Positions 1 through 64,000 of a stretch of 64,000 nt of DNA are shown here, in pieces. The DNA comes from Deltaproteobacteria bacterium (GTDB lineage: Bacteria > Desulfobacterota > BSN033 > UBA1163), in assembly GCA_020059605.1 (NCBI GenBank), contig JAGVBT010000012.1:1-64000 (forward strand). Reading direction: 5' to 3'. A program made the position numbers and the translations under genes. The notes beneath the pieces were generated by a model. The model was given only the letters and a program-made list of their open reading frames with translations, did not search any database and had not been told where the DNA came from. The number at the start of each line of letters is the position of its first letter. Within the stretch, counting starts at the first letter, position 1.

Positions 1-20
1 AGTTCTTGAAACTGTTGGAT

Positions 21-64
21 GCTGAAACAAGTCGGTACGACTCGAAACCGAGTTCAGCATGACA
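21..64. repeat. Palindromic repeat carrying a 21-bp insert
   Basis: The outer arms gctgaa and ttcagc plus the flanking atgaca match the repeat at 16749-16773 (gccgaa, acaag, ttcggc, atgaca). Here 21 bases (32-52) sit just after the acaag loop. The same 21 bases, reverse-complemented with one mismatch, occur at 33191-33211 inside a different repeat. The rest of 1-120 shows nothing coding. Confidence 0.7.
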
Positions 65-120
65 TTGTTTCTGTTTTTTGACTTTTTACGAGATCATCAT
101 GTATAACGAGATAAATTTTT

Positions 121-1422
121 TCATTTGGCAAGGTTGGGCAGAAACAGGGCAATCTTTGGGAAGGCCATCAATAGGGCTGCATTGATGAATAGGGCAATGA
201 GAAACGGAAAGATACCTTTAAAGATGGTCTCCAGAGGAATTTCCGGAGCGATCCCCTTGATCACATAGACATTGACTCCGACCGGGGGGGTGATGACGCC
301 CATCTCGCTGATCAATACGATGATAACGCCGAACCATATCGGATCGAATCCAAGACGAATGACCACCGGATAGATCACCGGCACCGTCAGAACGACCAAT
401 GCCATGGCATCCATGAAACACCCACCGATCAGATAGATCAAGACGATCACGCCCATGATGGCCATGGGAGGAAGGGGGAGTCCTTCGACCCAGTCCGCAA
501 GGATAAACGGAATGGTGGAGACGGCCATGAAATGGCCGAAAACGGTAGCGCCCGCAATCACGCAGAGAACCATGCAGGAGGTCCGCAATCCATCCTTGGT
601 GGACTCCCAAAAGGTCCGCCAGCTCAATTGCCGCCTCACCAGGCCGATCATCAAGGCCCCTGCCGCTCCCACCCCTCCTGCTTGAGTCGGGGTGAACCAG
701 CCGAGGAAGAGTCCTCCAATCACGATGCCGAATAGAATAAGGGCTTCGCCGATTCCCGTAAGCGCCCTTGTCTTCTCTTTCAGGGTGGTCGGCGTGCCTG
801 CCGGAGCGCAGGAGGGATTATGCCAGCAAATGACCCTGACCGTTAAAACGAAAAGGATGGAGAGGATGATTCCCGGGAGGATGCCTGCCACAAAGAGCTT
901 GCCGATGGATTGTTCGGTAATGATCCCGTAAACAAGAAAGATGGTGCTTGGCGGGATGAGAATCCCGAGCGTCCCTGCGCTCGCCACGCAACCCGCAGCC
1001 AGCGTGTCGTCGTAATGATACCGTTTCATCTCCGGGAGGGCGATCTTGCCGATGGTGGCGGCTGTGGCCGAGGTGGACCCACAGATGGCCGCAAAGAACC
1101 CGCAGGATACGACCGTGGCCATGGTCAGTCCCCCGGGCAGACCTCCAAGAATCGTATAGGCCGCGTCATAAAGTCTTTTTCCAATGCCCGAGGCGAAAGC
1201 AAACGAGCCCATGAGAATAAACATGGGGATGGCGCTTAATGGGAAGTTGGAGAATTGTTCAAAGATGTCCCGCGCCAGGAGTTTGAGACCCGATTGGAAA
1301 GAACTCAGGTAGGAAAAGCCAAGAAATCCGATAAAGGCCATGGCAAAGGCCACCGGCATCCGGATGAGAAAGAGGAGGATCAACAGGGCAATGCCGATGA
1401 CGCCGATGCTAACCGGATCCAT
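121..1422 (-). CDS. dctM: TRAP transporter large permease (DctM family)
   Basis: This is the large membrane subunit of a tripartite ATP-independent periplasmic transporter, which uses the ion gradient to import an organic acid delivered by the binding protein. About 12 hydrophobic segments fill the 433-residue chain, the usual DctM length. Family-typical stretches include LGILIPPSTIFLVYGIITEQ and GVITPPVGVNVYV. The first open codon upstream is a TTG (1440). The ATG at 1422 has a better placed GAGG and leaves a 14-base overlap with dctQ. It is the third gene of a dctP-dctQ-dctM operon on the - strand. The substrate cannot be read from the sequence; the adjacent acyl/aryl-CoA ligase hints at a carboxylic acid (inference). 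Confidence 0.93.
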   Translation of the reverse strand: MDPVSIGVIGIALLILLFLIRMPVAFAMAFIGFLGFSYLSSFQSGLKLLARDIFEQFSNFPLSAIPMFILMGSFAFASGIGKRLYDAAYTILGGLPGGLTMATVVSCGFFAAICGSTSATAATIGKIALPEMKRYHYDDTLAAGCVASAGTLGILIPPSTIFLVYGIITEQSIGKLFVAGILPGIILSILFVLTVRVICWHNPSCAPAGTPTTLKEKTRALTGIGEALILFGIVIGGLFLGWFTPTQAGGVGAAGALMIGLVRRQLSWRTFWESTKDGLRTSCMVLCVIAGATVFGHFMAVSTIPFILADWVEGLPLPPMAIMGVIVLIYLIGGCFMDAMALVVLTVPVIYPVVIRLGFDPIWFGVIIVLISEMGVITPPVGVNVYVIKGIAPEIPLETIFKGIFPFLIALFINAALLMAFPKIALFLPNLAK

Positions 1423-1924
1423 CTTCCAATACCTCAGCAAGGGACTTGAAGACCTCGATCAAAAAAACCAGGCAGACCGGGAGGGAGCAGAAGGCGATGA
1501 GATAGGCAAAGGGGAAGAAGGGAATATGCGAGGTGGATCCGATTTCACCGGCTTTTCGAAGGGAGTGACCATACAAATAACTTTGCCAGGCGATCAACAC
1601 AAAGATGGTCAAACCGAAGAAGGAGCTGATACAACTGAGCGTTGCCCGGAAACGTTTCGGCAACCTCATCAGAATAAATTCCACCCGGATGTGACGATTC
1701 AAGAGAAGGGCCATCGCGATGGCAGGCGCGATGGCAACGATCTGCGCCAGGCCGATGACTTCCGTGGCGCCCGGGACCGGCCAAAGAAAGAGTTTCGCCC
1801 CGACGACATCGACGAAATTGACCAGAAACATGAGAAGGATCCCTCCCATCCCTAACCACTCGATGGAACCGCTGAATGCCGATGTAAATCTTGCCAATCG
1901 ATCCAGCCCTTTTTTCGCTTCCAT
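1409..1924 (-). CDS. dctQ: TRAP transporter small permease (DctQ family)
   Basis: A 171-residue protein with four predicted membrane helices, matching the small TRAP subunit that bridges the binding protein and DctM. The hydrophobic blocks lie at about residues 20-45, 55-75, 95-115 and 135-160. The start is supported by AAGGGA upstream of the ATG. It overlaps the following dctM and lies 85 bases after dctP, with a strong hairpin in that gap. DctQ sequences are poorly conserved, so the call rests on size, topology and gene order as much as on sequence. Confidence 0.88.
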   Translation of the reverse strand: MEAKKGLDRLARFTSAFSGSIEWLGMGGILLMFLVNFVDVVGAKLFLWPVPGATEVIGLAQIVAIAPAIAMALLLNRHIRVEFILMRLPKRFRATLSCISSFFGLTIFVLIAWQSYLYGHSLRKAGEIGSTSHIPFFPFAYLIAFCSLPVCLVFLIEVFKSLAEVLEDGSG

Positions 1925-1951
1925 GCTCTATCCCTTCATGCCCTTCTTTTC

Positions 1952-1987
1952 CCCCGCAGGGAACGCCCGAAGGCGTTCCCTGCGGGG
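1952..1987 (-). promoter_or_regulatory. Intercistronic hairpin between dctP and dctQ
   Basis: A perfect 16-bp stem (1952-1967 with 1972-1987) closes a cgaa loop in the gap between the binding-protein gene and dctQ. No T-run follows on the - strand. It is therefore more likely an mRNA-stabilising or attenuating element that favours binding-protein expression than a full terminator (inference). Confidence 0.7.
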
Positions 1988-2009
1988 AGATTCCATCCCT
2001 ATCGGTTGC

Positions 2010-3083
2010 TTACTTGACCCGGACCTCTGCAGGACCGGTCGAGGATTTGATCCCCAGCTCTTTTTGCTTCTTCGTCCAGAACTCTGCCCTCATGCGCGCA
2101 AAATTAATCAACTCCCTGGTCTCTTTTTCGGAATACCCTGCGGCGACCATGGATTTTACATATTTATCCAAAACCGGCTCAACGGCGGCCTTCCATTTTT
2201 TGATCTCTTCGCCCGGAAGCTCGATGAACTGCAATCCTTTTTCGATTCCCAGCTGTTTCCCGTCGATGTCGACATCATTCCACATCGCGGCCAGTTTTTC
2301 TTCGAAAGGATACTCGTTGAAGACCTTCTGAAGGGCCGGAGGAAGTTTGTTCCAGGCATCCCTGTTCATCACCAGGTAGAAGGTATAGACCTGGCCGATC
2401 TGCCAGCATTCGGTGACATACTTGGCGACTTCTGCCAATCGAAAGGCCCGGAGGGTCTCCATGGGGATCATCAACCCATCGATCACCCTCTTCTGGACCG
2501 CCTCGTAGGCCTCGGGCATCGGAATGGACCGGGGTGTTCCGCCCAATGCGCTCACCACCTCGGCAATGAAACCGAGGCCCCTCAGGGTCATCCCTTTGAG
2601 GTCCTCTATCTTATTCACCGGCTTGGTCGATGAAAGCACTACGTTGACCGGGCTGGTGTGCATCGAGAGCATATGAATCTTATCCCATTCCTTCGGTTTG
2701 AATTGGCGATAGAAATCGTTTGCCACCCGGTTGGAAACCCACGCATTCGGAAAACCGAGGGGCAGGTCAAGAGCCTCGGTCATCCGGAAGCGGCCATACG
2801 TGTAGCTGATATTAGAAAAACCGATGTCTGCAATTCCTTCGGCGACCCCGTCATAGATCTTGGCGGGCGTCAGCAGCGTCCCTGCGGGGAAATAGCGGAT
2901 CTTCAACTGTCCGCCCGAACGGGCTTCCAGATCCTTTACGAATTCCTCACAAATTTTGGACTGTCGAGCAGGAGCCGGAAAATAATTGACGAGTTTTAAT
3001 TCAACGGCTCCCCAAACCATTCCGGGCACCCCCATGACCAATAACCCCAGACAAACCCAGATCGCTTTCTTTCCCATGTCCAT
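2010..3083 (-). CDS. dctP: TRAP transporter substrate-binding protein (DctP family)
   Basis: A 357-residue periplasmic binding protein. An N-terminal signal peptide ends near GMVWGA (about residue 25), followed by the DctP/TAXI-like fold. The motif IEDLKGMTLRG carries the conserved arginine that contacts the substrate carboxylate in DctP proteins, and ADIGFSNISY is also typical. The start has an ideal AGGAGG seven bases upstream of ATG 3083. It is the first gene of the dctPQM operon and follows the ligase gene on the same strand after about 118 bases. The second DctP (5290-6300) is a clear paralogue; both share FPAP, AGTL/GGTL and KIYDGV/KNYDGV. Confidence 0.93.
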   Translation of the reverse strand: MDMGKKAIWVCLGLLVMGVPGMVWGAVELKLVNYFPAPARQSKICEEFVKDLEARSGGQLKIRYFPAGTLLTPAKIYDGVAEGIADIGFSNISYTYGRFRMTEALDLPLGFPNAWVSNRVANDFYRQFKPKEWDKIHMLSMHTSPVNVVLSSTKPVNKIEDLKGMTLRGLGFIAEVVSALGGTPRSIPMPEAYEAVQKRVIDGLMIPMETLRAFRLAEVAKYVTECWQIGQVYTFYLVMNRDAWNKLPPALQKVFNEYPFEEKLAAMWNDVDIDGKQLGIEKGLQFIELPGEEIKKWKAAVEPVLDKYVKSMVAAGYSEKETRELINFARMRAEFWTKKQKELGIKSSTGPAEVRVK

Positions 3084-3145
3084 TTACCTCCTGTTTGAAA
3101 AAGATTAAATTCTTGACGCCCCCCTTCCTTCTTGCCCTGGCCGCT

Positions 3146-3161
3146 GGAGATTCGAATCTCC
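3146..3161. promoter_or_regulatory. Perfect 16-bp palindrome upstream of dctP
   Basis: GGAGATTC followed by its exact reverse complement lies between the ligase stop and the dctP start. It could be a dimeric operator or part of an RNA hairpin. The sequence alone does not decide. Confidence 0.35.
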
Positions 3162-3201
3162 TTGTTTCCTATTCTGATTCACCTCCTCCCATCAGGGGCT
3201 T

Positions 3202-4872
3202 TTATGTTTTTCCTTCCTTCTTCAGTTTTTTGATAATCTCCTCCTTTAATCGCTTTTTATCAACTTTTCCTACATTCGTCAAGGGCATTTCTTCGAGGAC
3301 CTCCATTCGTTCCGGCAGGAAGATCACCGAAACCTTCTTGCCCTTCAGATAGGCAATGATCTCGTCGAAAGAGACCTTCATCCCCTGTTTCGGTTTGACG
3401 AAGGCGCAGACCCGCTCCCCAAGGATAGGGTCCGGCATGGCAACCGCGGCGACCTGTTCCACACTGGGATGGCTGATAATCAACTCCTCCACTTCCCTGG
3501 CGCTGATATTTTCTCCCCCGCGGATGATGATGTCTTTCCTTCGTCCTGTCAGGACCATGCGGCCTTCGCGATCAAATTTGGCAATGTCTCCCGTCCGGTA
3601 AAACCCGTCCGGGGTAAACGCCTCCCTATTTTCAGCCTCTGACTTGTAGTAACCTCGAAAGATCGTGGGCCCCCCGGCCACCAACTCCCCTTCTTCTCCG
3701 CGGGGAAGTTCGTTTCCTATGGAATCGATCACTTTGTACTCGTCATAGGGACAGATCGGCCATCCGACGGTGTGAAAGACCGCCTCCTCCAGGTCATCCA
3801 GCCTTGTCTGAGCGCAGGGTCCCTCCGAACTGCCGTAGACATTAAAAAATTTGCATTTCAATCGATCATAAATTTTTCGTATCACATCTGGAGGCATATG
3901 GGAGCCGCCCGTTCCGATCACCCGGAGCGATGAAAGGTCGTATCGGTCCAGTTCCGGCGCATCGAGGATCTGTTGAACCTGGGCCACGGCGAGGATGGTC
4001 GTGGTCACCCTCTCCTTTTCGATCGCTTCCAGGATCTCCCTCGGCCGGGTGGAAGAGATCATCACCACTTTCCCTCCCGTGAGAAAAGCGGGATTCATGG
4101 AAACCTCGATCGCCATGTTATGAGTGACGGGAGTGGCGATCAGAGTGATATCCCTCGGACTTCGTTCCCAGGCTTTTGAACGGTACTCGACATTACAGAG
4201 CCAATCGTTATGGGTTCTGGGGACGAGCTTCGGGAGACCGGTTGTTCCTCCCGTAGGCATGAGATGGCAGATTTCTTCAGGGTCCGGGCGGAAGGGCTGG
4301 AGGTAATCGTTGGGATATCGTTTCAGGTCGGTTTGGCTTAAAAGCTCTTGAAAGGAGAGTGTTCCTTCGGGCAGATCCCCTCCTGATTCAGGGAGGCCCG
4401 CCACAAGGATATGTTTCAAGGAGAAGGGGCGGGACCGGAAGGCTTCGATCATCGGAAGATAATCTATTTTTTCAAACCTTCTCGGGACAATCCACGCCCG
4501 GGCCTCCGTGATCTCACAAAATTGCTCCATCTCCCTTTGAGAGAATCGGGGGACGCACATGACGGGGATAGCCCCCATTTTATGAAGACCGAAATAGGCA
4601 AAAACAAACTCGGCCCAATTGGGGACCTGAAGTAAAACCCGGTCCAGTTTCCGGATGTCCAATTCGAGAAAAGCGATGGCGGCTCGATCCGTCCATTCCT
4701 TTAGTTGCCGGTAGGTCAGCCTTACATCCCCTGCCACAAGAGCTTCTTTGTATGGGTATAGGTCGCAGGTTCGATCCAACATCTCCCCCAGAGGGATTCC
4801 TAACCACCACCGTTTTCTGCAGTATAAGTCAACCCTTTCCTTTGGGAAGGGATTCACCCCTTCAAGGACCAT
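3202..4872 (-). CDS. AMP-dependent acyl/aryl-CoA ligase
   Basis: An ANL-superfamily adenylate-forming enzyme of 556 residues. It should activate a carboxylic acid with ATP and then transfer it to CoA. The phosphate-binding loop reads MPTGGTTGLPKLVPRTH. The acyl-binding YGSSEG motif follows, then YRTGDIA and GRRKDIIIRGGENIS. The C-terminal catalytic lysine is in PLTNVGKVDKK. Overall it resembles dihydroxybenzoate- or benzoate-type ligases, so an aromatic or short acid is likely, but specificity cannot be read. ATG 4872 is preferred because GGAGA precedes it and homology starts near MVLEGVNPFPKER; upstream in-frame codons to 4947 look untranslated. It lies upstream of the dctPQM genes and probably acts on the imported acid. 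Confidence 0.85.
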   Translation of the reverse strand: MVLEGVNPFPKERVDLYCRKRWWLGIPLGEMLDRTCDLYPYKEALVAGDVRLTYRQLKEWTDRAAIAFLELDIRKLDRVLLQVPNWAEFVFAYFGLHKMGAIPVMCVPRFSQREMEQFCEITEARAWIVPRRFEKIDYLPMIEAFRSRPFSLKHILVAGLPESGGDLPEGTLSFQELLSQTDLKRYPNDYLQPFRPDPEEICHLMPTGGTTGLPKLVPRTHNDWLCNVEYRSKAWERSPRDITLIATPVTHNMAIEVSMNPAFLTGGKVVMISSTRPREILEAIEKERVTTTILAVAQVQQILDAPELDRYDLSSLRVIGTGGSHMPPDVIRKIYDRLKCKFFNVYGSSEGPCAQTRLDDLEEAVFHTVGWPICPYDEYKVIDSIGNELPRGEEGELVAGGPTIFRGYYKSEAENREAFTPDGFYRTGDIAKFDREGRMVLTGRRKDIIIRGGENISAREVEELIISHPSVEQVAAVAMPDPILGERVCAFVKPKQGMKVSFDEIIAYLKGKKVSVIFLPERMEVLEEMPLTNVGKVDKKRLKEEIIKKLKKEGKT

Positions 4873-5289
4873 GGCTATTTCTCCAAGAGAGGACGACGGC
4901 ATGAGGAAAGTAATCGATATCATAGTTTTAATTTTCCCTCCCGTCAAGGGGAAGTCGTCCGAAATGGAGGTCTCGCTTCAAGGTTTTTCCTGAAAAAAAC
5001 CCCGTCACGTTTTCACCTGTTTTACTGATAGGTTACAAATTTTTTGTCGATTTTACTTGACAAAAGTTCTGTTTCCAATATACTTGTTAAAAAATTCTCA
5101 AGTTCAAGAGGTGATGGAAGGGTTTTATCTATTTTTTAAAAGAAGCTGATTTTAGCGCCGAATTAAATCGAGGTTGTTTCCGTCAAATATTTTAGGAAGG
5201 AGGTGGTTTGAAAAGAATATAAGATTAAGGTTTTCAATTATAACTGTTTGATTTTAAAACGTATTCAAATCAAAAAGGAGGTTAGGAAA
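4873..5289. other. Divergent intergenic region between the two TRAP loci
   Basis: 417 bases with no supported gene. It separates the leftward ligase/TRAP operon from the rightward TRAP operon and holds a good sigma-70 promoter for the latter at 5057-5084. The 200-base AT-rich leader after it shows no convincing riboswitch fold by eye. Confidence 0.7.
5057..5084 (+). promoter_or_regulatory. Sigma-70 promoter for the rightward TRAP operon
   Basis: TTGACA at 5057-5062 and TATACT at 5079-5084 are separated by 16 bases. This is the best promoter match in the region. The next gene is dctP at 5290, leaving a leader of about 200 bases. An AAGGAGG ribosome site precedes that start. Confidence 0.65.
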
Positions 5290-6300
5290 ATGAGACATTG
5301 GAAGTTGGTAGCATTCATTCTTGGTTTGTCCATAATGGTATTTGTAGCTTCGCCTGCCCTGGCGCAGATCAAGCTCAATTATTCGGTTTTCTTCCCTGCC
5401 CCTCATAAGAACGCGGTGCTTGCCACGGAGTGGGCCAAGGAGATTGAGAAGAGAACAGGCGGAAAGGTTCAGATCACGGTATTTCCGGGTGGGACCCTGA
5501 CCCCTCCGGATAAGAACTATGACGGCGTCGTTAAGGGGATTTCAGATATTGGTTTTTCAGTAATGGCCTATACCCGGGGAAAATTCCCTTTGACCGAGGT
5601 TTCTGACTTGCCCATGGGCATTAAATCCGGTCTGGTTGCTACGAAAGTGATCAGTGACTATTACAAGAAATTTACCCCCAAGGAATTTGATGAAGTAAAA
5701 ATCATGTACCTCCATGGCCATGGCCCCGGAATCCTTCACAGCAAAAAGGAGATCACAAAGCTTGAAGACCTTAAAGGGTTGAAGATCCGGTGCACGGGGA
5801 TGGCCGCCAAAATAGTCGCGGCTCTCGGGGCTACTCCTGTGGCCATGCCCATGGGCGAGACCTACGACGCCTTGAGCAGAGGCGTGGTTGATGCCTCCAT
5901 GGCGCCCCAGGAAGCACTGCAAGGGTGGAAATGGGGAGAAGTGGTGAAGTTCACCATTGAGAACTTCACCACCTCCTACAGCACCGGCATGTTTGTCGTA
6001 ATGAATAAGGCAAAGTGGAATTCCCTTCCCCCCGACATTCAGAAGATCATCGAGCAGGTCAACGAGGAGTATATCGAAAAACAGGGGAAGGTGTGGGATG
6101 AGATCGATAAAGCGGGAAGGGATTATACGATAGGCCGGGGCAACAAAATCATCTCTCTTTCACAGGACGAAAGCCTGAGATGGGAAAAGACGGTCAAACC
6201 CCTTCTTGATGAATATAAGAAAAACATGAAAGATAAAGGCCTGCCCGGAGAAGAGGTGCTCAGTTTCTATTTCCAGACGATCTACAAATACCAGAAGTAA
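5290..6300 (+). CDS. dctP: TRAP transporter substrate-binding protein (DctP family)
   Basis: A 336-residue periplasmic binding protein. The signal peptide ends at SPALAQ (about residue 26). Ligand-site features include LEDLKGLKIRC, whose arginine binds the substrate carboxylate in the family. ATG 5290 is chosen over the upstream in-frame ATG 5248 because it has an AAGGAGG site and begins directly with a clean signal peptide (MRHWKLVAF). It heads a dctPQM operon on the + strand. It is paralogous to the binding protein at 2010-3083, with local differences that suggest a related but distinct ligand (inference). Confidence 0.94.
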   Translation: MRHWKLVAFILGLSIMVFVASPALAQIKLNYSVFFPAPHKNAVLATEWAKEIEKRTGGKVQITVFPGGTLTPPDKNYDGVVKGISDIGFSVMAYTRGKFPLTEVSDLPMGIKSGLVATKVISDYYKKFTPKEFDEVKIMYLHGHGPGILHSKKEITKLEDLKGLKIRCTGMAAKIVAALGATPVAMPMGETYDALSRGVVDASMAPQEALQGWKWGEVVKFTIENFTTSYSTGMFVVMNKAKWNSLPPDIQKIIEQVNEEYIEKQGKVWDEIDKAGRDYTIGRGNKIISLSQDESLRWEKTVKPLLDEYKKNMKDKGLPGEEVLSFYFQTIYKYQK

Positions 6301-6307
6301 TTGAGAC

Positions 6308-6342
6308 AAAGGGGAAGGGCGGATATCCCTCTCTTCCCCTTT
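6308..6342 (+). promoter_or_regulatory. Intercistronic hairpin between dctP and dctQ
   Basis: AAAGGGGAAG (6308-6317) pairs perfectly with CTTCCCCTTT (6333-6342), with a small inner ggatatcc palindrome. It lies just after the binding-protein stop and 40 bases before dctQ, in the same position as the hairpin at 1952-1987. A likely role is partial termination or 3'-end protection of the dctP message. Confidence 0.65.
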
Positions 6343-6382
6343 ATATCATCCTGCAGAACCAGCGAGAGAAAAGGAGTCGTTC

Positions 6383-6865
6383 ATGAGGGCTTTTTTAAAC
6401 GGAACCAGAGCGTTAAGCCGTTTCCTAAATATCATCGCAGGGGTCAGCCTGACCTTCCTGATGTTGCTCACCGTGATGGACGTCATTTTAAGGGGATTGA
6501 GGATCCCGATTGTCGGGACCTATGAACTGGTGGCTTTTGCGGGGGCCGTTGTCATCGGATTCGCCATTCCCTATACCTCCTGGCTGAGGGCCCATATCTT
6601 CGTCGATTTTTTTATTTTGAAATTTTCGCAAAAGGTAAGAAATATATTCAATATTTCCACGCGGACGGTGGTGACCGTCTTATTCTTCCTGGTCGGTTGG
6701 AATATGATCAAATTCGGGATCGACCTGCAGCGGTCAGGAGAAGTCTCGCTCACCCTGCAGATGCCTTTCTACCCCGTTGCCTATGGCGTGGGGTTCTGTT
6801 GCTTTGTGCAATGTCTGGTGATGGTTTGCGATATTGTCAAGATTGCCGGAGGAGAATATGAGTGA
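6383..6865 (+). CDS. dctQ: TRAP transporter small permease (DctQ family)
   Basis: A 160-residue, four-helix membrane protein. The motif VMDVILRGLRIPIVGTYEL near residues 32-51 and VGFAIPYTSWLRAHI are typical of DctQ. An AAGGAG site lies just upstream of ATG 6383. Its last codons overlap the start of dctM by eight bases, indicating translational coupling. It should form the membrane complex with the dctM product and receive substrate from the upstream DctP. Confidence 0.92.
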   Translation: MRAFLNGTRALSRFLNIIAGVSLTFLMLLTVMDVILRGLRIPIVGTYELVAFAGAVVIGFAIPYTSWLRAHIFVDFFILKFSQKVRNIFNISTRTVVTVLFFLVGWNMIKFGIDLQRSGEVSLTLQMPFYPVAYGVGFCCFVQCLVMVCDIVKIAGGEYE

Positions 6866-8159
6866 AGTGACCATTGGAATTTTAGGCCTGGTGTTGGTGC
6901 TGGTCTTGTTTCTCACGGGCATCGAATTGGGTTTTGCCATGGCCTTAATCGGTTTCCTCGGGTTCAGTTATATTGTCTCTTTCCATGCCGGTTTGAACTT
7001 ATTGGCCAAGGACTTCTTTGATGTTTTTGCGTCCTATGGGTTTACGGTCATTCCCCTCTTCGTGCTCATGGGCCAGATCGCCTTTAATGCGGGGATTGCC
7101 AAAAGGCTCTACGACGCCTCCTACAAATTCATCGGCCACATTCCAGGAGGGCTGGCCATGGCGACCGTGGCGGGGGCCACAGCCTTCAAGGCGATCTGCG
7201 GGTCGTCGCCGGCCACGGCGGCCACGTTCGCCAGCGTGGCTGTTCCCGAGATGGACCGTTACAACTATGACAAGAAACTTTCCACGGGGATCGTTGCCAC
7301 GGTGGGAACGCTCGGCATTCTCATCCCGCCCAGCGTGACGCTGATCGTTTTCGGGATTATTACGGAACAATCCATCGGCAAGCTATTTTTGGCCGGGATT
7401 ATTCCCGGGCTGATCATTGCCTTCTTTTTCGTCGTCATCATCTATGCCTGGTGTAAGATCAATCCGAACCTGGGTCCCAAGGGCGGGAAATCGACCTGGA
7501 GGGCGAGAATCGCCTCCCTGCCGGAGGTGATCTGGGTTGTGGTGATTTTCCTGCTCATCATCTTCGGATTGATGAAAGGATTTTTCACTCCCACCGAGGC
7601 GGGCAGCGTGGGGACCTTTGCCGTTCTCGTTCTCACCGTCCTCAAGAGGGATATGAATTTCAAGGGATATCTCAAATCGGTGTCAGAATCGCTGCGAACC
7701 GCGTGCATGGTCCTGATGCTCATCGCCGGGTCGACGGTCCTCGGACATTTTCTGGCCGTGACCAAGATCCCGATGATTGCCGCCGACTGGATTATTGAAC
7801 TTCCTTTCCATAAACATACCATCATGGTCCTGATCGCGTTCATTTACCTTTTGGGCGGTTCCTTTATCGATGACCTGGCTTTCATGGTGTTAGCCACCCC
7901 CATCTTCTACCCAGTCATCATCAAGATGGGTTTTGATCCGATCTGGTTCGGAATGATCATCGGCGTCACGGTGATGATCGGGGTGGTCATTCCTCCCGTG
8001 GCCATCAATGTCTTCGTCGTGAAGAATATTACCAAGGTGCCCTTTGGTGTGATCTACGCGGGAGTTCTGCCTTTTCTGATCAGCCTCGTCGTTGGCGGCG
8101 CCTTGTTGTTTCTATTTCCACAACTTGCCCTTTATCTTCCCTCGGTATTGATGAAATAG
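6858..8159 (+). CDS. dctM: TRAP transporter large permease (DctM family)
   Basis: A 433-residue large TRAP permease with about 12 membrane segments. Motifs shared with the DctM at 121-1422 include ICGSSPATAAT, GTLGILIPPS and FGIITEQSIGKLF. The ATG at 6858 follows GGAGGAG (6848-6854), so the upstream in-frame ATG (6834) is not preferred. It is the last gene of the operon. The two DctM proteins of this window are recent or well conserved paralogues by eye, which suggests the two systems import related compounds. Confidence 0.94.
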   Translation: MSEVTIGILGLVLVLVLFLTGIELGFAMALIGFLGFSYIVSFHAGLNLLAKDFFDVFASYGFTVIPLFVLMGQIAFNAGIAKRLYDASYKFIGHIPGGLAMATVAGATAFKAICGSSPATAATFASVAVPEMDRYNYDKKLSTGIVATVGTLGILIPPSVTLIVFGIITEQSIGKLFLAGIIPGLIIAFFFVVIIYAWCKINPNLGPKGGKSTWRARIASLPEVIWVVVIFLLIIFGLMKGFFTPTEAGSVGTFAVLVLTVLKRDMNFKGYLKSVSESLRTACMVLMLIAGSTVLGHFLAVTKIPMIAADWIIELPFHKHTIMVLIAFIYLLGGSFIDDLAFMVLATPIFYPVIIKMGFDPIWFGMIIGVTVMIGVVIPPVAINVFVVKNITKVPFGVIYAGVLPFLISLVVGGALLFLFPQLALYLPSVLMK

Positions 8160-8183
8160 AGAGACTGTAAGAGGAACGTTTTA

Positions 8184-8230
8184 CTTGAGGATCGCTTCGC
8201 TTGAGGAGCGCTTCGTTTGAGGATGTAGGA
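8184..8230. repeat. Short tandem repeat, unit about 16 bp
   Basis: CTTGAGGATCGCTTCG at 8184-8199 is followed directly by a one-base variant at 8200-8215 and a partial third unit. It lies between the convergent dctM and pcnB 3' ends. No role is evident. Confidence 0.6.
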
Positions 8231-8268
8231 TCGGTTTTGTTTAAGCGAAGGGGCCTTTGCCTCAAACC

Positions 8269-9546
8269 TCAAGTTCTCCGAAGGAGAACGCTCCTCCAAC
8301 TTGATCTTCGTCGTCTTTTCTTCGGCCTTTGGGGCCACCAGGGCAATAAATCAGAGGGGACCGCGTTGCGAAGGAGACGGGGGACCTCCTCCCCTTTCGC
8401 CCGAGCTTTCAGGCCAAAGAGAAGAACCGCCTCCTCGAAATATTTCTTCGTTCTCATCCTCCTGGGAATGATTCCCCGATCGATCGCCTTCTTCAAATAA
8501 GGTTGGGCCAACAGAATTAATGAAGTCATCTCTTTTGTTCCTTTTGGGACAGAGAAAGGGGTGAGGATATCCCGAATGACGAGCCGCATGGTCTGGGCCC
8601 GGTAGAAGTGTTGCTCCTTTTCACCCAGAAAAGGGTGCTCAGGCGTTAAAACCTTCAAGGCGGGAGTCAGAAAAAGGGCAAAGAGAATATAATCCAAAAC
8701 AGGCCTGCCTATTTTTACCAGCTCATCCACGAGACCGAAAAGCGTCAGGAATACTTCCCGGTCGCGGTCTTTGTAGGGATTTCGATCTCCGAAAACCCTG
8801 TCAAGGCCGGGAAAGAGGGAGAGGAGAAGGTCCGTCCGGAGTATTAAACTCAGAGAGGGTTTTGCCGCCCCGTCCTTCAAATCCCGGAGGAATTCATCCC
8901 TCAGGCGGGAGGGGGAGCACTTTTTAATCTCTTCCCGGCGCCATAGAATTGCCTGATAGGTCCGGTCATCTATGGAGAATCCTGTACGGGTGGCATGACG
9001 GATGACCCGGATCATCCGGACCGGGTCCTGCTGAAATCTTTCATCCGGGTCGCCAATGGTGCGAATGATCTTCCGTTGGAGGTCGGCCATCCCGCCGACA
9101 TAGTCGATAATTGAGAAATCCGCAATGTTGTAAAAGAGGCCGTTGATCGTAATGTCCCGGCGAAAGGCATCCTCCCTGGGCGTTCCAAAACTGTCTGCCC
9201 TTATGGTTTCACCCTCTTCGTTTTGTGTCTCCTCAAACTCGGACCGGCTTCGGAAAGTCGAAACCTCGATGATCTTCCGATCTTTAAAGAAGATATGGAT
9301 GAGCCGAAACCTTCGTCCGATGGCGCGGCTGTTTTTAAAGAGGGCGCTGATTTCGTGGGGATGGGCGTTGGTGGCGATATCGAAGTCCTTGGGGACCTTT
9401 CCGAGAAGAAGGTCGCGAACGCTTCCTCCAACGAGGTAAGAGGTAAACCCATGCCGGTGGAGGCGGTACAGAACCTTGAGCGCCTCCTCGTCGATCATCG
9501 ATCTTGAAATCGGGTGTTCCGGTCTTGGAATGACAAGCGGATTCAT
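8269..9546 (-). CDS. pcnB: tRNA nucleotidyltransferase / poly(A) polymerase family (PcnB-like)
   Basis: A class II nucleotidyltransferase of 425 residues that adds A (poly(A)) or CCA to RNA 3' ends. The catalytic head shows GGSVRDLLLG and DFDIAT, with the metal-binding aspartates. RRDITINGLFYN and DPVRMIRVIRHATRTGFSID follow, as in bacterial PcnB/Cca. The very basic tail (PKKRRRRSSW) fits poly(A) polymerase I. ATG 9546 is preferred because homology begins there and it overlaps the upstream ferredoxin stop by four bases (ATGA). It is translationally coupled to the ferredoxin and AOR genes, an unusual partnership. CCA-adding activity cannot be excluded. Confidence 0.88.
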   Translation of the reverse strand: MNPLVIPRPEHPISRSMIDEEALKVLYRLHRHGFTSYLVGGSVRDLLLGKVPKDFDIATNAHPHEISALFKNSRAIGRRFRLIHIFFKDRKIIEVSTFRSRSEFEETQNEEGETIRADSFGTPREDAFRRDITINGLFYNIADFSIIDYVGGMADLQRKIIRTIGDPDERFQQDPVRMIRVIRHATRTGFSIDDRTYQAILWRREEIKKCSPSRLRDEFLRDLKDGAAKPSLSLILRTDLLLSLFPGLDRVFGDRNPYKDRDREVFLTLFGLVDELVKIGRPVLDYILFALFLTPALKVLTPEHPFLGEKEQHFYRAQTMRLVIRDILTPFSVPKGTKEMTSLILLAQPYLKKAIDRGIIPRRMRTKKYFEEAVLLFGLKARAKGEEVPRLLRNAVPSDLLPWWPQRPKKRRRRSSWRSVLLRRT

Positions 9547-9911
9547 TTTGAGAGTGTGAGCGCCCCTGGAGTACAAACCTTGATACACTGAGGATTTCCC
9601 AGGCACAAATCACAATGGTAAGCGTTCCCGCCGAGAATCGTCAAGGCATCAAAAGGACATCTTTTTGCTCTTTTATAACTCCAAATAAATTTTTTCTTTT
9701 CCTGATGACGACCACCTTCCTCCCCATCGAGGCATTTCATTTCTCTACACTGACGGCAGAGAAGAGGCGTATTGAGGCTCGTATCGAGGTCGTCTTTTTT
9801 AATATGAATGGCTGATCTTCCTGAATTGATGATCCCTAAATGAAAAAGGGAACAGACCATTTCACAGAGATGACAGCCGCTGCATTTTTCTTTGTTAACC
9901 TTAATTTTCAT
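9543..9911 (-). CDS. 4Fe-4S ferredoxin-like electron carrier paired with AOR
   Basis: A 122-residue cysteine-rich protein with CSGCHLCEMVC near residue 10, CRQCREMKC in the middle, then CPFDAL and CDLCLGNPQCIKVC. This fits up to four [4Fe-4S] clusters of the kind found in small subunits beside aldehyde:ferredoxin oxidoreductases. It overlaps the AOR stop by four bases and the pcnB start by four bases, so the three genes are translationally coupled. It probably takes electrons from AOR. Residues 60-80 carry a charged stretch (EEGGRHQEKKK) between cysteine groups that is longer than in compact ferredoxins. Confidence 0.82.
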   Translation of the reverse strand: MKIKVNKEKCSGCHLCEMVCSLFHLGIINSGRSAIHIKKDDLDTSLNTPLLCRQCREMKCLDGEEGGRHQEKKKFIWSYKRAKRCPFDALTILGGNAYHCDLCLGNPQCIKVCTPGALTLSK

Positions 9912-11767
9912 CCGGACAGCCCAAGTTTCTTCAAGCTCTCTCTTTTCGGAATTCCATTCTTATCCCAACCGTGAAGCCGATAATACTCATCGAGCATCCC
10001 GTCAAATCCTTCACTTGAGATGACTTCCCCCTTGGCAGGCCCTGCCGGGATGGGTGTTTCAAAGTACCGTTTGGGAAGGGTATCATCCTTACGGGAGATC
10101 CCATCCCTGACCAGCATCATTCTCTCCAGGGTATAGATCCTTTCCCCGATGATTTTCAATTCTCTTGGAGTCATTGCAAGCCCCGTGGAAAGTCCGATCA
10201 GTTTAGAAAATTGCTGATACTGGGGTGCATGAGGGCTTGAAAAAACCGTGAGGAAACGGCAGAACCCCAGGGAATCGCATACGGCATTGAGAAGCTCATG
10301 CCACCAGACCATCCTCCCTTTGCCCGAATAGGATGAAAATTGGCTGCTCACAGGTCCGCCGTAAATCTTCTTCAGGACTTCCTCCGGAAGCCCAAGAACA
10401 TCGAGAGAAGGGCGGCTTCTCATGTGGCAGGCGCCCCGCGTGGAGGTCGCCATCCCAAGAGCAAAACTTTTAGGGAGACGTTCATCGGTCATCTCGATCG
10501 GGAAATTTTTAATGTCGAGGAGATAGTCTCTTGAGAGTTCTTTGAAGATCTTCTTGGCGAAAGCGCCCTCCGCTAAAATACTCCCAAAACCTTTGCGATG
10601 GGCAATCCGGTGAATGAGTTGGAGGATGGCTTTCCCATCTCCCCAATGCAATGGAGTTTCTGTCATTCCCCGATCGATAATTCCCCTCTGGTAGAGTTCC
10701 ATGGCCCAGGCGATGTAAGAGCCCGTGGAAATGGTGTCCATGCCATAACGGTTGCAGAGTTCCGTGGCATAGATGATATTTTCCAAATCGAGGTTTCCTA
10801 ACTTGGTTCCCAGCGAACCGATGGAGGCATATTCCGGCCCTTCGCCTTTTGTCCCCTTATATCTTCCTTCTGTTAGGGAATAGCGATGACGGCAATGGGC
10901 AGGACAACCGAAGCAAGAGAGCATTCCGGTAGAATAAGGTTCGAGCGCCTCGGCCTCCAGGGCATATCCCTGATCGCCGATGGAGGTGGATTGATTATTC
11001 CGGATGCTTAAAAAACCCATGGCGTTCGCATACTGGAAGAGCAGGGGGGTTCCATATTTCCCGAGGGCCTGAACCCACTTCGTTTCCATCAGTTTCTTCA
11101 ACTGCAGACGATAGGCCTTAAGACAGTTATTGGGGTCGGAAATCGTGATGTCCAGAGTCCCCCTGACGGCGACGGCTTTCAGATTCTTGGAGCCCATGAC
11201 AGCCCCCATCCCGGTCCTTCCCGCACTATTCTTCAAACCGGTACGAATGGCTGCATAACGCACCAGATTCTCTCCAGCCGGACCGATACAGGCGATTTGA
11301 ATCTTTTCATCTCGGAGCGCTTGCCGGATCGCCCGCTGCGTTTCAACGGTGTCGAGTTCTTTCCATGTTCCGGCATCTCGAATCTCTATCTGTTTGTTCT
11401 TGACCATGAGATAGACGGGTCTCCGGCTTTTTCCCGTGATGACCAGGTGGCCAAAGCCGGCCTTGACCAGCTCGGCTCCGAAATCTCCACCCATGTTCGA
11501 ATCACCCAGATGGCCTGATTCCGGCGATTTCGCTGTGATGTTGACCCTGGATCCAAACCCGATGGTTCCGGTAAGTAGACCGGCTCCGAAGATGAGAGGA
11601 TTTTCCGGGGAGAAAGGATCCAATTCCTGAGAATAGACCTTTGAGAGAAGATGCATATTGATCCCTCTTCCCCCAAGGAATTTTCTGCGGAGGTCCGAGG
11701 GAACAGGGGAGATGCGGACGGAGGCGTCGCTGAGATTGATGTAAGCAATTTTTCTTGAGAGGACCAT
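9908..11767 (-). CDS. aor: Tungsten-dependent aldehyde:ferredoxin oxidoreductase
   Basis: A 619-residue AOR-family enzyme that interconverts aldehydes and acids using a tungsto-bispterin and one [4Fe-4S] cluster. The N-terminal pterin-binding part has KFLGGRGIN and GSRVNITAKSPESGH. GRTGMGAVMGSKNLKAVAVRG is family-typical. Cluster ligands are CFGCPAHC and the late cysteine in SLGFCRF. ATG 11767 has a GGAG seven bases upstream, better than ATG 11779 or 11818. It is the first gene of an AOR-ferredoxin-pcnB operon. The substrate is unknown; aromatic or fatty aldehydes are plausible given the ligase and transporters nearby. Confidence 0.92.
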   Translation of the reverse strand: MVLSRKIAYINLSDASVRISPVPSDLRRKFLGGRGINMHLLSKVYSQELDPFSPENPLIFGAGLLTGTIGFGSRVNITAKSPESGHLGDSNMGGDFGAELVKAGFGHLVITGKSRRPVYLMVKNKQIEIRDAGTWKELDTVETQRAIRQALRDEKIQIACIGPAGENLVRYAAIRTGLKNSAGRTGMGAVMGSKNLKAVAVRGTLDITISDPNNCLKAYRLQLKKLMETKWVQALGKYGTPLLFQYANAMGFLSIRNNQSTSIGDQGYALEAEALEPYSTGMLSCFGCPAHCRHRYSLTEGRYKGTKGEGPEYASIGSLGTKLGNLDLENIIYATELCNRYGMDTISTGSYIAWAMELYQRGIIDRGMTETPLHWGDGKAILQLIHRIAHRKGFGSILAEGAFAKKIFKELSRDYLLDIKNFPIEMTDERLPKSFALGMATSTRGACHMRSRPSLDVLGLPEEVLKKIYGGPVSSQFSSYSGKGRMVWWHELLNAVCDSLGFCRFLTVFSSPHAPQYQQFSKLIGLSTGLAMTPRELKIIGERIYTLERMMLVRDGISRKDDTLPKRYFETPIPAGPAKGEVISSEGFDGMLDEYYRLHGWDKNGIPKRESLKKLGLSG

Positions 11768-11806
11768 TTTGATCTCCATTATAACAGAATCGTATTCAAA
11801 AGGCCT

Positions 11807-11975
11807 CCTCTCCCCCATGAGACTGTGTCATAATGCCGTTCATGCTTCGAGAACCTCACCACGAAGGGATAACGGCATGTTAAAATCAATCACTTAGCCG
11901 TTCGTCCTGAGCGTGTCGAAGGGCGAATGGCTCATTACGACACAGTCTCCATGGGGAGAAGATGAAGGCGAGGGG
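11807..11975. repeat. Nested repeat: inverted-repeat element inside a CTCTCCCC/GGGGAG palindrome
   Basis: The outer arms are cctctcccccatg (11807-11819) and catggggagaagatgaaggcg (11950-11970, continuing to 11975). Inside them, GAGACTGTGTCATAAT (11819-11834) and ATTACGACACAGTCTC (11934-11949) form 16-bp terminal inverted repeats with one mismatch. They bound about 130 bases containing a further palindrome around ttcgtcctgagcgtgtcgaa. No transposase is encoded. A second copy of the inner element lies at 16680-16803. Confidence 0.65.
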
Positions 11976-12059
11976 ATGGGGCTTAAATTGTTCTTGACAA
12001 TCAAACAGAATCGTCAAAGAATGTTATTAAGAGATTGGTTTCATTTCAAGGAGCTTAAA

Positions 12060-12254
12060 ATGAAGATGCAGGAGGTTAGAGAAAAGGCAAAAGTCTTAGG
12101 ATTGAAAAATACATTTGGGTTATCCAAATCGGAATTGATCCGGAGAGTCCAGAAAGCCGAGGGAAATTTCGATTGTTTTGGAACCGCAAAGGATTACTGT
12201 GATCAATTCCAATGCTGTTTCCGTGACGATTGCTTTCGCTTCGTAAAAGATTGA
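12060..12254 (+). CDS. Small SAP-domain-like protein
   Basis: A 64-residue protein. The stretch VREKAKVLGLKNTFGLSKSE resembles the helix-extended-helix SAP motif that binds nucleic acid. A cysteine-rich tail follows (FDCFGTAKDYCDQFQCCFRDDC), possibly a metal or redox site. ATG 12060 is chosen because AAGGAG lies just upstream and the fold begins there; an open frame continues upstream to 11913 but crosses a repeat. A TTGACA at 11994 could be its promoter -35 box, but no good -10 follows. It precedes the defence island and may or may not belong to it. Confidence 0.55.
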   Translation: MKMQEVREKAKVLGLKNTFGLSKSELIRRVQKAEGNFDCFGTAKDYCDQFQCCFRDDCFRFVKD

Positions 12255-12385
12255 TTCTCAAGGTTGTGTCCGAATGTTAATGCAATCCCCGAATTCATTC
12301 CTTTTTCCTCGGTGGGAAGGCGGCTGCAGACGGCCTACTTCCGGGGTGAAATCAGTTTTTTAACCATGTGAAAAGGAGTCTTTCA

Positions 12386-12958
12386 ATGAGTTATTCATCC
12401 TATTTAAAACCACGGCATGAGGTCATTTCTGAAGAAGGGGTTGAGGGAATCGTTGACCTGGCAAACCTTAAGGATGATTCGAAAACTAAACTTGAGGCCC
12501 GGCCAAGAGATTTTTTAACTCTTACCTATCCCACAAACGATCTCATCAAGGCGCTGGAACAGATCAATCTGAGATTTTCTTCCGATAAGGAAGAGCATAA
12601 AAAGCGGTTCCAGGATACCTATCCCTTTTCTCCCTCCCTCATGGATATCATCCTCAAAAAGATTCCCGCCCAAGGTGGTTTTCAGAACGTCCGTGGAGCT
12701 TTATCCTTTCTCGGAAACATGGTCCGGCTGACGCATACTGCAAGTGATATCATTACCCCTGCTGATGCCTCTCTCAAAGACAAGGCTACTACAATAATGC
12801 TCAAGGACCTGGACCCAAGTGGAGACTTAATCAATCGGGCCAGTGAGAATATGGATGAATTGATTCCGAAGGCACCCCTATCCATTCAATTTGCATCCGC
12901 TGTCCTTCTTTATACCCTGACCGGCAGGGGAAGCGATATCGGCGCTTCACGAGAATAA
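12386..12958 (+). pseudogene. brxC: brxC-like DUF499 ATPase, 5' part with its ATPase core deleted
   Basis: 190 residues related to the DUF499 (COG1483) AAA+ ATPases found beside DUF1156 methylases in BREX-3-type loci. The first 60 residues (YLKPRHEVIS, DFLTLTYPTNDLIKALEQIN) look like the true N-terminus. They run straight into EEHKKRFQDTYPFSPSLMDI, which in the family lies after the nucleotide-binding domain. No Walker A (GxxxxGK) is present, so several hundred codons appear lost. The frame then ends at TAA 12956-12958, after which homology continues in the same frame. The start uses ATG 12386 with AAGGAG. Calling the junction an internal deletion is inference from remembered family architecture. 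Confidence 0.6.
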
Positions 12959-14410
12959 TTGATTATGGACATCCTTTCACCATCTCTCGATATCAATGCT
13001 TTCGAACAGACATTGATGGGCTTCCAGAAGTATGCTTCCTACTTCTATCACCAGGAAAATCGGTATTATTTTGATTTAGAAGAGAATTCAGAGGCCAAGG
13101 TGGAATTTAAGTCCCTTCAATATTCAGACGACCAGGCCAGGGAAAAACTCTTCGAAATTCTGAAGACTGAAATTTTCAAAGAATCCGGGAACACCACGGT
13201 CTTCGTTTCGATCCAGCAGGTTCAGGAATCACTGAAGCAATTTGATAAAACCCGTCCCCGCTATGTCCTCACCGGAAGAAGATTAACACAGGAGGAACGA
13301 CACCTTATCTATCATGGGATGGACTATCGCAATCTTATTCTTCTGCTTGAGCCCAAAGATGACGCATTTCAACTTTCGACCGATAAAGATCTTCTTAAAT
13401 GGGCAAAGAGAATTCTTGCGGCGAAAGATCTTGCAGGAAGCACCAAAAAGACCGCACGTCAGGCTGATTATGAGCGTATTGCAAAGGGGGATCAAAACAA
13501 TGTCATAGACAGGATAAAGAAGGCAGGAATTGTTTTTGCAAGCTGGCAGAAGTATGGTTCCTCCCCCACTGAAGACCAAATAGAGCTGGAACCCCTCCCA
13601 GTGGATTTTTCGAAAGATAAGGTTCTTGAAAAGCTGAATCAGGAATATTTTCCACCTCTCACGTTTAAAGAGCATATGGAAAAAAGGCTTGAAGAAATAA
13701 TAGAACGCCTTGTCAAAGAGATTGATGCTGAGTATAGAGCTACCCTCGGTTTTCCTGTCCCTGTATCTTTAACAGCAGTTTCAAGGGGCATCCAGGAGCT
13801 TTGCAATGAAGGGCTTATCGGCATTCAGCACAGCGCTGGAAATTTCTGCCATGTCAAACCCAATCTTACAGAAACTGAAATATCTAATGCCCAAATAACG
13901 CCTCCTTTTGAAAAACCCCCCACTAAAGAAGCCTGCCCAAAATGTGGAAAGAAACCATGCGTGTGTCCTCCGGTATCACCGGAGACCTGTCCGGTTTGTG
14001 GTCAGCTTCCCTGTCAATGTGTCCCAACACCGGAGGTTGTTTGCCCAAAGTGTGGGAAAAAACCTTGCATCTGTTCAAAAAGAGAAAATATTTCTCTGGC
14101 AATAACGCCCCAGACAAGCATTGGTAGTCTTCGGCAGGAAACAGCCCATCGCCTTCAGCAACGTGAAGGGGCAGTGATAACCAAGGTGAGCTATAAGATC
14201 TTCTTTCAGAAGAACAACATCGGCGATCTGAGCACATTGCCCCCAGTGCTGAGGGGATCCCTGAGTGGTCAAGGTGATTTGACGGCTGAGATTACCATTT
14301 CAAAAAGTGGAAGATTTCCCAAATCTCAGGTCGAAACGCAGATTGAAAGCCTGCCTGCTCTTGCCGGAGCCGAGTACTCAGCCGATCTGGAAATTGAAGT
14401 TTTGTTGTAA
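12959..14410 (+). pseudogene. brxC: brxC-like DUF499 ATPase, 3' part after an in-frame stop
   Basis: 483 codons in the same frame as the preceding fragment, separated only by the TAA at 12956-12958. It could be re-initiated from TTG 12959 or ATG 12965, but no ribosome site is seen. The sequence starts DILSPSLDINAFEQ, which continues the DUF499 homology. Residues 326-372 hold three CPxCGxxPCxC units (C326, C344 and C362 onwards), probable zinc knuckles. The last 100 residues form a beta-rich tail (SYKIFF, DLTAEITISKSGRF). If the stop is read through rarely, or both pieces fold, some function may remain. Without the P-loop the ATPase cannot be canonical. Confidence 0.6.
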
Positions 14411-14423
14411 TTCATTATTATAA

Positions 14424-14462
14424 CCCCCTCTCCCTTTGATGGGAGAGGGAGGGGTGAGGGTG
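14424..14462. repeat. CTCTCCC/GGGAGAGG palindromic repeat, uninterrupted copy
   Basis: ccctctccc and gggagaggg flank a tttgat loop, followed by the gaggggtgagggtgg tail. This is the simple form of the repeat that carries inserts at 11807, 16666, 17973 and 33184. It lies between brxC and pglZ. Confidence 0.6.
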
Positions 14463-14479
14463 GAAAAGGAACTTAAGAG

Positions 14480-15451
14480 ATGAACCAAACCCTTTTCAAC
14501 AAATTAATCGAACCTGGGCCGCGTCTTCCCTGGATCAAAGATTGGCTGCTAAATGAAGTGTGGAGCTGCGATCGCTATTCAAATAGCAGCAGGATTGACT
14601 TTCTTCACAAAGGCGAAGAAGAGATTAACCGTTTCGAGTCATTAATCTCCTCTGCTGCGGGTAGAATTTATGACGAGCTTTTTTCAACAACAGACCCGAC
14701 GAAGAGGCTTCTCAACGCCCTTTCTGACTCGGGGACAGCCGTTGTAGTTTTCGATGGTCTGTCTATAAGAGAAATCCCGATCATTTTAACTCTCGCAGGA
14801 AAATCTGGACTAAAAGTCTCCAATGTCGATTCTTCACTGGCTGCCTTGCCCTCAGAGACTGTTGATTTCATCGAGCGTGAATTGCCATGCGGTCGTATTG
14901 GACCTTCACAGTTGCAGGGAAGGAAAGAGTTGAAGGGGAAAGGGATTTCAGCCATATACCACCAGAACTATGGCCTGGCGCTTTCAGGGGAATATGAGGG
15001 ATCTCCACTGCTTGTCTGGTCCTCTTTCCCGGATTTGACATACAGGGACAGCGGAGCAAAGTTTGAAAACCATTTTGAAAATATCCACGTCCTTTTTGAG
15101 ACCGCCTGGGTAAACACCGTCCAACAGATTAAAGGGAAAAAAAGAATTATTGTAACCAGTGACCATGGATACATCTTTTTCGGCTCAGGAATGGATTTTC
15201 CAAGGACCTCTTCCTCCGAACAGAAGGAGTTGAATGATTATTTCGGAAACGACCGGAATGTCTCCTTGAGTGAAAAACCGCATCCGCCCAAAAGCGACGA
15301 TGTTTTTATAGATACTGTTCACAATGTGGCCATGATTAAAGGCCGGGTCAAGACAAAATCAACCGGAGATGCCGCCTCCAGACTTTACAAGCACGGCGGT
15401 CTTTCTTTAATGGAAATGGTAACTCCCTGGATTGAAATTCAATGTGTCTAA
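14480..15451 (+). CDS. pglZ: PglZ-domain alkaline-phosphatase-superfamily protein
   Basis: A 323-residue PglZ-type protein, the signature component of BREX and related anti-phage systems. Core motifs are VVVFDGLSIRE near residue 88 (metal/nucleophile region), VTSDHGYIFFG near residue 222 with the metal-binding D-H pair, and KHGGLSLMEMVTPW near the end. It is shorter than many BREX PglZ proteins, consistent with a compact variant; both metal motifs are intact. A weak AAGGAA site precedes the ATG. It follows the broken brxC and precedes a Fic gene. The sequence does not show whether it is still functional without BrxC. Confidence 0.85.
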   Translation: MNQTLFNKLIEPGPRLPWIKDWLLNEVWSCDRYSNSSRIDFLHKGEEEINRFESLISSAAGRIYDELFSTTDPTKRLLNALSDSGTAVVVFDGLSIREIPIILTLAGKSGLKVSNVDSSLAALPSETVDFIERELPCGRIGPSQLQGRKELKGKGISAIYHQNYGLALSGEYEGSPLLVWSSFPDLTYRDSGAKFENHFENIHVLFETAWVNTVQQIKGKKRIIVTSDHGYIFFGSGMDFPRTSSSEQKELNDYFGNDRNVSLSEKPHPPKSDDVFIDTVHNVAMIKGRVKTKSTGDAASRLYKHGGLSLMEMVTPWIEIQCV

Positions 15452-15554
15452 GGCTTTATTTATGCTCCCATTAAATCATCTTACCTCAATGGGAGAAGGA
15501 CACGTGGAGGTGATTGATTCAGCCAAAAAGGAAGGATAAGAAAAGGATAAAAAA

Positions 15555-16619
15555 ATGATGACCCTTCGCCAGTTTTCCCTTAAACCAGAATCCATCCCAG
15601 CATCTACTTCTTGGTATTTAGCTGACTTAGGTGAAGCCCGCGGCAAACAGGATCTCTTCACAAAACAGTCTCCTCAGAAACTTAAAGTCTTGCGTGAGAA
15701 CGCAATGATTGAAAGTGCGGTCTCTTCAAATCGGATTGAAGGAGTTACTGTTGATCAAACCCGCGTTCGTACCCTCGTCTTCGGGAAACCTGTGTTGCGT
15801 GACAGGGATGAAGAAGAAGTGCGGGGTTACCGGGACGCACTCAAACTTATTCACGAACAAGGTAAGAGTCTACCTGTGTCAGAGGAAACTATTTTGAATT
15901 TCCATCGGTTGTGTCGTGGTGATATATGGGATGCGGGGAAATACAAAGAAAGAGATGGCGATATTATCGAAAGGTATGCCAATGGTCGGGAGCGGATAAG
16001 GTTCAAGCCTGTTGAGGCGACCCCAACCCCCCCCTTTATGCACGACTTGATCAAAATGTGGGACCACTGTATTTTTGAAAGATGGGTGCATCCTCTTATC
16101 GCTATGGCAGCCTTTAACCTTGATTTTCTTTGCATCCATCCATTTAGGGATGGAAATGGACGGGTATCGCGACTTCTGCTTTTGCTCCAATGTTATCATC
16201 TTGGATTAGAGGTAGGGCGCTATATCAGCATTGAGCGTTTAATCGAGCAGAATAAGGAACGATACTACGAGACATTAGAACAAAGTTCCCATGGTTGGCA
16301 TGAAGGCAAACATGACCCCTGGCCTTATGTAAATTATCTTCTTTATACTCTTAAAACTGCTTATCGAGAGTTTGAAGAAAGGGTTGGGCAGATTACTTCT
16401 CCCAAAGGCGCAAAAGCGGAAATGGTCTTAAATGCAATCCGATCTCAAAGGGGAGAGTTCCGTTTAGTCGATATTGAACGTGGCTGCCCTGGAGTGGGAA
16501 GGGAATGGATCCGGGCATTGTTGGCCGGTTTGAAGAAGTCTGGTGAAGTTAAATGTCATGGTAAAGGGCCCGCTGCAAGATGGGCCTACCAAGGGGAAAA
16601 GGGTAGTACCCTTAAGTGA
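15555..16619 (+). CDS. Fic-domain AMPylase-type protein with N-terminal inhibitory helix
   Basis: A 354-residue class II Fic protein. Fic enzymes transfer AMP or other nucleotide parts to target proteins. The catalytic loop HPFRDGNGR is intact at residues 195-203. The autoinhibitory motif S-x-x-x-E-G is at residues 58-63 (SNRIEG), so activity is probably self-restrained. Residues 290-345 look like a winged helix (LVDIERGCPGVGREWIRALL), possibly for DNA binding or autoregulation. It lies between pglZ and the methylase on the same strand, so it may be an accessory effector of the defence locus (inference). An alternative ATG lies one codon downstream. Confidence 0.9.
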   Translation: MMTLRQFSLKPESIPASTSWYLADLGEARGKQDLFTKQSPQKLKVLRENAMIESAVSSNRIEGVTVDQTRVRTLVFGKPVLRDRDEEEVRGYRDALKLIHEQGKSLPVSEETILNFHRLCRGDIWDAGKYKERDGDIIERYANGRERIRFKPVEATPTPPFMHDLIKMWDHCIFERWVHPLIAMAAFNLDFLCIHPFRDGNGRVSRLLLLLQCYHLGLEVGRYISIERLIEQNKERYYETLEQSSHGWHEGKHDPWPYVNYLLYTLKTAYREFEERVGQITSPKGAKAEMVLNAIRSQRGEFRLVDIERGCPGVGREWIRALLAGLKKSGEVKCHGKGPAARWAYQGEKGSTLK

Positions 16620-16665
16620 GGGTATTGGTAAGGGTATAATCCCTTTTGTTACCTTCTCTATAACC

Positions 16666-16835
16666 GTCTCCCCTGGCGGCTGTGTCGTAATTACTGTTTT
16701 GTCACCATGAACTTGGTTCAGGGTCTCGTAACTATTTGATTCTATTAGATGCCGAAACAAGTTCGGCATGACATTTTTTACGGTTTCCCCTATTACGACA
16801 CAGTCTCCCCGGGGGAGAGGATGAAGGTGAGGGGG
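16666..16835. repeat. Nested repeat: second copy of the inverted-repeat element inside a palindrome
   Basis: Outer arms are gtctcccctggcgg (16666-16679) and ccccgggggagaggatgaag (16807-16826, continuing to 16835). Inside, CTGTGTCGTAAT (16680-16691) and ATTACGACACAG (16792-16803) are perfect 12-bp inverted repeats. The interior again holds a separate palindrome, gccgaa-acaag-ttcggc (within 16749-16773), the family that starts the window. The right arm supplies the region just before the pglXI start. Confidence 0.65.
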
Positions 16836-16847
16836 ACATTTCTTATC

Positions 16848-19800
16848 ATGAAAAATTCAAAAAGAGCAATTGAAGAGAGTTTTCCCATTGTTGAGATTAA
16901 CCGCCTTGCCGTTCCCGAGAGGAATGCGTTCAAACCTATCTACCAGATGCACACATGTTTTGCCCGAAGAGCTTCCTGTGTCTTCAGGGCTATCCTCCTC
17001 GGAGCCATGAAGCCTGCCGGGACCGATATCATGAACGAGTTTTATAAAGACCACACCCATGATCCCGACACCAATGGGGTTAGAATCCTTGATCCTTTTA
17101 TGGGAGGAGGCACGACAGTAGTTGAAGCGCTTCGCCTGGGTTGCCACGTCACCGGTATCGATCTCAATCCGGTGGCCTGGTTCATTGTAAAAACCGAAGT
17201 TGAACCTGTAAATATTGAAGATTTGAAAGCGGCCTTTAAGAGATTGGAAGAAAGACCTACCTCAAGCGGGAAAACATTAAAGGAAGAACTCCTGAGTCAT
17301 TACAAAACCGAGTGCCCCTGCTGTGGGGCAGGAAGAGAAGAAGCCGATATCATCTATAACTTCTGGGTCAAATCAGCCATCTGCACAAATCCCACCTGCC
17401 GGAAACCAGTCCCATTATTTTCGGATTACATCATTGCCATGAAATCACCCACTGTTCGTTACCTTTCGGATTACAAATGTAATTTCTGCAGCAAGGAATT
17501 CGACCTCGATATAGGGAGAGCATCACTCATCTCTGAAGAAAACCTGATGGCCAACAACCCGAGGGATGCGTCCGGAGACAGAAGAAGCAATAAACGCTGG
17601 GCTCCTTATAATCCGATTGAGAAAAATGTAAAGTGCCCATGGTGTTCTGAGACAATCATGGTGGGACCGGTCAATACGGTTAAAAAGGAAAAGAAGAAAG
17701 TACCATTGGCAGTCCTTTTCTGTCCACATTGCAGCTCCGTATGGCAATACCGGGGAACACTTCCGGATGAAGCCACCTGCCCGGTATGCTCAAAAAGTTA
17801 TTCACCGCATAAAGGAAACATTTCAGAAAAAGGAAGCTTTATCTGCCCTTCTTGCGGGATTAAGGATAAAGTCATAAATTCCATTAGGAAACTTCCTGAA
17901 GACCAACTTCTTCCAACCACGCCCTATGCCATTGAGGGTTACTGCCCTGAATGTGCGGGAGATGGAGACGCTCAATCTCCCCTCCCCTGGCGCCTGCCCG
18001 CCGAACAGGTTCTTTGGCAGGCGGGGGAGGGGATGAAGGGGAGGGGGAAAAAAGAAGTCTCTCACCTGTGCAACATAAGAGACAATAATGGGAAGTTTTT
18101 CAAGAAGATTACTCCTTCTGACTTGAAGAGGTATCAGGATGCTGAAAAGAGATGGGAAAAAGATAAAGGAGTTCTAAAATATCCAACGTCAAAAGTACCG
18201 GAAGGGGACAAGACAAAAACTGACCTGATCGGCCATCACTATGTTTATTGGCATCAATTGTTTAACTCACGTCAGATTTTACTACTTTCAACTTTGATAG
18301 AAGCCATAGATGCAGAGAATAATGGTATTCTCAAGGAGATGTTGTTGAGTGCATTCTTCCAGGCACTAAGAAATCAATGCATGTTGTGCTTTTATAACGT
18401 TACTGCTGGCAAACTAGAGCCCGCTATGTCTGGTCATGATTTTCGGGACCCAAATACTATCTGTGAAAACTCTGTATGGGGTACCAACTATGGTAGAGGA
18501 ACATTTTTAAGTATTATCGAGAAGATATTAGAAGGTAAATTATTTAATCTCGAACCTTTCGATACTGTCTATGAAGAGGACTTAAAAAATGGTTCTAAAA
18601 AAACGAAAAAATTCCCAAGCCAGGAGAAAATCGAAGGCAACCAAAATTGTTTTTTGTCTTCTTCAGATTCAAAGCAAATAGCTGATTATTTAAAAGGACA
18701 ACAATTTGATCTGCTCATTACTGATCCTCCTTACGCAGGAAATGTTAACTATTCGGAGTTGTCAGACTTCTTTTATGTTTGGTTGAGATTGGCATTAGTC
18801 AATAAATATAAATGGTTTGCCCCGGAATACACACCTAAATTAGAGGAGGTCATTCTTAACAAAACCAGGGGGCATGATTTGTCAAAATTTCAGGAAGGGT
18901 TATCAAAAGTATTTGCCGAGAGTTGTCACTTACTGAAGGACGAAGGTTTATTAGTCTTCACTTTTCATCATGAGGCTAACGAAGCTTGGGTGGCTGTTTT
19001 ACAGTCCATTTTTGATGCGGGTTTCTACCTTATTGCAGTATACCCCTACGAATCTGATGCCCGAAAAGGGGGGTCTTTAGGAGCCCAAAAGATTGCTTAT
19101 GATACCATACATGTCTGTGGGAAAAGGACTCAAACAGGAGAGATAAAACAGCGATCTTGGGCAGGGGTGCGTCAGGAGATACGCCAAAAAGCCCGGGAAG
19201 AGATTAAGGTGATAGAATCTGGACGATATGGAAAGGAAAAATTATCCCCGGAAGACGTAAATATCATCTTAATAGGGAAATGCCTTGAGTTATACAGCAG
19301 GCATTATGGCCAGATTGTTGATTATAAGGGAGAAGTGGTTCCTCTTCAGGAAGCCCTGACTGCCATCCGTATGATGGTGGAGCAGATTGTATCTGCCCAG
19401 CGTCCACTCCCATCGGAATTAGAGCACATTGACCCAATCAGCTACGTCTACCTCACCTGTCTATGTGACCGAAAAGAAATCCAGAGTGATGAAGTGCACA
19501 AGACGACAAGAGGCATCATGGAGCCGGAGGTGCTAATTAAGGCAGGCGTGATTAGGAAAGGCCGAGCCAAGCGCGGGAGAACTTATGAGGTAAAGCTTCC
19601 CGACGAAAGATACAAGGAACTTCAGAAACTCTTTCTTAGCACAAGAAAGACCATTGACCAGAAGTTTCTCTTTCCGGAGATGGAAGAGGCCAAATTCGAT
19701 AGAATACCGTTGGTCGATGCGCTTCATTATCTAATGGGCCTTGCCGGGGCCTCGGAGAATATCGTCCCGTGGTTGAATGAGTTCCGCCCAATCGTTCCGC

Positions 19801-19889
19801 AGATTCGGGTTTCACTCGAATACATGAGAGAGAAAAACCCCACCTTTCGGGAACCGATCAACAGAGTGCTCAGTTTAATCGAGGTGTGA
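16848..19889 (+). CDS. pglX: DUF1156 adenine-specific DNA methyltransferase (PglXI-like)
   Basis: A 1013-residue methylase with zinc ribbons (COG1743/DUF1156 type), which in BREX-3-like systems marks host DNA. ATG 16848 starts MKNSKRAIEESFPI, the usual family beginning. Motif I is DPFMGGGTTVVEAL near residue 82; motif IV is TDPPYAGNVNYSE near residue 625. Between them are several CxxC pairs (CPCC, CNFC, CPWC, CPHC, CPVC, CPSC, CPEC). Residues about 374-401 come from a palindromic repeat inserted in frame (17973-18048) beside CPECAGDG. All catalytic motifs are intact, so it may still methylate. The stop is one base before the next gene. The middle of the gene looks AT-rich relative to the rest of the window. 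Confidence 0.88.
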   Translation: MKNSKRAIEESFPIVEINRLAVPERNAFKPIYQMHTCFARRASCVFRAILLGAMKPAGTDIMNEFYKDHTHDPDTNGVRILDPFMGGGTTVVEALRLGCHVTGIDLNPVAWFIVKTEVEPVNIEDLKAAFKRLEERPTSSGKTLKEELLSHYKTECPCCGAGREEADIIYNFWVKSAICTNPTCRKPVPLFSDYIIAMKSPTVRYLSDYKCNFCSKEFDLDIGRASLISEENLMANNPRDASGDRRSNKRWAPYNPIEKNVKCPWCSETIMVGPVNTVKKEKKKVPLAVLFCPHCSSVWQYRGTLPDEATCPVCSKSYSPHKGNISEKGSFICPSCGIKDKVINSIRKLPEDQLLPTTPYAIEGYCPECAGDGDAQSPLPWRLPAEQVLWQAGEGMKGRGKKEVSHLCNIRDNNGKFFKKITPSDLKRYQDAEKRWEKDKGVLKYPTSKVPEGDKTKTDLIGHHYVYWHQLFNSRQILLLSTLIEAIDAENNGILKEMLLSAFFQALRNQCMLCFYNVTAGKLEPAMSGHDFRDPNTICENSVWGTNYGRGTFLSIIEKILEGKLFNLEPFDTVYEEDLKNGSKKTKKFPSQEKIEGNQNCFLSSSDSKQIADYLKGQQFDLLITDPPYAGNVNYSELSDFFYVWLRLALVNKYKWFAPEYTPKLEEVILNKTRGHDLSKFQEGLSKVFAESCHLLKDEGLLVFTFHHEANEAWVAVLQSIFDAGFYLIAVYPYESDARKGGSLGAQKIAYDTIHVCGKRTQTGEIKQRSWAGVRQEIRQKAREEIKVIESGRYGKEKLSPEDVNIILIGKCLELYSRHYGQIVDYKGEVVPLQEALTAIRMMVEQIVSAQRPLPSELEHIDPISYVYLTCLCDRKEIQSDEVHKTTRGIMEPEVLIKAGVIRKGRAKRGRTYEVKLPDERYKELQKLFLSTRKTIDQKFLFPEMEEAKFDRIPLVDALHYLMGLAGASENIVPWLNEFRPIVPQIRVSLEYMREKNPTFREPINRVLSLIEV
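17973..18048. repeat. Palindromic repeat inserted in frame within pglXI
   Basis: ctcccctcccctggcg and gggggaggggatgaagggg are the arms of the same repeat family seen at 14424. Nested between them is cgcctgcc...ggcaggcg with an inner gaacaggttc palindrome. The insert keeps the reading frame and adds about 26 residues rich in P, W, G and Q between two zinc-ribbon segments. Confidence 0.7.
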
Positions 19890-19890
19890 G

Positions 19891-20313
19891 ATGCCTGGCT
19901 ATAAGATGTTTGAAGAGCGTTATCTAAATATTTACAAGGAGGACGGCATTGCTCCCAACGAAATCAAAATCGGTCTTCTCGACTTTCTCCGTGAGTTAAG
20001 AGGTGGAGCCGAAGGAATACCAAGATTATCTTCCTTTATGGTTATCGGTATTGATGAGGTCTTGTATCTGGCAGAAGATCGGGAGAAGATCTCGCTTTCC
20101 ATCCACAAAATCCTCCAATCAGCAGCAGCGACCCTTGAGCGAAAGATGGTCGAGGTGCAGATTTCCTGTAAAGGGAAACTTTTTAAGGCTGATTCTTTCT
20201 GGTTAGAATACCGGATGGGAAAATACCCCATGGATATTATTTTTGGCACTCCAACCAGACTTGAAATCCGGGGACTCCCTGTCTTCGCCACAGGCTTCAA
20301 TTTATCAAGTTAA
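19891..20313 (+). CDS. Small defence-locus protein of unknown function
   Basis: A 140-residue protein I do not recognise. It begins one base after the pglXI stop, so it is probably co-translated with the methylase. It is soluble and has a predicted alpha/beta mix (FMVIGIDEVLYLAEDREKI, VEVQISCKGKLFKADSFWLEY). No P-loop is present, so it is not BrxF. The C-terminus FATGFNLSS abuts a REP array. The last codons resemble the end of the transposase gene downstream (both end NLSS), perhaps through repeat exchange. A structural or specificity subunit is possible, but that is only a guess from position. Confidence 0.65.
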   Translation: MPGYKMFEERYLNIYKEDGIAPNEIKIGLLDFLRELRGGAEGIPRLSSFMVIGIDEVLYLAEDREKISLSIHKILQSAAATLERKMVEVQISCKGKLFKADSFWLEYRMGKYPMDIIFGTPTRLEIRGLPVFATGFNLSS

Positions 20314-20315
20314 TA

Positions 20316-20468
20316 GTAGCACAGGCTTCCAGCCTGTGAACAGGTAGCACAGGCCTCTGGCCTGTGAATAAAAATGGTAGCCCAGGCCTCCGGCCTGTGA
20401 ATAAAAAGCATAAGAGTCAAACCCATGTCGATAACAAAATCAGGTGGCACAGGCTTTCAGCCTGTGTC
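20316..20468. repeat. REP array (four units) 5' of the RAYT gene
   Basis: Four copies of a 25-bp imperfect palindrome of the form gtagcacaggcNtcNggcctgtgaa lie at 20316-20340, 20343-20368, 20376-20402 and 20443-20468. The last is inside the transposase reading frame and encodes GGTGFQPV. They resemble REPs mobilised by REP-associated tyrosine transposases. Confidence 0.85.
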
Positions 20469-21006
20469 CTCTTTTAAGATTACCAGAAGAAACTTGCCTC
20501 ACTGGCAAGAACCTGAAAGGATATACTTCATTACCTGGCGTTGTGCAAAAGAACAGGGTCTCTCTCCAGAAGAACGCACAACAGTGTTGGAAGCAGTTCG
20601 ATACTGGGATAATCGTAAATGGACAGTCTATGCCGCCGTCGTCATGCCCGACCACGTACATGCGTTGGTTCAACCCCTTATTCAGAGTAAAGGAGGAACT
20701 TTCGATTTGGCTGAGATCTTACATAGCGTTAAAAGTTTTAGCGCTCACCAAATAAACCGGCAGAGAGAAAGACATGGGTCTATTTGGCAGGATGAACGGT
20801 TTGATCGCATTGTGCGTGACGAGATGGAATTTAAGGAAAAATGGGAATATATCAGAAATAATCCGGTGAAAAATGCCTTATGCGAAAGTCCGGAAAAGTA
20901 TCCTTGGCTTTATGAGAGAGCCTGGTGGCACAGGCCAGAGGCCTGTGCCACCAGAAAAGTGTCTTTTGGTTTTATTTTTAATAGAGGCCTTAATCTTTCA
21001 AGTTGA
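20425..21006 (+). CDS. REP-associated tyrosine transposase (RAYT, TnpA_REP)
   Basis: A 193-residue Y1/HUH single-strand transposase of the IS200/IS605-related RAYT group. The metal-binding HUH motif is in VVMPDHVHALVQP (near residue 75). The catalytic tyrosine is probably in WEYIRNNPVKN (near residue 142). REP palindromes flank and enter both ends of the frame. The first 20 residues and about the last 20 are REP-derived, so the functional start may be later than ATG 20425. It is inserted between the small gene after pglXI and the helicase gene, without destroying either. RAYTs usually spread REPs rather than themselves. Confidence 0.9.
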   Translation: MSITKSGGTGFQPVSSFKITRRNLPHWQEPERIYFITWRCAKEQGLSPEERTTVLEAVRYWDNRKWTVYAAVVMPDHVHALVQPLIQSKGGTFDLAEILHSVKSFSAHQINRQRERHGSIWQDERFDRIVRDEMEFKEKWEYIRNNPVKNALCESPEKYPWLYERAWWHRPEACATRKVSFGFIFNRGLNLSS

Positions 21007-21072
21007 TTTAAAGGTGATAGCGCGGGCCTCTGGCCTGTGAATAGATTGGTAGCACGGGCCTCTGGCCTGTGT
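20922..21072. repeat. REP array (three units) 3' of the RAYT gene
   Basis: A perfect 15-bp stem with a 3-base loop lies at 20922-20954 (ctggtggcacaggcc, aga, and the reverse complement). Related units follow at 21016-21041 and 21048-21072. They are the 3' counterpart of the array at 20316-20468 and end 22 bases before the helicase start. Confidence 0.85.
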
Positions 21073-21093
21073 CATTTGAATTTTGGTAACTAA

Positions 21094-23883
21094 ATGGAAC
21101 TTAAGGAGTATACAAAAGTTAAGGTCATCTATCGGCCGGAACTTGGATCAGGAGAGGTGCTCCGGGTAGAGGAGCGACATGGGGAATACCTGGTCGATGT
21201 CGTCTTTGAGAAAGACGGTAAGAGATTCCTTGAGACTTTCCCCCAACATCTCCTGGAACCTGTACCGAACCTCTTACAGCGATTCCAGAAAGGTGAGTCT
21301 GACGATCCTTTAGATTTTTTTTTAAAAAAGTTAGCCTACCAGTTTCCCCTCGAAAATTCCGGCGGCAAACTCTCTAACAGCAGGACGGACCTTCTTCCCC
21401 ATCAAATCCTATTAACGCATCAGGTTGTAAATGCGACGAGACGAAAATTTCTGGTTGCGGATGAAGTTGGTCTTGGAAAGACCATTGAAGTGGGGATGAT
21501 CATAAGGGAACTTTTATCACGAGGAGACGCAAGGCGGATATTAATCGTTTGCCCTGCAGGTCTGATCGAAAACTGGCGAAATGAGATGAGAGACTGCTTC
21601 CGCATCTATTTTGACATCTTCGGCCAGGATTTCACCGATGCAAACCCTCTTGCCTGGGAACGGCATAACCTGGCGATTATTTCAATTGATACGATCAAAA
21701 AACTCCAGAGATTGGAAAAAATGGCCCCAGGGCCGGATTGGGATCTCATTGTTTTCGATGAGGCCCATCATCTCACACGAAAAAAATATGGGAAAAAGAT
21801 CGATATCACTCAGAATTATCGGTTGGCGGAGAGGTTAAAGGGAAAGACGAGAGATCTGCTATTTCTTACCGCTACACCTCATCAAGGGAATGCCTATCAG
21901 TTCTGGTCATTGATTCAACTCTTAGATGATCAACTCTTTGAAGCGCCTGAAGCCATGCAAGAGAATAGAGGCCTTTTAGGTCGGGTAATGTTCCGGAGAA
22001 CCAAAAGAGAGGTAACGGATGCCCAGGGAAACCCAATCTTTATGCGTAGGCAGGTCACCACACAGAAATTCCAGCTTTCTATTCGGGAACAGAGATTTTA
22101 CGATAAACTGACCGATTACCTCAAAGAAGGATACGATGCCGCAGGTTTCGGACAGGATAAGACCACCAAGCAGCAACGGGCCGTTGGGTTTGTCATGGCT
22201 ACTTTCCAGAAGATCATGTCATCCAGCCCGAGGGCTATCAAACAGGCGCTCCGACGGCGTTTGATTGCGCTTTATGCCAGAAAACAGATGGCCCTGGAAA
22301 GCGGATTCCATGGAGGACTGACGAAGGCAGAGATATCTTCAAAAATCGTCCAATATCAAGAATTAATGCGGAGCGTGGTTGCCGATCTGCTTTCATTCAC
22401 CAGGGGCAGGATAGATTACATTGAGGCTGATGCCTACATTACAAGCTTGAAACAGCGACTTAAGAAAAGGCCGAAATTTGAAGAAGAAGTGACCCATTGG
22501 GCGCTGGATGCTACAGAAAAAGAAGACGAGGTCATCGAAGCTAAAGCCAATATCCCAAATGAGGGAGAAAAGGTAAAGGAGCTAATCGACCTGGTAGACG
22601 ACCGTGCAGATAGAAAATATGATACCTTAATCCGTGCCATCGAACAGTTCCGACGGGAAAACCGGGACGAAAAGATGCTCATATTTACCCAATATCTTGA
22701 GACCCTGTATTTTCTCCAGAAGGAACTGGGGAAATATTACCCCCCTGAAAAAATAGCCATTCTCAAGGGAGGCCCTTTGGAGGATAAGATCGCATCCTGT
22801 GAATCCTTCTGGGATGAAAACGGCGCTCAATTTCTTCTATCGACCACAGCCGGAGGAGAGGGGATCAACCTCCAGGTCTGCCGCATTTTATTCAACTACG
22901 ATTTGCCCTGGAATCCCATGGCAGTGGAACAGCGTATCGGCCGAATCCATCGATATGGCCAGACCGAGACAGCTCAGGTTTATAGCCTCGTAGCTGAAGG
23001 GACCATTGAAGAGAAGGTCTATGCGATTCTTGAAGAGAAACTTCTTGAAATCGCCCAAACCATTGGCAAGGTCGACTCTGTAACAGGTGAAGTAACTGAA
23101 GATTTTAGATCAGAGATCCTCGGATTTCTCGGCTCGTCAGCAAATTATCAAGACCTCTATAAGGAGGCGCTCGTCAATCGAGACTATAAACGAACCGAAA
23201 AAGAGATTTCTGAAGCGATCCTCAAGGCGAAGGAAGCAAGCGAGGCGTTGCGGCAACTCACCCAGGATCTCCTAACTTTTAATCTGGAACAATACAAAGA
23301 GCTTGAGGGGAAATTTACCCTCGATGATTTAAGGTGTTTTACGGAAAAGGCGATTTTAAGATTGGGGGGTAGTTTTATCCCTTCAGGAGATATTGTCCAG
23401 ATCACCACTCCTCCAGCACTAAAAAAGTATTCAAATGTAGCCTCCCGATATGAAAATGTGACTTTTTCGCGGAAGATAGCAACCAGAAAGAAAAATGTTG
23501 ACTTGCTTGGGATAGGTCATCCCCTTATGGATGCTTTGATTGATTATTTGAAAGGGGAAGGGATATCTGGAGAGGTATTGATCGCAAAATATGATGCAGT
23601 CCCATCAAACCGTTCGGTACGATATCTATTTATGATAGATTTTGAAAATGGAACCAAAAGAGAACTCTATAAGAAATTTCTGCTCGATGGAGCCGAACTC
23701 CCAGAGGACCTGGTTTTTCTGCAAGACAGCATGTGTAAGGGTGAAACCCCTATTAACATCCTTTCGGATCTTGAAAGTAAAGTAGAGATGCTAATCAGAA
23801 ATGAAGAAGCCAAAATCCGGTCCACTTATGATGGGGTTATCAACATCAGGAATAAATGTGTGGGAATACAACTGATAAATTGA
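21094..23883 (+). CDS. SNF2-family DNA helicase/translocase (BrxHII-like)
   Basis: A 929-residue superfamily 2 ATPase (COG0553 type). After an N-terminal SH3-like segment (KVKVIYRPELGSGEVLRV), Walker A is DEVGLGKT at residues 123-130, DEAH is at 222-225 and TATPH at 259-263. The second RecA domain ends with EQRIGRIHRYGQT near residue 612. Residues 700-929 are a charged helical and mixed tail. Such helicases accompany PglXI in BREX type 3 and in related DUF499/DUF1156 islands. All ATPase motifs are intact. It starts 22 bases after the last REP unit, so the RAYT insertion may have affected its expression. No ribosome site is obvious. Confidence 0.9.
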   Translation: MELKEYTKVKVIYRPELGSGEVLRVEERHGEYLVDVVFEKDGKRFLETFPQHLLEPVPNLLQRFQKGESDDPLDFFLKKLAYQFPLENSGGKLSNSRTDLLPHQILLTHQVVNATRRKFLVADEVGLGKTIEVGMIIRELLSRGDARRILIVCPAGLIENWRNEMRDCFRIYFDIFGQDFTDANPLAWERHNLAIISIDTIKKLQRLEKMAPGPDWDLIVFDEAHHLTRKKYGKKIDITQNYRLAERLKGKTRDLLFLTATPHQGNAYQFWSLIQLLDDQLFEAPEAMQENRGLLGRVMFRRTKREVTDAQGNPIFMRRQVTTQKFQLSIREQRFYDKLTDYLKEGYDAAGFGQDKTTKQQRAVGFVMATFQKIMSSSPRAIKQALRRRLIALYARKQMALESGFHGGLTKAEISSKIVQYQELMRSVVADLLSFTRGRIDYIEADAYITSLKQRLKKRPKFEEEVTHWALDATEKEDEVIEAKANIPNEGEKVKELIDLVDDRADRKYDTLIRAIEQFRRENRDEKMLIFTQYLETLYFLQKELGKYYPPEKIAILKGGPLEDKIASCESFWDENGAQFLLSTTAGGEGINLQVCRILFNYDLPWNPMAVEQRIGRIHRYGQTETAQVYSLVAEGTIEEKVYAILEEKLLEIAQTIGKVDSVTGEVTEDFRSEILGFLGSSANYQDLYKEALVNRDYKRTEKEISEAILKAKEASEALRQLTQDLLTFNLEQYKELEGKFTLDDLRCFTEKAILRLGGSFIPSGDIVQITTPPALKKYSNVASRYENVTFSRKIATRKKNVDLLGIGHPLMDALIDYLKGEGISGEVLIAKYDAVPSNRSVRYLFMIDFENGTKRELYKKFLLDGAELPEDLVFLQDSMCKGETPINILSDLESKVEMLIRNEEAKIRSTYDGVINIRNKCVGIQLIN

Positions 23884-24270
23884 TTGATGGGGTTATATTT
23901 GTGAACAATAAAGTCTGTGGGGTCGGACCAAACCAAGTCTTTGAAATTAGCGAGAAATCTATAAAAATACGCCTGGGAAAAGGGGTTAGAAGGGCATTTT
24001 TGGCCCTGAAAAGGGCTAAATAAGGAGAGGCAAATGGGGTCAAAGCTAAACTATACACTTTACAATAAAGACGAATTAGACGTTTAATTTGGAAGGGGTT
24101 CCTATTTTAAGCAGATTTACATAAAAGAAGAATAGATGACGGGGATAGTGAAACATATCGATTCATGGATGCGCCATATTTGGCTGAAGGTTGTCAAAAA
24201 AGAATACGACAGCAGTAGGATTTTTGAGGAATTCAAAACGCAAGTGTGATGAGACTATTCTGATGGGCGT
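23884..24270. other. Island gap with a short unassigned ORF
   Basis: 387 bases between the helicase and the second Fic gene. The phrases gtggggtcggac and atggggtcaaagctaaact resemble sequence often seen beside Y1-type transposase genes, so this may be a mobile-element scar (weak). The only open frame worth noting is 24136-24249. Confidence 0.4.
24136..24249 (+). CDS. 37-residue ORF upstream of the second Fic gene
   Basis: ATG 24136 to TGA 24247-24249 encodes MTGIVKHIDSWMRHIW... ending FEEFKTQV. It sits 21 bases before the Fic start, where a Fic antitoxin gene is often found, but it lacks the S/T-x-x-x-E-G/N inhibitory motif. It could be a remnant of a transposase or antitoxin, or chance. Confidence 0.25.
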   Translation: MTGIVKHIDSWMRHIWLKVVKKEYDSSRIFEEFKTQV

Positions 24271-24936
24271 ATGAAAGTATACAAGAAGAAAATTGCTGAT
24301 CGCTATGATGTGTCTGAATTGGTGGATGCCCAATTTGAATCAGGTTCCCGTCGCCGAGTCTTAAAGAATTTGCTTGGAATTAGGCGTAAGCGTGAAATGG
24401 ATCGTCTGGAGGGAATAGAACAACTCCGTGCTCTTCGTGAATTGATAAAGATCTATGGGAAAAATCACCGATTCACCGCTGCTGATATATGCCGAATTCA
24501 TAAAATATGGTTAGGGAACATATACCCTTGGTCAGGAAAATACCGGCGGGTCAACCTCACCAAGAACAACTTTACATTCGCCGCCGCAAGCCAGGTAGGA
24601 CGGCTGATGGAAGAACTTGAAAAGGGGCCTCTTCGTGAGTTCACCCCTTGCAGGTTCGATACGATTGAAAAGACAGTCAAAGCCCTGGCCGTGGTTCACA
24701 CCGAACTGGTGTTGATTCATCCATTTCGCGATGGAAATGGGCGTGTTGCCCGGTTAATGACTACGCTGATGGCATTACAGGCAGGGTTACCGCCCTTGGA
24801 TTTCAGTGGCCTGAAGGGGGATAAAAGAAAGGCGTACTACGCGGCGATACGAGCAGGTCTGGATCGGGACTACAAACCGATGGAGGATGTCTTCAGCGGC
24901 GTGATCCGGGAGACTTTGCGGAAACGTAGGACCTAA
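24271..24936 (+). CDS. Fic/DOC-family protein
   Basis: A 221-residue Fic protein of the cell-filamentation type. The catalytic loop HPFRDGNGR is at residues 150-158 and the flap region YRRVNLTKNNFTFAAA at about 91-106. The N-terminus (VLKNLLGIRRKREMDRLEG) is typical of the group. No S/T-x-x-x-E-G/N inhibitory motif is seen within the chain near the ends, so control by a separate antitoxin is expected. The only candidate carrying that motif is the opposing ORF at 24893-25111. ATG 24271 has no strong ribosome site. It lies at the edge of the defence island. Confidence 0.88.
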   Translation: MKVYKKKIADRYDVSELVDAQFESGSRRRVLKNLLGIRRKREMDRLEGIEQLRALRELIKIYGKNHRFTAADICRIHKIWLGNIYPWSGKYRRVNLTKNNFTFAAASQVGRLMEELEKGPLREFTPCRFDTIEKTVKALAVVHTELVLIHPFRDGNGRVARLMTTLMALQAGLPPLDFSGLKGDKRKAYYAAIRAGLDRDYKPMEDVFSGVIRETLRKRRT

Positions 24937-25111
24937 TGTGTTTCTCAGAGGTAGAAAGTGATTTCCCCAGCTCCTCCCAATCTAAATGGACGCCTTCGAT
25001 TGCTGTTGAAGAGACGACTGTTTTGGCAAGTAGCGCTTCTCGCCGTTTTGAATCTCTGAGATAAGAATTCGTATTAATCAGGGAGTCTTTACGCACACTT
25101 TTTATTAACAC
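24893..25111 (-). CDS. Small protein with a Fic-inhibitory motif (candidate antitoxin)
   Basis: A 72-residue ORF opening at GTG 25111; an alternative GTG five codons on begins closer to the conserved part. Residues 14-42 (TNSYLRDSKRREALLAKTVV, then SSTAIEGV) match the layout of Fic inhibitory helices, with S-x-x-x-E-G at residues 35-40. It is convergent with the Fic gene and their 3' ends overlap by 44 bases, an unusual arrangement for a class I Fic pair. Alternatively it is the N-terminal stub of a class II Fic protein cut off by rearrangement. Its tail after WEELGK is not recognisable, which favours the stub. Confidence 0.45.
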   Translation of the reverse strand: MLIKSVRKDSLINTNSYLRDSKRREALLAKTVVSSTAIEGVHLDWEELGKSLSTSEKHIRSYVSAKSPGSRR

Positions 25112-25639
25112 ATTTTTCGCTTTCAGTCTATGGTGAACTGCGAAAGAAGCGGTATTGGCTTAAATAAATAAGCATCTATGGTGTTATACGACGAACTTCG
25201 CTATATTCTCGACCCGAAGGATGTATATGGCCCCGATTTCCCCGGCGAAACCTTCCGTGTCCTCAAAGAAAAGGAGGAAAAGCAATACGGCGGATACCGC
25301 ACCCGCCGTTTGGTTTTGGAAGCATGGGATAATTATTAGGGCAATGCATAAATCTGACGGTGTTCGATAGAACTGCTGTGAAAGCAGTCACTCTAAAAGA
25401 AAAGCATGGGGATAGAGATAGATGCCTGAATAGAAAGGGGTAAGATATTAATTATGTTGATAAATACGTAGGAATTCTGTAAACTGCAAAAAGGGACAGA
25501 TTGTGGTACTTTTTGCAACTGGAAGATTCAATAGCTTTGAGCCTGTTGATTTAAAGGTGATGGGTATGAGGTACAATATACTGGCCGATTTTGTTGCAGA
25601 TTTACAGAGCAAGGGGCGATATACATTTAGTCATTACCA
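25112..25639. other. Decayed right edge of the defence island
   Basis: 528 bases with no complete gene. It holds two gene scraps on the + strand (25178-25339 and 25566-25643), the second reading into the 3' end of the leftward gene at 25640. The phrase gttgatttaaaggtgat at about 25547 repeats sequence found beside REP unit 21016. Confidence 0.5.
25178..25339 (+). pseudogene. Gene fragment, 53 codons, origin unknown
   Basis: ATG 25178 to TAG 25337-25339 encodes VLYDELRYILDPKDVYGPDF followed by PGETFRVLKEKEEKQYGGYR. Composition is that of a real protein (few rare residues, balanced charge). No family is recognised. It is too short to stand alone and has no ribosome site, so I read it as a C-terminal remnant. 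Confidence 0.3.
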
Positions 25640-25643
25640 TTAG
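25566..25643 (+). pseudogene. AbiEi/DUF6088-like antitoxin N-terminal fragment
   Basis: Twenty-five codons, MRYNILADFVADLQSKGRYT then FSHYH and stop. The first 20 resemble the start of AbiEi-type antitoxins (LADF..LxSxGRYTFT). It is cut where the leftward gene at 25640 ends, so the junction probably marks a deletion. The short length keeps confidence low. Confidence 0.3.
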
Positions 25644-26332
25644 AACGATAAAGCTGAAGTGACGGCGTGGCAACGGCAGGCCGTGCTGATCAGAATGAGG
25701 CGGTCGGAAGAGCCTGCCTTTTTTATTTCCCTCACTTTTTTCAATAAATCTTCAGATAAATATCCTCCTATTCCTAATCTCAGCTGCTTGCTCCGGATGA
25801 CCTTCGATTCAAAAGGACCGCGTAAATCTTCGAGGATCTTATAAAGAGATTTCCCCCGCTTCCCTCTTGTAACAGTGCAATATCGAGCGGGTTCCGGGCA
25901 ATCCTCCGGGCAGAGGAAATCGGCAATACTTGCGTAGAGGTCTCCTCCTTTGCCTCTCATGGGGTTAGGTAATCCTGTGAAGTCAGGGACCTTCTCCCTT
26001 TTTCCACCCAATGGTTTTAATTGAGAGAGAATAAATTGGAAAGCGAAATGGAAAGGCACTGCAGGAATGATATAGTCAAATAGAGGTCTTTTTGATAAAG
26101 ATCGGTTTAAAAATAACCGCCCATCACAGAGGGCAGTTTCTACTGGAAGATGAGAGAATATTTGAAGGAGTCCTTTTTTCTTAGCGACCATTGCGATCGA
26201 TTCCAATGCTGCTTCAGAGAGGATTGTCTCAGGTTCATTAGAAAATGATTCCTCGAAGAGGCTCAACGAAGAGAAAAACGCCAGGCACAGTGCCAACCGG
26301 GCTGGGGAGGATCGGGAGGACATCCTATACAT
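25640..26332 (-). pseudogene. Degenerate paralogue of the Rossmann-like protein at 27080
   Basis: From about residue 65 this is clearly homologous to the 215-residue protein at 27080-27727. Shared stretches are IIPAVPFH, FILSQLKPLG, ADFLCPEDC, GPFESKVIRS and the C-terminus SDRLIL.STACRCH.VTSALSF. Its first 30 residues (MYRMSSRSSPARLALCLAFF) bear no relation to the paralogue's GxGxxG loop and overlap the 3' end of the upstream DUF6125-like gene by 70 bases. The nucleotide-binding start is thus missing, either by deletion or frameshift. A start at M48 would give a shorter product. It may still be expressed, but as a Rossmann enzyme it looks incomplete. Confidence 0.55.
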
Positions 26333-27027
26333 TCGGTCTGAATGCGTGAATCGACGGTCTCCGCAAACGTGCGATATTCAATAATACTGCCAGACTTGCA
26401 TGGATAGTTTTCCAATCCTTTAAGCTGTCGGGAGGTCTGGACGCGGCACTCGATCATTCGAAAAACAAAAGAACCTGTTTTTTCTTCCACGATATCCTGT
26501 TTGTTGATGCGTGCATATAAACGGAATTGAAGCGCCGTTTTGAGAGCCTCCAATCCTCCTTGCTCCGGCAGGCCCAATAGAGTTTTGATGCGGTAGGCTT
26601 CATAGGGTGAAAACCGGGTCCAGCAGGTATCATTGCATCGTTTCGCATCAAACATACCAAATTTATTTTCAATAGCCTGAAACCAGACGCCATCATTGGC
26701 CAACCAATTGAGGCAGAGGGCGTCCAGGAGTTCCTCCAGTTGTTTTTCCTCCATCCGGTAGAGAACCGCCGGCAGTCCATCCTGCAATTCAATGTTGAGG
26801 ATTTTTGCAAATCGCTTTGCCTGGATTGCAAAGCTCGTTTCTGCCACCTCTTTTTCTATCTCGAGGGCAGCCTTCATTCCGAACTGGTGTTCCACCTCCT
26901 TGAGCCAATAGCCATAATGGACCATGGTCCGGCGGAGCGCATCTGCCATCCAACGGATTAAAAACTCTTTATTCGGTTTCGGCGAATTTCCCTCGGGCCG
27001 ATCGAGTTCATTTTTTTCACCTTTCAT
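26263..27027 (-). CDS. DUF6125-like protein (ATC-hydrolase-like fold)
   Basis: A 254-residue soluble protein. Recognisable parts are KEVAETSFAIQAKRFAKIL, LCLNWLANDGVWFQAIENKF, FDAKRCNDTCWTRFSPYEA and the end CIGCPPDPPQPGWHCAWRF. These match what I remember of the DUF6125 family, which is related to L-2-amino-thiazoline-4-carboxylic acid hydrolase; function is unknown. The conserved cysteines (CNDTC, CIGC, C in HCAW) suggest a metal or redox site. It overlaps the following degenerate Rossmann gene. It lies in a run of leftward genes with the UroD- and arginase-like genes upstream. Confidence 0.6.
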   Translation of the reverse strand: MKGEKNELDRPEGNSPKPNKEFLIRWMADALRRTMVHYGYWLKEVEHQFGMKAALEIEKEVAETSFAIQAKRFAKILNIELQDGLPAVLYRMEEKQLEELLDALCLNWLANDGVWFQAIENKFGMFDAKRCNDTCWTRFSPYEAYRIKTLLGLPEQGGLEALKTALQFRLYARINKQDIVEEKTGSFVFRMIECRVQTSRQLKGLENYPCKSGSIIEYRTFAETVDSRIQTECIGCPPDPPQPGWHCAWRFSLR

Positions 27028-27079
27028 ATCTCTTGACTCCTCCCGTCTGAAATTTGCTCATCGGAATAGATTCCTCCGG

Positions 27080-27727
27080 CTAAAACGATAAGGCCGAGGT
27101 GACCCCGTGGCAGCGGCAGGCCGTGCTGACCAGAATGAGGCGGTCGCTATTTTTTTTCTTCTTCAATTCCTTCGTCAGGTTGATCAACCTCTCAAAGCGG
27201 AATCCTCCCACCCCCTGTCCCAATTGAAGGCTGCGGATCACTTTTGATTCAAATGGACCCTCCAGGTTCATCAACACCCTGAAGAGAGGTTCGGAACGGT
27301 GCTCGCCGGTCACGGAACAATGAAGGGGCTCGGAACAGTCTTCGGGACAAAGGAAATCGGCGAAACTCGTATAGAGGTCGCCCGTTCGGCCCACCGAGGG
27401 ATTGGGCAACCCATGGAGAGGGGGAATCTCGCCCCTTGTCGCTCCCAGGGGTTTGAGCTGTGAAAGAATAAATTCAAAGGCCAGGTGAAACGGGACCGCG
27501 GGAATGACCTGATCGACCCCTTGATCCTCGGATAAAATGTGACGCAGGTAGGCAATGCCATCGCATGCCTTGGTCAAGACCGGAAGGTGAGCCACCCTCC
27601 GGAGCGCCCTCTTGCTTTGATCGACGACGATGATCTTCGAATGCGGATTCTTTTGGAAGAGTGTTGCCGCCGCCCGGCTCCCGAAACGGCCGCATCCGGT
27701 CACAAGGTAGGTCAGGGTCGGCTTCAA
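27080..27727 (-). CDS. Rossmann-fold protein with conserved cysteines, function unknown
   Basis: A 215-residue protein. LVTGCGRFGSRAA (residues 8-20) is a GxGxxG dinucleotide loop and IIVVDQSKRAL has the acidic end of the second strand, so NAD(H) binding is likely. Downstream, FADFLCPEDCSEP and STACRCHGVTSALSF carry cysteines and a histidine that may bind metal. Its start overlaps the arginase-like stop by four bases (ATGA), tying it to that gene and to the UroD-family gene. The degenerate copy at 25640 conserves the cysteine parts but not the dinucleotide loop. I do not know a characterised relative. Confidence 0.7.
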   Translation of the reverse strand: MKPTLTYLVTGCGRFGSRAAATLFQKNPHSKIIVVDQSKRALRRVAHLPVLTKACDGIAYLRHILSEDQGVDQVIPAVPFHLAFEFILSQLKPLGATRGEIPPLHGLPNPSVGRTGDLYTSFADFLCPEDCSEPLHCSVTGEHRSEPLFRVLMNLEGPFESKVIRSLQLGQGVGGFRFERLINLTKELKKKKNSDRLILVSTACRCHGVTSALSF

Positions 27728-28803
27728 CTCGATCTCCTTCCTTTATCAAGTAACAAACGTTTCAGAATATTCGCCGCGATTCGATAGGTCCGGTCTATTC
27801 CATCTCCAGGCAAGGCCTGTCCTGCTTTCCGTGGATTCATCTCCGACAGGTCCATGCCGGCCAAACGGATGCCGCGTGAGAGGATGCCTCTCAGGGCCTC
27901 CACCCATTGATAGATCTGCGCCTCGTTGAGTCCCTGGCGTTCAAGAAACCTGACGCCTTCCACGGCATTGCGGGCCCCGATGTCCATATCGATAGAAATG
28001 TAGACATAAGGGGTTTTGATTCCGCCCAGCGCATGTTTGGCCTTTGAGGGCGAGATCACCAGATCCTGCTTGGTCAAAAGGGTCACGCCTTTTTTCTTTA
28101 ATTCGGAAAAGACGCGGACATGGCTCTCGACCCTCGGATCCTTGCTCCGGAAGGCGCTTTTGGGGGGATAATCGCCGACGCCGAGGATATAGAGATGATG
28201 CGGGTGGATGATTCCCCTGGCCAGAAGCTCCTGCAGAAAGGAAGAGGCATTGTAAGAGTCGGGCCGATCATAGAGAAACGGGTCGTTCCGGTCATAAAGG
28301 GTATCGGGGTTGGAATCGATATCGTAATGGATGATGCCGGACAAGACCGACATCGGCAATGCATCGGTATGGCTGTCGAGAACGATCAGAGAAATCGTTT
28401 CGGGCTTGTAGAGTTCCGTTAGTTTTTTAAAGGCCCCGCCGGTGAGGGAGTGATCCACCGAAAGCATGCAGGGGATGTCGGGAAAGATGCGATCGGCGAT
28501 CCAATCTCCCACCCTCTGGGCATAGGATTCAAACCCTCCACGGTCGACAAAATCGACGAAGGCCTCCGTATGAATCCTTCCTGCATCGGCCAGGGGGGGG
28601 ATCGGGCGAAGCCAGGAGGGAAGTTCCATGGACCCGAGTTCGGCCCAGCCTTCGGGGTCCGTCTCCCGGCGGAGGATCTCCATCACCCCCTCATAAGGAT
28701 CCTCCGGCCCTTCATGAGATCCCATCCTCCAGCGTTTTTCTTCGATCGATTCATGCCGCTCATCCGCATCGAGGGAGCAACCGAAGAAGATGATCTTTTT
28801 CAT
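27724..28803 (-). CDS. Arginase/agmatinase-fold (ureohydrolase) protein
   Basis: A 359-residue member of the ureohydrolase superfamily. The three metal motifs are present: SVDHSLTGG (D117, H118), LDSHTDA (D143, H145, D147) and SIDMDIGA (D272, D274). A binuclear manganese centre that hydrolyses a guanidino or amidino group is expected from the family. Sequence around the motifs diverges from ordinary agmatinase, with a long N-terminal part (1-110), so the substrate is not predictable. It overlaps the UroD-family gene by four bases upstream and the Rossmann gene by four bases downstream, forming a tight three-gene unit. Confidence 0.82.
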   Translation of the reverse strand: MKKIIFFGCSLDADERHESIEEKRWRMGSHEGPEDPYEGVMEILRRETDPEGWAELGSMELPSWLRPIPPLADAGRIHTEAFVDFVDRGGFESYAQRVGDWIADRIFPDIPCMLSVDHSLTGGAFKKLTELYKPETISLIVLDSHTDALPMSVLSGIIHYDIDSNPDTLYDRNDPFLYDRPDSYNASSFLQELLARGIIHPHHLYILGVGDYPPKSAFRSKDPRVESHVRVFSELKKKGVTLLTKQDLVISPSKAKHALGGIKTPYVYISIDMDIGARNAVEGVRFLERQGLNEAQIYQWVEALRGILSRGIRLAGMDLSEMNPRKAGQALPGDGIDRTYRIAANILKRLLLDKGRRSS

Positions 28804-29822
28804 TGAAAAAAATCGTCTCTTGCTTTTTTAAGCTGCAGGATGTTCTCAAGAGGGGAGCGGGGGGCGATCCCGCAACCGGGGCAGAGAAAGTCTGTCCCGT
28901 TTTCGAGGGACTTGATCGCCTCCTGATAGACCTCTTCGGGCGTGCCGCTGAACAGGGTGGTGGCCGTTGCCACATTTCCGAACACCTTCACCCCCTTCGC
29001 ATGGGCAATTTCAACCGCCCGCTTGAGATCCGCTTTTTCTTCAATACTGATTCCCGCAACGCCGGTTTCGCACATCATCTCGATAATCGAATCGGTGTTC
29101 GCGCAGATATGGAGGACGACCGGCCCCCTCACCTTGTCGACGATCTCCTTTTCATGGGGCAATACAAATTTTTCATAGAGCCTCGGACTCAATAAGGCAG
29201 GCCCGGAGGTCGGTTCGGCGTAAACATAATAGTCCGCCCCATGATCAAAGGCGAAGTTGGCTGCCGCAATCGCTGCCTCCTTGGTCACTTCCAACACCTT
29301 CAAAACAGCGTCTGGTTTTTTCATACACCATTTCATAAACTGTTCCGTTCCAACCAGGTTGGCCGCACAGGTAAAGGCCCCTTCGGATTCTCCGAACATC
29401 ACGAGCTCTTCCCCCACCTTTTGCTTGAGAAGTCTTAAGTTCTCTTTGTAGACGGGGAATCTGCCCCTTTCGAGGAAGTTGGAAGGGAAGGCGAGCTGAT
29501 CCACTCCCTCTGCATAGGGATGACCTTTCACCGAGTACTGCAGATCGATTTTTGGAGTTCCCAATTCACATCCAAAGGCTTCGCTCAGGGGCAAGATGTC
29601 CCATCCCATGGCCTTCACCCATTCGAATCCGCCGTATTGATACCCTGCGTAGGCAAGCCCGGTCATGGCGACGGGGTCCGTATCGGCAAGAGGCCTTTCA
29701 TAACCACATTTTGTCATGAAATCCACCACCCCATAAGTGGTGGTACAACCCACAGGAGTTCGATCCACTTCTTTTCCCGTCAGTCGATTCATAAATCTCT
29801 CTTTGAGTGTCATCGCCGCCAT
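28800..29822 (-). CDS. UroD-family corrinoid/cobamide methyltransferase (MtaA/MtbA-like)
   Basis: A 340-residue TIM-barrel protein of the uroporphyrinogen-decarboxylase family. It has the zinc motif of methylcobamide methyltransferases: HIC at residues 238-240 and CPGC at 314-317. True UroD lacks these ligands, so a methyl transferase role is favoured. Start ATG 29822 has GGAGG directly upstream. It is the first gene of the UroD-arginase-Rossmann unit. No corrinoid protein gene is adjacent; the nearest is at 50089, so its methyl carrier is not evident. A second, more distant member is at 44381-45418. Confidence 0.85.
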   Translation of the reverse strand: MAAMTLKERFMNRLTGKEVDRTPVGCTTTYGVVDFMTKCGYERPLADTDPVAMTGLAYAGYQYGGFEWVKAMGWDILPLSEAFGCELGTPKIDLQYSVKGHPYAEGVDQLAFPSNFLERGRFPVYKENLRLLKQKVGEELVMFGESEGAFTCAANLVGTEQFMKWCMKKPDAVLKVLEVTKEAAIAAANFAFDHGADYYVYAEPTSGPALLSPRLYEKFVLPHEKEIVDKVRGPVVLHICANTDSIIEMMCETGVAGISIEEKADLKRAVEIAHAKGVKVFGNVATATTLFSGTPEEVYQEAIKSLENGTDFLCPGCGIAPRSPLENILQLKKARDDFFQ

Positions 29823-29908
29823 CTTTTTCCTCCTTTGATCTCAAGGATTTTCCATTTCCATTCCTTCATATCACAAAAACGATGAAGGGTGCAAGGAGAT
29901 ATCGACCT

Positions 29909-30316
29909 TCAACGAAATGGATTTTCAACCCAATTGCCTTTAAATGTTTGGATATGCTTTAATGCATCCTCTTTCTTAGCAAAGACATGAATCCGATTCT
30001 TCACATGGGGAACGGTGACCACCTCACTTTCTACAAAAAATGCCCCTAAGGCATTGATTTTGTTTCCGGATGGTTCATCGACCACCCTCACCTCCCTAAT
30101 TTGTTTCTTGAGTGCTGAAAAACTCATAGAGGCGCATACGAGGGAACAGTATTTCTTCTCTGAGCCATCTTGAAGAGAAAAATAGACGGCATACAGCGGC
30201 TGGACGTGGAATCCATCATAGTCACAACGATCCTCAGACGTTCTGTTTTTACAGCCAGCGATTAGGATGGGGATGAGGGCGATGATCAAGAGGATCCATT
30301 CTCTTTTTTGTTTCAT
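29909..30316 (-). CDS. NosL-like lipoprotein
   Basis: A 135-residue lipoprotein. The signal peptide ends in the lipobox LIAGC (residues 18-22). The mature part carries CDYDGF and KKYCSLVCAS, resembling the metal-binding cysteines of NosL copper chaperones, and a C-terminal HVFAKKEDALKHIQ like the NosL FxxxxxA region. The usual CxxCGM motif is replaced by RCDYDG. It is probably anchored facing the periplasm. It follows the multi-helix protein after one base and belongs to the NosL/ABC cluster. Confidence 0.65.
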   Translation of the reverse strand: MKQKREWILLIIALIPILIAGCKNRTSEDRCDYDGFHVQPLYAVYFSLQDGSEKKYCSLVCASMSFSALKKQIREVRVVDEPSGNKINALGAFFVESEVVTVPHVKNRIHVFAKKEDALKHIQTFKGNWVENPFR

Positions 30317-30317
30317 C

Positions 30318-31319
30318 CTAACTCACCAGCCCATGGATGAGAAGCATCATCAACGAAGCCGATAAAAAGAAAAGAGCAAATAAATAAATCTTTTTCAAAA
30401 AGACGGGTAATAAATGGATGCCTTCTCCCTGCCTCCCGAAGAGATCTGTTGTGAATCCCCATCCCACGGAGAATGTCCCCAGAATAAAAAGCAAGTACAG
30501 GACGATGCTTACCGGCACATATTGCCAGAGACAATAGAGGCAGTGGTGAAAGGGAAGACGCATCATGGCCGGGGCAAAGACCTCTATTTGAGATAAAATG
30601 AAGAGGACGGCATTCAGGATTGAAAGGAGAAAGAGGAAGCCCAAGATCGGCCGGCGAAATATTTTAAACTTCAGGTTTGCGCCGATGAACCCGATCAGGG
30701 CAAGGTGGGAGATGAAAAAGAGGATCCGGAGCGATTGAGCATAATCCGGGCCGAAGACGGATTCCGGGGTTGTCCGGGTCGGCCGGCTGGAGATATCCGT
30801 GACCGTAGTGCAACAGGATACGAGCGAGTCCGGCACAATCCCGATCATCAGGAGGATATCTCCCATGGAATCGATTAACACCAAGAGCGAGATGAAGGAT
30901 AGTAGCAGTAATTTCCTCTTCATCAAAGGGGAGGTCTTGGTCGCCCTATCGAGGACGTGAAGAATAAACCATCCTCCGATGAGGAAGAAGTTGATCGGCT
31001 TAAGGAACTCTAAAAAACGGGTAAGACCCACCTTTACCTGGGTCACACCGAAGATGCACATCGCCCCTTCAATGTCCGGGATGAAACTCTGAAGGGTAAC
31101 GTAGAAAAGGGGCCAGTTGATCAGCCTGATGATCAGCACAATGGCCATTATTAAAAGAACCAAATAGGAATGATCTTCTAAGGAAGTCTTCTCTTCAGGC
31201 TTGAAAGGCCTTCCCCACTTTTTGTATAGGATAAAAGATGAAATTCCTCCCCATAGGGCCAAGAGGGCTGAAAGAAAACCGATAAAGATCAGGGTGATGC
31301 TAAGGGCATTTAAAATCAT
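30318..31319 (-). CDS. Polytopic membrane protein with Cys/His motif
   Basis: A 333-residue protein with about eight membrane helices. It has a CC pair in a loop (LVSCCTTV, near residue 168) and HHCLYCLWQYVP at a helix start (near residue 260). The clustered histidines and cysteines suggest a metal- or thiol-handling site; this is inference. It overlaps the ABC ATPase gene by 20 bases and is followed by the NosL-like lipoprotein gene. I do not recognise a characterised family. It may be the membrane partner of the ABC transporter encoded upstream. Confidence 0.7.
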   Translation of the reverse strand: MILNALSITLIFIGFLSALLALWGGISSFILYKKWGRPFKPEEKTSLEDHSYLVLLIMAIVLIIRLINWPLFYVTLQSFIPDIEGAMCIFGVTQVKVGLTRFLEFLKPINFFLIGGWFILHVLDRATKTSPLMKRKLLLLSFISLLVLIDSMGDILLMIGIVPDSLVSCCTTVTDISSRPTRTTPESVFGPDYAQSLRILFFISHLALIGFIGANLKFKIFRRPILGFLFLLSILNAVLFILSQIEVFAPAMMRLPFHHCLYCLWQYVPVSIVLYLLFILGTFSVGWGFTTDLFGRQGEGIHLLPVFLKKIYLFALFFLSASLMMLLIHGLVS

Positions 31320-32004
31320 TTGGATTCTCTATATCGATCAGCTTCCCATCCTTTAAGAGGAACATGGTTTCGCTATAATCGAGGAAGACGGGATCGTGAC
31401 TGGAGACGATGATCGTCTTTCCCTTCCCCTTAAGATCCATGAGAATGCCCAGGAGGGTTTTTATCGATTTGGCATCGATGTTGGAGGTGGGTTCATCGGC
31501 CATCACAATGTCCGGATCATTGATTAAAGCCCTGGCAATGGCGACCCTCTGCTGTTCCCCTCCGCTCATCTGTTCCGGAGGATGATCGATTCTCTTCTCC
31601 AATCTCAATTGGGTGAGCATCTCCACTGATCGTCGGCGTCTTTCCTTTTCCATCACCCCCAAGGGAATCAAGGGGAAAGAAACATTTTCCCAGGCGGGCA
31701 GGCGGGGTAAAAGGTTAAAATTCTGGAAAATCAAGCCGATCCTCTTTTGCCGGAGCCGGGAGAGCCCGACATCGGAATATTTCGAAACGTCTTCTCCGAA
31801 GAGAAAGATAAAGCCCTCTGTCGGACGATCGATTGTGCTGATCACATTGAGCAGGGTGGTTTTCCCTGAACCGGAGGGGCCTCGCAAAAGGACAAATCGG
31901 TTCTTGAAGATTTCGAGGTCGATCTGATGTAAGGCCCGAACTTCTTCGGGTTTTCCCCGGTAATATACTTTATCCACTTTCTCTGTTCGGATGATGGTTT
32001 CCAT
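31300..32004 (-). CDS. ABC transporter ATPase (LolD/MacB type)
   Basis: A 234-residue ATPase. Walker A is GPSGSGKTTLLN, the signature is MSGGEQQRVAIARAL and Walker B is DIVMADEPTS. It belongs to the branch that drives FtsX-like permeases, including NosF-like and MacB-like systems. ATG 32004 forms TGATG with the permease stop, so the two are coupled; the longer open frame to 32199 lies inside the permease gene and is not used. It probably powers the adjacent FtsX-like permease in moving or extracting a periplasmic component such as a metal-loaded or lipidated protein (inference). Confidence 0.92.
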   Translation of the reverse strand: METIIRTEKVDKVYYRGKPEEVRALHQIDLEIFKNRFVLLRGPSGSGKTTLLNVISTIDRPTEGFIFLFGEDVSKYSDVGLSRLRQKRIGLIFQNFNLLPRLPAWENVSFPLIPLGVMEKERRRRSVEMLTQLRLEKRIDHPPEQMSGGEQQRVAIARALINDPDIVMADEPTSNIDAKSIKTLLGILMDLKGKGKTIIVSSHDPVFLDYSETMFLLKDGKLIDIENPNDFKCP

Positions 32005-33152
32005 CAGCGCATCGCCTCCGCAGGGGGCACGGCCGCCGTTCTCCACGTCGAGTAAAGGCTTCCCACCATCGTTAGAATCACCGCAAAAAGGAAGGCCAAA
32101 ATGGATGGAAGAGGGAGAAAGCGCGATGGGATCGGGAATGGCGCCATCAAGCCGATCTCTGCAATAAAAAACTGAGCGATCCATGCCCCATTCAACCATT
32201 TCAACCAGACCATTGACATGAGGATAGCCAGCGGAGCGCTTGTGAGGCTAATGACAAGATTTTCTATCGCCACCATCTCCATGACCTCTTGAGTTTGCCA
32301 GCCTGTTGCTTTGAGGACACCGATCTCTTTCTTCCTCTCGGTCTGCCCGAACCCGGAGATGACCAGAAGGGCAGGGATGGCGAGGGCAAAGGCAACCGTG
32401 TAGAGGGCGGTAAATACGCCGGCCTTATAATTGAAGCCCCTTTGAAAATATCTCTTGACCAGTGCTTTATCCTGGACCCTCAAGGGAGGGTCCCATCCCG
32501 CCTCCTGGATCTCTTTCGCCAGGACAGATCCATATCCCGGTCTTGTATAGACCAGAATGTCCGTTGCCTTTCCTTTCATTTTGAAGAATTCGCCGGCATC
32601 GTCGAAAGCCATCAAGATCAGATTGGAGCTCCATATCGTTGCATCCGCATCAAAAATGCCCATCACCTTCAATAGCTTGGATGGATTGATCGAAAGGGAG
32701 AAGCGAACTCCGGGCTGCAGGCCGAATTCCTGCGCCAAACCTTTCCCAACCATGACTTCCCCTTTCTCAAGAAACGTTCTTCCCCGGGCAAGATGAATTG
32801 ATTTGGGCAGATTTTCAGGGAGAATTCCGACGATCGTTGCCAACCGGTTGACAAAATAAGCCCTGCCAACAATGCGGGGAAAAACGCTTACCACCCCTTC
32901 CATTTTTCTAAAACGATCGAGGTAGTCAAGGGGAATAGGTCCGTTGCTTCCAAAGTAGTCCGAGGTGACATAGATATCGGCCCCTTCCTCCACGGAGAGA
33001 AGGGACTGGAATTTAATCCCTTCAGAGATTGAAATGGCTGTAATCCAGGGGAAGAGGACGGCCATCAGGCAGAGGATGAGCAAGATAGTCCGGACCTTAT
33101 TTCGAAGGATATTCGCCGTTGCCGTAAAAAGAAGATTAAGGTGTCGACTCAT
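32004..33152 (-). CDS. FtsX-like ABC transporter permease
   Basis: A 382-residue permease with the MacB/FtsX layout: an N-terminal helix (about residues 20-40), a periplasmic domain of about 220 residues, then three helices at the C-terminus. QTERKKEIGVLKATGWQTQEV is the family-typical cytoplasmic loop. ATG 33152 has AGGTG upstream and follows the previous stop by one base, better than an earlier in-frame codon at 33176. It pairs with the ATPase at 31300-32004 in the NosL-rich cluster. Confidence 0.88.
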   Translation of the reverse strand: MSRHLNLLFTATANILRNKVRTILLILCLMAVLFPWITAISISEGIKFQSLLSVEEGADIYVTSDYFGSNGPIPLDYLDRFRKMEGVVSVFPRIVGRAYFVNRLATIVGILPENLPKSIHLARGRTFLEKGEVMVGKGLAQEFGLQPGVRFSLSINPSKLLKVMGIFDADATIWSSNLILMAFDDAGEFFKMKGKATDILVYTRPGYGSVLAKEIQEAGWDPPLRVQDKALVKRYFQRGFNYKAGVFTALYTVAFALAIPALLVISGFGQTERKKEIGVLKATGWQTQEVMEMVAIENLVISLTSAPLAILMSMVWLKWLNGAWIAQFFIAEIGLMAPFPIPSRFLPLPSILAFLFAVILTMVGSLYSTWRTAAVPPAEAMR

Positions 33153-33153
33153 A

Positions 33154-33555
33154 TCACCTGTTTGATTTCCCTTCATTTTTCTCCTCTCCCCTCGGTTGCG
33201 AGTCGTACCGACTGGGGGGAGAGGGTTGGGGTGAGGGGGAAATAAATAATTGATTTACCGGGATCTCCTCAAAGTAGGAAACGGTTGCCGTCCGGTCCGG
33301 GCTGTAAGAATAGCCCCCTGGAATAGGCCATAGCGTGGAATCATCAACCGATTGGATACGAGGATCAAAATTGATAAAGTTCCAGATGGGAGAACTGATG
33401 GCTCCCATTCCCAGCCCTCCGACCATTTTTTGGAAGGCGACCATTTGGTCCGAACGGATCCCCTTCCACGAATACTGATCCCATGCCATGGCCAGGATGG
33501 TTAAGCAGACCAGAACTATTAGAAAAAGCAAGTAGAATCGGATTTTTTTGCCCAT
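33154..33555 (-). CDS. Membrane-anchored hypothetical protein with repeat-derived tail
   Basis: A 133-residue protein with one N-terminal helix (residues 6-24) and a periplasmic part containing GGLGMGAISSPIWNFINFDP. I do not recognise the family. The last 29 residues (SPSPQPSPPS, then RYDSQPRGEEKNEGKSNR) are translated from the palindromic repeat at 33184-33240, so the original C-terminus was probably VNQLF or nearby. It is the first gene of the unit leading to the FtsX-like permease. Confidence 0.55.
   Translation of the reverse strand: MGKKIRFYLLFLIVLVCLTILAMAWDQYSWKGIRSDQMVAFQKMVGGLGMGAISSPIWNFINFDPRIQSVDDSTLWPIPGGYSYSPDRTATVSYFEEIPVNQLFISPSPQPSPPSRYDSQPRGEEKNEGKSNR
33184..33240. repeat. 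Palindromic repeat carrying the 21-bp insert
   Basis: The arms ctctccc and ggggggagagg, plus the ttggggtgaggggg tail, are the same family as at 14424. The loop holds 33191-33211, which is the reverse complement of 32-52 with one mismatch (20 of 21). The host repeats at the two sites are unrelated, so the 21 bases moved independently of them. Confidence 0.75.
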
Positions 33556-33676
33556 CTTTTTTTAATGACCAAATTTCAAGCACCAATAACCAAATAAATT
33601 CCAATGACCAATACCCAATTTTAAAATTGATTTATTGGTTATTATTTGTCCCGCCTTGGCGGGATTGGGATTTGAC
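33556..33676. repeat. AT-rich CCAATGACC-type repeats and a small hairpin
   Basis: Several variants of caatgacca and caataacca occur in tandem, followed by a tcccgcc-tt-ggcggga hairpin at 33649-33664. No T-run follows on the - strand. Nothing coding is seen. Confidence 0.45.
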
Positions 33677-34108
33677 TTATTTCATCTGCTCTTTCCAGAT
33701 TTCCAAGGCCTCTTGATAGGTGACCACTTTTCCACCGAAGCCCTTCTGGAATTTTTCGGCATTGGTCCTTGTCACAAAGGAGATGAACCCCGGAGCCATG
33801 TCCGTGATGGCCGTGCTCTTATAGACATAGAACCCCTTTTGCGCATCGAAAGAGCGGTTGCTCAGGAGATCCGAGGCGGTCGCAGATTTGAATTTATTTT
33901 TCAGGCGCAAGTGGAGGGTGAGGCCGCATTGAACGCCGCAGGTGACAAATTCCTCGCCCTCGGTTGTCGCCACGACGTATCTCGTATGGGGATATTTTGA
34001 CACATCCATTCCGCAAACAATGCACCGCTTGATCTCTCCGCTTGATGGGGATACGAATGCGAGGACACATATCAGATAAAAGATCGATCTATAAATTTTT
34101 TTTCTCAT
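33677..34108 (-). CDS. nosL: NosL-family periplasmic copper-binding protein
   Basis: A 143-residue secreted protein. The signal peptide ends at SPSSG (about residue 22). CIVCGMDVSKYPHTRY is the classic NosL C-x-x-C-G-M motif with the following YPHT. FVTCGVQCGLTLHL supplies further cysteines. NosL proteins bind Cu(I) and deliver it to nitrous oxide reductase or related sites. No nosZ is visible in the window, so the client here is unknown. ATG 34108 follows a GGAGG; the frame further upstream runs through a repeat. Confidence 0.82.
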   Translation of the reverse strand: MRKKIYRSIFYLICVLAFVSPSSGEIKRCIVCGMDVSKYPHTRYVVATTEGEEFVTCGVQCGLTLHLRLKNKFKSATASDLLSNRSFDAQKGFYVYKSTAITDMAPGFISFVTRTNAEKFQKGFGGKVVTYQEALEIWKEQMK

Positions 34109-34136
34109 TTTAGCCCTCCCCTGATTAATACGAACG

Positions 34137-34204
34137 TAATAAATATTTTGTAGTGCAGGGGCTTGTCCCCCTTTATTGGCGCCCATAAAGGGCTACACTA
34201 CGTA
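34137..34204. repeat. Interrupted palindrome (gtagtgcagggg / gctacactac)
   Basis: tgtagtgcaggggcttgtcc pairs loosely with aaagggctacactacg about 30 bases on. It lies between two NosL-type genes and resembles a dispersed intergenic repeat. No gene is seen. Confidence 0.4.
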
Positions 34205-34224
34205 AAAAATTTAATACGTTTGTG

Positions 34225-34971
34225 TCATTTCATCGGCCTCAGGCTCCAGATATAGAGGGTGATAGAATGAAGGTCCTTTTCATCGATTTTTCCTTCATAC
34301 CCGTGCATGTTCGGGACTCCCTTTGTAATCGCCTCTTTGATTTTGACCCGGTTGTCCATCCGTTTGATAAATCCCGGGGAATCCCATCCTGACGCGGACC
34401 TGCCTTTTCCTTCTTCTCCATGGCATTGATAACACCCATGTTTTCCTGCCAAATCCTTACCCATTTTAACCCTTTCAGCCACCCTGGCCATGATCATCTT
34501 TCTATCCGATCCCATATCAGAGAGGGTTCGGTTTAAGGCATCGTCGAAGTTGCCGATCGTTCCCCCATGTTTCTTTTGATATCTCTGCACATCTTCTCTT
34601 GACAAAAAGGCAATCTTGCCGATGGCCGTCATCACCCCTGGAATGTCGCTTCCAATGAGCCAGTGGGCCTTTCTGGCATCGATCCATCCTTTCGTTTCGT
34701 AATCCACGACCTCCCATCGATCGATCTCTGCGGGTCTCTTCTCATAGAATTGAGCGGCGCAAAAGATGCTGCATGTCTGGTCTTTCTTGCCATCAGAATA
34801 AGTGAGACGGTTACTCGTCTGATGATACATTTTGAGATTCATCCCGCACAGGGGACACCATTGGGGTTCCTCCTTGGCTTCGATATTGAAGGAGACGACA
34901 TGAAAGATGAGGATTCCAATGATCATGAAACCTGAAACGTTTGGCCAGCAGAGTTTCCTTTTTTTTCTCAT
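34225..34971 (-). CDS. NosL domain fused to a c-type cytochrome
   Basis: A 248-residue exported protein with two parts. Residues 36-140 are NosL-like, with CPLCGMNL (C39, C42, M44) and a second cysteine pair (CSIFC). Residues 170-248 are a small cytochrome c with the haem site CYQCH (180-184) and the axial methionine region NMHGYEGKIDEKDL. The combination suggests coupling of copper loading to electron transfer in the periplasm (inference). A membrane or signal segment covers residues 12-30. It lies between a TlpA-like gene and nosL. Confidence 0.8.
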   Translation of the reverse strand: MRKKRKLCWPNVSGFMIIGILIFHVVSFNIEAKEEPQWCPLCGMNLKMYHQTSNRLTYSDGKKDQTCSIFCAAQFYEKRPAEIDRWEVVDYETKGWIDARKAHWLIGSDIPGVMTAIGKIAFLSREDVQRYQKKHGGTIGNFDDALNRTLSDMGSDRKMIMARVAERVKMGKDLAGKHGCYQCHGEEGKGRSASGWDSPGFIKRMDNRVKIKEAITKGVPNMHGYEGKIDEKDLHSITLYIWSLRPMK

Positions 34972-34988
34972 TTTTGTTCCCCCCTTCG

Positions 34989-35516
34989 TTAAAATTTAAA
35001 ATAATCCTTGAGCAAATCCCGCAACACGGTTTCTTCCCTGAAGACTTCCCCGATCAAGATTTCACGAATGAGGCCTTGCCGGTCGATGAGAAAATTGGTG
35101 GGAATGGCGTACACCCCGTATCTTCGAGCGAGTTTGCCGTCCGGATCTAATGGGACGGGAAAGGTGACGTCGAGCTGCGCGATAAAGGCCAGAGCCACCT
35201 GGGCACTCTGTTTGACATTGACGGCCAAAACTAAAAAACCTTCTTTCTTCAATTTCCGATAATACTTATCAATGATAGGCATCTCATAACGACAGTAGGG
35301 ACACCAATCCGCCCAAAACCTGAGCAGCAAAACTTTCCCTTTGGTGTCTTCCAATGTCCATGTGCGCCCTTCCAGGTCCCGGCAGTTGAAATCGAGAGCC
35401 ACCGTTCCCAATGCTGGGAGAGAAGTCCCAACCGTTTTTTCCTTACAGGCGAAGACCGATAAGAGGATAAAGAGGAAAACGCTTAAGAACTTTAAAAACT
35501 TGGGTTTTTCTTGCAT
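34989..35516 (-). CDS. TlpA-like thiol-disulfide oxidoreductase lipoprotein
   Basis: A 175-residue thioredoxin-fold protein, AhpC/TlpA type. The lipobox LLSVFAC places it on the outer face of the membrane (C24). The active site is WCPYC (residues 71-75) and the cis-proline region reads YAIPTNFLIDR. Proteins of this type keep haem or copper-ligand cysteines reduced. Next to NosL and cytochrome c genes, that role fits here. Confidence 0.88.
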   Translation of the reverse strand: MQEKPKFLKFLSVFLFILLSVFACKEKTVGTSLPALGTVALDFNCRDLEGRTWTLEDTKGKVLLLRFWADWCPYCRYEMPIIDKYYRKLKKEGFLVLAVNVKQSAQVALAFIAQLDVTFPVPLDPDGKLARRYGVYAIPTNFLIDRQGLIREILIGEVFREETVLRDLLKDYFKF

Positions 35517-35549
35517 TTCTTTCTATGGCGCCTGCCTTTATCCCTTCCT

Positions 35550-35635
35550 TAACCCCCCTTCATCCCCCCTTATTTAAGGGGGGGAATAGGGGAGGTTGCA
35601 TCCCCCTTAGTGAAGGGGGGAATATAGGGGGGTTA
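35550..35635. repeat. TAACCCCCC-type palindromic repeat, copy 1
   Basis: aaccccccttc at the left and ggggggtta at the right are terminal inverted repeats. Between them are two hairpins (ccccccttatttaaggggggg and cccccttagtgaaggggg). The right end supplies the TAA stop of the gene at 35633-36430. A related copy lies at 46411-46487. Confidence 0.65.
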
Positions 35636-36430
35636 CCATTTTGGTTTAATGCTCTTCGGGTCGGGAGGAACCCAGTCCTCGGGAATGCAGCATCCTAAGG
35701 GCTTAAGAAGTTCTTCATATAAGACTTTCTTTCCGGTTTGCGTATCGATAAACACAGCCCAACCGCCAACGACGGAGGCTGGATGAAGAGCTTCTTCGGG
35801 GAAAAAATTAAAGGCATAAACTCGATAGTAGTCAATCGAGTTTTTCTTTTTAACCGGATAGATGAGGACACTTTCGGCCAGCAGTATGCATTTCAGTTTT
35901 TTAAAGTCTTTAATTTGTCTCTGGCCAATTTTCAGCGCTTCCTCATGGCTTACCTTAGAGGTCACTGGCGCTTGAACATGGGGGTAGAGTAAAGCCCCCA
36001 TAGATTTTATTCGTCCACGGGAATCTATGGCATATCCAAGAGAGGACTCATAAATGATCACACCCTGAAAGGTCTGCCAGTAACTCACATACCAGGTATC
36101 TGATATTTTTTCGGCTCCTTTCAATCTCAATTGGTCAGGCTCAATTTGAAGTAGAGATTTATACTTGTTGACCATCAGAGGCCCTGTATGAGTAATCTTA
36201 TCTCTGGACAATTTCGAAAAATTTTTAATTTCTAAGAGATTTGACTCTATTCCCCGGATGATCACGGGAGCTTGAGTAAAAGAATCCCTTAGGACAGATA
36301 ACTTTTGGCCTTTGTAGTTGACTGTTTCGTAATCCGGTCTTCCACTCCCCAAAACTGGATCTGAAAGGAGGGGCAGAAAGAGGAGAGTTGATAGGATGGC
36401 TGTAACAATCTGAGGTTTTTTGGAAATCAT
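35633..36430 (-). CDS. Secreted protein with FTP/PepSY-like domain
   Basis: A 265-residue exported protein. The signal peptide ends near PVLGSG. Residues 60-140 (YVSYWQTFQGVIIYESSLGY then AIDSRGRIKSMGA) resemble the FTP propeptide domain of thermolysin-like proteases; the rest is PepSY-like (SHEEALKIGQRQIKDF). No protease domain is attached. ATG 36430 is preferred to an upstream TTG. The stop codon is contributed by a repeat end. It lies between the NosL cluster and the Liv operon, and its role is unknown. Confidence 0.6.
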   Translation of the reverse strand: MISKKPQIVTAILSTLLFLPLLSDPVLGSGRPDYETVNYKGQKLSVLRDSFTQAPVIIRGIESNLLEIKNFSKLSRDKITHTGPLMVNKYKSLLQIEPDQLRLKGAEKISDTWYVSYWQTFQGVIIYESSLGYAIDSRGRIKSMGALLYPHVQAPVTSKVSHEEALKIGQRQIKDFKKLKCILLAESVLIYPVKKKNSIDYYRVYAFNFFPEEALHPASVVGGWAVFIDTQTGKKVLYEELLKPLGCCIPEDWVPPDPKSIKPKW

Positions 36431-36444
36431 TAAAACCAACAAAT

Positions 36445-37146
36445 TTAAACCTTAACACTTAAATAACGCTCCTGAATGTCCATTGCGCCTTCCAGCTCCG
36501 AAGGCGTTCCCTCGTAGACAATGGCCCCCTTTTCCATGATATAAACGCCCTCGCAAATATTCTTGATGGTCTTCAGATTTTGTTCGACCAGCAGGATGGT
36601 CGTCCCTTTTTGATTGATGATTTTCACGGTATCCGCGATCAATTTAACCAACAACGGCATTAAGCCTTCCATGGGTTCATCCATCAGGATCAATTTGGGG
36701 TTGATGATTAAGGCTCTTCCCACCGCAAGCATCTGCTGTTCCCCGCCCGAAAGGGTTCCGGCCTTCTGGTTTAATCGTTCTTTCAACCTTGGAAAGTATT
36801 GAAAGATTTCCTCAAGAAGGCGCTTGTCCAAGGGCCCCTCCACGATCGGGATTCTCAAGTTTTCCATGACGGTCAACTTGGGAAAGAGATGCCGCCCCTG
36901 GGGCATATAGGAGATCCCCATGCGGGGGATTTGGTAAGGAGGCAAGTCAGAAAGGTTCGTCTCATAAAAATGGACCGATCCCTTTTTGCGAGGAACCATC
37001 CCCATGATCGATTTTAAGGTGGTGGTTTTCCCGACGCCATTTCTCCCGATCAGGCCAATCAGTTTTCCCTCGCCAACTTCCAGAGACGTATCGTAGAGAA
37101 CCTGGCACTCGCCGTAACTGCAATTTAAATTTTTCATTTTAAGCAT
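36445..37146 (-). CDS. livF: Branched-chain-type ABC transporter ATPase LivF
   Basis: A 233-residue ATPase with GRNGVGKTTT (Walker A), TLSGGEQQMLAVGRAL (signature) and LILMDEPMEGL (Walker B). MEGL following Walker B is typical of LivF. It overlaps livG by eight bases. With livG, livM, livH and livK it forms a complete HAAT-family importer. Because the set sits beside methyltransferase and oxidase genes, its ligand may be an aromatic or other acid rather than leucine (inference). Confidence 0.94.
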   Translation of the reverse strand: MLKMKNLNCSYGECQVLYDTSLEVGEGKLIGLIGRNGVGKTTTLKSIMGMVPRKKGSVHFYETNLSDLPPYQIPRMGISYMPQGRHLFPKLTVMENLRIPIVEGPLDKRLLEEIFQYFPRLKERLNQKAGTLSGGEQQMLAVGRALIINPKLILMDEPMEGLMPLLVKLIADTVKIINQKGTTILLVEQNLKTIKNICEGVYIMEKGAIVYEGTPSELEGAMDIQERYLSVKV

Positions 37147-37897
37147 CTTCGGTCCCCAGATAAACCTTCTTCACTTCTTCATTCTCCTTGATCTTGGCGG
37201 GAGGTCCCTCCGCAATAATGGACCCGTAGTGAAGCACGGAAATGGTGTCGGCAAGTTCCATCACCACTCCCATGTCATGCTCCACCAGGATAATCGTCTG
37301 CCCTGAAAGCATGGTTCTCATCTTCTTGACCAGAGCCATGGACTCCTGGCTGTTGAGCCCCGCGGTGGGTTCGTCCAATAGAAGGAGCTTGGGCTCCGTG
37401 CTTAATGCGATCCCCATCTCGAGGATGCGTTGATCCCCGTAGGACAGTTCGGAGCAAATCAAAGAGGCTTTCTCCTTCAGCCCTGTCAGCTCCAGCATGG
37501 CTTCGGTTTTTTCCTGCACATCTCGCCATCTTCTTGCGGGGAGAAAGGGATTGAAGAATTTCTTTCGCGACTGCGCCGCTGTCCAGACATTCTCATGGAC
37601 GGTCAAGCCCGGAAAGAGGCTGGTAATCTGGAGCGTCCTGGCAATTCCGATGTGAGAGATGCGATGGGGACTCAGATTGGTGATCTCCTGGCCGTTAAAA
37701 AGGATGTTTCCGCCGGATACATGAAGGATGCCGTTAATCAGGTTCAGGAGGGTGGTTTTCCCTGCTCCATTGGGTCCGATCAATGCGTGGAGTTCCCCTT
37801 TTTTCACCGAAAGGTTGACATGATTGACGGCTAATAATCCACCGAAGGATTTATTCACATTTTTAATTTCAAGGATGCCGCTGTTGGTTTCAGGCAC
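37139..37897 (-). CDS. livG: Branched-chain-type ABC transporter ATPase LivG
   Basis: A 252-residue ATPase. Motifs are GPNGAGKTTLLNLING (Walker A), LSYGDQRILEMGIAL (signature) and LLLLDEPTAGLN (Walker B). The C-terminal GPPAKIKENEEVKKVYLG is characteristic of LivG. It overlaps livM by eight bases and livF by eight bases. The two ATPases drive the LivHM channel. Confidence 0.94.
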   Translation of the reverse strand: MPETNSGILEIKNVNKSFGGLLAVNHVNLSVKKGELHALIGPNGAGKTTLLNLINGILHVSGGNILFNGQEITNLSPHRISHIGIARTLQITSLFPGLTVHENVWTAAQSRKKFFNPFLPARRWRDVQEKTEAMLELTGLKEKASLICSELSYGDQRILEMGIALSTEPKLLLLDEPTAGLNSQESMALVKKMRTMLSGQTIILVEHDMGVVMELADTISVLHYGSIIAEGPPAKIKENEEVKKVYLGTEDA

Positions 37898-38858
37898 TTG
37901 CTTTCCCTTTCTTCCGTCTGGATTGAATCAGCCCCACAATTCCCTTGGGAGCCAGCAAGACCATGACGACCAGGACAATTCCCACCACCAGATCCGTGGC
38001 CTGAAGAAAATTGACCAGATAATGTTCCAGGGACAGGATGATCCCCGTTCCCACGACAGGGCCGATCAATGTTCCCATGCCTCCCACAATGGTGTAAACG
38101 ACCGCATGCCCTGAAACCGACCAGTGGAGATAACCGGCCCCCGCATATTTGAGCGTGAGGCTGTAAAGACCTCCGGCCAACCCGCTTAACCCCCCGGCAA
38201 TGATAAAGGCGATGAGTTTATACCGCTGGACATGATAACCGATCAGCCGGGCCCGCTCTTCATTTTCTCTGATCGAGACGAATATTTTACCCAACGGGGA
38301 CTGGACGATTCTCCTTAAGATGAGATAACAAAGGGCGACAACAGCCAGGACGAAGTAATAGTTTCCCTTGATATCCATCAGATTGATTTGAAAGAACCCC
38401 AGCCGGAATGGGCGAGGCGAAAAGGTGAGGCCATCCTTCCCGCCCGTTAAGGAGGTCCACGTGTCTCCTATGATATTTGCAATGATGGCAAAAATGATCG
38501 TAATGATCACAAAATGGATACCGGTCAGCTTGACCGAGAAGTATCCTACAAACCATGCAAAGACCATCGGGATCAGGATGCATAAAAGAAGCCCGGGTTC
38601 CGTCCCCAGGCCATATTTCCGCGTCAAGATGGTGATGGTATATCCGCCTATGCCGAAAAAAAGCGCCTGTCCAAAGCTCAAGAGGCCCGTGTAGCCAAAA
38701 ATCAAGTCAAAGGATATGGCGAACAATATCCAGACGAAGAGCTCTGTCAGAAAGGTTTGATAGTAAAGTTCGGTAAAAAAGGGCAAGATGACCAAGCCAA
38801 GGATGACGAGCCCGAAGATCAAGGTAAATCCAAACGGTTTCTCTTTCCAAGAAGACAC
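37890..38858 (-). CDS. livM: Branched-chain-type ABC transporter permease LivM
   Basis: A 322-residue membrane protein with about nine helices. Family stretches are DLIFGYTGLLSFGQALFFGIGGY and RLIGYHVQRYKLIAFIIAGGLSGLAGGLY, the EAA-like coupling region (written here only as landmarks, near residues 50 and 210). It is encoded between livH (10-base gap) and livG (overlap). Confidence 0.93.
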   Translation of the reverse strand: MSSWKEKPFGFTLIFGLVILGLVILPFFTELYYQTFLTELFVWILFAISFDLIFGYTGLLSFGQALFFGIGGYTITILTRKYGLGTEPGLLLCILIPMVFAWFVGYFSVKLTGIHFVIITIIFAIIANIIGDTWTSLTGGKDGLTFSPRPFRLGFFQINLMDIKGNYYFVLAVVALCYLILRRIVQSPLGKIFVSIRENEERARLIGYHVQRYKLIAFIIAGGLSGLAGGLYSLTLKYAGAGYLHWSVSGHAVVYTIVGGMGTLIGPVVGTGIILSLEHYLVNFLQATDLVVGIVLVVMVLLAPKGIVGLIQSRRKKGKASA

Positions 38859-38868
38859 GATTTTACTC

Positions 38869-39720
38869 CTATTCCCCGAAGAGTCCTTGCGGTCGAACCA
38901 GCAACACGATGATCAGGATGGCCAGGGAAAACACCATGGCCATCGAGGGGGATACAAAGATGGATCCCACTCCCTGGATGAGGGAGATCAGAACAGCGGC
39001 GACCACCGAACCTGCCAGATTTCCCATTCCGCCAACGATGACAATGATGAAGGCCATAATGAGAACCTCGCGGCCCATCATAAATTCAACTGAAACGATG
39101 GGGGCGGCCAGCACTCCGGAAAAGGCGGCCAAAGCCGACCCTACGGCAAAGGTCCACATGTAGACCTTGGTGACCGGAATTCCCAAACCCACTGCCATCT
39201 CGCGGTCCTGGACCACGGCTCTCATCCAGAGCCCATACTTTGTCTTTTTTAAGAAGATCCAGAGGCCGCTCATCAGGATAATCGAGATGAAAGCGATCAT
39301 GATCCGCATCGCCGGGTATTGCAACTCGAAGATCGGGAACCGCTGGGTAATCGGCGAATCGATCCGTCTGGGAGCGCCTCCGAAGATCATGAGCACCAGC
39401 TCCTGAATAACCAGCATAATGCCGAAGGTGCAGATGATGGTGATGATCGGTTTATCCTCGATTGTCCGGATTAAGCCCCTCTCAATCATAATGCCAACGA
39501 TGCCGACGAAAAGGGGAGCGATGATCAAGGCGATCCAAAAACTACCTGTGAGTTCGATAAGGTACCATGCCGCCACTGCCCCTAACATGTAGAGGGCCCC
39601 GTGGGCCATATTGATCACGTGAAGAAGGCCGAAGATCAGGTTCAGACCAAGAGCGATCAGGGCCATGATCAATCCCCAGACAATCCCATTCATCAAGGCT
39701 ATAGAGATATTGGAAATCAC
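38869..39720 (-). CDS. livH: Branched-chain-type ABC transporter permease LivH
   Basis: A 283-residue membrane protein with about eight helices. NGIVWGLIMALIALGLNLIF and the GLLHVINMAHGALYMLGA region at the N-terminus are typical of LivH. RAVVQDREMAVGLGIPV is the coupling loop. It follows livK after 91 bases that contain a strong hairpin. Confidence 0.93.
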   Translation of the reverse strand: MISNISIALMNGIVWGLIMALIALGLNLIFGLLHVINMAHGALYMLGAVAAWYLIELTGSFWIALIIAPLFVGIVGIMIERGLIRTIEDKPIITIICTFGIMLVIQELVLMIFGGAPRRIDSPITQRFPIFELQYPAMRIMIAFISIILMSGLWIFLKKTKYGLWMRAVVQDREMAVGLGIPVTKVYMWTFAVGSALAAFSGVLAAPIVSVEFMMGREVLIMAFIIVIVGGMGNLAGSVVAAVLISLIQGVGSIFVSPSMAMVFSLAILIIVLLVRPQGLFGE

Positions 39721-39746
39721 TGGTTCTGTCCTTTTATGAATTTAAG

Positions 39747-39787
39747 CCCCTCCCTCATTCTTCCATTGGAGAGAAAAGAGGGAGGGG
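39747..39787 (-). promoter_or_regulatory. Intercistronic hairpin between livK and livH
   Basis: CCCCTCCCTC (39747-39756) pairs perfectly with GAGGGAGGGG (39778-39787). It lies just after the binding-protein stop, in the same place relative to the operon as the hairpins at 1952 and 6308. No T-run follows, so a 3'-end stabiliser or partial attenuator is favoured. Confidence 0.65.
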
Positions 39788-39811
39788 TTTCTACACAAGA
39801 ACAGCCTTCTC

Positions 39812-41128
39812 TTAAATCTTCTTTGTTAAATCTGTTTCCGGTGGGTACATCACCTTCTCTTTGGGAACACGCTCAATGACCTTGAGCTTGAGATCGGGTT
39901 CCACCTTCGAGATATAAAAATCACTAAAACCCTGATGATCCTGCTCCCTCATCACCAGGTCACCGATCGGACACCATGGGCCGGCTTTCAGCTTCTGGCT
40001 GCGGATGGCCCGGATCATATCCGCATTATTATTCCTGTTTTTCCAGCCGGTCTGTTCGATGGCCAGTTTGATCTGGTAAGGATAGATCCACATGGAATAC
40101 ATATGAGATCCCGCAATGGTCACCTTCGGATTTCCAATCTCCTTTCCATTCTCATCCACCCCGCAGGCTTTGCGATAGGCCATTTCGTAAGGATGAAGTT
40201 CTTTGGGGACCTGATCCAGGTGCCGGGGATGGTATTCGATATAATAGGCTCCGATCGATTCCTTTCCCACAACCTCCTGGCCGATGCCTTCCGTGCAGCA
40301 AATGACGGTATATCTCTGAAGTCGTTTGTGAAGGCCTATTTCGACGGTCTGCCTCAGGACGCCAAGTGCGGCGGTCCCTAAGAAGGCGGTAAACAGGACT
40401 TCTGTGTCAGGATCCACTTTCTGTAAGTAGGGAATGAAATCAGCCGTGGCCGGCGGAGCGAAGATGTCCTGTGTTTTGCCGCCTGCCGCCTTGATGAGCG
40501 TTCCAAACTCCCGGGCCAGGGAATGCCCCCATGCATAATCGGCATTCAGAAACGTCCATTTTTTCCCCAGATTGTCAAAGGCCCATTTCCAGCCGGCGAG
40601 AGCTTGAGACCTTGCATGAGAATGGTTCCGGATATAGTAGGGGATGGCATCCTTTCCGGTGAACTCATAGGTCATGGCGCCGCCGCTAAATAATGGGACT
40701 TTATACTCCTCGGCAAGAGGAAAACAGGCCTTCTGGACTCCGGAGTGAATCGACCCCATGACCATGTCGACTTTATCCTCCAGGACCATTTTCCGGAACA
40801 TGCTGGCAGCCCATTTCGGGTCACACTTGGTATCATAGTCGAAAAGTTCAATTTTACGTCCCGCGATTCCTCCCTCGGCATTCATCTTGGCAACAGCCGT
40901 CTTCGCGACCTTTCCCATCCAGTATCCGTATTCGGTTGCAAACACGCTATACTCATTGAACATTCCGATTCGAATGGGCGGTTCTGCTCCATAGGTAAAG
41001 GGAACGGTCAGCCATGAGCCAATCCCCAATCCCGCTGCTCCCATGGCGGTGGTTTTAATAAAATCACGGCGTGAGATCTCCTTTTTCAATATTCCTTTCT
41101 CTGTTGATTTCGTTCTTTTTAGTTCCAT
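39812..41128 (-). CDS. livK: Liv-type ABC transporter substrate-binding protein
   Basis: A 438-residue periplasmic binding protein of the Leu/Ile/Val (HAAT) family. The N-terminus has a Tat-type signal, SRRDFIKTTAMGAAGLG, so it may be exported folded. The ligand-binding fold begins at PPIRIGMFNEYSVFATEYGY. It is longer than LivK of E. coli, like binding proteins for aromatic acids or amides. It heads the livKHMGF block and is preceded, on the same strand, by the FAD oxidase and CCG-protein genes. Confidence 0.88.
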   Translation of the reverse strand: MELKRTKSTEKGILKKEISRRDFIKTTAMGAAGLGIGSWLTVPFTYGAEPPIRIGMFNEYSVFATEYGYWMGKVAKTAVAKMNAEGGIAGRKIELFDYDTKCDPKWAASMFRKMVLEDKVDMVMGSIHSGVQKACFPLAEEYKVPLFSGGAMTYEFTGKDAIPYYIRNHSHARSQALAGWKWAFDNLGKKWTFLNADYAWGHSLAREFGTLIKAAGGKTQDIFAPPATADFIPYLQKVDPDTEVLFTAFLGTAALGVLRQTVEIGLHKRLQRYTVICCTEGIGQEVVGKESIGAYYIEYHPRHLDQVPKELHPYEMAYRKACGVDENGKEIGNPKVTIAGSHMYSMWIYPYQIKLAIEQTGWKNRNNNADMIRAIRSQKLKAGPWCPIGDLVMREQDHQGFSDFYISKVEPDLKLKVIERVPKEKVMYPPETDLTKKI

Positions 41129-41239
41129 AATCCCCTCCCGATTGGTTAAATGTTATAAGGTTATCATCTCCCACCTCCCAAAAACATTTCCACCCCCTTT
41201 CTCCCGTCGATCATCAGTGTGGTGTTAATGAGCTTTGTC

Positions 41240-41309
41240 CTGTCATTCCCGAGAAAGCGGGAATCCAGATTGAAAACACTGGATTCCGGATCGAGTCCGG
41301 AATGACAAC
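41240..41309. repeat. Paired GTCATTCC/GGAATGAC palindromic repeats
   Basis: tcattcccgagaaagcggga and attccggatcgagtccggaa are two adjacent hairpins facing each other, a common dispersed repeat in this type of genome. They lie between livK and the CCG-protein gene, inside what otherwise looks like one transcription unit. Confidence 0.65.
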
Positions 41310-41326
41310 AGTATGATCTCCCTTCT

Positions 41327-42640
41327 TTAAGCGATCGCCTTATCGATCAGCTCCGTGAGGTCAAAGAGTTTCATCTTACTTCCGATTCCCTGAGCCCCCT
41401 GGTTGAGGTTATAATGGCAGAAGGGGCAGATGGAGACCATGTGGTCTGCGCCGGTTTCCATGCCCTCCTGGATTCGGAGGCCTGCATTTCTCTGGGCCCA
41501 ATCGTTATACCCGGTCATGACGCCGCCGCCCCCGCCGCAGCAATAGGAATTGGACCTGATCCTCCTCATTTCCCTCAGATCGATCCCGGGGATGGCCTTC
41601 AGAAGTTCTCTCGGGATATCATAGAGGCAATCTTTTTCATCCAAGTTGACATAGGCGCCTGCCCAGAGCTGGGTCCCTTCTTTGTCGATGATGTACTTTG
41701 TGAGATGGCGACCCGCATGGCACGGATCATGATAGGTCACTTTCCATGGCAACGATTCAGAAAATTTCAACTGTCCCATCTGGAAGAGATCGTGTAAGAA
41801 TTGGGTGATGTGGGTGACCCGAATTCCTTCCATCATCCTTCCATACTCGTCGGCCATGGGGTAATCTTTCATGAAAGCCCTGTAACAGCCGGCGCAGGAT
41901 GTGACAATGGTCTTTACCCCTTTTTCCTCATGTAGCTTTCGGAACATTTCCAGATTCGATTCGGCGATTCTCTGAAAAGCCTCCGCATCCCCCAGTCTCA
42001 TCGCGGTCGATCCGCAACAGACTTCCTGTTCTCCAAGGATGCCAAAATCAAGGCCCAGTTTGTGGAAGATGGATGCTGTCGCCTGGGGAACGGTTCTGAC
42101 CGGAATGTTGTAGCCTCCTGTGCACCCGACATAATATAAAATCGGGGCCGGCTCTTCGAGGATATTCTTGATGGGTTTGCCTTCTTTCTTGAAGGGCCGG
42201 GTCCAGTCCAATCTCACCCGGCGTGGACCCTGATAGGGATTGTCATAGCTGCTCAAGGATTGGGCAATGACTTTTTGCTTGGGCATGGGACCCACGCCGT
42301 CGGTTACGGCCTTGCGTCTCATTGCCTCGATGATCTCCGGAATAAATGGCTTGTGATCGAGTTGGCATTGACTCTGGCATCCGCCGCATATATTGCACCG
42401 ATAAATGGCATCGACCAGCGCATCATTCCATTGCAGCTCTCCGCTCAGGATTCCCCTGGCATAGGCGATTTTGCCTTTGGAGGATAAAAATCCTTCAAAC
42501 CCAAACTCCTCTCCGGCAGGGCAGATCGGAGCGCTGAAAGGAGGAGGGCCATAGTCGTAGGCCTCTTTGCAGGTTCCGCAGGCGGTGCATCTCCAGAGGA
42601 TATCTTCTAATTCTTCCAGACTGGGAATGTTCCATTTCAT
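41327..42640 (-). CDS. Fe-S and CCG-domain protein (GlcF/HdrD-like)
   Basis: A 437-residue protein with two N-terminal cluster motifs (CTACGTCKE... and CNICGGCQSQCQ) and two cysteine-rich CCG domains: CCGSTAMRLGD with SCAGCY, and CCGGGGGV with CPFCHYN. Partners of FAD-linked dehydrogenases such as GlcD use this layout to pass electrons onward. The FAD oxidase encoded just upstream (42768-44252) is the obvious partner. The acceptor is unknown; the similar protein at 57621 is linked to a Rieske/cytochrome b complex. Confidence 0.87.
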   Translation of the reverse strand: MKWNIPSLEELEDILWRCTACGTCKEAYDYGPPPFSAPICPAGEEFGFEGFLSSKGKIAYARGILSGELQWNDALVDAIYRCNICGGCQSQCQLDHKPFIPEIIEAMRRKAVTDGVGPMPKQKVIAQSLSSYDNPYQGPRRVRLDWTRPFKKEGKPIKNILEEPAPILYYVGCTGGYNIPVRTVPQATASIFHKLGLDFGILGEQEVCCGSTAMRLGDAEAFQRIAESNLEMFRKLHEEKGVKTIVTSCAGCYRAFMKDYPMADEYGRMMEGIRVTHITQFLHDLFQMGQLKFSESLPWKVTYHDPCHAGRHLTKYIIDKEGTQLWAGAYVNLDEKDCLYDIPRELLKAIPGIDLREMRRIRSNSYCCGGGGGVMTGYNDWAQRNAGLRIQEGMETGADHMVSICPFCHYNLNQGAQGIGSKMKLFDLTELIDKAIA

Positions 42641-42685
42641 GACAACCTCCTATTTTGTAAATCCGGAGCACAAAATCCAAAATTG

Positions 42686-42738
42686 TGTAACTCAAGGCTT
42701 CAGCCTTGACCAAGTCAACCCTGAAGGGTTGAGTTACA
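42686..42738. repeat. TGTAACTCAA-bounded palindromic repeat
   Basis: TGTAACTCAA (42686-42695) and TTGAGTTACA (42729-42738) are perfect 10-bp inverted repeats. The interior has ggcttcagcctt and aaccctgaagggtt palindromes. It resembles a REP-type unit distinct from the array at 20316. It lies between the oxidase and CCG-protein genes. Confidence 0.65.
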
Positions 42739-42767
42739 GCATTTCGTGCTTAAGATTTTATTTTTAA

Positions 42768-44252
42768 TCAGATACCCAGCTTCCCGGGGTTCATAATATC
42801 ATTCGGATCTAAAAATTTCTTCAATCGCTTCATCAGCATGAGGTAACCAGGATGCGCCCGTTTGTTAATCTCCGCGGCGAAGTCAACAGGAGGCTTATAA
42901 GGCATGCCGCCATTGTCCAAATCCACCTTTAAGCACTCAACGATGGCTTGTCTCGCATTCTCGGTTTCTTTCGGGTTCTTTTTATTAAAAGGGGTCATCG
43001 CCCTGAGCATCCCATAATGGACACCCCGGTACATGCTCATCCGGATGGAAGGAGAAAGATTCCGACCAATCATGATCTTCTTCCATTCCTTATAAATGGG
43101 GGCCCACCGGTTTGCAGGAGTGAAGGTGCCCGGCCAGGAGATGCCCGCTCCGCCCATCTTGCAGTAATTCTTCGTGGAGCCCACGATCTGGCTGGGCAAC
43201 TGGGTCCTGGCTTTTAACGCTTCTTCCGGGTAATGGGTGACCTGGATGCTCGTTCCCTTGTTTTTCTCCTCGTTGACGACCTTTTCCCAGATCTCGGTTC
43301 GAGCTTCTTTCTCTTTTTCCGTGAAGGAAAAGGTGGTGGCATAGCTAAACCATTCCGGGGCATCCTCCGGCTTGGGTTTATACGGGTAGGGAATCGGAAC
43401 CTGGGATAACCACCAGGAGACGGCTGTGAGGTCGTCACAGATTTCATAATTGCTCAGGTTGAGCATGTAGGAATACATGTCGTCCACATGGTCGCAGGAA
43501 ACGGTAAAGATCTTTAAAAGGGGAGGGATGTGATGGATGGCGATTCCAAGCTTGGTCACAATACCCGTGGAGCCGAGCCATCCCTTAAACAGCCCGTCCA
43601 TTTGCGGCATTGGCAAACAACTGTGCCAGGCATCCGAATTGATGGCGCAGGACCCCACCCTGACCAGTTCACCGGTCGGAAGAACCACCTCCATGCTTGT
43701 AATCTCCTGGCTGTTCAATCCATACCTTGCATTCATGTGGCCAATTCCATGGCTGATCGCACAGGAGGAGACGGAAGAGGAAGGGGGACCCACAGGCCAA
43801 CCGAACCGGAGATTGTATTTATATAAGGCGTTGGCAAGCTGACCATGGGAGACGCCGGGTTCGATCACGGCATAGAGGGCCTCGGGGTCAAGCTTTACAA
43901 TTTTATTCATTTTCTTTAAATCCAGGATGATCCCGCCACGTTCAGGAATACAGAGTCCCCCGATATTGGTCCCTGATGTATAAGGCACCACTGGAATTTT
44001 TTCCTTATTAGAAAATTTCATCAACTTTTGTATCTCTTCGACGGTGTGGGCCATGACCACATAATCAGGCAGTTTGGGTGTGACAAAAGACATATCGTAA
44101 GAATAGGCGTAAAGAATATGTTCTTCCGCTGTGGCATTTTTTTCCCCGACAATCGTTTTTAATTCCTTCAGGATTCTTTCTTTCTTGTCGGTCCTCAATG
44201 CCTTTACGACCTTTCCCCCTTTACCTTTTTTATCTTCCTTTTTAGCTGTCAA
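42768..44252 (-). CDS. FAD-linked oxidase (GlcD / vanillyl-alcohol oxidase superfamily)
   Basis: A 494-residue flavoprotein with the PCMH-type FAD domain: VVPYTSGTNIGGLCIPERGG, the pyrophosphate region WPVGPPSSSVSSCAISHG and GLFKGWLGSTGIVTKLGI. The C-terminus ends PNDIMNPGKLGI, as in many such enzymes. Substrates in this superfamily include 2-hydroxy acids and p-cresol-type phenols; the second would suit an O-demethylation locus (inference). It starts at TTG 44252, supported by AGGAGG eight bases upstream. The N-terminus is lysine-rich. It is co-oriented with the CCG partner and the methyltransferase genes. Confidence 0.86.
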   Translation of the reverse strand: MTAKKEDKKGKGGKVVKALRTDKKERILKELKTIVGEKNATAEEHILYAYSYDMSFVTPKLPDYVVMAHTVEEIQKLMKFSNKEKIPVVPYTSGTNIGGLCIPERGGIILDLKKMNKIVKLDPEALYAVIEPGVSHGQLANALYKYNLRFGWPVGPPSSSVSSCAISHGIGHMNARYGLNSQEITSMEVVLPTGELVRVGSCAINSDAWHSCLPMPQMDGLFKGWLGSTGIVTKLGIAIHHIPPLLKIFTVSCDHVDDMYSYMLNLSNYEICDDLTAVSWWLSQVPIPYPYKPKPEDAPEWFSYATTFSFTEKEKEARTEIWEKVVNEEKNKGTSIQVTHYPEEALKARTQLPSQIVGSTKNYCKMGGAGISWPGTFTPANRWAPIYKEWKKIMIGRNLSPSIRMSMYRGVHYGMLRAMTPFNKKNPKETENARQAIVECLKVDLDNGGMPYKPPVDFAAEINKRAHPGYLMLMKRLKKFLDPNDIMNPGKLGI

Positions 44253-44380
44253 TGGAGCACCTCCTTTGAGACTCCGATGAGAATCGATGGAATCTCTTCG
44301 TTAATCAAGAATGACATCCTATCAAAATCATGGCCATGATAAATATCCCTGTCCGGGAAGTCAAGGTTTTTCGTTAGGAA

Positions 44381-45418
44381 TTAATTGAGTTTGCCGTATT
44401 TCCTGGCCGCCGCCATCAATGTTTCCATGTTTTCCTTCGGCACCATGGGCCAGATATCGCAGCCGGGCCAGATGGCGTTGACCCCTCTCTCCACGGCTTC
44501 CTTAACCGCCTGATCCACATCACCGGGTTTCCCCTGGGAAAGGACCCCGTAAGCGTCCAATTCTCCGAAGATCAAGGCCTCCGGGCCCAGTTTCTTCCTG
44601 GTTTCGGTCACGTTATTCTTTTTTTCCACACTGAGGGCATCCGCCCCGCAGAGGGCCATCTGGTCAATAATCGCATTCGTATCCCCGCAGATATGAAGCA
44701 CCTTGGGCGATTCAATCCCGTCGAATACCCGCCTCAAGGGAGGTCGTATCAGGGATTCAAACATGCGCGGACTTAATATGTCCGGACCTGCGCCCATCTC
44801 GCGGACGGTAATATAATCGGCCCCGGCCTCCCGATAGATCTTGATCAGTTGGATGAGCACCCCGGCCAACTGGTCAAGCAACTTCCCCACCAAATCTTTC
44901 TTCTTAAAGGCGGCCTTGGCAAGCTGTGAGAGGTCGAGCAGCTGTCCGGCCAAGGTGTAGGGACCCAGAACCCATGAACCGATGGCGATCTGGTCGCCCA
45001 CTTCCTGTTTCAAAATCCGGAGGGCCTCCGTGACCAGAGGGATCCTTCCGGCCCGGGCCAGATCGGAGGGAACTTGCAGATTCAAATCTTCCACCTTTTC
45101 CGCAGGGTGCTGGCTGATCGTAGGATAAAGGATGTCCGTGGCGTGAGTGTAATAATTCACTTTGCTGCCCAGCGCTTCCGCTTCGACTCCCATATCGAAG
45201 GGAACCACCGCGGACTCGAAGCCGAACAGTCGGAAAGTGGAGGCGGCCATATCCGCCATTTTTCGCGCATCGGTGTGAATCTCAGGAAATTTCCAGCCGT
45301 ATTTCTCCAGGCCGTGAACGGTAATGTTCCCATAACCGCTGAAGAGAGGGATATAATCTAAAGGTTCCCTGCGAAAGAGCTTGAGCACTCGCTCCCTTGA
45401 GTTTTGACTTGTTGCCAT
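44381..45418 (-). CDS. UroD-family methyltransferase (corrinoid MT I-like)
   Basis: A 345-residue TIM-barrel protein of the MtaA/UroD family. The zinc motif is HICGDTNA with the later WPGCDIWP. In the vanillate and other O-demethylase systems, UroD-type proteins can transfer methyl groups to or from a corrinoid protein. ATG 45418 has AAGGAG and lies four bases after the MtrH-like stop; an open frame extends to 45460 but is not preferred. Together with the MtrH-like, activase and corrinoid genes upstream it completes a four-part methyl transfer set. Confidence 0.85.
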   Translation of the reverse strand: MATSQNSRERVLKLFRREPLDYIPLFSGYGNITVHGLEKYGWKFPEIHTDARKMADMAASTFRLFGFESAVVPFDMGVEAEALGSKVNYYTHATDILYPTISQHPAEKVEDLNLQVPSDLARAGRIPLVTEALRILKQEVGDQIAIGSWVLGPYTLAGQLLDLSQLAKAAFKKKDLVGKLLDQLAGVLIQLIKIYREAGADYITVREMGAGPDILSPRMFESLIRPPLRRVFDGIESPKVLHICGDTNAIIDQMALCGADALSVEKKNNVTETRKKLGPEALIFGELDAYGVLSQGKPGDVDQAVKEAVERGVNAIWPGCDIWPMVPKENMETLMAAARKYGKLN

Positions 45419-45422
45419 ATTC

Positions 45423-46367
45423 TTATTCTCCTTTTTCTTGTTTAAATTGCTTGACGACATCGGGGAAGAGAAGGTTCAAAGGATGATTCCCCGCGGGCAA
45501 GAAGGAGCTTTCTACATAGGCCAGAGCGGCCGTCATGCTCGCAGCTGAAGCAACGGCCGGGAAGACTCTGTTAATTCCTGTCAATGGCCCGAAAAAGAGA
45601 AAATCGCTCATTAGGGCAGAGATGGCGTGGACCCCTGCATCGATGGCCGGGAACTTATTCCTGTCTTTCTCGCTTGCCGCCTTTCTCCACATATAGGTCC
45701 CATTCGACGGGGCAAATCCCACGGGTAAGCCGAATTCTTTTTTAATCAGATGGTTGGCGAGCAGGGAAAACGTTGTGGTTGGAAGGTTCATCACCGCCGT
45801 GTCAATGAGGATGCTCTCAAAATTGCCCTTTTCCACCAGGGGCAGCAATGACTTAAGCGATTTCACCCTGCCGGTGGGCCTCTTATCCTCCATGTCGAAA
45901 ACCTGAATCACCACATGTTTGATGCCCATCTCCTTCAATTCCGATACCTGGGCAGGAATGTCTTCGTCCCAGGGTGTGATGCTGTTATAGAGGACGCGGT
46001 TCTGGAGGCCCCGCCCTGCGACGTAGCGAGCCGCCTCCAGCCGGATTTTCTGTTGCCAGATGTCAATGGCAAAGGGCATCTCCGTGAAAGCGGTGAAGAA
46101 ATCGATGTAAGTTTTCATCTCCTCCGCCGAGTTGGCCACCATGGCGATCATTGCGGGCACACCGGTTTCCCTGGACGTCTGCTCCAGCTCCCGGATTTTC
46201 TCTTCGGCCACTTCCCGGTTAAATTTTCCCTCTTTCCTGCTCTCCAGAATCAAATCGCCTTTTTGAAACATATTGCCGATGAGCAGGGGAGGGTTCTCTC
46301 CTAACGGACCGCCGACCTTGATGCCACCGATGTCACAAACCCTCTGGTCCAATGGATACCTGAACAT
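45423..46367 (-). CDS. MtrH-family tetrahydropterin methyltransferase (MT II-like)
   Basis: A 314-residue protein. The start MFRYPLDQRVCDIGGIKVGG and GENPPLLIGNMF match MtrH, the pterin methyltransferase subunit. In bacteria such proteins transfer the methyl group from a corrinoid protein to tetrahydrofolate. FAPSNGTYMWRKA is a substrate-pocket landmark. It follows the activase gene, separated by a palindromic repeat (46411-46487), and precedes the UroD-type partner by four bases. Confidence 0.86.
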   Translation of the reverse strand: MFRYPLDQRVCDIGGIKVGGPLGENPPLLIGNMFQKGDLILESRKEGKFNREVAEEKIRELEQTSRETGVPAMIAMVANSAEEMKTYIDFFTAFTEMPFAIDIWQQKIRLEAARYVAGRGLQNRVLYNSITPWDEDIPAQVSELKEMGIKHVVIQVFDMEDKRPTGRVKSLKSLLPLVEKGNFESILIDTAVMNLPTTTFSLLANHLIKKEFGLPVGFAPSNGTYMWRKAASEKDRNKFPAIDAGVHAISALMSDFLFFGPLTGINRVFPAVASAASMTAALAYVESSFLPAGNHPLNLLFPDVVKQFKQEKGE

Positions 46368-46410
46368 TCTTATGCCCCCTTAAAAAAGATCATTTCAAAT
46401 TTGTCCATTA

Positions 46411-46487
46411 ACCCCACCAAACCTCCCCTTATTTTAAGGGGAGGGATATACCCCCTCTTAAATTAAGAGGGGGTAAGGAGGAGTTAC
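46411..46487. repeat. TAACCCC-type palindromic repeat, copy 2
   Basis: Two hairpins stand side by side, cctcccctt-atttt-aaggggagg (46422-46444) and accccctcttaa-attaagagggggt (46450-46474). The flanks taacccc and gagttacc are inverted, as in the copy at 35550. It separates two genes of the methyl transfer operon. Confidence 0.65.
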
Positions 46488-46490
46488 CAT

Positions 46491-49400
46491 TCATTTCTTC
46501 TCCGGAAGGAGATGGGCCAGATGGGGAAACTTGTCCTTCATATGGGGAATCCACATCGCCTCAGCAAAGATTTTGTCAAAGCCCGGTTCCAACGTCAGTT
46601 CCAAATAGTTGACGCGCCGCGCCCATGTGTCAGCCTCTTTCCTCTTCTCGACATTCAGAAGGGCCATGCGGGCCCCGTCTCCGGCGGCATTGCCCACCGA
46701 GTAGATGTTCTCAAGATCGCAATCCGGAAAAAGTCCGAGCACTGCGGCCGATACTTTGTCGATATAACTTCCAAAGGCGCCCGCTAAAATGACCTTATCC
46801 ACCTTCTCCACGCCAAAGTGGCGCATCATAATCTTCGAGCCGGCATACATTGCGCCTTTGGCGAGCTGGATTGCCCTCACATCGCTCTGGCAGACGACAA
46901 TATCCTGGCCGATCGATGTCTCTTTCGCCCAGGCGATGACGAATTCGGGCTCGCCGTTATTTTCACGGGAACGGGGGGTCTTTAAATCTTTTTTGAAGCG
47001 TCCGGTCCGGTCGATGATCCCTGCCAGGAATAACTGCGGAACCACATCGATGATCCCTGAGCCGCAGATGCCCTTGGCTCCCACTTCCTCCATCTCCGTG
47101 TTCCATCCCTCCCTGTCAATCACTTTGTAACGCACGTCTTTGGTCTCAGGATCGATGACGATCTTTTCAATGGCGCCTGGAGCGGCGCGCATCCCGTATC
47201 GGATCTCCGCCCCCTCAAAGGCAGGGCCCGTGGCGCAGGAGGAAGAGATGAGCTTCTGCCGATTTCCCAGGATCAGCTCGCCATTTGTGCCGATATCGAT
47301 AATCAGTTCGATGCTATCCTGAAAGTAAGGGGTCTCCGCGATCAGGACGCCCACATTGTCCGCGCCGACGAAGCCGGCTTCAATAGGAAGGACATGGACG
47401 TAAGCACCCGGGGCGATCTTGATCCCGATATCCCGGGACACACCGGTTTCGGCAGCTCCTTTTTCGGCGTAAATGCCGCAGTTAAGACAGCGTTTCGATT
47501 CCTCAATCGCGGTCTCCAGTTGAGCTGCAAAGCCCGGATCCACTTCGGTAAACCCGGTCCTTTTCTCAGGCTCAAGAAGGGGCAACTCTTTTCTTGGTTC
47601 TTTGTCCACCCCTTCGATTGGAATCTCTTCCACTTTCTTGAGCTTGGCGGGCCTTCCTTTGATTAAATCAATGTTTTCCAGGTAGAGTTCAATGGAGGTG
47701 GCCGCTTCCTGGCCGGCCCCGATTGCGGAAATCATATCCGAGGCGCCTAAGACAACATCTCCACCGGCGAAAACCCCTTCCATGCTTGTTTTTAAAGTCA
47801 CCGGGTCCACGGTGAGGGTTCCGGGATTGGAATATCCAAGTTCTTCAAGGATCCCTTTCCCATTGACTTTCTGCCCAATCGCAACGATGAGGTGATCCGT
47901 TTCCATTTCAAATTCCGATCCCTTGACAGGGAAGGGCGCTCTGCGGCCGTCTTCTCCGGGCTCGCCCAGTTCCATTCGTATGCACCGGAGTCCGGCGATT
48001 CGACCCTGTAGGTTCAGGAGTTCAACCGGTGCCGCCAGAAAATTGAAATGTACCCCTTCTTTCATCGCTTCGTCCACTTCGGTTTTGATGGCCGGCATTT
48101 CATCGCGGGAGCGGCGGTAAACAACCAGGACCTCTTCGGCGCCAAGACGTTTCATGACGCGGGCGGCATCCACGGCCGCATTCCCTCCACCCACGACGAC
48201 CACGCGGTTTCCTGCTTCTACCTTTTCTCCGGAATTGACTTTTCTTAAGAGATCAAGGGCATGGGAAACTCCCTTCGCATCCTCGTGGGGGAGGTCCAGT
48301 GTCTCACTCACCCAGGCCCCCGTCGCGAGGAAGATGGCCTGGTATCCCTGCCCCCAAATGCCCTGAAGGCTATTTACCGGATGATCGGTTTTAATCTCCA
48401 CGCCCAATTCTTCAATGTAGCGGATCTCGTCGTCCAGCACTTCTTTGGGCAGCCGATAATCCGGGATCCCGTAACGGAGCATCCCGCCTGCCTTTGGGGC
48501 CGATTCAAAGACCGTCACCGGGTAGCCCCGCCTCACCAGTTCATAGGAGCAGGCAAGGCCTGCCGGTCCAGAGCCGATGATCGCCACCTTCTTTTCCTTC
48601 GTTTTCTCTACCGGGGTAGTCTTTGGCCTGCCTTTTTTCAACTCGTGGTCGGCCACAAAGCGATGAAGAGCCCGGATGGACAGGGGGGCATCCACCCTGC
48701 TCCTTTCGCATTCGGGCTCACAGGGATGGGTGCATACACGGCCGCAGACTCCTGCAAAGGGCATCGCTCTCCTGACCTCTTCGAGAGCCTCGTCAAACTT
48801 GCCCTGCGCAATAAAGTATAGAAAATCCTGACCGCTGATGCCGGCCGGGCAGGCAACCTGGCACGGAGGATAGCCGCCGATCTCAACGGTTTCTGCTTCA
48901 GGAGCGATCTTGAGTCCCCAGTCGCGTGCTTTAATGTCCATGGAATGGTGAAGCGCCGGAGGGAAGGGGGCCCGTCCGATATTCCGGGGGTCGATGTTCA
49001 GGAAAAGATGGTGCATGCAGGTATTTCCGACAATCGTCATATCCAGGATGTCTGTGCGTTTAATTCCTGCGATGGCGGAGGCTTCTTCCACAATGCCATT
49101 GAGACCATCAATGATGGCCTTGTTCATGTATTCGAGGCCTTCCGGGTTGGTCATGGTGTAACTGATCCGGGACATGACATCCTCCCCGTAAATCACCTGG
49201 GGGTTCATCATGGAGGCCGTGGCGACCAATTTGCCGTCGGTCAGGTCACAGAGATAGCCCGCCACCGTGGTCGACCCGACATCGACCGCCAGGCCGTAAG
49301 CCTTTTTCACGAGCCCCGGTTCCACTTTGATCACCTCTTTGTCATGCCATACGGAAACCGTGACCTTCCAATCCCCTTCACGCACCGCTTCTTGCAAACT

Positions 49401-49943
49401 CATGAGCGTCTGGTAGTCCATCGTAAGATTTTTGAGCCCATGAGATTTTTCGAGCCCCATTTCGAGGCGTTCCCAGTCTCCAAGGGTGTCCTCTAATGTG
49501 GCTTTCGGAATTTCCACATAGTACTTTTTGACCGCCGGTTTCAACTCGATCTGTATTTCTTTAGCGGCCTTCCGGACGACCTGCTTTCCCATCCGGCTCT
49601 CTTCGGGGACGAAGACAATGACATCCCCCAGCACCTTTGCCTGGCAGGCCAAACGATAACCGCCGCGTTCCTGTTGCAAGCTGAAAAATTTTCTCTCGGT
49701 GGGCCCCATGGAAGAGAGGTGTTCCCGGCTCGATTCGATGCCGTATTTTTCAAAGAACCCCTGGTCAATTCTTACCTTGCATTTTCCGCAGATGGCTTTC
49801 TCGCCGCAGATCCCCTCGATATCCACTCCGAGCGCGACCGAAGCTTCCTTAAGCGTTTTTCCTTTCTCAACAAAACCCCTCCGACCCGAGGGTTGGAAAA
49901 TAACCATGCACTGGTCGGCTTTTTCTTTCTTTCCCTGCATCAT
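46491..49943 (-). CDS. Corrinoid activation protein (RACo-like) with an inserted GltD-like flavoprotein module
   Basis: A 1150-residue fusion. Residues 13-115 are a plant-type [2Fe-2S] ferredoxin (C46, C52, C55, C100). ASKHA ATPase sequence starts at AVDVGSTTVAGY (219-230), runs to about 350, and resumes at about 836 (IEAGFVGADN, IDIGTNGEL, KGICGSGIIDV) to the end. This is the DUF4445/RACo family, which re-reduces inactive Co(II) corrinoids using ATP. Between the halves sits a complete GltD-type module: six cysteines (C361, C365, C400, C404, C408, C412) for Fe-S clusters, an FAD loop GSGPAG (457-462), an NAD(P)H loop GGGNAA (585-590), the GVFAGGDV motif (723-730) and CLNCG (819-823). GLKIAPEA before and GIKIAPGA after look like a duplicated junction. 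Normal RACo proteins have about 600-650 residues. Confidence 0.88.
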   Translation of the reverse strand: MMQGKKEKADQCMVIFQPSGRRGFVEKGKTLKEASVALGVDIEGICGEKAICGKCKVRIDQGFFEKYGIESSREHLSSMGPTERKFFSLQQERGGYRLACQAKVLGDVIVFVPEESRMGKQVVRKAAKEIQIELKPAVKKYYVEIPKATLEDTLGDWERLEMGLEKSHGLKNLTMDYQTLMSLQEAVREGDWKVTVSVWHDKEVIKVEPGLVKKAYGLAVDVGSTTVAGYLCDLTDGKLVATASMMNPQVIYGEDVMSRISYTMTNPEGLEYMNKAIIDGLNGIVEEASAIAGIKRTDILDMTIVGNTCMHHLFLNIDPRNIGRAPFPPALHHSMDIKARDWGLKIAPEAETVEIGGYPPCQVACPAGISGQDFLYFIAQGKFDEALEEVRRAMPFAGVCGRVCTHPCEPECERSRVDAPLSIRALHRFVADHELKKGRPKTTPVEKTKEKKVAIIGSGPAGLACSYELVRRGYPVTVFESAPKAGGMLRYGIPDYRLPKEVLDDEIRYIEELGVEIKTDHPVNSLQGIWGQGYQAIFLATGAWVSETLDLPHEDAKGVSHALDLLRKVNSGEKVEAGNRVVVVGGGNAAVDAARVMKRLGAEEVLVVYRRSRDEMPAIKTEVDEAMKEGVHFNFLAAPVELLNLQGRIAGLRCIRMELGEPGEDGRRAPFPVKGSEFEMETDHLIVAIGQKVNGKGILEELGYSNPGTLTVDPVTLKTSMEGVFAGGDVVLGASDMISAIGAGQEAATSIELYLENIDLIKGRPAKLKKVEEIPIEGVDKEPRKELPLLEPEKRTGFTEVDPGFAAQLETAIEESKRCLNCGIYAEKGAAETGVSRDIGIKIAPGAYVHVLPIEAGFVGADNVGVLIAETPYFQDSIELIIDIGTNGELILGNRQKLISSSCATGPAFEGAEIRYGMRAAPGAIEKIVIDPETKDVRYKVIDREGWNTEMEEVGAKGICGSGIIDVVPQLFLAGIIDRTGRFKKDLKTPRSRENNGEPEFVIAWAKETSIGQDIVVCQSDVRAIQLAKGAMYAGSKIMMRHFGVEKVDKVILAGAFGSYIDKVSAAVLGLFPDCDLENIYSVGNAAGDGARMALLNVEKRKEADTWARRVNYLELTLEPGFDKIFAEAMWIPHMKDKFPHLAHLLPEKK

Positions 49944-49977
49944 TTATTCCCCATTTAATCTCTCACATTTAAATTAG

Positions 49978-50090
49978 AAATCCGAATATCGAAATCCGAA
50001 ACCCAAGTTCAATATCAAAATTCTAAACTTTTTTTAGGACATTTGGATTTTGAACATTCGTGCTTGTTTCGAATTTCGTATTTCGGATTT
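49978..50090. repeat. 25-bp inverted repeat spanning the activase/corrinoid gene gap
   Basis: The arms at 49978-50002 and 50066-50090 match at about 21 of 25 positions (aaatccgaa... and ...ttcggattt). They occupy most of the 145-base gap and touch the stop codon of the corrinoid protein gene. In RNA this could form a long interrupted hairpin that sets the ratio of carrier to activase. Confidence 0.55.
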
Positions 50091-50772
50091 ATTTTTTAGA
50101 AAGCTCCTCTTCCTTCAGCATCTTGAGAAGTTTGATCGCTTCATCGACAGCGGTCCCGGCATCTTTGGCGTAGCCGTCCGCCCCGTATTTTTCAGCCACT
50201 TCCGGATTTACCGGAGCGCCGCCGATCATGATCCGGACTTTAGGGTTCTTGGCCCGCAACCTTTTAATCACCTCGGGCATATTGAGCATGCTCGTCGTCA
50301 TCAACGCCGAGATCCCGACGACATTCGACTCTGTCCTGATCTGCTCTTCAACAAACTTGTCGAGAGGGACATCTTTTCCCAGGTCGTAAACCGTCCAGCC
50401 GGCCACCTCAAACATCAGCTTGACCAGGTTTTTCCCGATGTCGTGAACATCGCCCTCCACAACGCCCAGGACGATCGATCCTTTCACCTCTGATTTTCGG
50501 CCCGAGGCTTCAATGGCTGGTTTTAAAAGGTCCAGGCCGGCATAGAGCGCGTCCGCACACATGAGCAGTTCGGGGACAAAGTATTCCTTTTTATTGTATT
50601 TATCTCCGGCCTCCATCATCCCCTCAGCCAGCCCCTCCATGGTGGCGATAAAGGGATCGACCCCTTCCTCCAAGGCAATCTTCGACCATTTTGCCGCCTC
50701 TTCCTCTTCAAATTGAGCGACGGCTTCGTGAAGCCCTTTCAAAATTTCTTTCGTCCTCTCCTCTGTCGCCAT
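50089..50772 (-). CDS. Corrinoid (B12-binding) methyl carrier protein
   Basis: A 227-residue two-domain protein. Residues 1-90 form the helical cap (methionine-synthase-like). The B12 domain has DVHDIG at residues 108-113, whose histidine ligates cobalt, followed by SALMTTSM and GGAPVN. It belongs to the MtbC/MttC/VdmA group of carriers that accept a methyl group from a substrate-specific methyltransferase. It is the first structural gene after the GntR regulator and precedes the activase that would reactivate it. Confidence 0.93.
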   Translation of the reverse strand: MATEERTKEILKGLHEAVAQFEEEEAAKWSKIALEEGVDPFIATMEGLAEGMMEAGDKYNKKEYFVPELLMCADALYAGLDLLKPAIEASGRKSEVKGSIVLGVVEGDVHDIGKNLVKLMFEVAGWTVYDLGKDVPLDKFVEEQIRTESNVVGISALMTTSMLNMPEVIKRLRAKNPKVRIMIGGAPVNPEVAEKYGADGYAKDAGTAVDEAIKLLKMLKEEELSKK

Positions 50773-50803
50773 AAATGGTTCCTCCTGAACTTAAAAAAAA
50801 TTG

Positions 50804-51727
50804 TCATGGTTGATCGGACGGATTACCCAAGGCCATAAAAAAAAGTTCCCCGGTTCCCATCCTTCGAAAAATGACTCCTCGTTGATTCAGCCTGTCGGTC
50901 AATTCCTGGCCAAGAACTTCGGATAAATCTTTCGGCATGAACACGTCATGGGGGGATTGATCTAAAGGGATGGGCGTCTGTTGAGGGCGGAGGGGATGGT
51001 CGTCACTCAGAAGCAACGTTGGATCAAAGGGTTGGGTTCCATTGAGCCTGGCCATATGGTTCCCCACGATCAGCAGGTCATCAATGATCTCTCTCCTCGC
51101 CCCCACTCCGTCTCTTTGTTTTAAGCATTCGAGGATGGCCCGATGGGATTTGGTCACTTTATGATAGAATTCGGGTCCGAGGTTCAGGTTAAACTTAATA
51201 TCATTCAGAATATTATCGATAAAATCCATCACCAGTATCAGGATGGGGTTTTCGGTCATCCTGGCCAGGTAACGATGGAATCCTATCTCTCTGGCAACAA
51301 TGGTATGAGGGGTGGCCGGAATTTCCGTGATCATGCTCTCCAACTTAACAATGTCCTCCGGCAGGATGCGCGAGGCTGCAATCTGGGCAACAGGCGGCTC
51401 GAGCAAATAGCGGATCATGGTAATATCTCTGACGGAGATGGTCTTGAAGTGGAGAAAGTTGATGATGCTGTGGATCGTCGTCTTCATATCCACTTCTGCA
51501 ATAAAGACGCCGCCGGTGATTCCCTTTCGAATCTGCACTAACCCCATGCCTTCGAGTACCCTTAAAGATTCCCGCAGGGTGGCTTTACTGACGCCAAACT
51601 GCGACATGAGTTCCTTTTCAGAGGCCACTTTATCCCCCGGTTTAAACTGGCCCGACAGGATGGCATTTCTTATCTGCTCGATAATCTGGTCGGAAATCTT
51701 TAGCGTTTTGTTGGCAGTCTGAAACAA
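50804..51727 (-). CDS. GntR/FadR-family transcription regulator
   Basis: A 307-residue regulator. An N-terminal winged helix (QIIEQIRNAILSGQFKPGDK, then LMSQFGVSKATLRESLRVLE) is followed by an FCD-type helical ligand domain (residues 90-230) and an unusual extra C-terminal stretch of about 75 residues (from GTQPFDP onward) not needed for a FadR fold. The frame opens at TTG 51727 without a strong ribosome site. It is transcribed towards the corrinoid operon and probably controls it and itself. Its ligand would be the methylated substrate or a breakdown product (inference). Confidence 0.88.
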   Translation of the reverse strand: MFQTANKTLKISDQIIEQIRNAILSGQFKPGDKVASEKELMSQFGVSKATLRESLRVLEGMGLVQIRKGITGGVFIAEVDMKTTIHSIINFLHFKTISVRDITMIRYLLEPPVAQIAASRILPEDIVKLESMITEIPATPHTIVAREIGFHRYLARMTENPILILVMDFIDNILNDIKFNLNLGPEFYHKVTKSHRAILECLKQRDGVGARREIIDDLLIVGNHMARLNGTQPFDPTLLLSDDHPLRPQQTPIPLDQSPHDVFMPKDLSEVLGQELTDRLNQRGVIFRRMGTGELFFMALGNPSDQP

Positions 51728-51767
51728 AGGCCTATCTCGCTTGTGTTGAATGATGAAGTGTGGAGCT

Positions 51768-51797
51768 ATCTTACACAGAACTAAATAGAAATGTCAA
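51768..51797 (-). promoter_or_regulatory. Sigma-70-like promoter for the GntR/corrinoid operon
   Basis: On the - strand, TTGACA (51797-51792) and TAAGAT (51773-51768) are 18 bases apart, about 40 bases before the GntR start. The upstream side is very AT-rich (51798-51840), which could act as an UP element. GntR autoregulation here is plausible but no clear operator palindrome was picked out. Confidence 0.5.
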
Positions 51798-51841
51798 GAA
51801 AAAATGTTATAAATATTATAATAAATTAATTATTAATATAA

Positions 51842-52867
51842 TCATGGCGTTATATCAGCATTCCCTTGAATGGATATACTTTTTGAGGGTTGGTAAACAA
51901 TTCCAGTGATCTTATCTTCTTGAAAATCAAAAAGTTTCCTGTTTTCTCGCCCATCTTTTATGGTGACGGTGGGTCCATCAATGACCTTGCCAATCATGGA
52001 GGCCTTAATCTCCCTCCCCTGGAAGAGGTCAATGACCCGCTGGGACCGATCCGGGGCAACAGAGAGAACAAACCCGAAGCTCTGAAAGCAAACGAGCCAG
52101 TCCGAAAGTTCAATGTCAGGCGGTTTCGGGATGGAAGGCAGGTCGATGATAGCGCCCTTGCCGGAGTTTTCCATCATAATCGAAACCGTTCCCAGAATTC
52201 CTGCATTGCTCACATCCTTTGCGGCTTGAGCCCATTTTTTTTCAGCGAGGATGGGCAGGGCTTCCAGACGATACAGCAACTCTTCCGTTGTCTTTCCGGA
52301 GTTGGCATCCCAGCTCACCACGGAGTGGCACCCCTTATCGCCTTTGAGGTCTATGGCAAGAATGAGATCGTCTCCTACGTTTGCCAGATGACCCCTGAGC
52401 AGCTTATTGGCATGACCTAAAATAGCGACAGCCAATGAAGGAGAAGTGGCGGGTGCATCCGGGTGTAAGTGACCCCCCACCATGGGGACCCCCAGTTTGT
52501 TACAACCCTTCCTGATTCCTTCCACGACTTTTGATCGCTGCTCTTCCTCTCCGCTGGCGAGGACATTGACCATGGCCAGGGGTCTGCCACCCATGGAATA
52601 AATATCGTTGACCGTGACCATCACCGATGCTTTCCCGGCCGCATAGGGTTCGTTCACCAGCAACCTGGTCATGATGCCATCAGCGGCAAGAAGCAAGAAG
52701 CCATCTTTCCAGGGAATGATGGCCGCGTCGTCCCCAAAATTGGGCAACTGCGGTCCCGGCTGTCCTTGTAAAACCAGTTTATCGAAAACATCTTTAATGG
52801 GTTGTTTGCGCAATAACCCTTCGTAATTTCGAACTCTTTCAACAATCTGAGATAAGTTGATACTCAC
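51842..52867 (-). CDS. AIR-synthase-related protein (sll0787-like)
   Basis: A 341-residue PurM/SelD-superfamily protein. NFGDDAAIIPWKDGFLLLAA holds the metal-binding acidic residues of the ATP site, and VTVNDIYSMGGRPLAMVNVL is the dimer-interface motif. These proteins use ATP to activate oxygen atoms for displacement. A lone member beside radical SAM and GNAT sequence matches the sll0787-type subunit of the Nit1C cluster rather than purine synthesis. It follows the radical SAM-GNAT gene after 93 bases. Confidence 0.82.
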   Translation of the reverse strand: MSINLSQIVERVRNYEGLLRKQPIKDVFDKLVLQGQPGPQLPNFGDDAAIIPWKDGFLLLAADGIMTRLLVNEPYAAGKASVMVTVNDIYSMGGRPLAMVNVLASGEEEQRSKVVEGIRKGCNKLGVPMVGGHLHPDAPATSPSLAVAILGHANKLLRGHLANVGDDLILAIDLKGDKGCHSVVSWDANSGKTTEELLYRLEALPILAEKKWAQAAKDVSNAGILGTVSIMMENSGKGAIIDLPSIPKPPDIELSDWLVCFQSFGFVLSVAPDRSQRVIDLFQGREIKASMIGKVIDGPTVTIKDGRENRKLFDFQEDKITGIVYQPSKSISIQGNADITP

Positions 52868-52960
52868 AAAGGCCTCTTCAATTTAATGTGCGCTTCCGAA
52901 TGGCATAGAGGCTTGCGTCAAATTCTTTACGCCTAACGCTTTGCGCTATGCGCTTTGCCC

Positions 52961-54472
52961 TTAGTCGTCCAGGTTGGCTTCCATAAGCTGGTGGGGCTTA
53001 CCAAAATATTCTTTCACAGCCTCAATTGTTTTCCAACCAAGTTGAGAAAAAAAGGGAACATTTTCAACCTGGATGTGGGCCGTAAATTTAGTGCAGCTCT
53101 GGCTCTTAACGCAGCGCATCGCTTCCCGAACCAATAATTCGCCCGCGCCCGTATTTCTGAACCCTTTTCTCACGGCTAACCTTCCTCCGATCCAGTGGCC
53201 ATTTGCCTTGACAGGAAAGAGCCGGACCGTTCCAACGACCTGATGATCCAGTTCCGCTATCAAATGGATGCTCTTGGCATCATCCTCGTCGCAGTCCGAA
53301 TCTGGAAAGAGATTTTGCTCCTGGACAAAGACCTCCCTTCGAATTTCGAAGGCCTTCTGCTGTTCCGCACCGGTTCTGACAGGATGACAGATTAGGGGAT
53401 CTCTTTCTTGCTCATAGGCATGAAGGGCCGAACAGGCGCCGCAACGGACACAGCCGGCATGCGACCGACGGGCGGAAAGCCCCTTGCTCTTCAATATCAA
53501 GGAAACGGTCTCATAGAGGAACTTCATCGTTTCCGGATCAGGGGGCAGGGCATCTTCCATGAGAGAACCGGGGATGGGTCTCAATGGAATGATGAAAGGA
53601 TAGACACCGAGATCGGCTAAAAATTCGCTCCCCCGGATGACCGATTCTTTCTTTTCTCCGAGTCCTCCGATCAGGAAGCTGCTGACCTGATTGGGACCGA
53701 ACACCTCCACCGCGATCTTCCATGCTTCCTCATATTTTTTAAGACCCATGGCGGCTTTCGCCGGGGCCACCCGGGATAAGGTTTCAAGATCAAAGCTTTC
53801 AATATGAATTCCCACCGTATCCACTCCGGCGTCTTTCAACTCAACGTACATCTCAGGATCGGGGGAAGGGGTGAATTGGGCATGGATGGGCAAACCGGCG
53901 GCTTTTTTAATGGCTGCCGCACAACGCGCCAGATGGGAGATCTCCCGGTTGATGGGTCGAACGGTTCCGGTCGTTAAAACGATGTGCTGAATCGAATCGA
54001 GTTTTTTTGCTTTGGCCGCCACTTCGGCGATCTGTTCAGGGGTTTTGATCCTGATGGTTTGTCCGCTTTCATAGGACAGGTTGATTCCACAAAATAGGCA
54101 CTGTTTGTCCGTATGCCAGTGGGCACAGGTTTGGACGACCGTCGTGGCAAGACAGTCTTTCCCATGAAGAAGAGCAATTTGGGGATAGGAGATCCCATCC
54201 TCCGTCGAATCACTATAAAACGCCGGCCGCTCGACAAATTTCACGGAACGGAGCAATTTTCCATCCTTGAAAATGTGATATCTCCCGTCTTCTTCTTTTA
54301 AGAGGTAAGGGGATTCCAGAACATATCGGCTGCTCATCGGGAGAGAGACAGGAATCCCCTCGATGAGCAGGGTTCCGCCTTCGGCCGGGCCTGCCCCGCC
54401 TTTCCGGTTTAAGAGCTGTCTCTCAAAACGCAGGCCAAAGCTCTGAAGTTCTGTAATCAGATGGGGAATCAT
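52961..54472 (-). CDS. Radical SAM-GNAT fusion (MSMEG_0568/MSMEG_0567-like)
   Basis: A 503-residue two-domain protein. Residues 90-350 are a radical SAM barrel whose cluster cysteines are C116, C125 and C128 (C-x8-C-x2-C), not the usual C-x3-C-x2-C. A second cysteine group C341, C344, C347 ends this domain. Residues 360-503 are a GNAT acetyltransferase with LAVRKGFRNTGAGELLVREA as the acetyl-CoA loop. In the Nit1C cluster these are normally two adjacent genes; here they form one chain. It overlaps the Fe-S flavoprotein stop by four bases. No nitrilase is present in the window, so the pathway product is uncertain. Confidence 0.83.
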   Translation of the reverse strand: MIPHLITELQSFGLRFERQLLNRKGGAGPAEGGTLLIEGIPVSLPMSSRYVLESPYLLKEEDGRYHIFKDGKLLRSVKFVERPAFYSDSTEDGISYPQIALLHGKDCLATTVVQTCAHWHTDKQCLFCGINLSYESGQTIRIKTPEQIAEVAAKAKKLDSIQHIVLTTGTVRPINREISHLARCAAAIKKAAGLPIHAQFTPSPDPEMYVELKDAGVDTVGIHIESFDLETLSRVAPAKAAMGLKKYEEAWKIAVEVFGPNQVSSFLIGGLGEKKESVIRGSEFLADLGVYPFIIPLRPIPGSLMEDALPPDPETMKFLYETVSLILKSKGLSARRSHAGCVRCGACSALHAYEQERDPLICHPVRTGAEQQKAFEIRREVFVQEQNLFPDSDCDEDDAKSIHLIAELDHQVVGTVRLFPVKANGHWIGGRLAVRKGFRNTGAGELLVREAMRCVKSQSCTKFTAHIQVENVPFFSQLGWKTIEAVKEYFGKPHQLMEANLDD

Positions 54473-55068
54473 GATCCGTGCATTCTTGCGGCGACTTCCG
54501 ACACTCGCTTACCAAGGTTTCGCGCTGTTTCCAAACCCAAGCTGTCCTTTTCTATTCCATCCGGATGGCCGCTCCACAGGGCGGCCCCATAGTGTGAGGT
54601 TGGTTGGCCTTCGCTGACGACCACCATATCCTGGACTAACATCGCCGCCTGCACCGCCCGGATGGCGAGTTCCTGTCCCCCGTTTCGAACTCCGCCTACT
54701 GCGATGACACCGCCCACTTTATTGCGCAAAAGGAATCCATTTCTCCTGAACATGACGCAACGGTCAAGAAAAGCCTTGCACTGTGAGGTCATGGAGCCGA
54801 AATAAACAGGGGTCGCTACCACCAACCCCGCCAATTTTGGATCCGAAAGGATAGGAATCATCTTTAGGAAATCATCCTTTTGACTGCATTCTAAAACCTT
54901 TAAGCATTTCCCACAGGCAATGCACCCATTGATCTTCATTTCCGAAAGATCGATCAGAGTCGTTTCGACTTCAGGGGCAGCCACTTTTACCGCCTGGAGA
55001 CAAGTTTCCAATGCATAAAAGGTGGATTTCCCTTTACGGGGACTGCAGGCGATTCCAATGATCCTCAT
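54469..55068 (-). CDS. Iron-sulfur flavoprotein (Isf / NADPH-dependent FMN reductase family)
   Basis: A 199-residue flavodoxin-like protein. MRIIGIACSPRKGKSTFYAL is the FMN phosphate loop. CIACGKCLKVLEC (C-x2-C-x2-C-x5-C) is the compact [4Fe-4S] motif of archaeal and clostridial Isf proteins. VATPVYFGSMTSQCKAFLDR is the flavin-ring region. It overlaps the ABC ATPase gene by 35 bases and the radical SAM gene by four, so it is embedded in that operon and probably supplies electrons to one of its enzymes. Confidence 0.88.
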   Translation of the reverse strand: MRIIGIACSPRKGKSTFYALETCLQAVKVAAPEVETTLIDLSEMKINGCIACGKCLKVLECSQKDDFLKMIPILSDPKLAGLVVATPVYFGSMTSQCKAFLDRCVMFRRNGFLLRNKVGGVIAVGGVRNGGQELAIRAVQAAMLVQDMVVVSEGQPTSHYGAALWSGHPDGIEKDSLGLETARNLGKRVSEVAARMHGS

Positions 55069-55837
55069 CTCGAACCTCCTCCCTTTTCATCTCCTCTTCT
55101 AAAATTTTTAAAATATCTCTTCTGATATGGTTGCATACTTCGCCGGTGCGGTCCCTGGGCCTTGGAAACGCCACCTCAATCCGTTCAAGCATCCTGGCAG
55201 GCCTTCTGGAAAGGACGACAATCTCATCGCTCAGGAAAACGGCTTCTTCGACATTGTGCGTGACAAAGATGATGGTGTCGCCTCTTTTCAACCAGATCTT
55301 GAGGAGAAATTCCTGCATGGCATTGCGGGTCTGGCTATCGAGGGAACCGAACGGTTCGTCCATTAAAACGACACGGGGGTTCATGACCAGGGTTCTTGCA
55401 ATGGCCACCCTCTGCTTCATCCCGCCCGAAAGTTCCCGGGGATAGCGATGTTCAAATCCGTTTAAGTCAAAGGTCTTAATGTATTCCATGGCGATTGAAC
55501 GCCTCCTGACCTTATCCATTCCCCGGATCTCAAGTCCCATCTCAATGTTCTGGAGAGTCGTCCTCCAGGGAAAGAGCGCATATTCCTGAAAGACCATCCC
55601 CACATCTTCCGATCCCCGGACCATCTCCTTCCCGTCCAGAAGAACTTTTCCGACCGAGGCTTTTTCGAGTCCGGCAATGATCCTGAGAAGCGTCGTCTTT
55701 CCGCACCCGCTTGGCCCGATGAGGGAGACAAATCTTCCATTGTCAATCCGGTGCTGGAGCTGATCCAGGACGTGGACGCTCTCCCCCCGGCTCCCGCCTG
55801 AAAAGGTCTTGCTGAGGCCAAGAATTTCTAAACCCAA
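55034..55837 (-). CDS. ABC transporter ATPase (SsuB/TauB family)
   Basis: A 267-residue ATPase with GPSGCGKTTLLRIIAG (Walker A), ELSGGMKQRVAIARTL (signature) and VVLMDEPFGSLD (Walker B), typical of the nitrate/sulfonate/taurine group. The C-terminal VAFPRPRDRTGEV is common to SsuB-type ATPases. It pairs with the permease and binding protein encoded just upstream. Ligand candidates include nitriles, cyanate, sulfonates or thiamine precursors; neighbouring Nit1C-like genes favour a nitrogenous small molecule (inference). Confidence 0.92.
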   Translation of the reverse strand: MGLEILGLSKTFSGGSRGESVHVLDQLQHRIDNGRFVSLIGPSGCGKTTLLRIIAGLEKASVGKVLLDGKEMVRGSEDVGMVFQEYALFPWRTTLQNIEMGLEIRGMDKVRRRSIAMEYIKTFDLNGFEHRYPRELSGGMKQRVAIARTLVMNPRVVLMDEPFGSLDSQTRNAMQEFLLKIWLKRGDTIIFVTHNVEEAVFLSDEIVVLSRRPARMLERIEVAFPRPRDRTGEVCNHIRRDILKILEEEMKREEVRDEDHWNRLQSP

Positions 55838-55858
55838 AGGACCACTCCTTTATCCCGT

Positions 55859-56617
55859 TTAACCCCTCCACCGGAGGACCCTTGACTCAAATGTCCTTAA
55901 GCCCGCATTGATCAAGAGGCCGATCAATCCGATGACCAGCATGCCCGCTAAGATTTGATCCGGCCTCTGGATGTCCCGGGCCGTCATGATCATGTAGCCC
56001 ACGCCGTACCCTTCCTTCACCCCCGTGAATTCAGCTGCCACCAGCGTCATCCAGCCAATGCCGATTCCAATCCGCATTCCTACAAAAATCGATGGGATGG
56101 ATCCGGGGAGCAGCACCTTGAGAAAGATTTTCTTCTCTGTGGCATGCAGGGTTCTTGCGGCCTCAACCAGAATGGGGTTGATCGAGAGGACCCCGGCGAT
56201 CGTATTCAAAAGAATCGGGAAGAAGGCGCCCAGAAAGATGATAAAGGCCGCTGATTGGATGCCTATCCCAAACCATACGATGGCAATGGGAATCCAGGCC
56301 AGGGGAGGAATGGGTCTGACAAGTTCGATGAGAGGGTTTATCATCCTCCGGATGCGTGGGGACCATCCCATCAACAATCCCAGGGGGATGGCCAGCAAAG
56401 CTGCTACCCCATAGCCTAATCCAACGCGATAAAGGCTGTAGAGCACATGTTTATGGAGAAGGTTTCCGGGAGGCATTCCAATCCACAGGAGATCTTTCAG
56501 CCCCAGAAGAATTGCAATCGGCGAAGGAAGCTTATAATCGGGTATCCAGTATAGAGATGACAACCCCTGCCAGATCAAAATCAGTAACAGCGGCAGGAGG
56601 TAACTCTCCTTTTTCAT
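55859..56617 (-). CDS. ABC transporter permease (SsuC/TauC family)
   Basis: A 252-residue membrane protein with six helices. RPIPPLAWIPIAIVWFGIG and the EAARTLHATEKKIFLKVLLP coupling loop are family signatures. It overlaps the binding-protein stop by four bases and precedes the ATPase gene by 21. Confidence 0.92.
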   Translation of the reverse strand: MKKESYLLPLLLILIWQGLSSLYWIPDYKLPSPIAILLGLKDLLWIGMPPGNLLHKHVLYSLYRVGLGYGVAALLAIPLGLLMGWSPRIRRMINPLIELVRPIPPLAWIPIAIVWFGIGIQSAAFIIFLGAFFPILLNTIAGVLSINPILVEAARTLHATEKKIFLKVLLPGSIPSIFVGMRIGIGIGWMTLVAAEFTGVKEGYGVGYMIMTARDIQRPDQILAGMLVIGLIGLLINAGLRTFESRVLRWRG

Positions 56618-57564
56618 CTCTTGATAACCTCTTTCAGGATCTCGGTCCTTATCAGCCGGTCAAGAAAATCTGGAGTATCCTCCACCCTGATATATTTGAG
56701 TCTGGTAAGAAATTCAATGTATTCCCTGATTTCACCCACGCTTGGAACGTAGGTAAAATGAACGTTCTCCATGGCTAACCGGATGGTCCCGTCATCCATC
56801 CCCGTGTATTTGATGGCAATCTGGATGGCCTCCTCCCGGTGACGTTGGATAAAATCGGTCGCCGCCACATGACCGCGGACGACGGCCTTCACCTTCTGAG
56901 GATGGGTTTCGAGAAATCCACTATCCGCTACCAGGCCACAACAGGGATGGGCCTTCCAGATGTCCCGGGAGTGGGCCAACACTCTTCCGACTCCTATGGT
57001 TTGGGCTTTGGCAGGGTGGGGCTCCCAGGCGATGAAGGCATCAATCTGACCGGTTCTCAATGCCCCTATCATCTCCGGAGGTTTTAGGACGATCGTCTTG
57101 ACCTGATCCGCCTGAATATTGTGTTTGATGAAGGCCTTCCGCAGGAGAAAATCCTGAACCGTGGCATGTCCCGGGATGGCCACCCCTTTGCCAACCAGGT
57201 CCGGAAGGGTATGGAGCTTTCCGTCTTTTCTCACCACAATGGCCGACCCCTCGGTGTTCACCTGGGCCAAAATCGCCACCCTAACCGTCCGGTTGGCCAG
57301 GGCTGTGATCGTTGGGGCATTTCCAACAAAACCCATGTCAAGGGATCCGGCGGTAAAAGCGCTCATCATCTCCGGGCCCGCCTTGAAAATACCGGCCACC
57401 TCAACACGAACCCCCTCTTTTTCAAAGAGCCCTTTCTCCATTGCCACCCAGAGAGGGAGATGATGGATATCGCTCTGAAGATAGGCGATCCGAACTGGCT
57501 GGGAAAGGGCGTCTCCGGTAAACAAGAAAAAAAAGGATAGGAGCAGAAAAACGATTTTTTTCAT
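56614..57564 (-). CDS. ABC transporter substrate-binding protein (SsuA/NMT1 family)
   Basis: A 316-residue periplasmic binding protein. The signal peptide ends near GDALSQ. VRIAYLQSDIHHLPLWVAME and AFTAGSLDMGFVGNAPTI are landmarks of the SsuA/TauA/NMT1-like group. Helix residues contacting small anionic ligands are present, but the ligand cannot be named. It is the first gene of a leftward unit: binding protein, permease, ATPase, Isf, radical SAM-GNAT, AIR-synthase-like. Confidence 0.9.
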   Translation of the reverse strand: MKKIVFLLLSFFFLFTGDALSQPVRIAYLQSDIHHLPLWVAMEKGLFEKEGVRVEVAGIFKAGPEMMSAFTAGSLDMGFVGNAPTITALANRTVRVAILAQVNTEGSAIVVRKDGKLHTLPDLVGKGVAIPGHATVQDFLLRKAFIKHNIQADQVKTIVLKPPEMIGALRTGQIDAFIAWEPHPAKAQTIGVGRVLAHSRDIWKAHPCCGLVADSGFLETHPQKVKAVVRGHVAATDFIQRHREEAIQIAIKYTGMDDGTIRLAMENVHFTYVPSVGEIREYIEFLTRLKYIRVEDTPDFLDRLIRTEILKEVIKR

Positions 57565-57620
57565 CGGATGGACTCCTTATCGGATGGTCTTAAAACCAGA
57601 TCTTTTTCGCAGAACAGGTC

Positions 57621-59435
57621 TCAATTCTCTTTTGTCTCTTCGTCTTTGACCATTCTTGCGGAGGGCAGACCCATTGCCAGGGCGACCAGCTCAACGAGAT
57701 CTCTCATCCGGATGGGAGAACCCATGGACATGATTTCTTTCTGCAGTCCCTGGTAACAGAAAGGGCAAGCGCTGACCAGGTCGGTGGCACCGGTAAGTTC
57801 GGCATCTCTTACTCGCTCCCTTGTCATCTTTTGCTGGATTTCCGGAAACCCTGCCTTCAGTCCCCCTCCAGCGCCACAACACCTGGAGTTTTCCCTGATT
57901 CTTTCCATTTCAATGAATTCAACCCCTGCTTCCGAAAGGGCGGTGAGAACTTTTCTCGGGATATCATATTCACCGCTTGCCCTTCCCAGATGGCATGGAT
58001 CATGGTAGGTTACCTTGATGTTCAATTTTTTCCGAAAGGTTATCTTCCCCGCTTCGATGAGTCTCAAGAGCAGAGTGGCAAAGGGGATGACTTCGAAATT
58101 TAATGCTTCGACCTTGGGGTAGTCCTGCTTGATGGTTTTAAAGCACCCTGCGCAGGAAGTGACCAGGGTCTTGATCCCGTATTGATGGAAGAGCCGGATA
58201 TTCTCCGAGGCGATTCTTTCAAATTCCTTATCCCCCATCCTCAAGAGAACACTCCCGCAACATTTCTCCTGGTTTGCCAGAAAACCCCAATCCAATTCGA
58301 GGGTGTTCAGGATGTTCGTCGTATTGATGGCGATTTCCCTCAAATTTGCATCGAACGAAGCGGTGCAGCCCACAAAGTAAAGAATTTCTGTTCCTTCCTT
58401 GATCTCCCTGGGGGGCGCGATCAGGGTCTTCTCTTTTTTGCCCGCTCTCGCCCAGTGAGCCCGGCTTGACCTGGGTTGACCCCAGGGATTGTCATAAGCC
58501 TTCGTGTTTTTGACCAGAAGGGCCTGGTTTTCCAGGGGGCCGAAACCGAGATCAACGATGCAGCGCCGGATGCCCTCCCACATTTCAACGGTGTCGATTC
58601 TCGATGGACAGACGAAGTGGCATTGACCGCAGGTGCTGCACTCATAAAGACTCTTGGTAAACTCTTTCAGCGCCTCAGGGTCCACAGGATTGCAATCAAA
58701 GAAAACAGCGTTGGGACCGTGCTGGGCCTCGACCATCTTTTTGAAATCAGCGATTTTTTTCCGGGGAGTGATGGCCTCCCGCTCATCTTGAAGATAGACC
58801 GGACACCACGTGACACACTCTCCGCAACTCGTGCACGCATCCAGTTCCATCAACCGGAGTTGATCCAGGTCCTGGATGGGGATCTTGGGCAAATCCACTG
58901 AATCAAGAATCTTTTTCCTGGCTTGAATGCTCCACACCACCAATCCTAAAAAGATCCAGAAACCCCCGAGGAAGAGAAGGCGGAGGATCGTATAACGAAC
59001 GGGACGGGTATCCGGGAGTGTGGCCACATAATCCAGGACCCGATCGACCTGGGCCTCCGACAATTTCTCCTTGAACGCGGGCTGGGAAAGGGTCGAATCC
59101 GTCCCCTCCACTTTGGACCCCTTCAGGACCAATTCCTTGATGATCTTTCGGTTCCAGGCCTCACCGAAGGTATCGGTGGTTATTGCGAGTTTGATGGAAC
59201 CCGTATTGAGAGAAGGGATCGTTCGGCTTGCAGGGTTCTTGGCGCCGAAATTTCCCTGTCCCCCTATGCCCAACTCCCCGTGACACCGGAGGCAATGTTC
59301 CCGGTAAAGCTTTTCGCCGGGAGGCATTTCAGGCTTCTCCGTGGCGGAACTGCCTTCGGCAAAGAGCATGGGAGCAAGAAGGATGCCCAAGAAGAGAACG
59401 ATCCAAAGAGATGGATTGTAGCGGAACGTTTTCAT
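57621..59435 (-). CDS. Cytochrome c-HdrD-like chimera (haem c, membrane helix, 2x[4Fe-4S], 2x CCG)
   Basis: A 604-residue protein. A signal or anchor helix (10-27) is followed by a monohaem cytochrome c with CLRCH (48-52), a membrane helix (148-170), two cluster motifs (C201, C204, C207, C211 and C266, C269, C272, C276) and two CCG domains (CCGSVLLRMGD with SCAGCF, CCGAGGGL with CPFCYQ). The haem domain should face the periplasm and the HdrD-like part the cytoplasm. ATG 59435 is chosen over 59657 because a signal sequence begins there and AGGAGAG precedes it. It follows the cytochrome b genes by five bases. It probably links quinone-pool electrons to a thiol or disulfide type substrate. Confidence 0.88.
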   Translation of the reverse strand: MKTFRYNPSLWIVLFLGILLAPMLFAEGSSATEKPEMPPGEKLYREHCLRCHGELGIGGQGNFGAKNPASRTIPSLNTGSIKLAITTDTFGEAWNRKIIKELVLKGSKVEGTDSTLSQPAFKEKLSEAQVDRVLDYVATLPDTRPVRYTILRLLFLGGFWIFLGLVVWSIQARKKILDSVDLPKIPIQDLDQLRLMELDACTSCGECVTWCPVYLQDEREAITPRKKIADFKKMVEAQHGPNAVFFDCNPVDPEALKEFTKSLYECSTCGQCHFVCPSRIDTVEMWEGIRRCIVDLGFGPLENQALLVKNTKAYDNPWGQPRSSRAHWARAGKKEKTLIAPPREIKEGTEILYFVGCTASFDANLREIAINTTNILNTLELDWGFLANQEKCCGSVLLRMGDKEFERIASENIRLFHQYGIKTLVTSCAGCFKTIKQDYPKVEALNFEVIPFATLLLRLIEAGKITFRKKLNIKVTYHDPCHLGRASGEYDIPRKVLTALSEAGVEFIEMERIRENSRCCGAGGGLKAGFPEIQQKMTRERVRDAELTGATDLVSACPFCYQGLQKEIMSMGSPIRMRDLVELVALAMGLPSARMVKDEETKEN

Positions 59436-59440
59436 AGCAG

Positions 59441-59827
59441 TTACTCTCCTAAGACGGCCCAGAAGCTCAAAATAAAAAGAAGAAGAAGGGCCACCACGCC
59501 AATCCAGATCAGCCGGCGATGATCCCGGAAACTGCGGATCTCTTTTGTGTCCACAAAGGGTAAAAGGATTAAGGCTCCGGCGATGAGGAAGGGAACCAGC
59601 ACCCCGATCGCCGGGGGGACCAGTTTCATCACCTGAAAGAGCCAGAGAAAATACCATTCCGGATTGATCGTGGAGGGAGTAACCAGGGGGTTCGCCATCT
59701 CTTCGTAACCGATGGGGAGCACGACCGCAAGGGTGACCACCACTCCGATGATGAATACAAAGAGGATGAGCTCCTTGAAAAATTGGTCCGGATAGAAGGT
59801 GAGTTTTCTTTTTTTCCTTTCCTCCAT
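59441..59827 (-). CDS. Cytochrome b C-terminal subunit (PetD-like)
   Basis: A 128-residue membrane protein with three helices. NPEWYFLWLFQVMKL holds the PEWY quinol-oxidation motif. Split cytochrome b (b6 plus subunit IV) is typical of bc complexes in these bacteria. It lies 10 bases after the b6-like gene and five before the cytochrome c-HdrD-like gene. Confidence 0.92.
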   Translation of the reverse strand: MEERKKRKLTFYPDQFFKELILFVFIIGVVVTLAVVLPIGYEEMANPLVTPSTINPEWYFLWLFQVMKLVPPAIGVLVPFLIAGALILLPFVDTKEIRSFRDHRRLIWIGVVALLLLFILSFWAVLGE

Positions 59828-59837
59828 GCGCCGCTCC

Positions 59838-60500
59838 TTAAAAAGGCTCCTTGACGCCCTGACGCCGGATCATGAAAAAATGGGCGATGAGCAAACCAAT
59901 GAGCAAGATGGGGAGAACGATCACATGGGAAACATAAAAACGGATGATCGTCGGCTGTTTGACTCCGTACCCCCCCTGAAGAAAAATCATGAGGTATTCG
60001 CCGATCAAGGGAATCTCGCTGGCCATTCCCGTTCCGATCCGGGTCGCCCAGTACCCCCTCTGGTCCCAGGTCAATAAATATCCTGTAAAGGAGAAGGCAA
60101 AACATAGCAGGAGGAGAAAGACTCCGCTGACCCAGGTCATCTCCCGGGGGGGTTTGTAAGCGCCGCGAAAGAAGACGATCAACGTGTGGACCGCGACGGT
60201 GACGATGATCAGATAGCTGGCATAATGGTGGATCCCCCGGATCAACCAACCCAGGTGAACCTGATCCGTAATGAAGACAATGCTCTGGAATGCGCCTTTT
60301 ACGCTGGGCTGGTAGTAGTAGGCGAGAAAGATCCCTGTGGCCAGTTCGATCACGATGAGCGCAAAGGTCATGCCTCCCCAGCAGAATCTGACCTTCTGTT
60401 TATAGTCCGTCACCTCGGTATCCAGAATGGGGGTTAAGACTTCCTTTAGATCCCATCTCTTTTCAGCCCACCGGGATAGTTTCGATGTCCAACTCGCCAT
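59838..60500 (-). CDS. Cytochrome b6-like subunit
   Basis: A 220-residue haem-b protein with four helices. GIHHYASYLIIVTVAVHTLIVF and the SHVIVLPILLIGLLIAHFFM region supply the paired axial histidines (one pair per two helices). It follows the Rieske gene by two bases. With the PetD-like and Rieske subunits it makes a quinol-oxidising complex. Confidence 0.93.
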   Translation of the reverse strand: MASWTSKLSRWAEKRWDLKEVLTPILDTEVTDYKQKVRFCWGGMTFALIVIELATGIFLAYYYQPSVKGAFQSIVFITDQVHLGWLIRGIHHYASYLIIVTVAVHTLIVFFRGAYKPPREMTWVSGVFLLLLCFAFSFTGYLLTWDQRGYWATRIGTGMASEIPLIGEYLMIFLQGGYGVKQPTIIRFYVSHVIVLPILLIGLLIAHFFMIRRQGVKEPF

Positions 60501-60502
60501 GT

Positions 60503-61027
60503 CTATACTCCACTGATCATTGTAATCCGGAACCAGGAAGGGTATCCATGGAGCTTCTCTTCCGGAAGTCTCACTGAAATCATTTCCCCTTCCACCTTGA
60601 GATCGAAGGGGAGAAGAGCGTCTTTCAGGGGTCCTTTGACCACTTTCCCACTCTTATCGAAAATCGCATCATGACAGGGACAGAGGAAGGTTTTCTTCTT
60701 CTCGTCCCATTGGATAATACAACCGAGATGCGGACAGACCGCGGAGAAGACGCGGAGTCCGAGCTCTTCCTTCATCAACAGGATGGGAAGGCCAAAATAG
60801 ACTTTCGAGAGGCTCAGGGCCTCCTTAAACTCAGAGAGGTTTCCCACCACCTGCCAACCCCCCACCTTCTTCAATGCGCTGCGGGGAGGGGTCAGGAAGG
60901 CGATGGTGGATGAAAAGACTGCCCCCAATCCAAAGAGGCCAAGAAAGGCCGTGATGAACTTCAGGAGCTTTCTGCGAGAAAACGAGGAGGTTGGATTTTC
61001 TTTGTCGATCGCCTTCTTTTCATCCAT
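60503..61027 (-). CDS. Rieske [2Fe-2S] protein
   Basis: A 174-residue subunit. FSRRKLLKFITAFLGLFGLG is a Tat-type signal anchor. Cluster ligands are C98 and H100 in CPHLGC and C116 and H119 in CPCHDAIF; C103 and C118 form the usual disulfide. ATG 61027 has GGGAGAAG upstream. An open frame extends to 61078 into the preceding gene but is less likely used. Confidence 0.93.
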   Translation of the reverse strand: MDEKKAIDKENPTSSFSRRKLLKFITAFLGLFGLGAVFSSTIAFLTPPRSALKKVGGWQVVGNLSEFKEALSLSKVYFGLPILLMKEELGLRVFSAVCPHLGCIIQWDEKKKTFLCPCHDAIFDKSGKVVKGPLKDALLPFDLKVEGEMISVRLPEEKLHGYPSWFRITMISGV

Positions 61028-61044
61028 GGATGCTTCTCCCTTTC

Positions 61045-61935
61045 CTATCTTCTCGAAACCGTTGCGGTTACAGGGCAAGTGACAATATGGACGAATTTGC
61101 TATACGGGACATAAGCGATGAAAGCAAATGCGAGGAGAAAGTGAAAATTCCACATGTAAAAATGAAAGGTGGTCCAATTCAGGGGCAATTCGCGAAATAA
61201 CAGGGCCAGAGTAAATCCAACGAAAGAAGCGCTGTGCTTCATGGAAAAAGGAAGCACCGCGATCCTGAAGGCCTCCAACAAGAAACCGGTGACCACAATC
61301 AAAAAGATGAAGAGCAAGGCGACATGATCCTTGATCTCCGTCTTCAGTTGAGGGAGCTTGAACACATATCTCCTCAACGCGGAAAGGACGACGCCCGCAA
61401 GAATGCTCAATCCCAAGAAGTCCATCAGGAAATCCAGAGCCCTTCCTCCAAGGGATGGGATCCCAAAGGTCCTTACATCGAAGAGGATGGCGATTCCATA
61501 AACAAATAACATCAGTATCAACAAAGCGGTAAACCCCATCGAAAGCATCATGTAATTTGCCCACCGAAGAAGATTCAACCGGAGAATGCCTCTTTGCAAC
61601 AGGGCATCTGCAAACAGAAACCGAAAGATGTTCTTCTTCTTTGTCGGCCAATTTTTTTTCCCTTTCCTCCAGATCCATACCTTCGTCGCCATGCCGTAAG
61701 AAAAAATCACCATGGAGACTCCGAAGGCTCCCCACATGAAAACCCATTTGTACACACTTTCCGCTTCATAGAAGCTTTTGCCGGGGTAGGCATGATCCAT
61801 ATGACAGTGAATACATAAGACTCGGGGTTCCTTCTTAAATTCTTTCATATAGTCGACGGTTGCGTCAACAGATAATCCGAGCGGCGTCAGGATGAGCATC
61901 GCGGTGAATACGACCCACACGGCGTTTCGAAACAT
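61045..61935 (-). CDS. NarI/DsrM-like membrane cytochrome with N-terminal haem c site
   Basis: A 296-residue protein. A signal segment (1-20) is followed by CIHCH (41-45), a c-type haem motif, and five or more helices of the nitrate-reductase gamma (NarI) type with histidines in WTTFHFYMWNFHFLLAF. DsrM/HdrE-like proteins of this kind exchange electrons between the quinone pool and CCG-domain partners. It is the first gene of the Rieske/cytochrome b/HdrD-like operon, 17 bases before the Rieske gene. Confidence 0.83.
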   Translation of the reverse strand: MFRNAVWVVFTAMLILTPLGLSVDATVDYMKEFKKEPRVLCIHCHMDHAYPGKSFYEAESVYKWVFMWGAFGVSMVIFSYGMATKVWIWRKGKKNWPTKKKNIFRFLFADALLQRGILRLNLLRWANYMMLSMGFTALLILMLFVYGIAILFDVRTFGIPSLGGRALDFLMDFLGLSILAGVVLSALRRYVFKLPQLKTEIKDHVALLFIFLIVVTGFLLEAFRIAVLPFSMKHSASFVGFTLALLFRELPLNWTTFHFYMWNFHFLLAFAFIAYVPYSKFVHIVTCPVTATVSRR

Positions 61936-61966
61936 GAGAATGCTCCTCGGAGAGATGTTCCAAAGT

Positions 61967-63190
61967 TCAGGCTTGCGCCCTGACCGTTTCCGTCCTCTTG
62001 GCTCTAAAATAAATCGTTAAGAAATCAGAGGCGACCTTCTTTAAAAGTAAAAAAAGATCTTCGGCCAATCCATTTGTGCTTTGAGCCCGATCATGCTCTT
62101 TTTTCATCGTCCTCAGGAGACCGGTCGTTTCCTTGAGACGGTTTATCATCCCCTTTTGATCTTCAGGGGTAACGTCCACTCCTTCTCCTGATTCCAAATA
62201 GTTCAATCGCCTCCATAGAGCCTCTAAAAACACTCGAATTTTTTCCGGCTCATACCATTTATTGCCGATCATCCACCGAATAGGCAGCATTTCCAGTCCG
62301 AAGGCCACCATCCGTGAATGGCTCAGTTCTCTTCTCCATTCTTCAAAAAAAGACTGCCCGGTCTTTGAGGAAGGTGGTTCCGGTCGAAAAGAACGCGTTG
62401 CCCTGTTCTTTCCCTCCCTGAGAATGATCCGGGCAAGGATGCCGTTGGCCTCGGGATAGTTGGGATGTTCAAAGTGAGGCCCGAAGATATAGAGATAACC
62501 CTTTCCCATCCGTTTTCGTGACGCGGCAATGTTTCCATGTAGGGTCTTCTCCGCCAGGTCTTCCCGGACAAGGAATTTTGTCTTTTCCGTAAAACCCCGG
62601 TAGGTGGCAATGGCCTGCATATCCTCCGAGGGCAACATCGATGGGCCCCCATAAAGAGGGGCGATCACCTTTTTGCTGCCATTGGCTTGATGCCCTCCCT
62701 CCATCTCCAGAAGAACGTCCTCCCTCGCCACATGATAAACAAACTCACAACCGTAGGGGGTGCAGGCGTGTTCCTGGAAGAGCCCACGTTCGGATTCTGA
62801 AAGCCTTCGTGAAATATTGGAGATTTTTACATTAATCCAATTGAATTGATTCAGGAATGCCATGGAGGACCTCAGCGGAAGATAAGCTCCGGCACAGGTG
62901 CCGATATACAGCCCTCCCTCTTCGATGAAATGTTTCAACCTCCTCGACCCCTCGGCGCCAAGACTGCGTGCCATCGCAAAGGTGTCTCCCCCGGACATCA
63001 TTAAGGAATCCACGCCCTCCAGAGCGCCGATGAGGATCTCTTTTTCATTGATAAAACGGACATCGTTCAACCCCCACTGATCCAGGAGGTCAACGAACCA
63101 GAGCCAGGAATGAGAAGCGCCTGCCCCCACAAAGATTCCTATCTTAGGAGGAGATAAAGGTGGATTCGGGGATGAAGGGAATTCCTTCAT
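61967..63190 (-). CDS. GATase1-like protein (BPL_N-type)
   Basis: A 407-residue cytoplasmic protein. Residues 15-250 form a class I glutamine amidotransferase-like fold: MMSGGDTFAMARSL and GTCAGAYLPL, with a nucleophile-elbow cysteine, as in the biotin-protein-ligase N-terminal-like family. Residues 270-407 are helical and not recognised. It overlaps the AOR-like gene by four bases (ATGA), so the two are coupled. Function unknown; a role in cofactor or protein modification is possible. Confidence 0.72.
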   Translation of the reverse strand: MKEFPSSPNPPLSPPKIGIFVGAGASHSWLWFVDLLDQWGLNDVRFINEKEILIGALEGVDSLMMSGGDTFAMARSLGAEGSRRLKHFIEEGGLYIGTCAGAYLPLRSSMAFLNQFNWINVKISNISRRLSESERGLFQEHACTPYGCEFVYHVAREDVLLEMEGGHQANGSKKVIAPLYGGPSMLPSEDMQAIATYRGFTEKTKFLVREDLAEKTLHGNIAASRKRMGKGYLYIFGPHFEHPNYPEANGILARIILREGKNRATRSFRPEPPSSKTGQSFFEEWRRELSHSRMVAFGLEMLPIRWMIGNKWYEPEKIRVFLEALWRRLNYLESGEGVDVTPEDQKGMINRLKETTGLLRTMKKEHDRAQSTNGLAEDLFLLLKKVASDFLTIYFRAKRTETVRAQA

Positions 63191-64000
63191 TTTAAAATAT
63201 CTCCCACCACCTGTTCGAGGGTTTCTGGAGTGAACTCTAATCCCGTCCCCATCGTTGCAAGCTCCAATAGTTTTTCCTCGGTTAATTCAGGGGACATCAG
63301 GGCAAAGATCGGATGGATGCCAAAAATGTAAGCCATGGCTTGCCTTCTTTTCCACCAATCGGCAGTTTGACTGCCGTCCGGGGAGAGAGCAAAATCGGCA
63401 AACATCGGCGCTGGGGGCGCCCAGGGACTAAAAGGTTCTTTTGATAAATGTTCCAGGGGACCCTTCACATCGCCGAAGGACCGCTTGATTTCTTCCAATT
63501 GCGTCATACCGGCCTTTTGGTTCAACTCGGCAACGGCGACCGCGTCAATCCCCGCTCTTGCACATTCCCTCAGCAACGCAGAGGAGTCTTGGGCCGACAA
63601 ACCCATTTTGTTAAAACCCAATAGGCCATAAACATCCGTGATCAAAAAACCAGGCTCATTCTTCTCGCTCTCCTTCAGATGTTTTGGATCCTCATCAAGA
63701 AAGACAAACGTGTTGGTAGGGAAGGGGGTGTTGAAACAGGACAGATGCCTGTGGATGATCGGCTCCAGCCATTTTCGTATGTCCTCTCCCATCTCAGCGG
63801 AGAGCTCCGCAATCCCTTGCTTTCCTGCAAACGGTCCATTCTTGACGGCCAGAAGCAGTTCCTTGCATGCCTGGACAAATCCCTCGGGATCGGCGATTTC
63901 CAGAAGACTCATTCCTCTTAAAGCAACCGATTTCAGTTTCTTCCGGCCGAAGAGTTTGCCAAACCCCCATCGATCGCCACTTGCCCAATAGTTGATGCAG
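63187..64000 (-). CDS. AOR-like protein without cluster cysteines (partial, 5' end outside window)
   Basis: The open frame runs off the window end, so the ATG at 63912 is probably internal. The upstream residues read DRWGFGKLFGRKKLKSVALR, matching the AOR landmark GMGAVMGSKNLKAVAVRG. Further on, LGFNKMGLSAQDSSALLREC and LLELATMGTGLEFTPETLEQ align with the middle and C-terminal AOR landmarks. Where AOR has CFGCPAHC and a late cysteine (LGFCRF), this protein shows GFLITDVY and FGIHPIF. All visible cluster ligands are therefore missing. The protein is also shortened. It is coupled to the GATase1-like gene. Function unknown. Confidence 0.6.
   Translation of the reverse strand, partial: CINYWASGDRWGFGKLFGRKKLKSVALRGMSLLEIADPEGFVQACKELLLAVKNGPFAGKQGIAELSAEMGEDIRKWLEPIIHRHLSCFNTPFPTNTFVFLDEDPKHLKESEKNEPGFLITDVYGLLGFNKMGLSAQDSSALLRECARAGIDAVAVAELNQKAGMTQLEEIKRSFGDVKGPLEHLSKEPFSPWAPPAPMFADFALSPDGSQTADWWKRRQAMAYIFGIHPIFALMSPELTEEKLLELATMGTGLEFTPETLEQVVGDILK

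Follow-up and report, generated by a model that had tools for sequence, protein, structure and literature searches.

We show, or strongly infer, that five adjacent genes in a 64,000-nucleotide stretch of deltaproteobacterial DNA (the window) encode a single b6f-type Rieske/cytochrome b complex with a covalently attached cytoplasmic HdrD module and a NarI-fold, mono-haem-c partner. All five lie on the minus strand, from 61935 to 57621: a NarI-fold membrane subunit (61045..61935; 296 aa; Pfam Nitrate_red_gam, 3e-7), a Rieske [2Fe-2S] protein (60503..61027; 174 aa; Pfam Rieske, 5e-13), cytochrome b6 (59838..60500; 220 aa; Pfam Cytochrome_B, 4e-47), subunit IV (59441..59827; 128 aa; Pfam Cytochrom_B_C, 1e-14) and a chimera of cytochrome c, transmembrane (TM) helix and HdrD (57621..59435; 604 aa), in which Pfam recognises Cytochrome_CBB3 (7e-8), Fer4_8 (2e-10) and two CCG domains (1e-31). 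The intergenic gaps are 17, 2, 10 and 5 bases, and the GGAG-type ribosome site of the chimera gene lies inside the 3′ end of the subunit IV gene. The first-pass annotation had described this operon from the window alone, and its positions, spacing and domain content all stand.

A Rieske/cytochrome b complex is usually taken to be a periplasm-facing quinol:cytochrome c oxidoreductase. The conserved covalent link between cytochrome c and Hdr would make this a second example, beside the anammox complexes, of a bc-type complex connected with redox reactions in the cytoplasm, and suggests a hitherto undescribed means of coupling such a reaction to an energy-conserving membrane chain. Literature searches, which covered open-licence papers only, found no description of a Rieske–HdrD complex.

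Redox centres and topology of the five subunits

The Rieske protein has an RR motif and an N-terminal TM anchor, and its cluster ligands (CPHLGC and CPCH) are present in all Rieske-type sequences. The potential-raising Ser/Tyr pair is Ala/Phe in the window's family, the Phe for Tyr being shared by all. Cytochrome b6 is of the four-helix type, with His pairs 91(92)/105 and 192/207 (14 and 15 residues apart) conserved in 9/9 sequences. Cys40 (codon 60381-60383) is the predicted ligand of haem cN (ci); the corresponding motif, [FH]C[WF]GG, is found in all eight b6 sequences that reach it, the ninth ending at a contig end. Subunit IV is encoded by a separate gene and carries PEWY in the window and PEWY or AEWY in the family. 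A further b6f-type feature, a positive-side haem c subunit anchored by a C-terminal TM helix, is present as the N-terminal part of the chimera. Its haem c motif is CLRCH (residues 48-52; 59280..59294, minus strand), and the axial Met is absent in the window's lineage (SQPAF) and present in other lineages (SMPAF). Because the Rieske protein lacks the Tyr and, in the window's family, also the Ser, and because the cytochrome c of that family lacks Met, the periplasmic arm looks low-potential and suited to menaquinone.

Beyond the haem c domain the chimera has one TM helix (residues ~149-178; 58902..58991, minus strand), followed by QARKK and K/R-rich residues. The HdrD part, also read from the minus strand, contains two [4Fe-4S] ferredoxin-type sites (58608..58835; C201/204/207/211 and C266/269/272/276) and two CCG domains, the first at 58143..58367 (C357, C392 C393, C428 and C431) and the second at 57756..57995 (C481, C519 C520, C557 and C560). 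These 18 Cys are invariant among the 32 aligned sequences. An AlphaFold2 model of the chimera comprises a signal helix (8-24), the haem c domain (~36-143), the TM helix (150-178) and a confident HdrD domain (~190-590); the structure models are of single chains. As the first-pass annotation had proposed, the modelled chain crosses the membrane once, the helix separating the haem c domain from HdrD. The heterodisulfide-reductase-type character that it assigned to the CCG domains is likewise borne out: both carry the full C-CC-CxxC motif, and the first has CxGC (CAGC), the Hdr type, in place of the EtfD-type CxHC with its His. Other HdrD paralogues in the same genome (frames of 703 and 723 aa) carry CPHC.

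The NarI-like subunit has five TM helices and a single periplasmic CXXCH at its N-terminus (61801-61815). The description of it as a NarI/DsrM-like haem protein holds for this one haem-c motif; it fails at the helix-2 His that ligates haem b in NarI, HdrE and EtfD, which is replaced by Tyr128 (codon 61552-61554) here and by Tyr in 7/7 Rieske-type sequences. Both His265 and His283 of helix 5 are retained, and His283 is invariant. In HdrE and NarI, two haems b are held by a pair of His from helix 2 and a further pair of ligands, His or His/Met, from helix 5 (PMC9478090), whereas helix 2 of the present subunit has no His. Given this replacement the NarI-like subunit is not an intact DsrM or HdrE, and since the His is absent in all Rieske-type members a haem-b path of the DsrM/NarI type across the membrane is doubtful; for the same reason the N-side of b6 is at least an equally good junction. 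A His/Tyr haem could, to judge from the invariant His283, still provide an electron path. Free-standing NarI relatives, unlike the Rieske-type ones, retain the helix-2 His.

The pairing of a NarI-fold membrane protein with a two-ferredoxin, two-CCG protein that has the full C-CC-CxxC is shared with HdrDE and DsrMK, but here HdrD shares its chain with haem c and a TM helix, and the Rieske, b6 and subunit IV genes lie between the NarI and HdrD genes. Scores of the HdrD part fall below the NCBIfam equivalog cut-offs (bits scored/required: DsrK 82/400, TmcB 103/735, TfrB 200/385, GlpC 91/278), and the DsrMK, TmcB and HdrB equivalogs were rejected because their scores were below the curated cut-offs. 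By structure, the nearest folds to the HdrD part are EtfD (9ojn, E 3.5e-21) and HdrB, and EtfD is also the best match for the NarI-like subunit. EtfD (DUF224) is a single fused chain in which haem b is ligated by His78/His241 and the CxHC His ligates cluster D2 (9ojn, PMC13083937); by contrast, the present parts are two chains with three genes between them, Tyr stands for His78, CxGC for CxHC, and CC is present in both CCG domains. An ETF:menaquinone oxidoreductase was rejected, the CxHC His being absent and the NarI and HdrD parts not forming one chain.

Distribution, ancestry and gene neighbourhood

When the five-gene order was sought across Desulfobacterota, the full chimera was found in nine genomes belonging to three families and three classes of the one phylum, with the order recurring wherever contigs permit; this conservation rules out chance adjacency or an assembly artefact. 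A search with cytochrome b6 returned the same nine as the only genomes at ≥51% identity. The next b6 relatives, examined for other HdrD-linked Rieske complexes, had no HdrD within 1.5 kb where flanks were read, and there they accompany nonahaem cytochromes. Such ordinary Desulfobacterota complexes share Rieske, b6 (identity up to 50%) and subunit IV with the present one, but in the flanks read no HdrD or NarI partner appears, and wherever the third redox subunit was read it is just a multihaem cytochrome. The plasmid collection gave no match.

Another 22 genomes of the phylum have the NarI–HdrD core in the same gene cluster and no Rieske genes; there the membrane module is a decahaem cytochrome of the DmsE family with b561, a Phs/Qrc-like module (as in the relative L078) or none; one subset of cores lacks any haem c. 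Since the same core is found with other modules, the Rieske form is best seen as a version of an HdrED-like unit whose membrane module is exchangeable. In the NarI tree the Rieske-type members group together as a single clade (support 100/99). They are not united in the HdrD tree, although an AU test does not reject a single clade (p 0.288); on these grounds multiple independent origins of the Rieske type were rejected. Outside the phylum, one genome scan revealed at least two archaeal MAG loci with NarI–HdrD and no adjoining Rieske genes; in two archaeal MAG loci, too, BPL_N adjoins the pair.

The claim of a five-gene unit holds as far as it goes, but the unit is wider than claimed: the operon sits inside a conserved co-directional cluster of ~13 genes that runs from a ferredoxin gene (C89:64882, outside the window) to an AIR-synthase gene (51842). 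On the upstream side are the two-cluster ferredoxin (C89:64520-64882, outside the window), a gene for a short AOR-like protein with AFOR_N only (63187..64000, continuing to C89:64506 outside the window), and then a BPL_N amidotransferase-like protein (61967..63190), both of the latter on the minus strand and conserved partners in the cluster. Downstream, again on the minus strand, are conserved genes for an ABC importer, comprising an SsuA-family substrate-binding protein (56614..57564), a permease (55859..56617) and an ATPase (55034..55837); an FMN_red/WrbA-like flavoprotein with a Cys cluster (54469..55068), kept in part of the clusters; a conserved MSMEG_0568-family radical SAM protein fused to an MSMEG_0567-type GNAT (52961..54472); and an AIR-synthase-like protein of the sll0787 or methanogenesis marker 2 type (51842..52867), which scores below both curated cut-offs. 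A GntR-type regulator (50804..51727, minus strand) recurs at the cluster's edge. The radical SAM–GNAT and AIR-synthase-like genes match those of Nit1C-type clusters (MSMEG_0568, MSMEG_0567, sll0787), but no nitrilase was recognised in the cluster, which instead holds the AOR-like, BPL_N, ABC importer and HdrD-complex genes. No ETF genes were recognised in it either. For the combination of AOR, HdrD and AIR synthase, too, literature searches (open-licence papers only) found no description.

Among the genomes compared, dsrA is present in 12/12 with multihaem modules, 1/9 with the Rieske form and 0/10 with the bare pair, a pattern confounded by kinship. Most Rieske-type genomes lack both dsrA and haem-copper oxidases, and no terminal oxidase or dsrA is common to the nine. 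For this reason we rejected the idea that sulfate reduction or a terminal oxidase supplies the sink that defines the complex.

Direction of electron flow

Because the CCG sites are of the Hdr type, a cytoplasmic thiol/disulfide couple is the most likely one for HdrD. Of the directions considered for the complex, outward is the most likely. The mechanism we favour, tentatively and with somewhat less than even confidence, is a menaquinone-linked outward path from the cytoplasmic Hdr-type site via the Rieske/b complex. A two-electron donor in the cytoplasm, one that the cluster makes or uses, would reduce HdrD, and HdrD would hand the electrons to menaquinone on the cytoplasmic side, either by way of the NarI-fold subunit or at the haem cN/Qn site of b6. 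The Rieske arm would pass electrons from menaquinol to the two periplasmic haems c, with Q-cycle proton translocation, and the cytochrome c–HdrD fusion would keep the reduction of menaquinone and the oxidation of menaquinol together within a single particle. With CoM-S-S-CoB at -143 mV and menaquinone at -80 mV (PMC4683180), the step from thiol to menaquinone is downhill. The conserved fusion and gene order, the recurrence of the HdrD core and its cluster with other membrane modules, the Hdr-type CCG sites, the EtfD- and HdrB-like folds, the single TM helix, the b6 ligands (including the haem cN Cys), the Tyr in helix 2 of the NarI-like subunit and the apparently low-potential periplasmic arm support this reading. 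DmsE-family decahaem cytochromes usually point outward, and the presence of one in the relatives' module counts for the same reading. Outward flow would be without an obvious conserved sink, since neither a terminal oxidase nor dsrA is common to the Rieske-type genomes.

A variant that we regard as possible but unlikely dispenses with the NarI-like subunit as a haem-b wire and makes it a haem-c docking subunit; b6 would, through haem cN, exchange electrons directly with the tethered Hdr thiol/disulfide site in a quinone-bifurcating or confurcating complex.

Similarly unlikely is quinone bifurcation of the kind proposed for the anammox Rieske/b6 complexes, which act with a cytoplasmic NAD(P) oxidoreductase and Fe-S clusters (PMC12954380). 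Here menaquinol would be split at the Qo site. One electron would travel by way of Rieske and haem c and end on an acceptor in the periplasm, while its partner would take the b haems and haem cN to reach HdrD, which would reduce a low-potential acceptor. The haem cN Cys of b6, the cytoplasmic tethering of the Fe-S module and the loss of the NarI-like haem-b ligand are all as this scheme would have them. The anammox complexes Kuste4569-4574 and Kustd1480-1485 (PMC12954380) are indeed alike in having a four-helix, b6-type cytochrome b with haem cN, a subunit IV-like protein, Rieske, positive-side c haems and an extra cytoplasmic Fe-S oxidoreductase, and in their unusual anaerobe hosts. However, theirs is an FAD/NAD(P) oxidoreductase with separate multihaem c, whereas here HdrD is fused to mono-haem c and joined by a NarI-fold subunit, and Pfam recognises an FAD/NAD domain in none of the five subunits. 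Moreover, the anammox Rieske potential exceeds +300 mV (PMC12954380), while the window family's Rieske protein lacks the potential-raising Ser/Tyr (the Tyr being Phe in all) and its cytochrome c lacks Met, which would leave little drive for a low-potential branch.

An apparently low-potential periplasmic arm is in keeping with reverse electron transport, in which the proton motive force would drive electrons from a relatively high-potential cytoplasmic donor through HdrD, the haems c, Rieske and b6 to menaquinone. The scarcity of dsrA and haem-copper oxidases in Rieske-type genomes is what would be expected of syntrophs or fermenters needing such a step. Qrc reduces menaquinone, and the L078 module is Phs/Qrc-like. 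We nevertheless consider this quite unlikely: it requires a path from HdrD to the periplasmic haems, the NarI-like bis-His haem b site has been lost, and the absence of CxHC makes ETF-type donors improbable.

The first-pass annotation had suggested that quinol oxidation may be coupled across the membrane to a cytoplasmic thiol/disulfide or related couple. An Hdr-type site and a membrane-crossing chain were found, but its direction, in which menaquinol oxidation by the Rieske complex would drive HdrD to reduce a disulfide in the cytoplasm, appears improbable. Methanogen HdrDE reduces its disulfide in this way with methanophenazine, and both CCG sites and the topology fit. However, the known Hdr couple lies at -143 mV, below menaquinone at -80 mV (PMC4683180), which makes such a reaction uphill before any protons are translocated and its opposite easier; the presumed route across the membrane also lacks its helix-2 haem ligand.

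Mere tethering, whereby an ordinary menaquinol:cytochrome c oxidoreductase and an HdrD/NarI-like unit act separately through the menaquinone pool and fusion fixes only their stoichiometry or location, accords with the 22 genomes in which the core lacks Rieske genes and the subset devoid of haem c, but is very improbable given that fusion and order are retained across three classes and that the Rieske-form NarI-like subunit, unlike an independent EtfD/HdrE-type quinone reductase, lacks the haem-b His.

The modules found with the HdrD core (decahaem c with b561, Phs/Qrc-like, Rieske or none) offer a natural series in which a cytoplasmic thiol reaction would be matched to different respiratory chains.

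The five-gene operon and its distribution

The five genes that the first-pass annotation described as a Rieske/cytochrome b operon ending in a cytochrome c-HdrD-like chimera are all there on the minus strand, and the gaps between them measure 17, 2, 10 and 5 bases. Pfam and NCBIfam matches define a NarI-like protein (61935-61045), a Rieske protein (61027-60503), cytochrome b6 (60500-59838), subunit IV (59827-59441) and the chimera (59435-57621), which combines Cytochrome_CBB3, Fer4_8 and two CCG domains.

Among 395 genomes drawn evenly across the phylum the full-length chimera occurs in nine: the window's family accounts for four (G000, G013-G015), family f13 for three and f33 for two. Because f13 and f33 stand in classes of their own beside that of the window, three classes carry the chimera; the collection has three genomes of the f13 class and two of the f33 class, each of which encodes it. 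The five-gene order is kept at each chimera locus up to the end of its contig. With cytochrome b6 as query, these nine genomes alone gave matches above 50% identity, all of them at 51% or more. The b6 proteins next in similarity come from ordinary Rieske/b6/IV complexes; several adjoin a nonahaem cytochrome, and where the flanks were read none has HdrD within 1.5 kb.

A conserved cluster with exchangeable membrane modules

The operon is part of a wider conserved cluster, all on the minus strand. It begins beyond the window, on the same contig (C89), with a ferredoxin (C89:64882-64520); next, reaching into the window, is a short AOR-like protein (C89:63187-64506; L045:8188-9507) containing AFOR_N only, and a BPL_N protein lies between the AOR-like and NarI-like genes. 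After the chimera come an SsuA-family binding protein, a permease and an ATPase, in that order, then an FMN_red flavoprotein, an MSMEG_0568 radical SAM protein fused to GNAT, an AIR-synthase-like protein (51842-52867) and, last, a GntR regulator. AFOR_C is absent from the AOR-like protein, though 14 other places in the genome match it. The AIR-synthase-like protein scores almost equally, and below cut-off, as 'methanogenesis marker 2' (300/365 bits) and sll0787 (298/321 bits).

Another 22 genomes of the phylum have the same neighbours around the HdrD orthologue, to contig limits; in them HdrD carries no cytochrome c, and there are no Rieske genes. In the type B module a decahaem cytochrome of the DmsE family is combined with a b561 protein and with a NarI domain that follows seven CXXCH motifs; type C is NarI alone. 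In type D (locus L078, genome G097) a Phs/Qrc-like molybdopterin protein, a TtrB/DsrO-like Fe-S protein, an NrfD/DsrP-like protein and a multihaem cytochrome (L078:10151-15849) occupy the position of the Rieske genes, together with a one-haem NarI. The order BPL_N-NarI-HdrD recurs in two archaeal MAG loci. HdrD plus the NarI-fold protein is thus the core, which can be combined with any of several exchangeable membrane modules, the Rieske/b6 set among them. At eight loci (L001:9916-10632 and L002, L003, L005, L007, L088, L092 and L097) the cluster includes, between HdrD and the ABC genes, a protein of ~240 aa that matches neither Pfam nor NCBIfam; the cluster in the window showed no such gene.

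Rieske-type loci form one clade in the NarI tree (100/99). In the HdrD tree they form a grade, with L078 beside f13; a single clade is not rejected (p-AU 0.288). A single origin is the simplest reading.

Fold and ligand sets

The AlphaFold2 model of the chimera (32 sequences, mean pLDDT 81.5) contains a signal helix (8-24) and a transmembrane helix (150-178); the HdrD domain (about 190-590) is confident, the haem c domain less certain. The single membrane span predicted between the two parts agrees with the crossing first proposed. Foldseek returned M. smegmatis EtfD as best match (E 3.5e-21) and HdrB as second. The HdrD part has 18 cysteines, none of which varies among the 32 sequences; they make up two four-Cys ferredoxin sites and two full C-CC-CxxC sets. 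As in HdrB, the first CCG domain of the chimera and its orthologues carries CxGC, whereas ETF-type paralogues of the same genome have CPHC; in EtfD, whose first CCG is CTG, the His of that pattern binds cluster D2 (PMC13083937). The CCG site is therefore, as judged from its motif, of Hdr type. The window's genome encodes a further haem c-HdrD fusion: in a 723-aa frame (L015, G000:C5:97458-98618), an N-terminal CXXCH is joined to a NarI domain and an HdrD of ETF type (CPHC).

The model of the NarI-like subunit shows five transmembrane helices and is closest in fold to EtfD, then NarI. In EtfD the helix-2 residue His78 has His241, the last His of helix 5, as its partner (PMC13083937), and the spacing of these positions agrees in the NarI-fold proteins. 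Helix-5 His265 and His283 are invariant; the helix-2 His is kept in the 20 sequences from type B, from type C and from archaea, but each of the seven Rieske-type sequences has Tyr at this position and L078 has Phe. Haem b of the Rieske-type subunit would be either gone or altered in its ligation.

Cytochrome b6 retains four haem ligands and the haem cN cysteine. In box 2 the Rieske protein of the window's family has CPCHDA.F, and that of the other lineages CPCHDS.F; of the Ser and Tyr that both increase the potential of known Rieske proteins (PMC12954380), Tyr is missing throughout and Ser in the window's family. The expected axial Met of the chimera's cytochrome c is likewise absent in the window's family, since SQPAF or SQPTF replaces the SMPAF or SMPGF of f13 and f33.

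Possible electron path and physiology

What the sequences show is the co-encoding, the fusion, the ligand sets and, by prediction, a single-span topology. In one proposed particle, a cytoplasmic Hdr-type site would exchange electrons with menaquinone, and the Rieske arm would exchange them between menaquinol and two periplasmic haems c, the fusion holding both quinone reactions in one place. The only well-known Hdr couple lies at -143 mV and menaquinone at -80 mV, so that electrons would run downhill towards the quinone and uphill in the other sense (PMC4683180); flow from cytoplasm through quinone to periplasm is favoured for this reason. The complex may instead serve reverse electron transport. 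It may also bifurcate, although in the window's family an apparently low-potential Rieske protein makes strong bifurcation less likely. Electrons may be handed over either in the NarI-fold subunit, with its haem altered, or at haem cN/Qn of cytochrome b6; the second path has been suggested for the anammox complexes that carry a cytoplasmic NAD(P) module (PMC12954380). Those complexes are the nearest precedent. The component parts are of known kinds; none of the papers searched describes a b6f-type complex that is joined to an HdrD module by a conserved fusion and a shared operon.

Full-length dsrA occurs in all 12 genomes whose membrane module is multihaem (types B and D), in 1/9 Rieske-module genomes and in 0/10 with the bare pair (Fisher p 4e-5 and 2e-6), a comparison confounded by kinship because the groups are clades or nearly so. 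The sole Rieske-type genome with dsrA over cut-off carries it on the chimera's own 19.9-kb contig (L002, G014:C251). Haem-copper oxidases are present in the window's genome and G015, with none above cut-off in the remaining Rieske-type genomes.

Elsewhere in the window, also on the minus strand, a second two-CCG HdrD-like protein (41327-42640) adjoins a GlcD-like FAD oxidase (42768-44252), the pair bordering a branched-chain amino-acid type ABC transporter. A 1150-aa RACo/RamA-type corrinoid activator (46491-49943) has a GltD-like module (Fer4_20 and Pyr_redox_2) inserted between its middle and C-terminal RACo domains, as if the activator had an NAD(P)H-linked reductase of its own. At 34225-34971 a cytochrome c domain is fused to a NosL domain.
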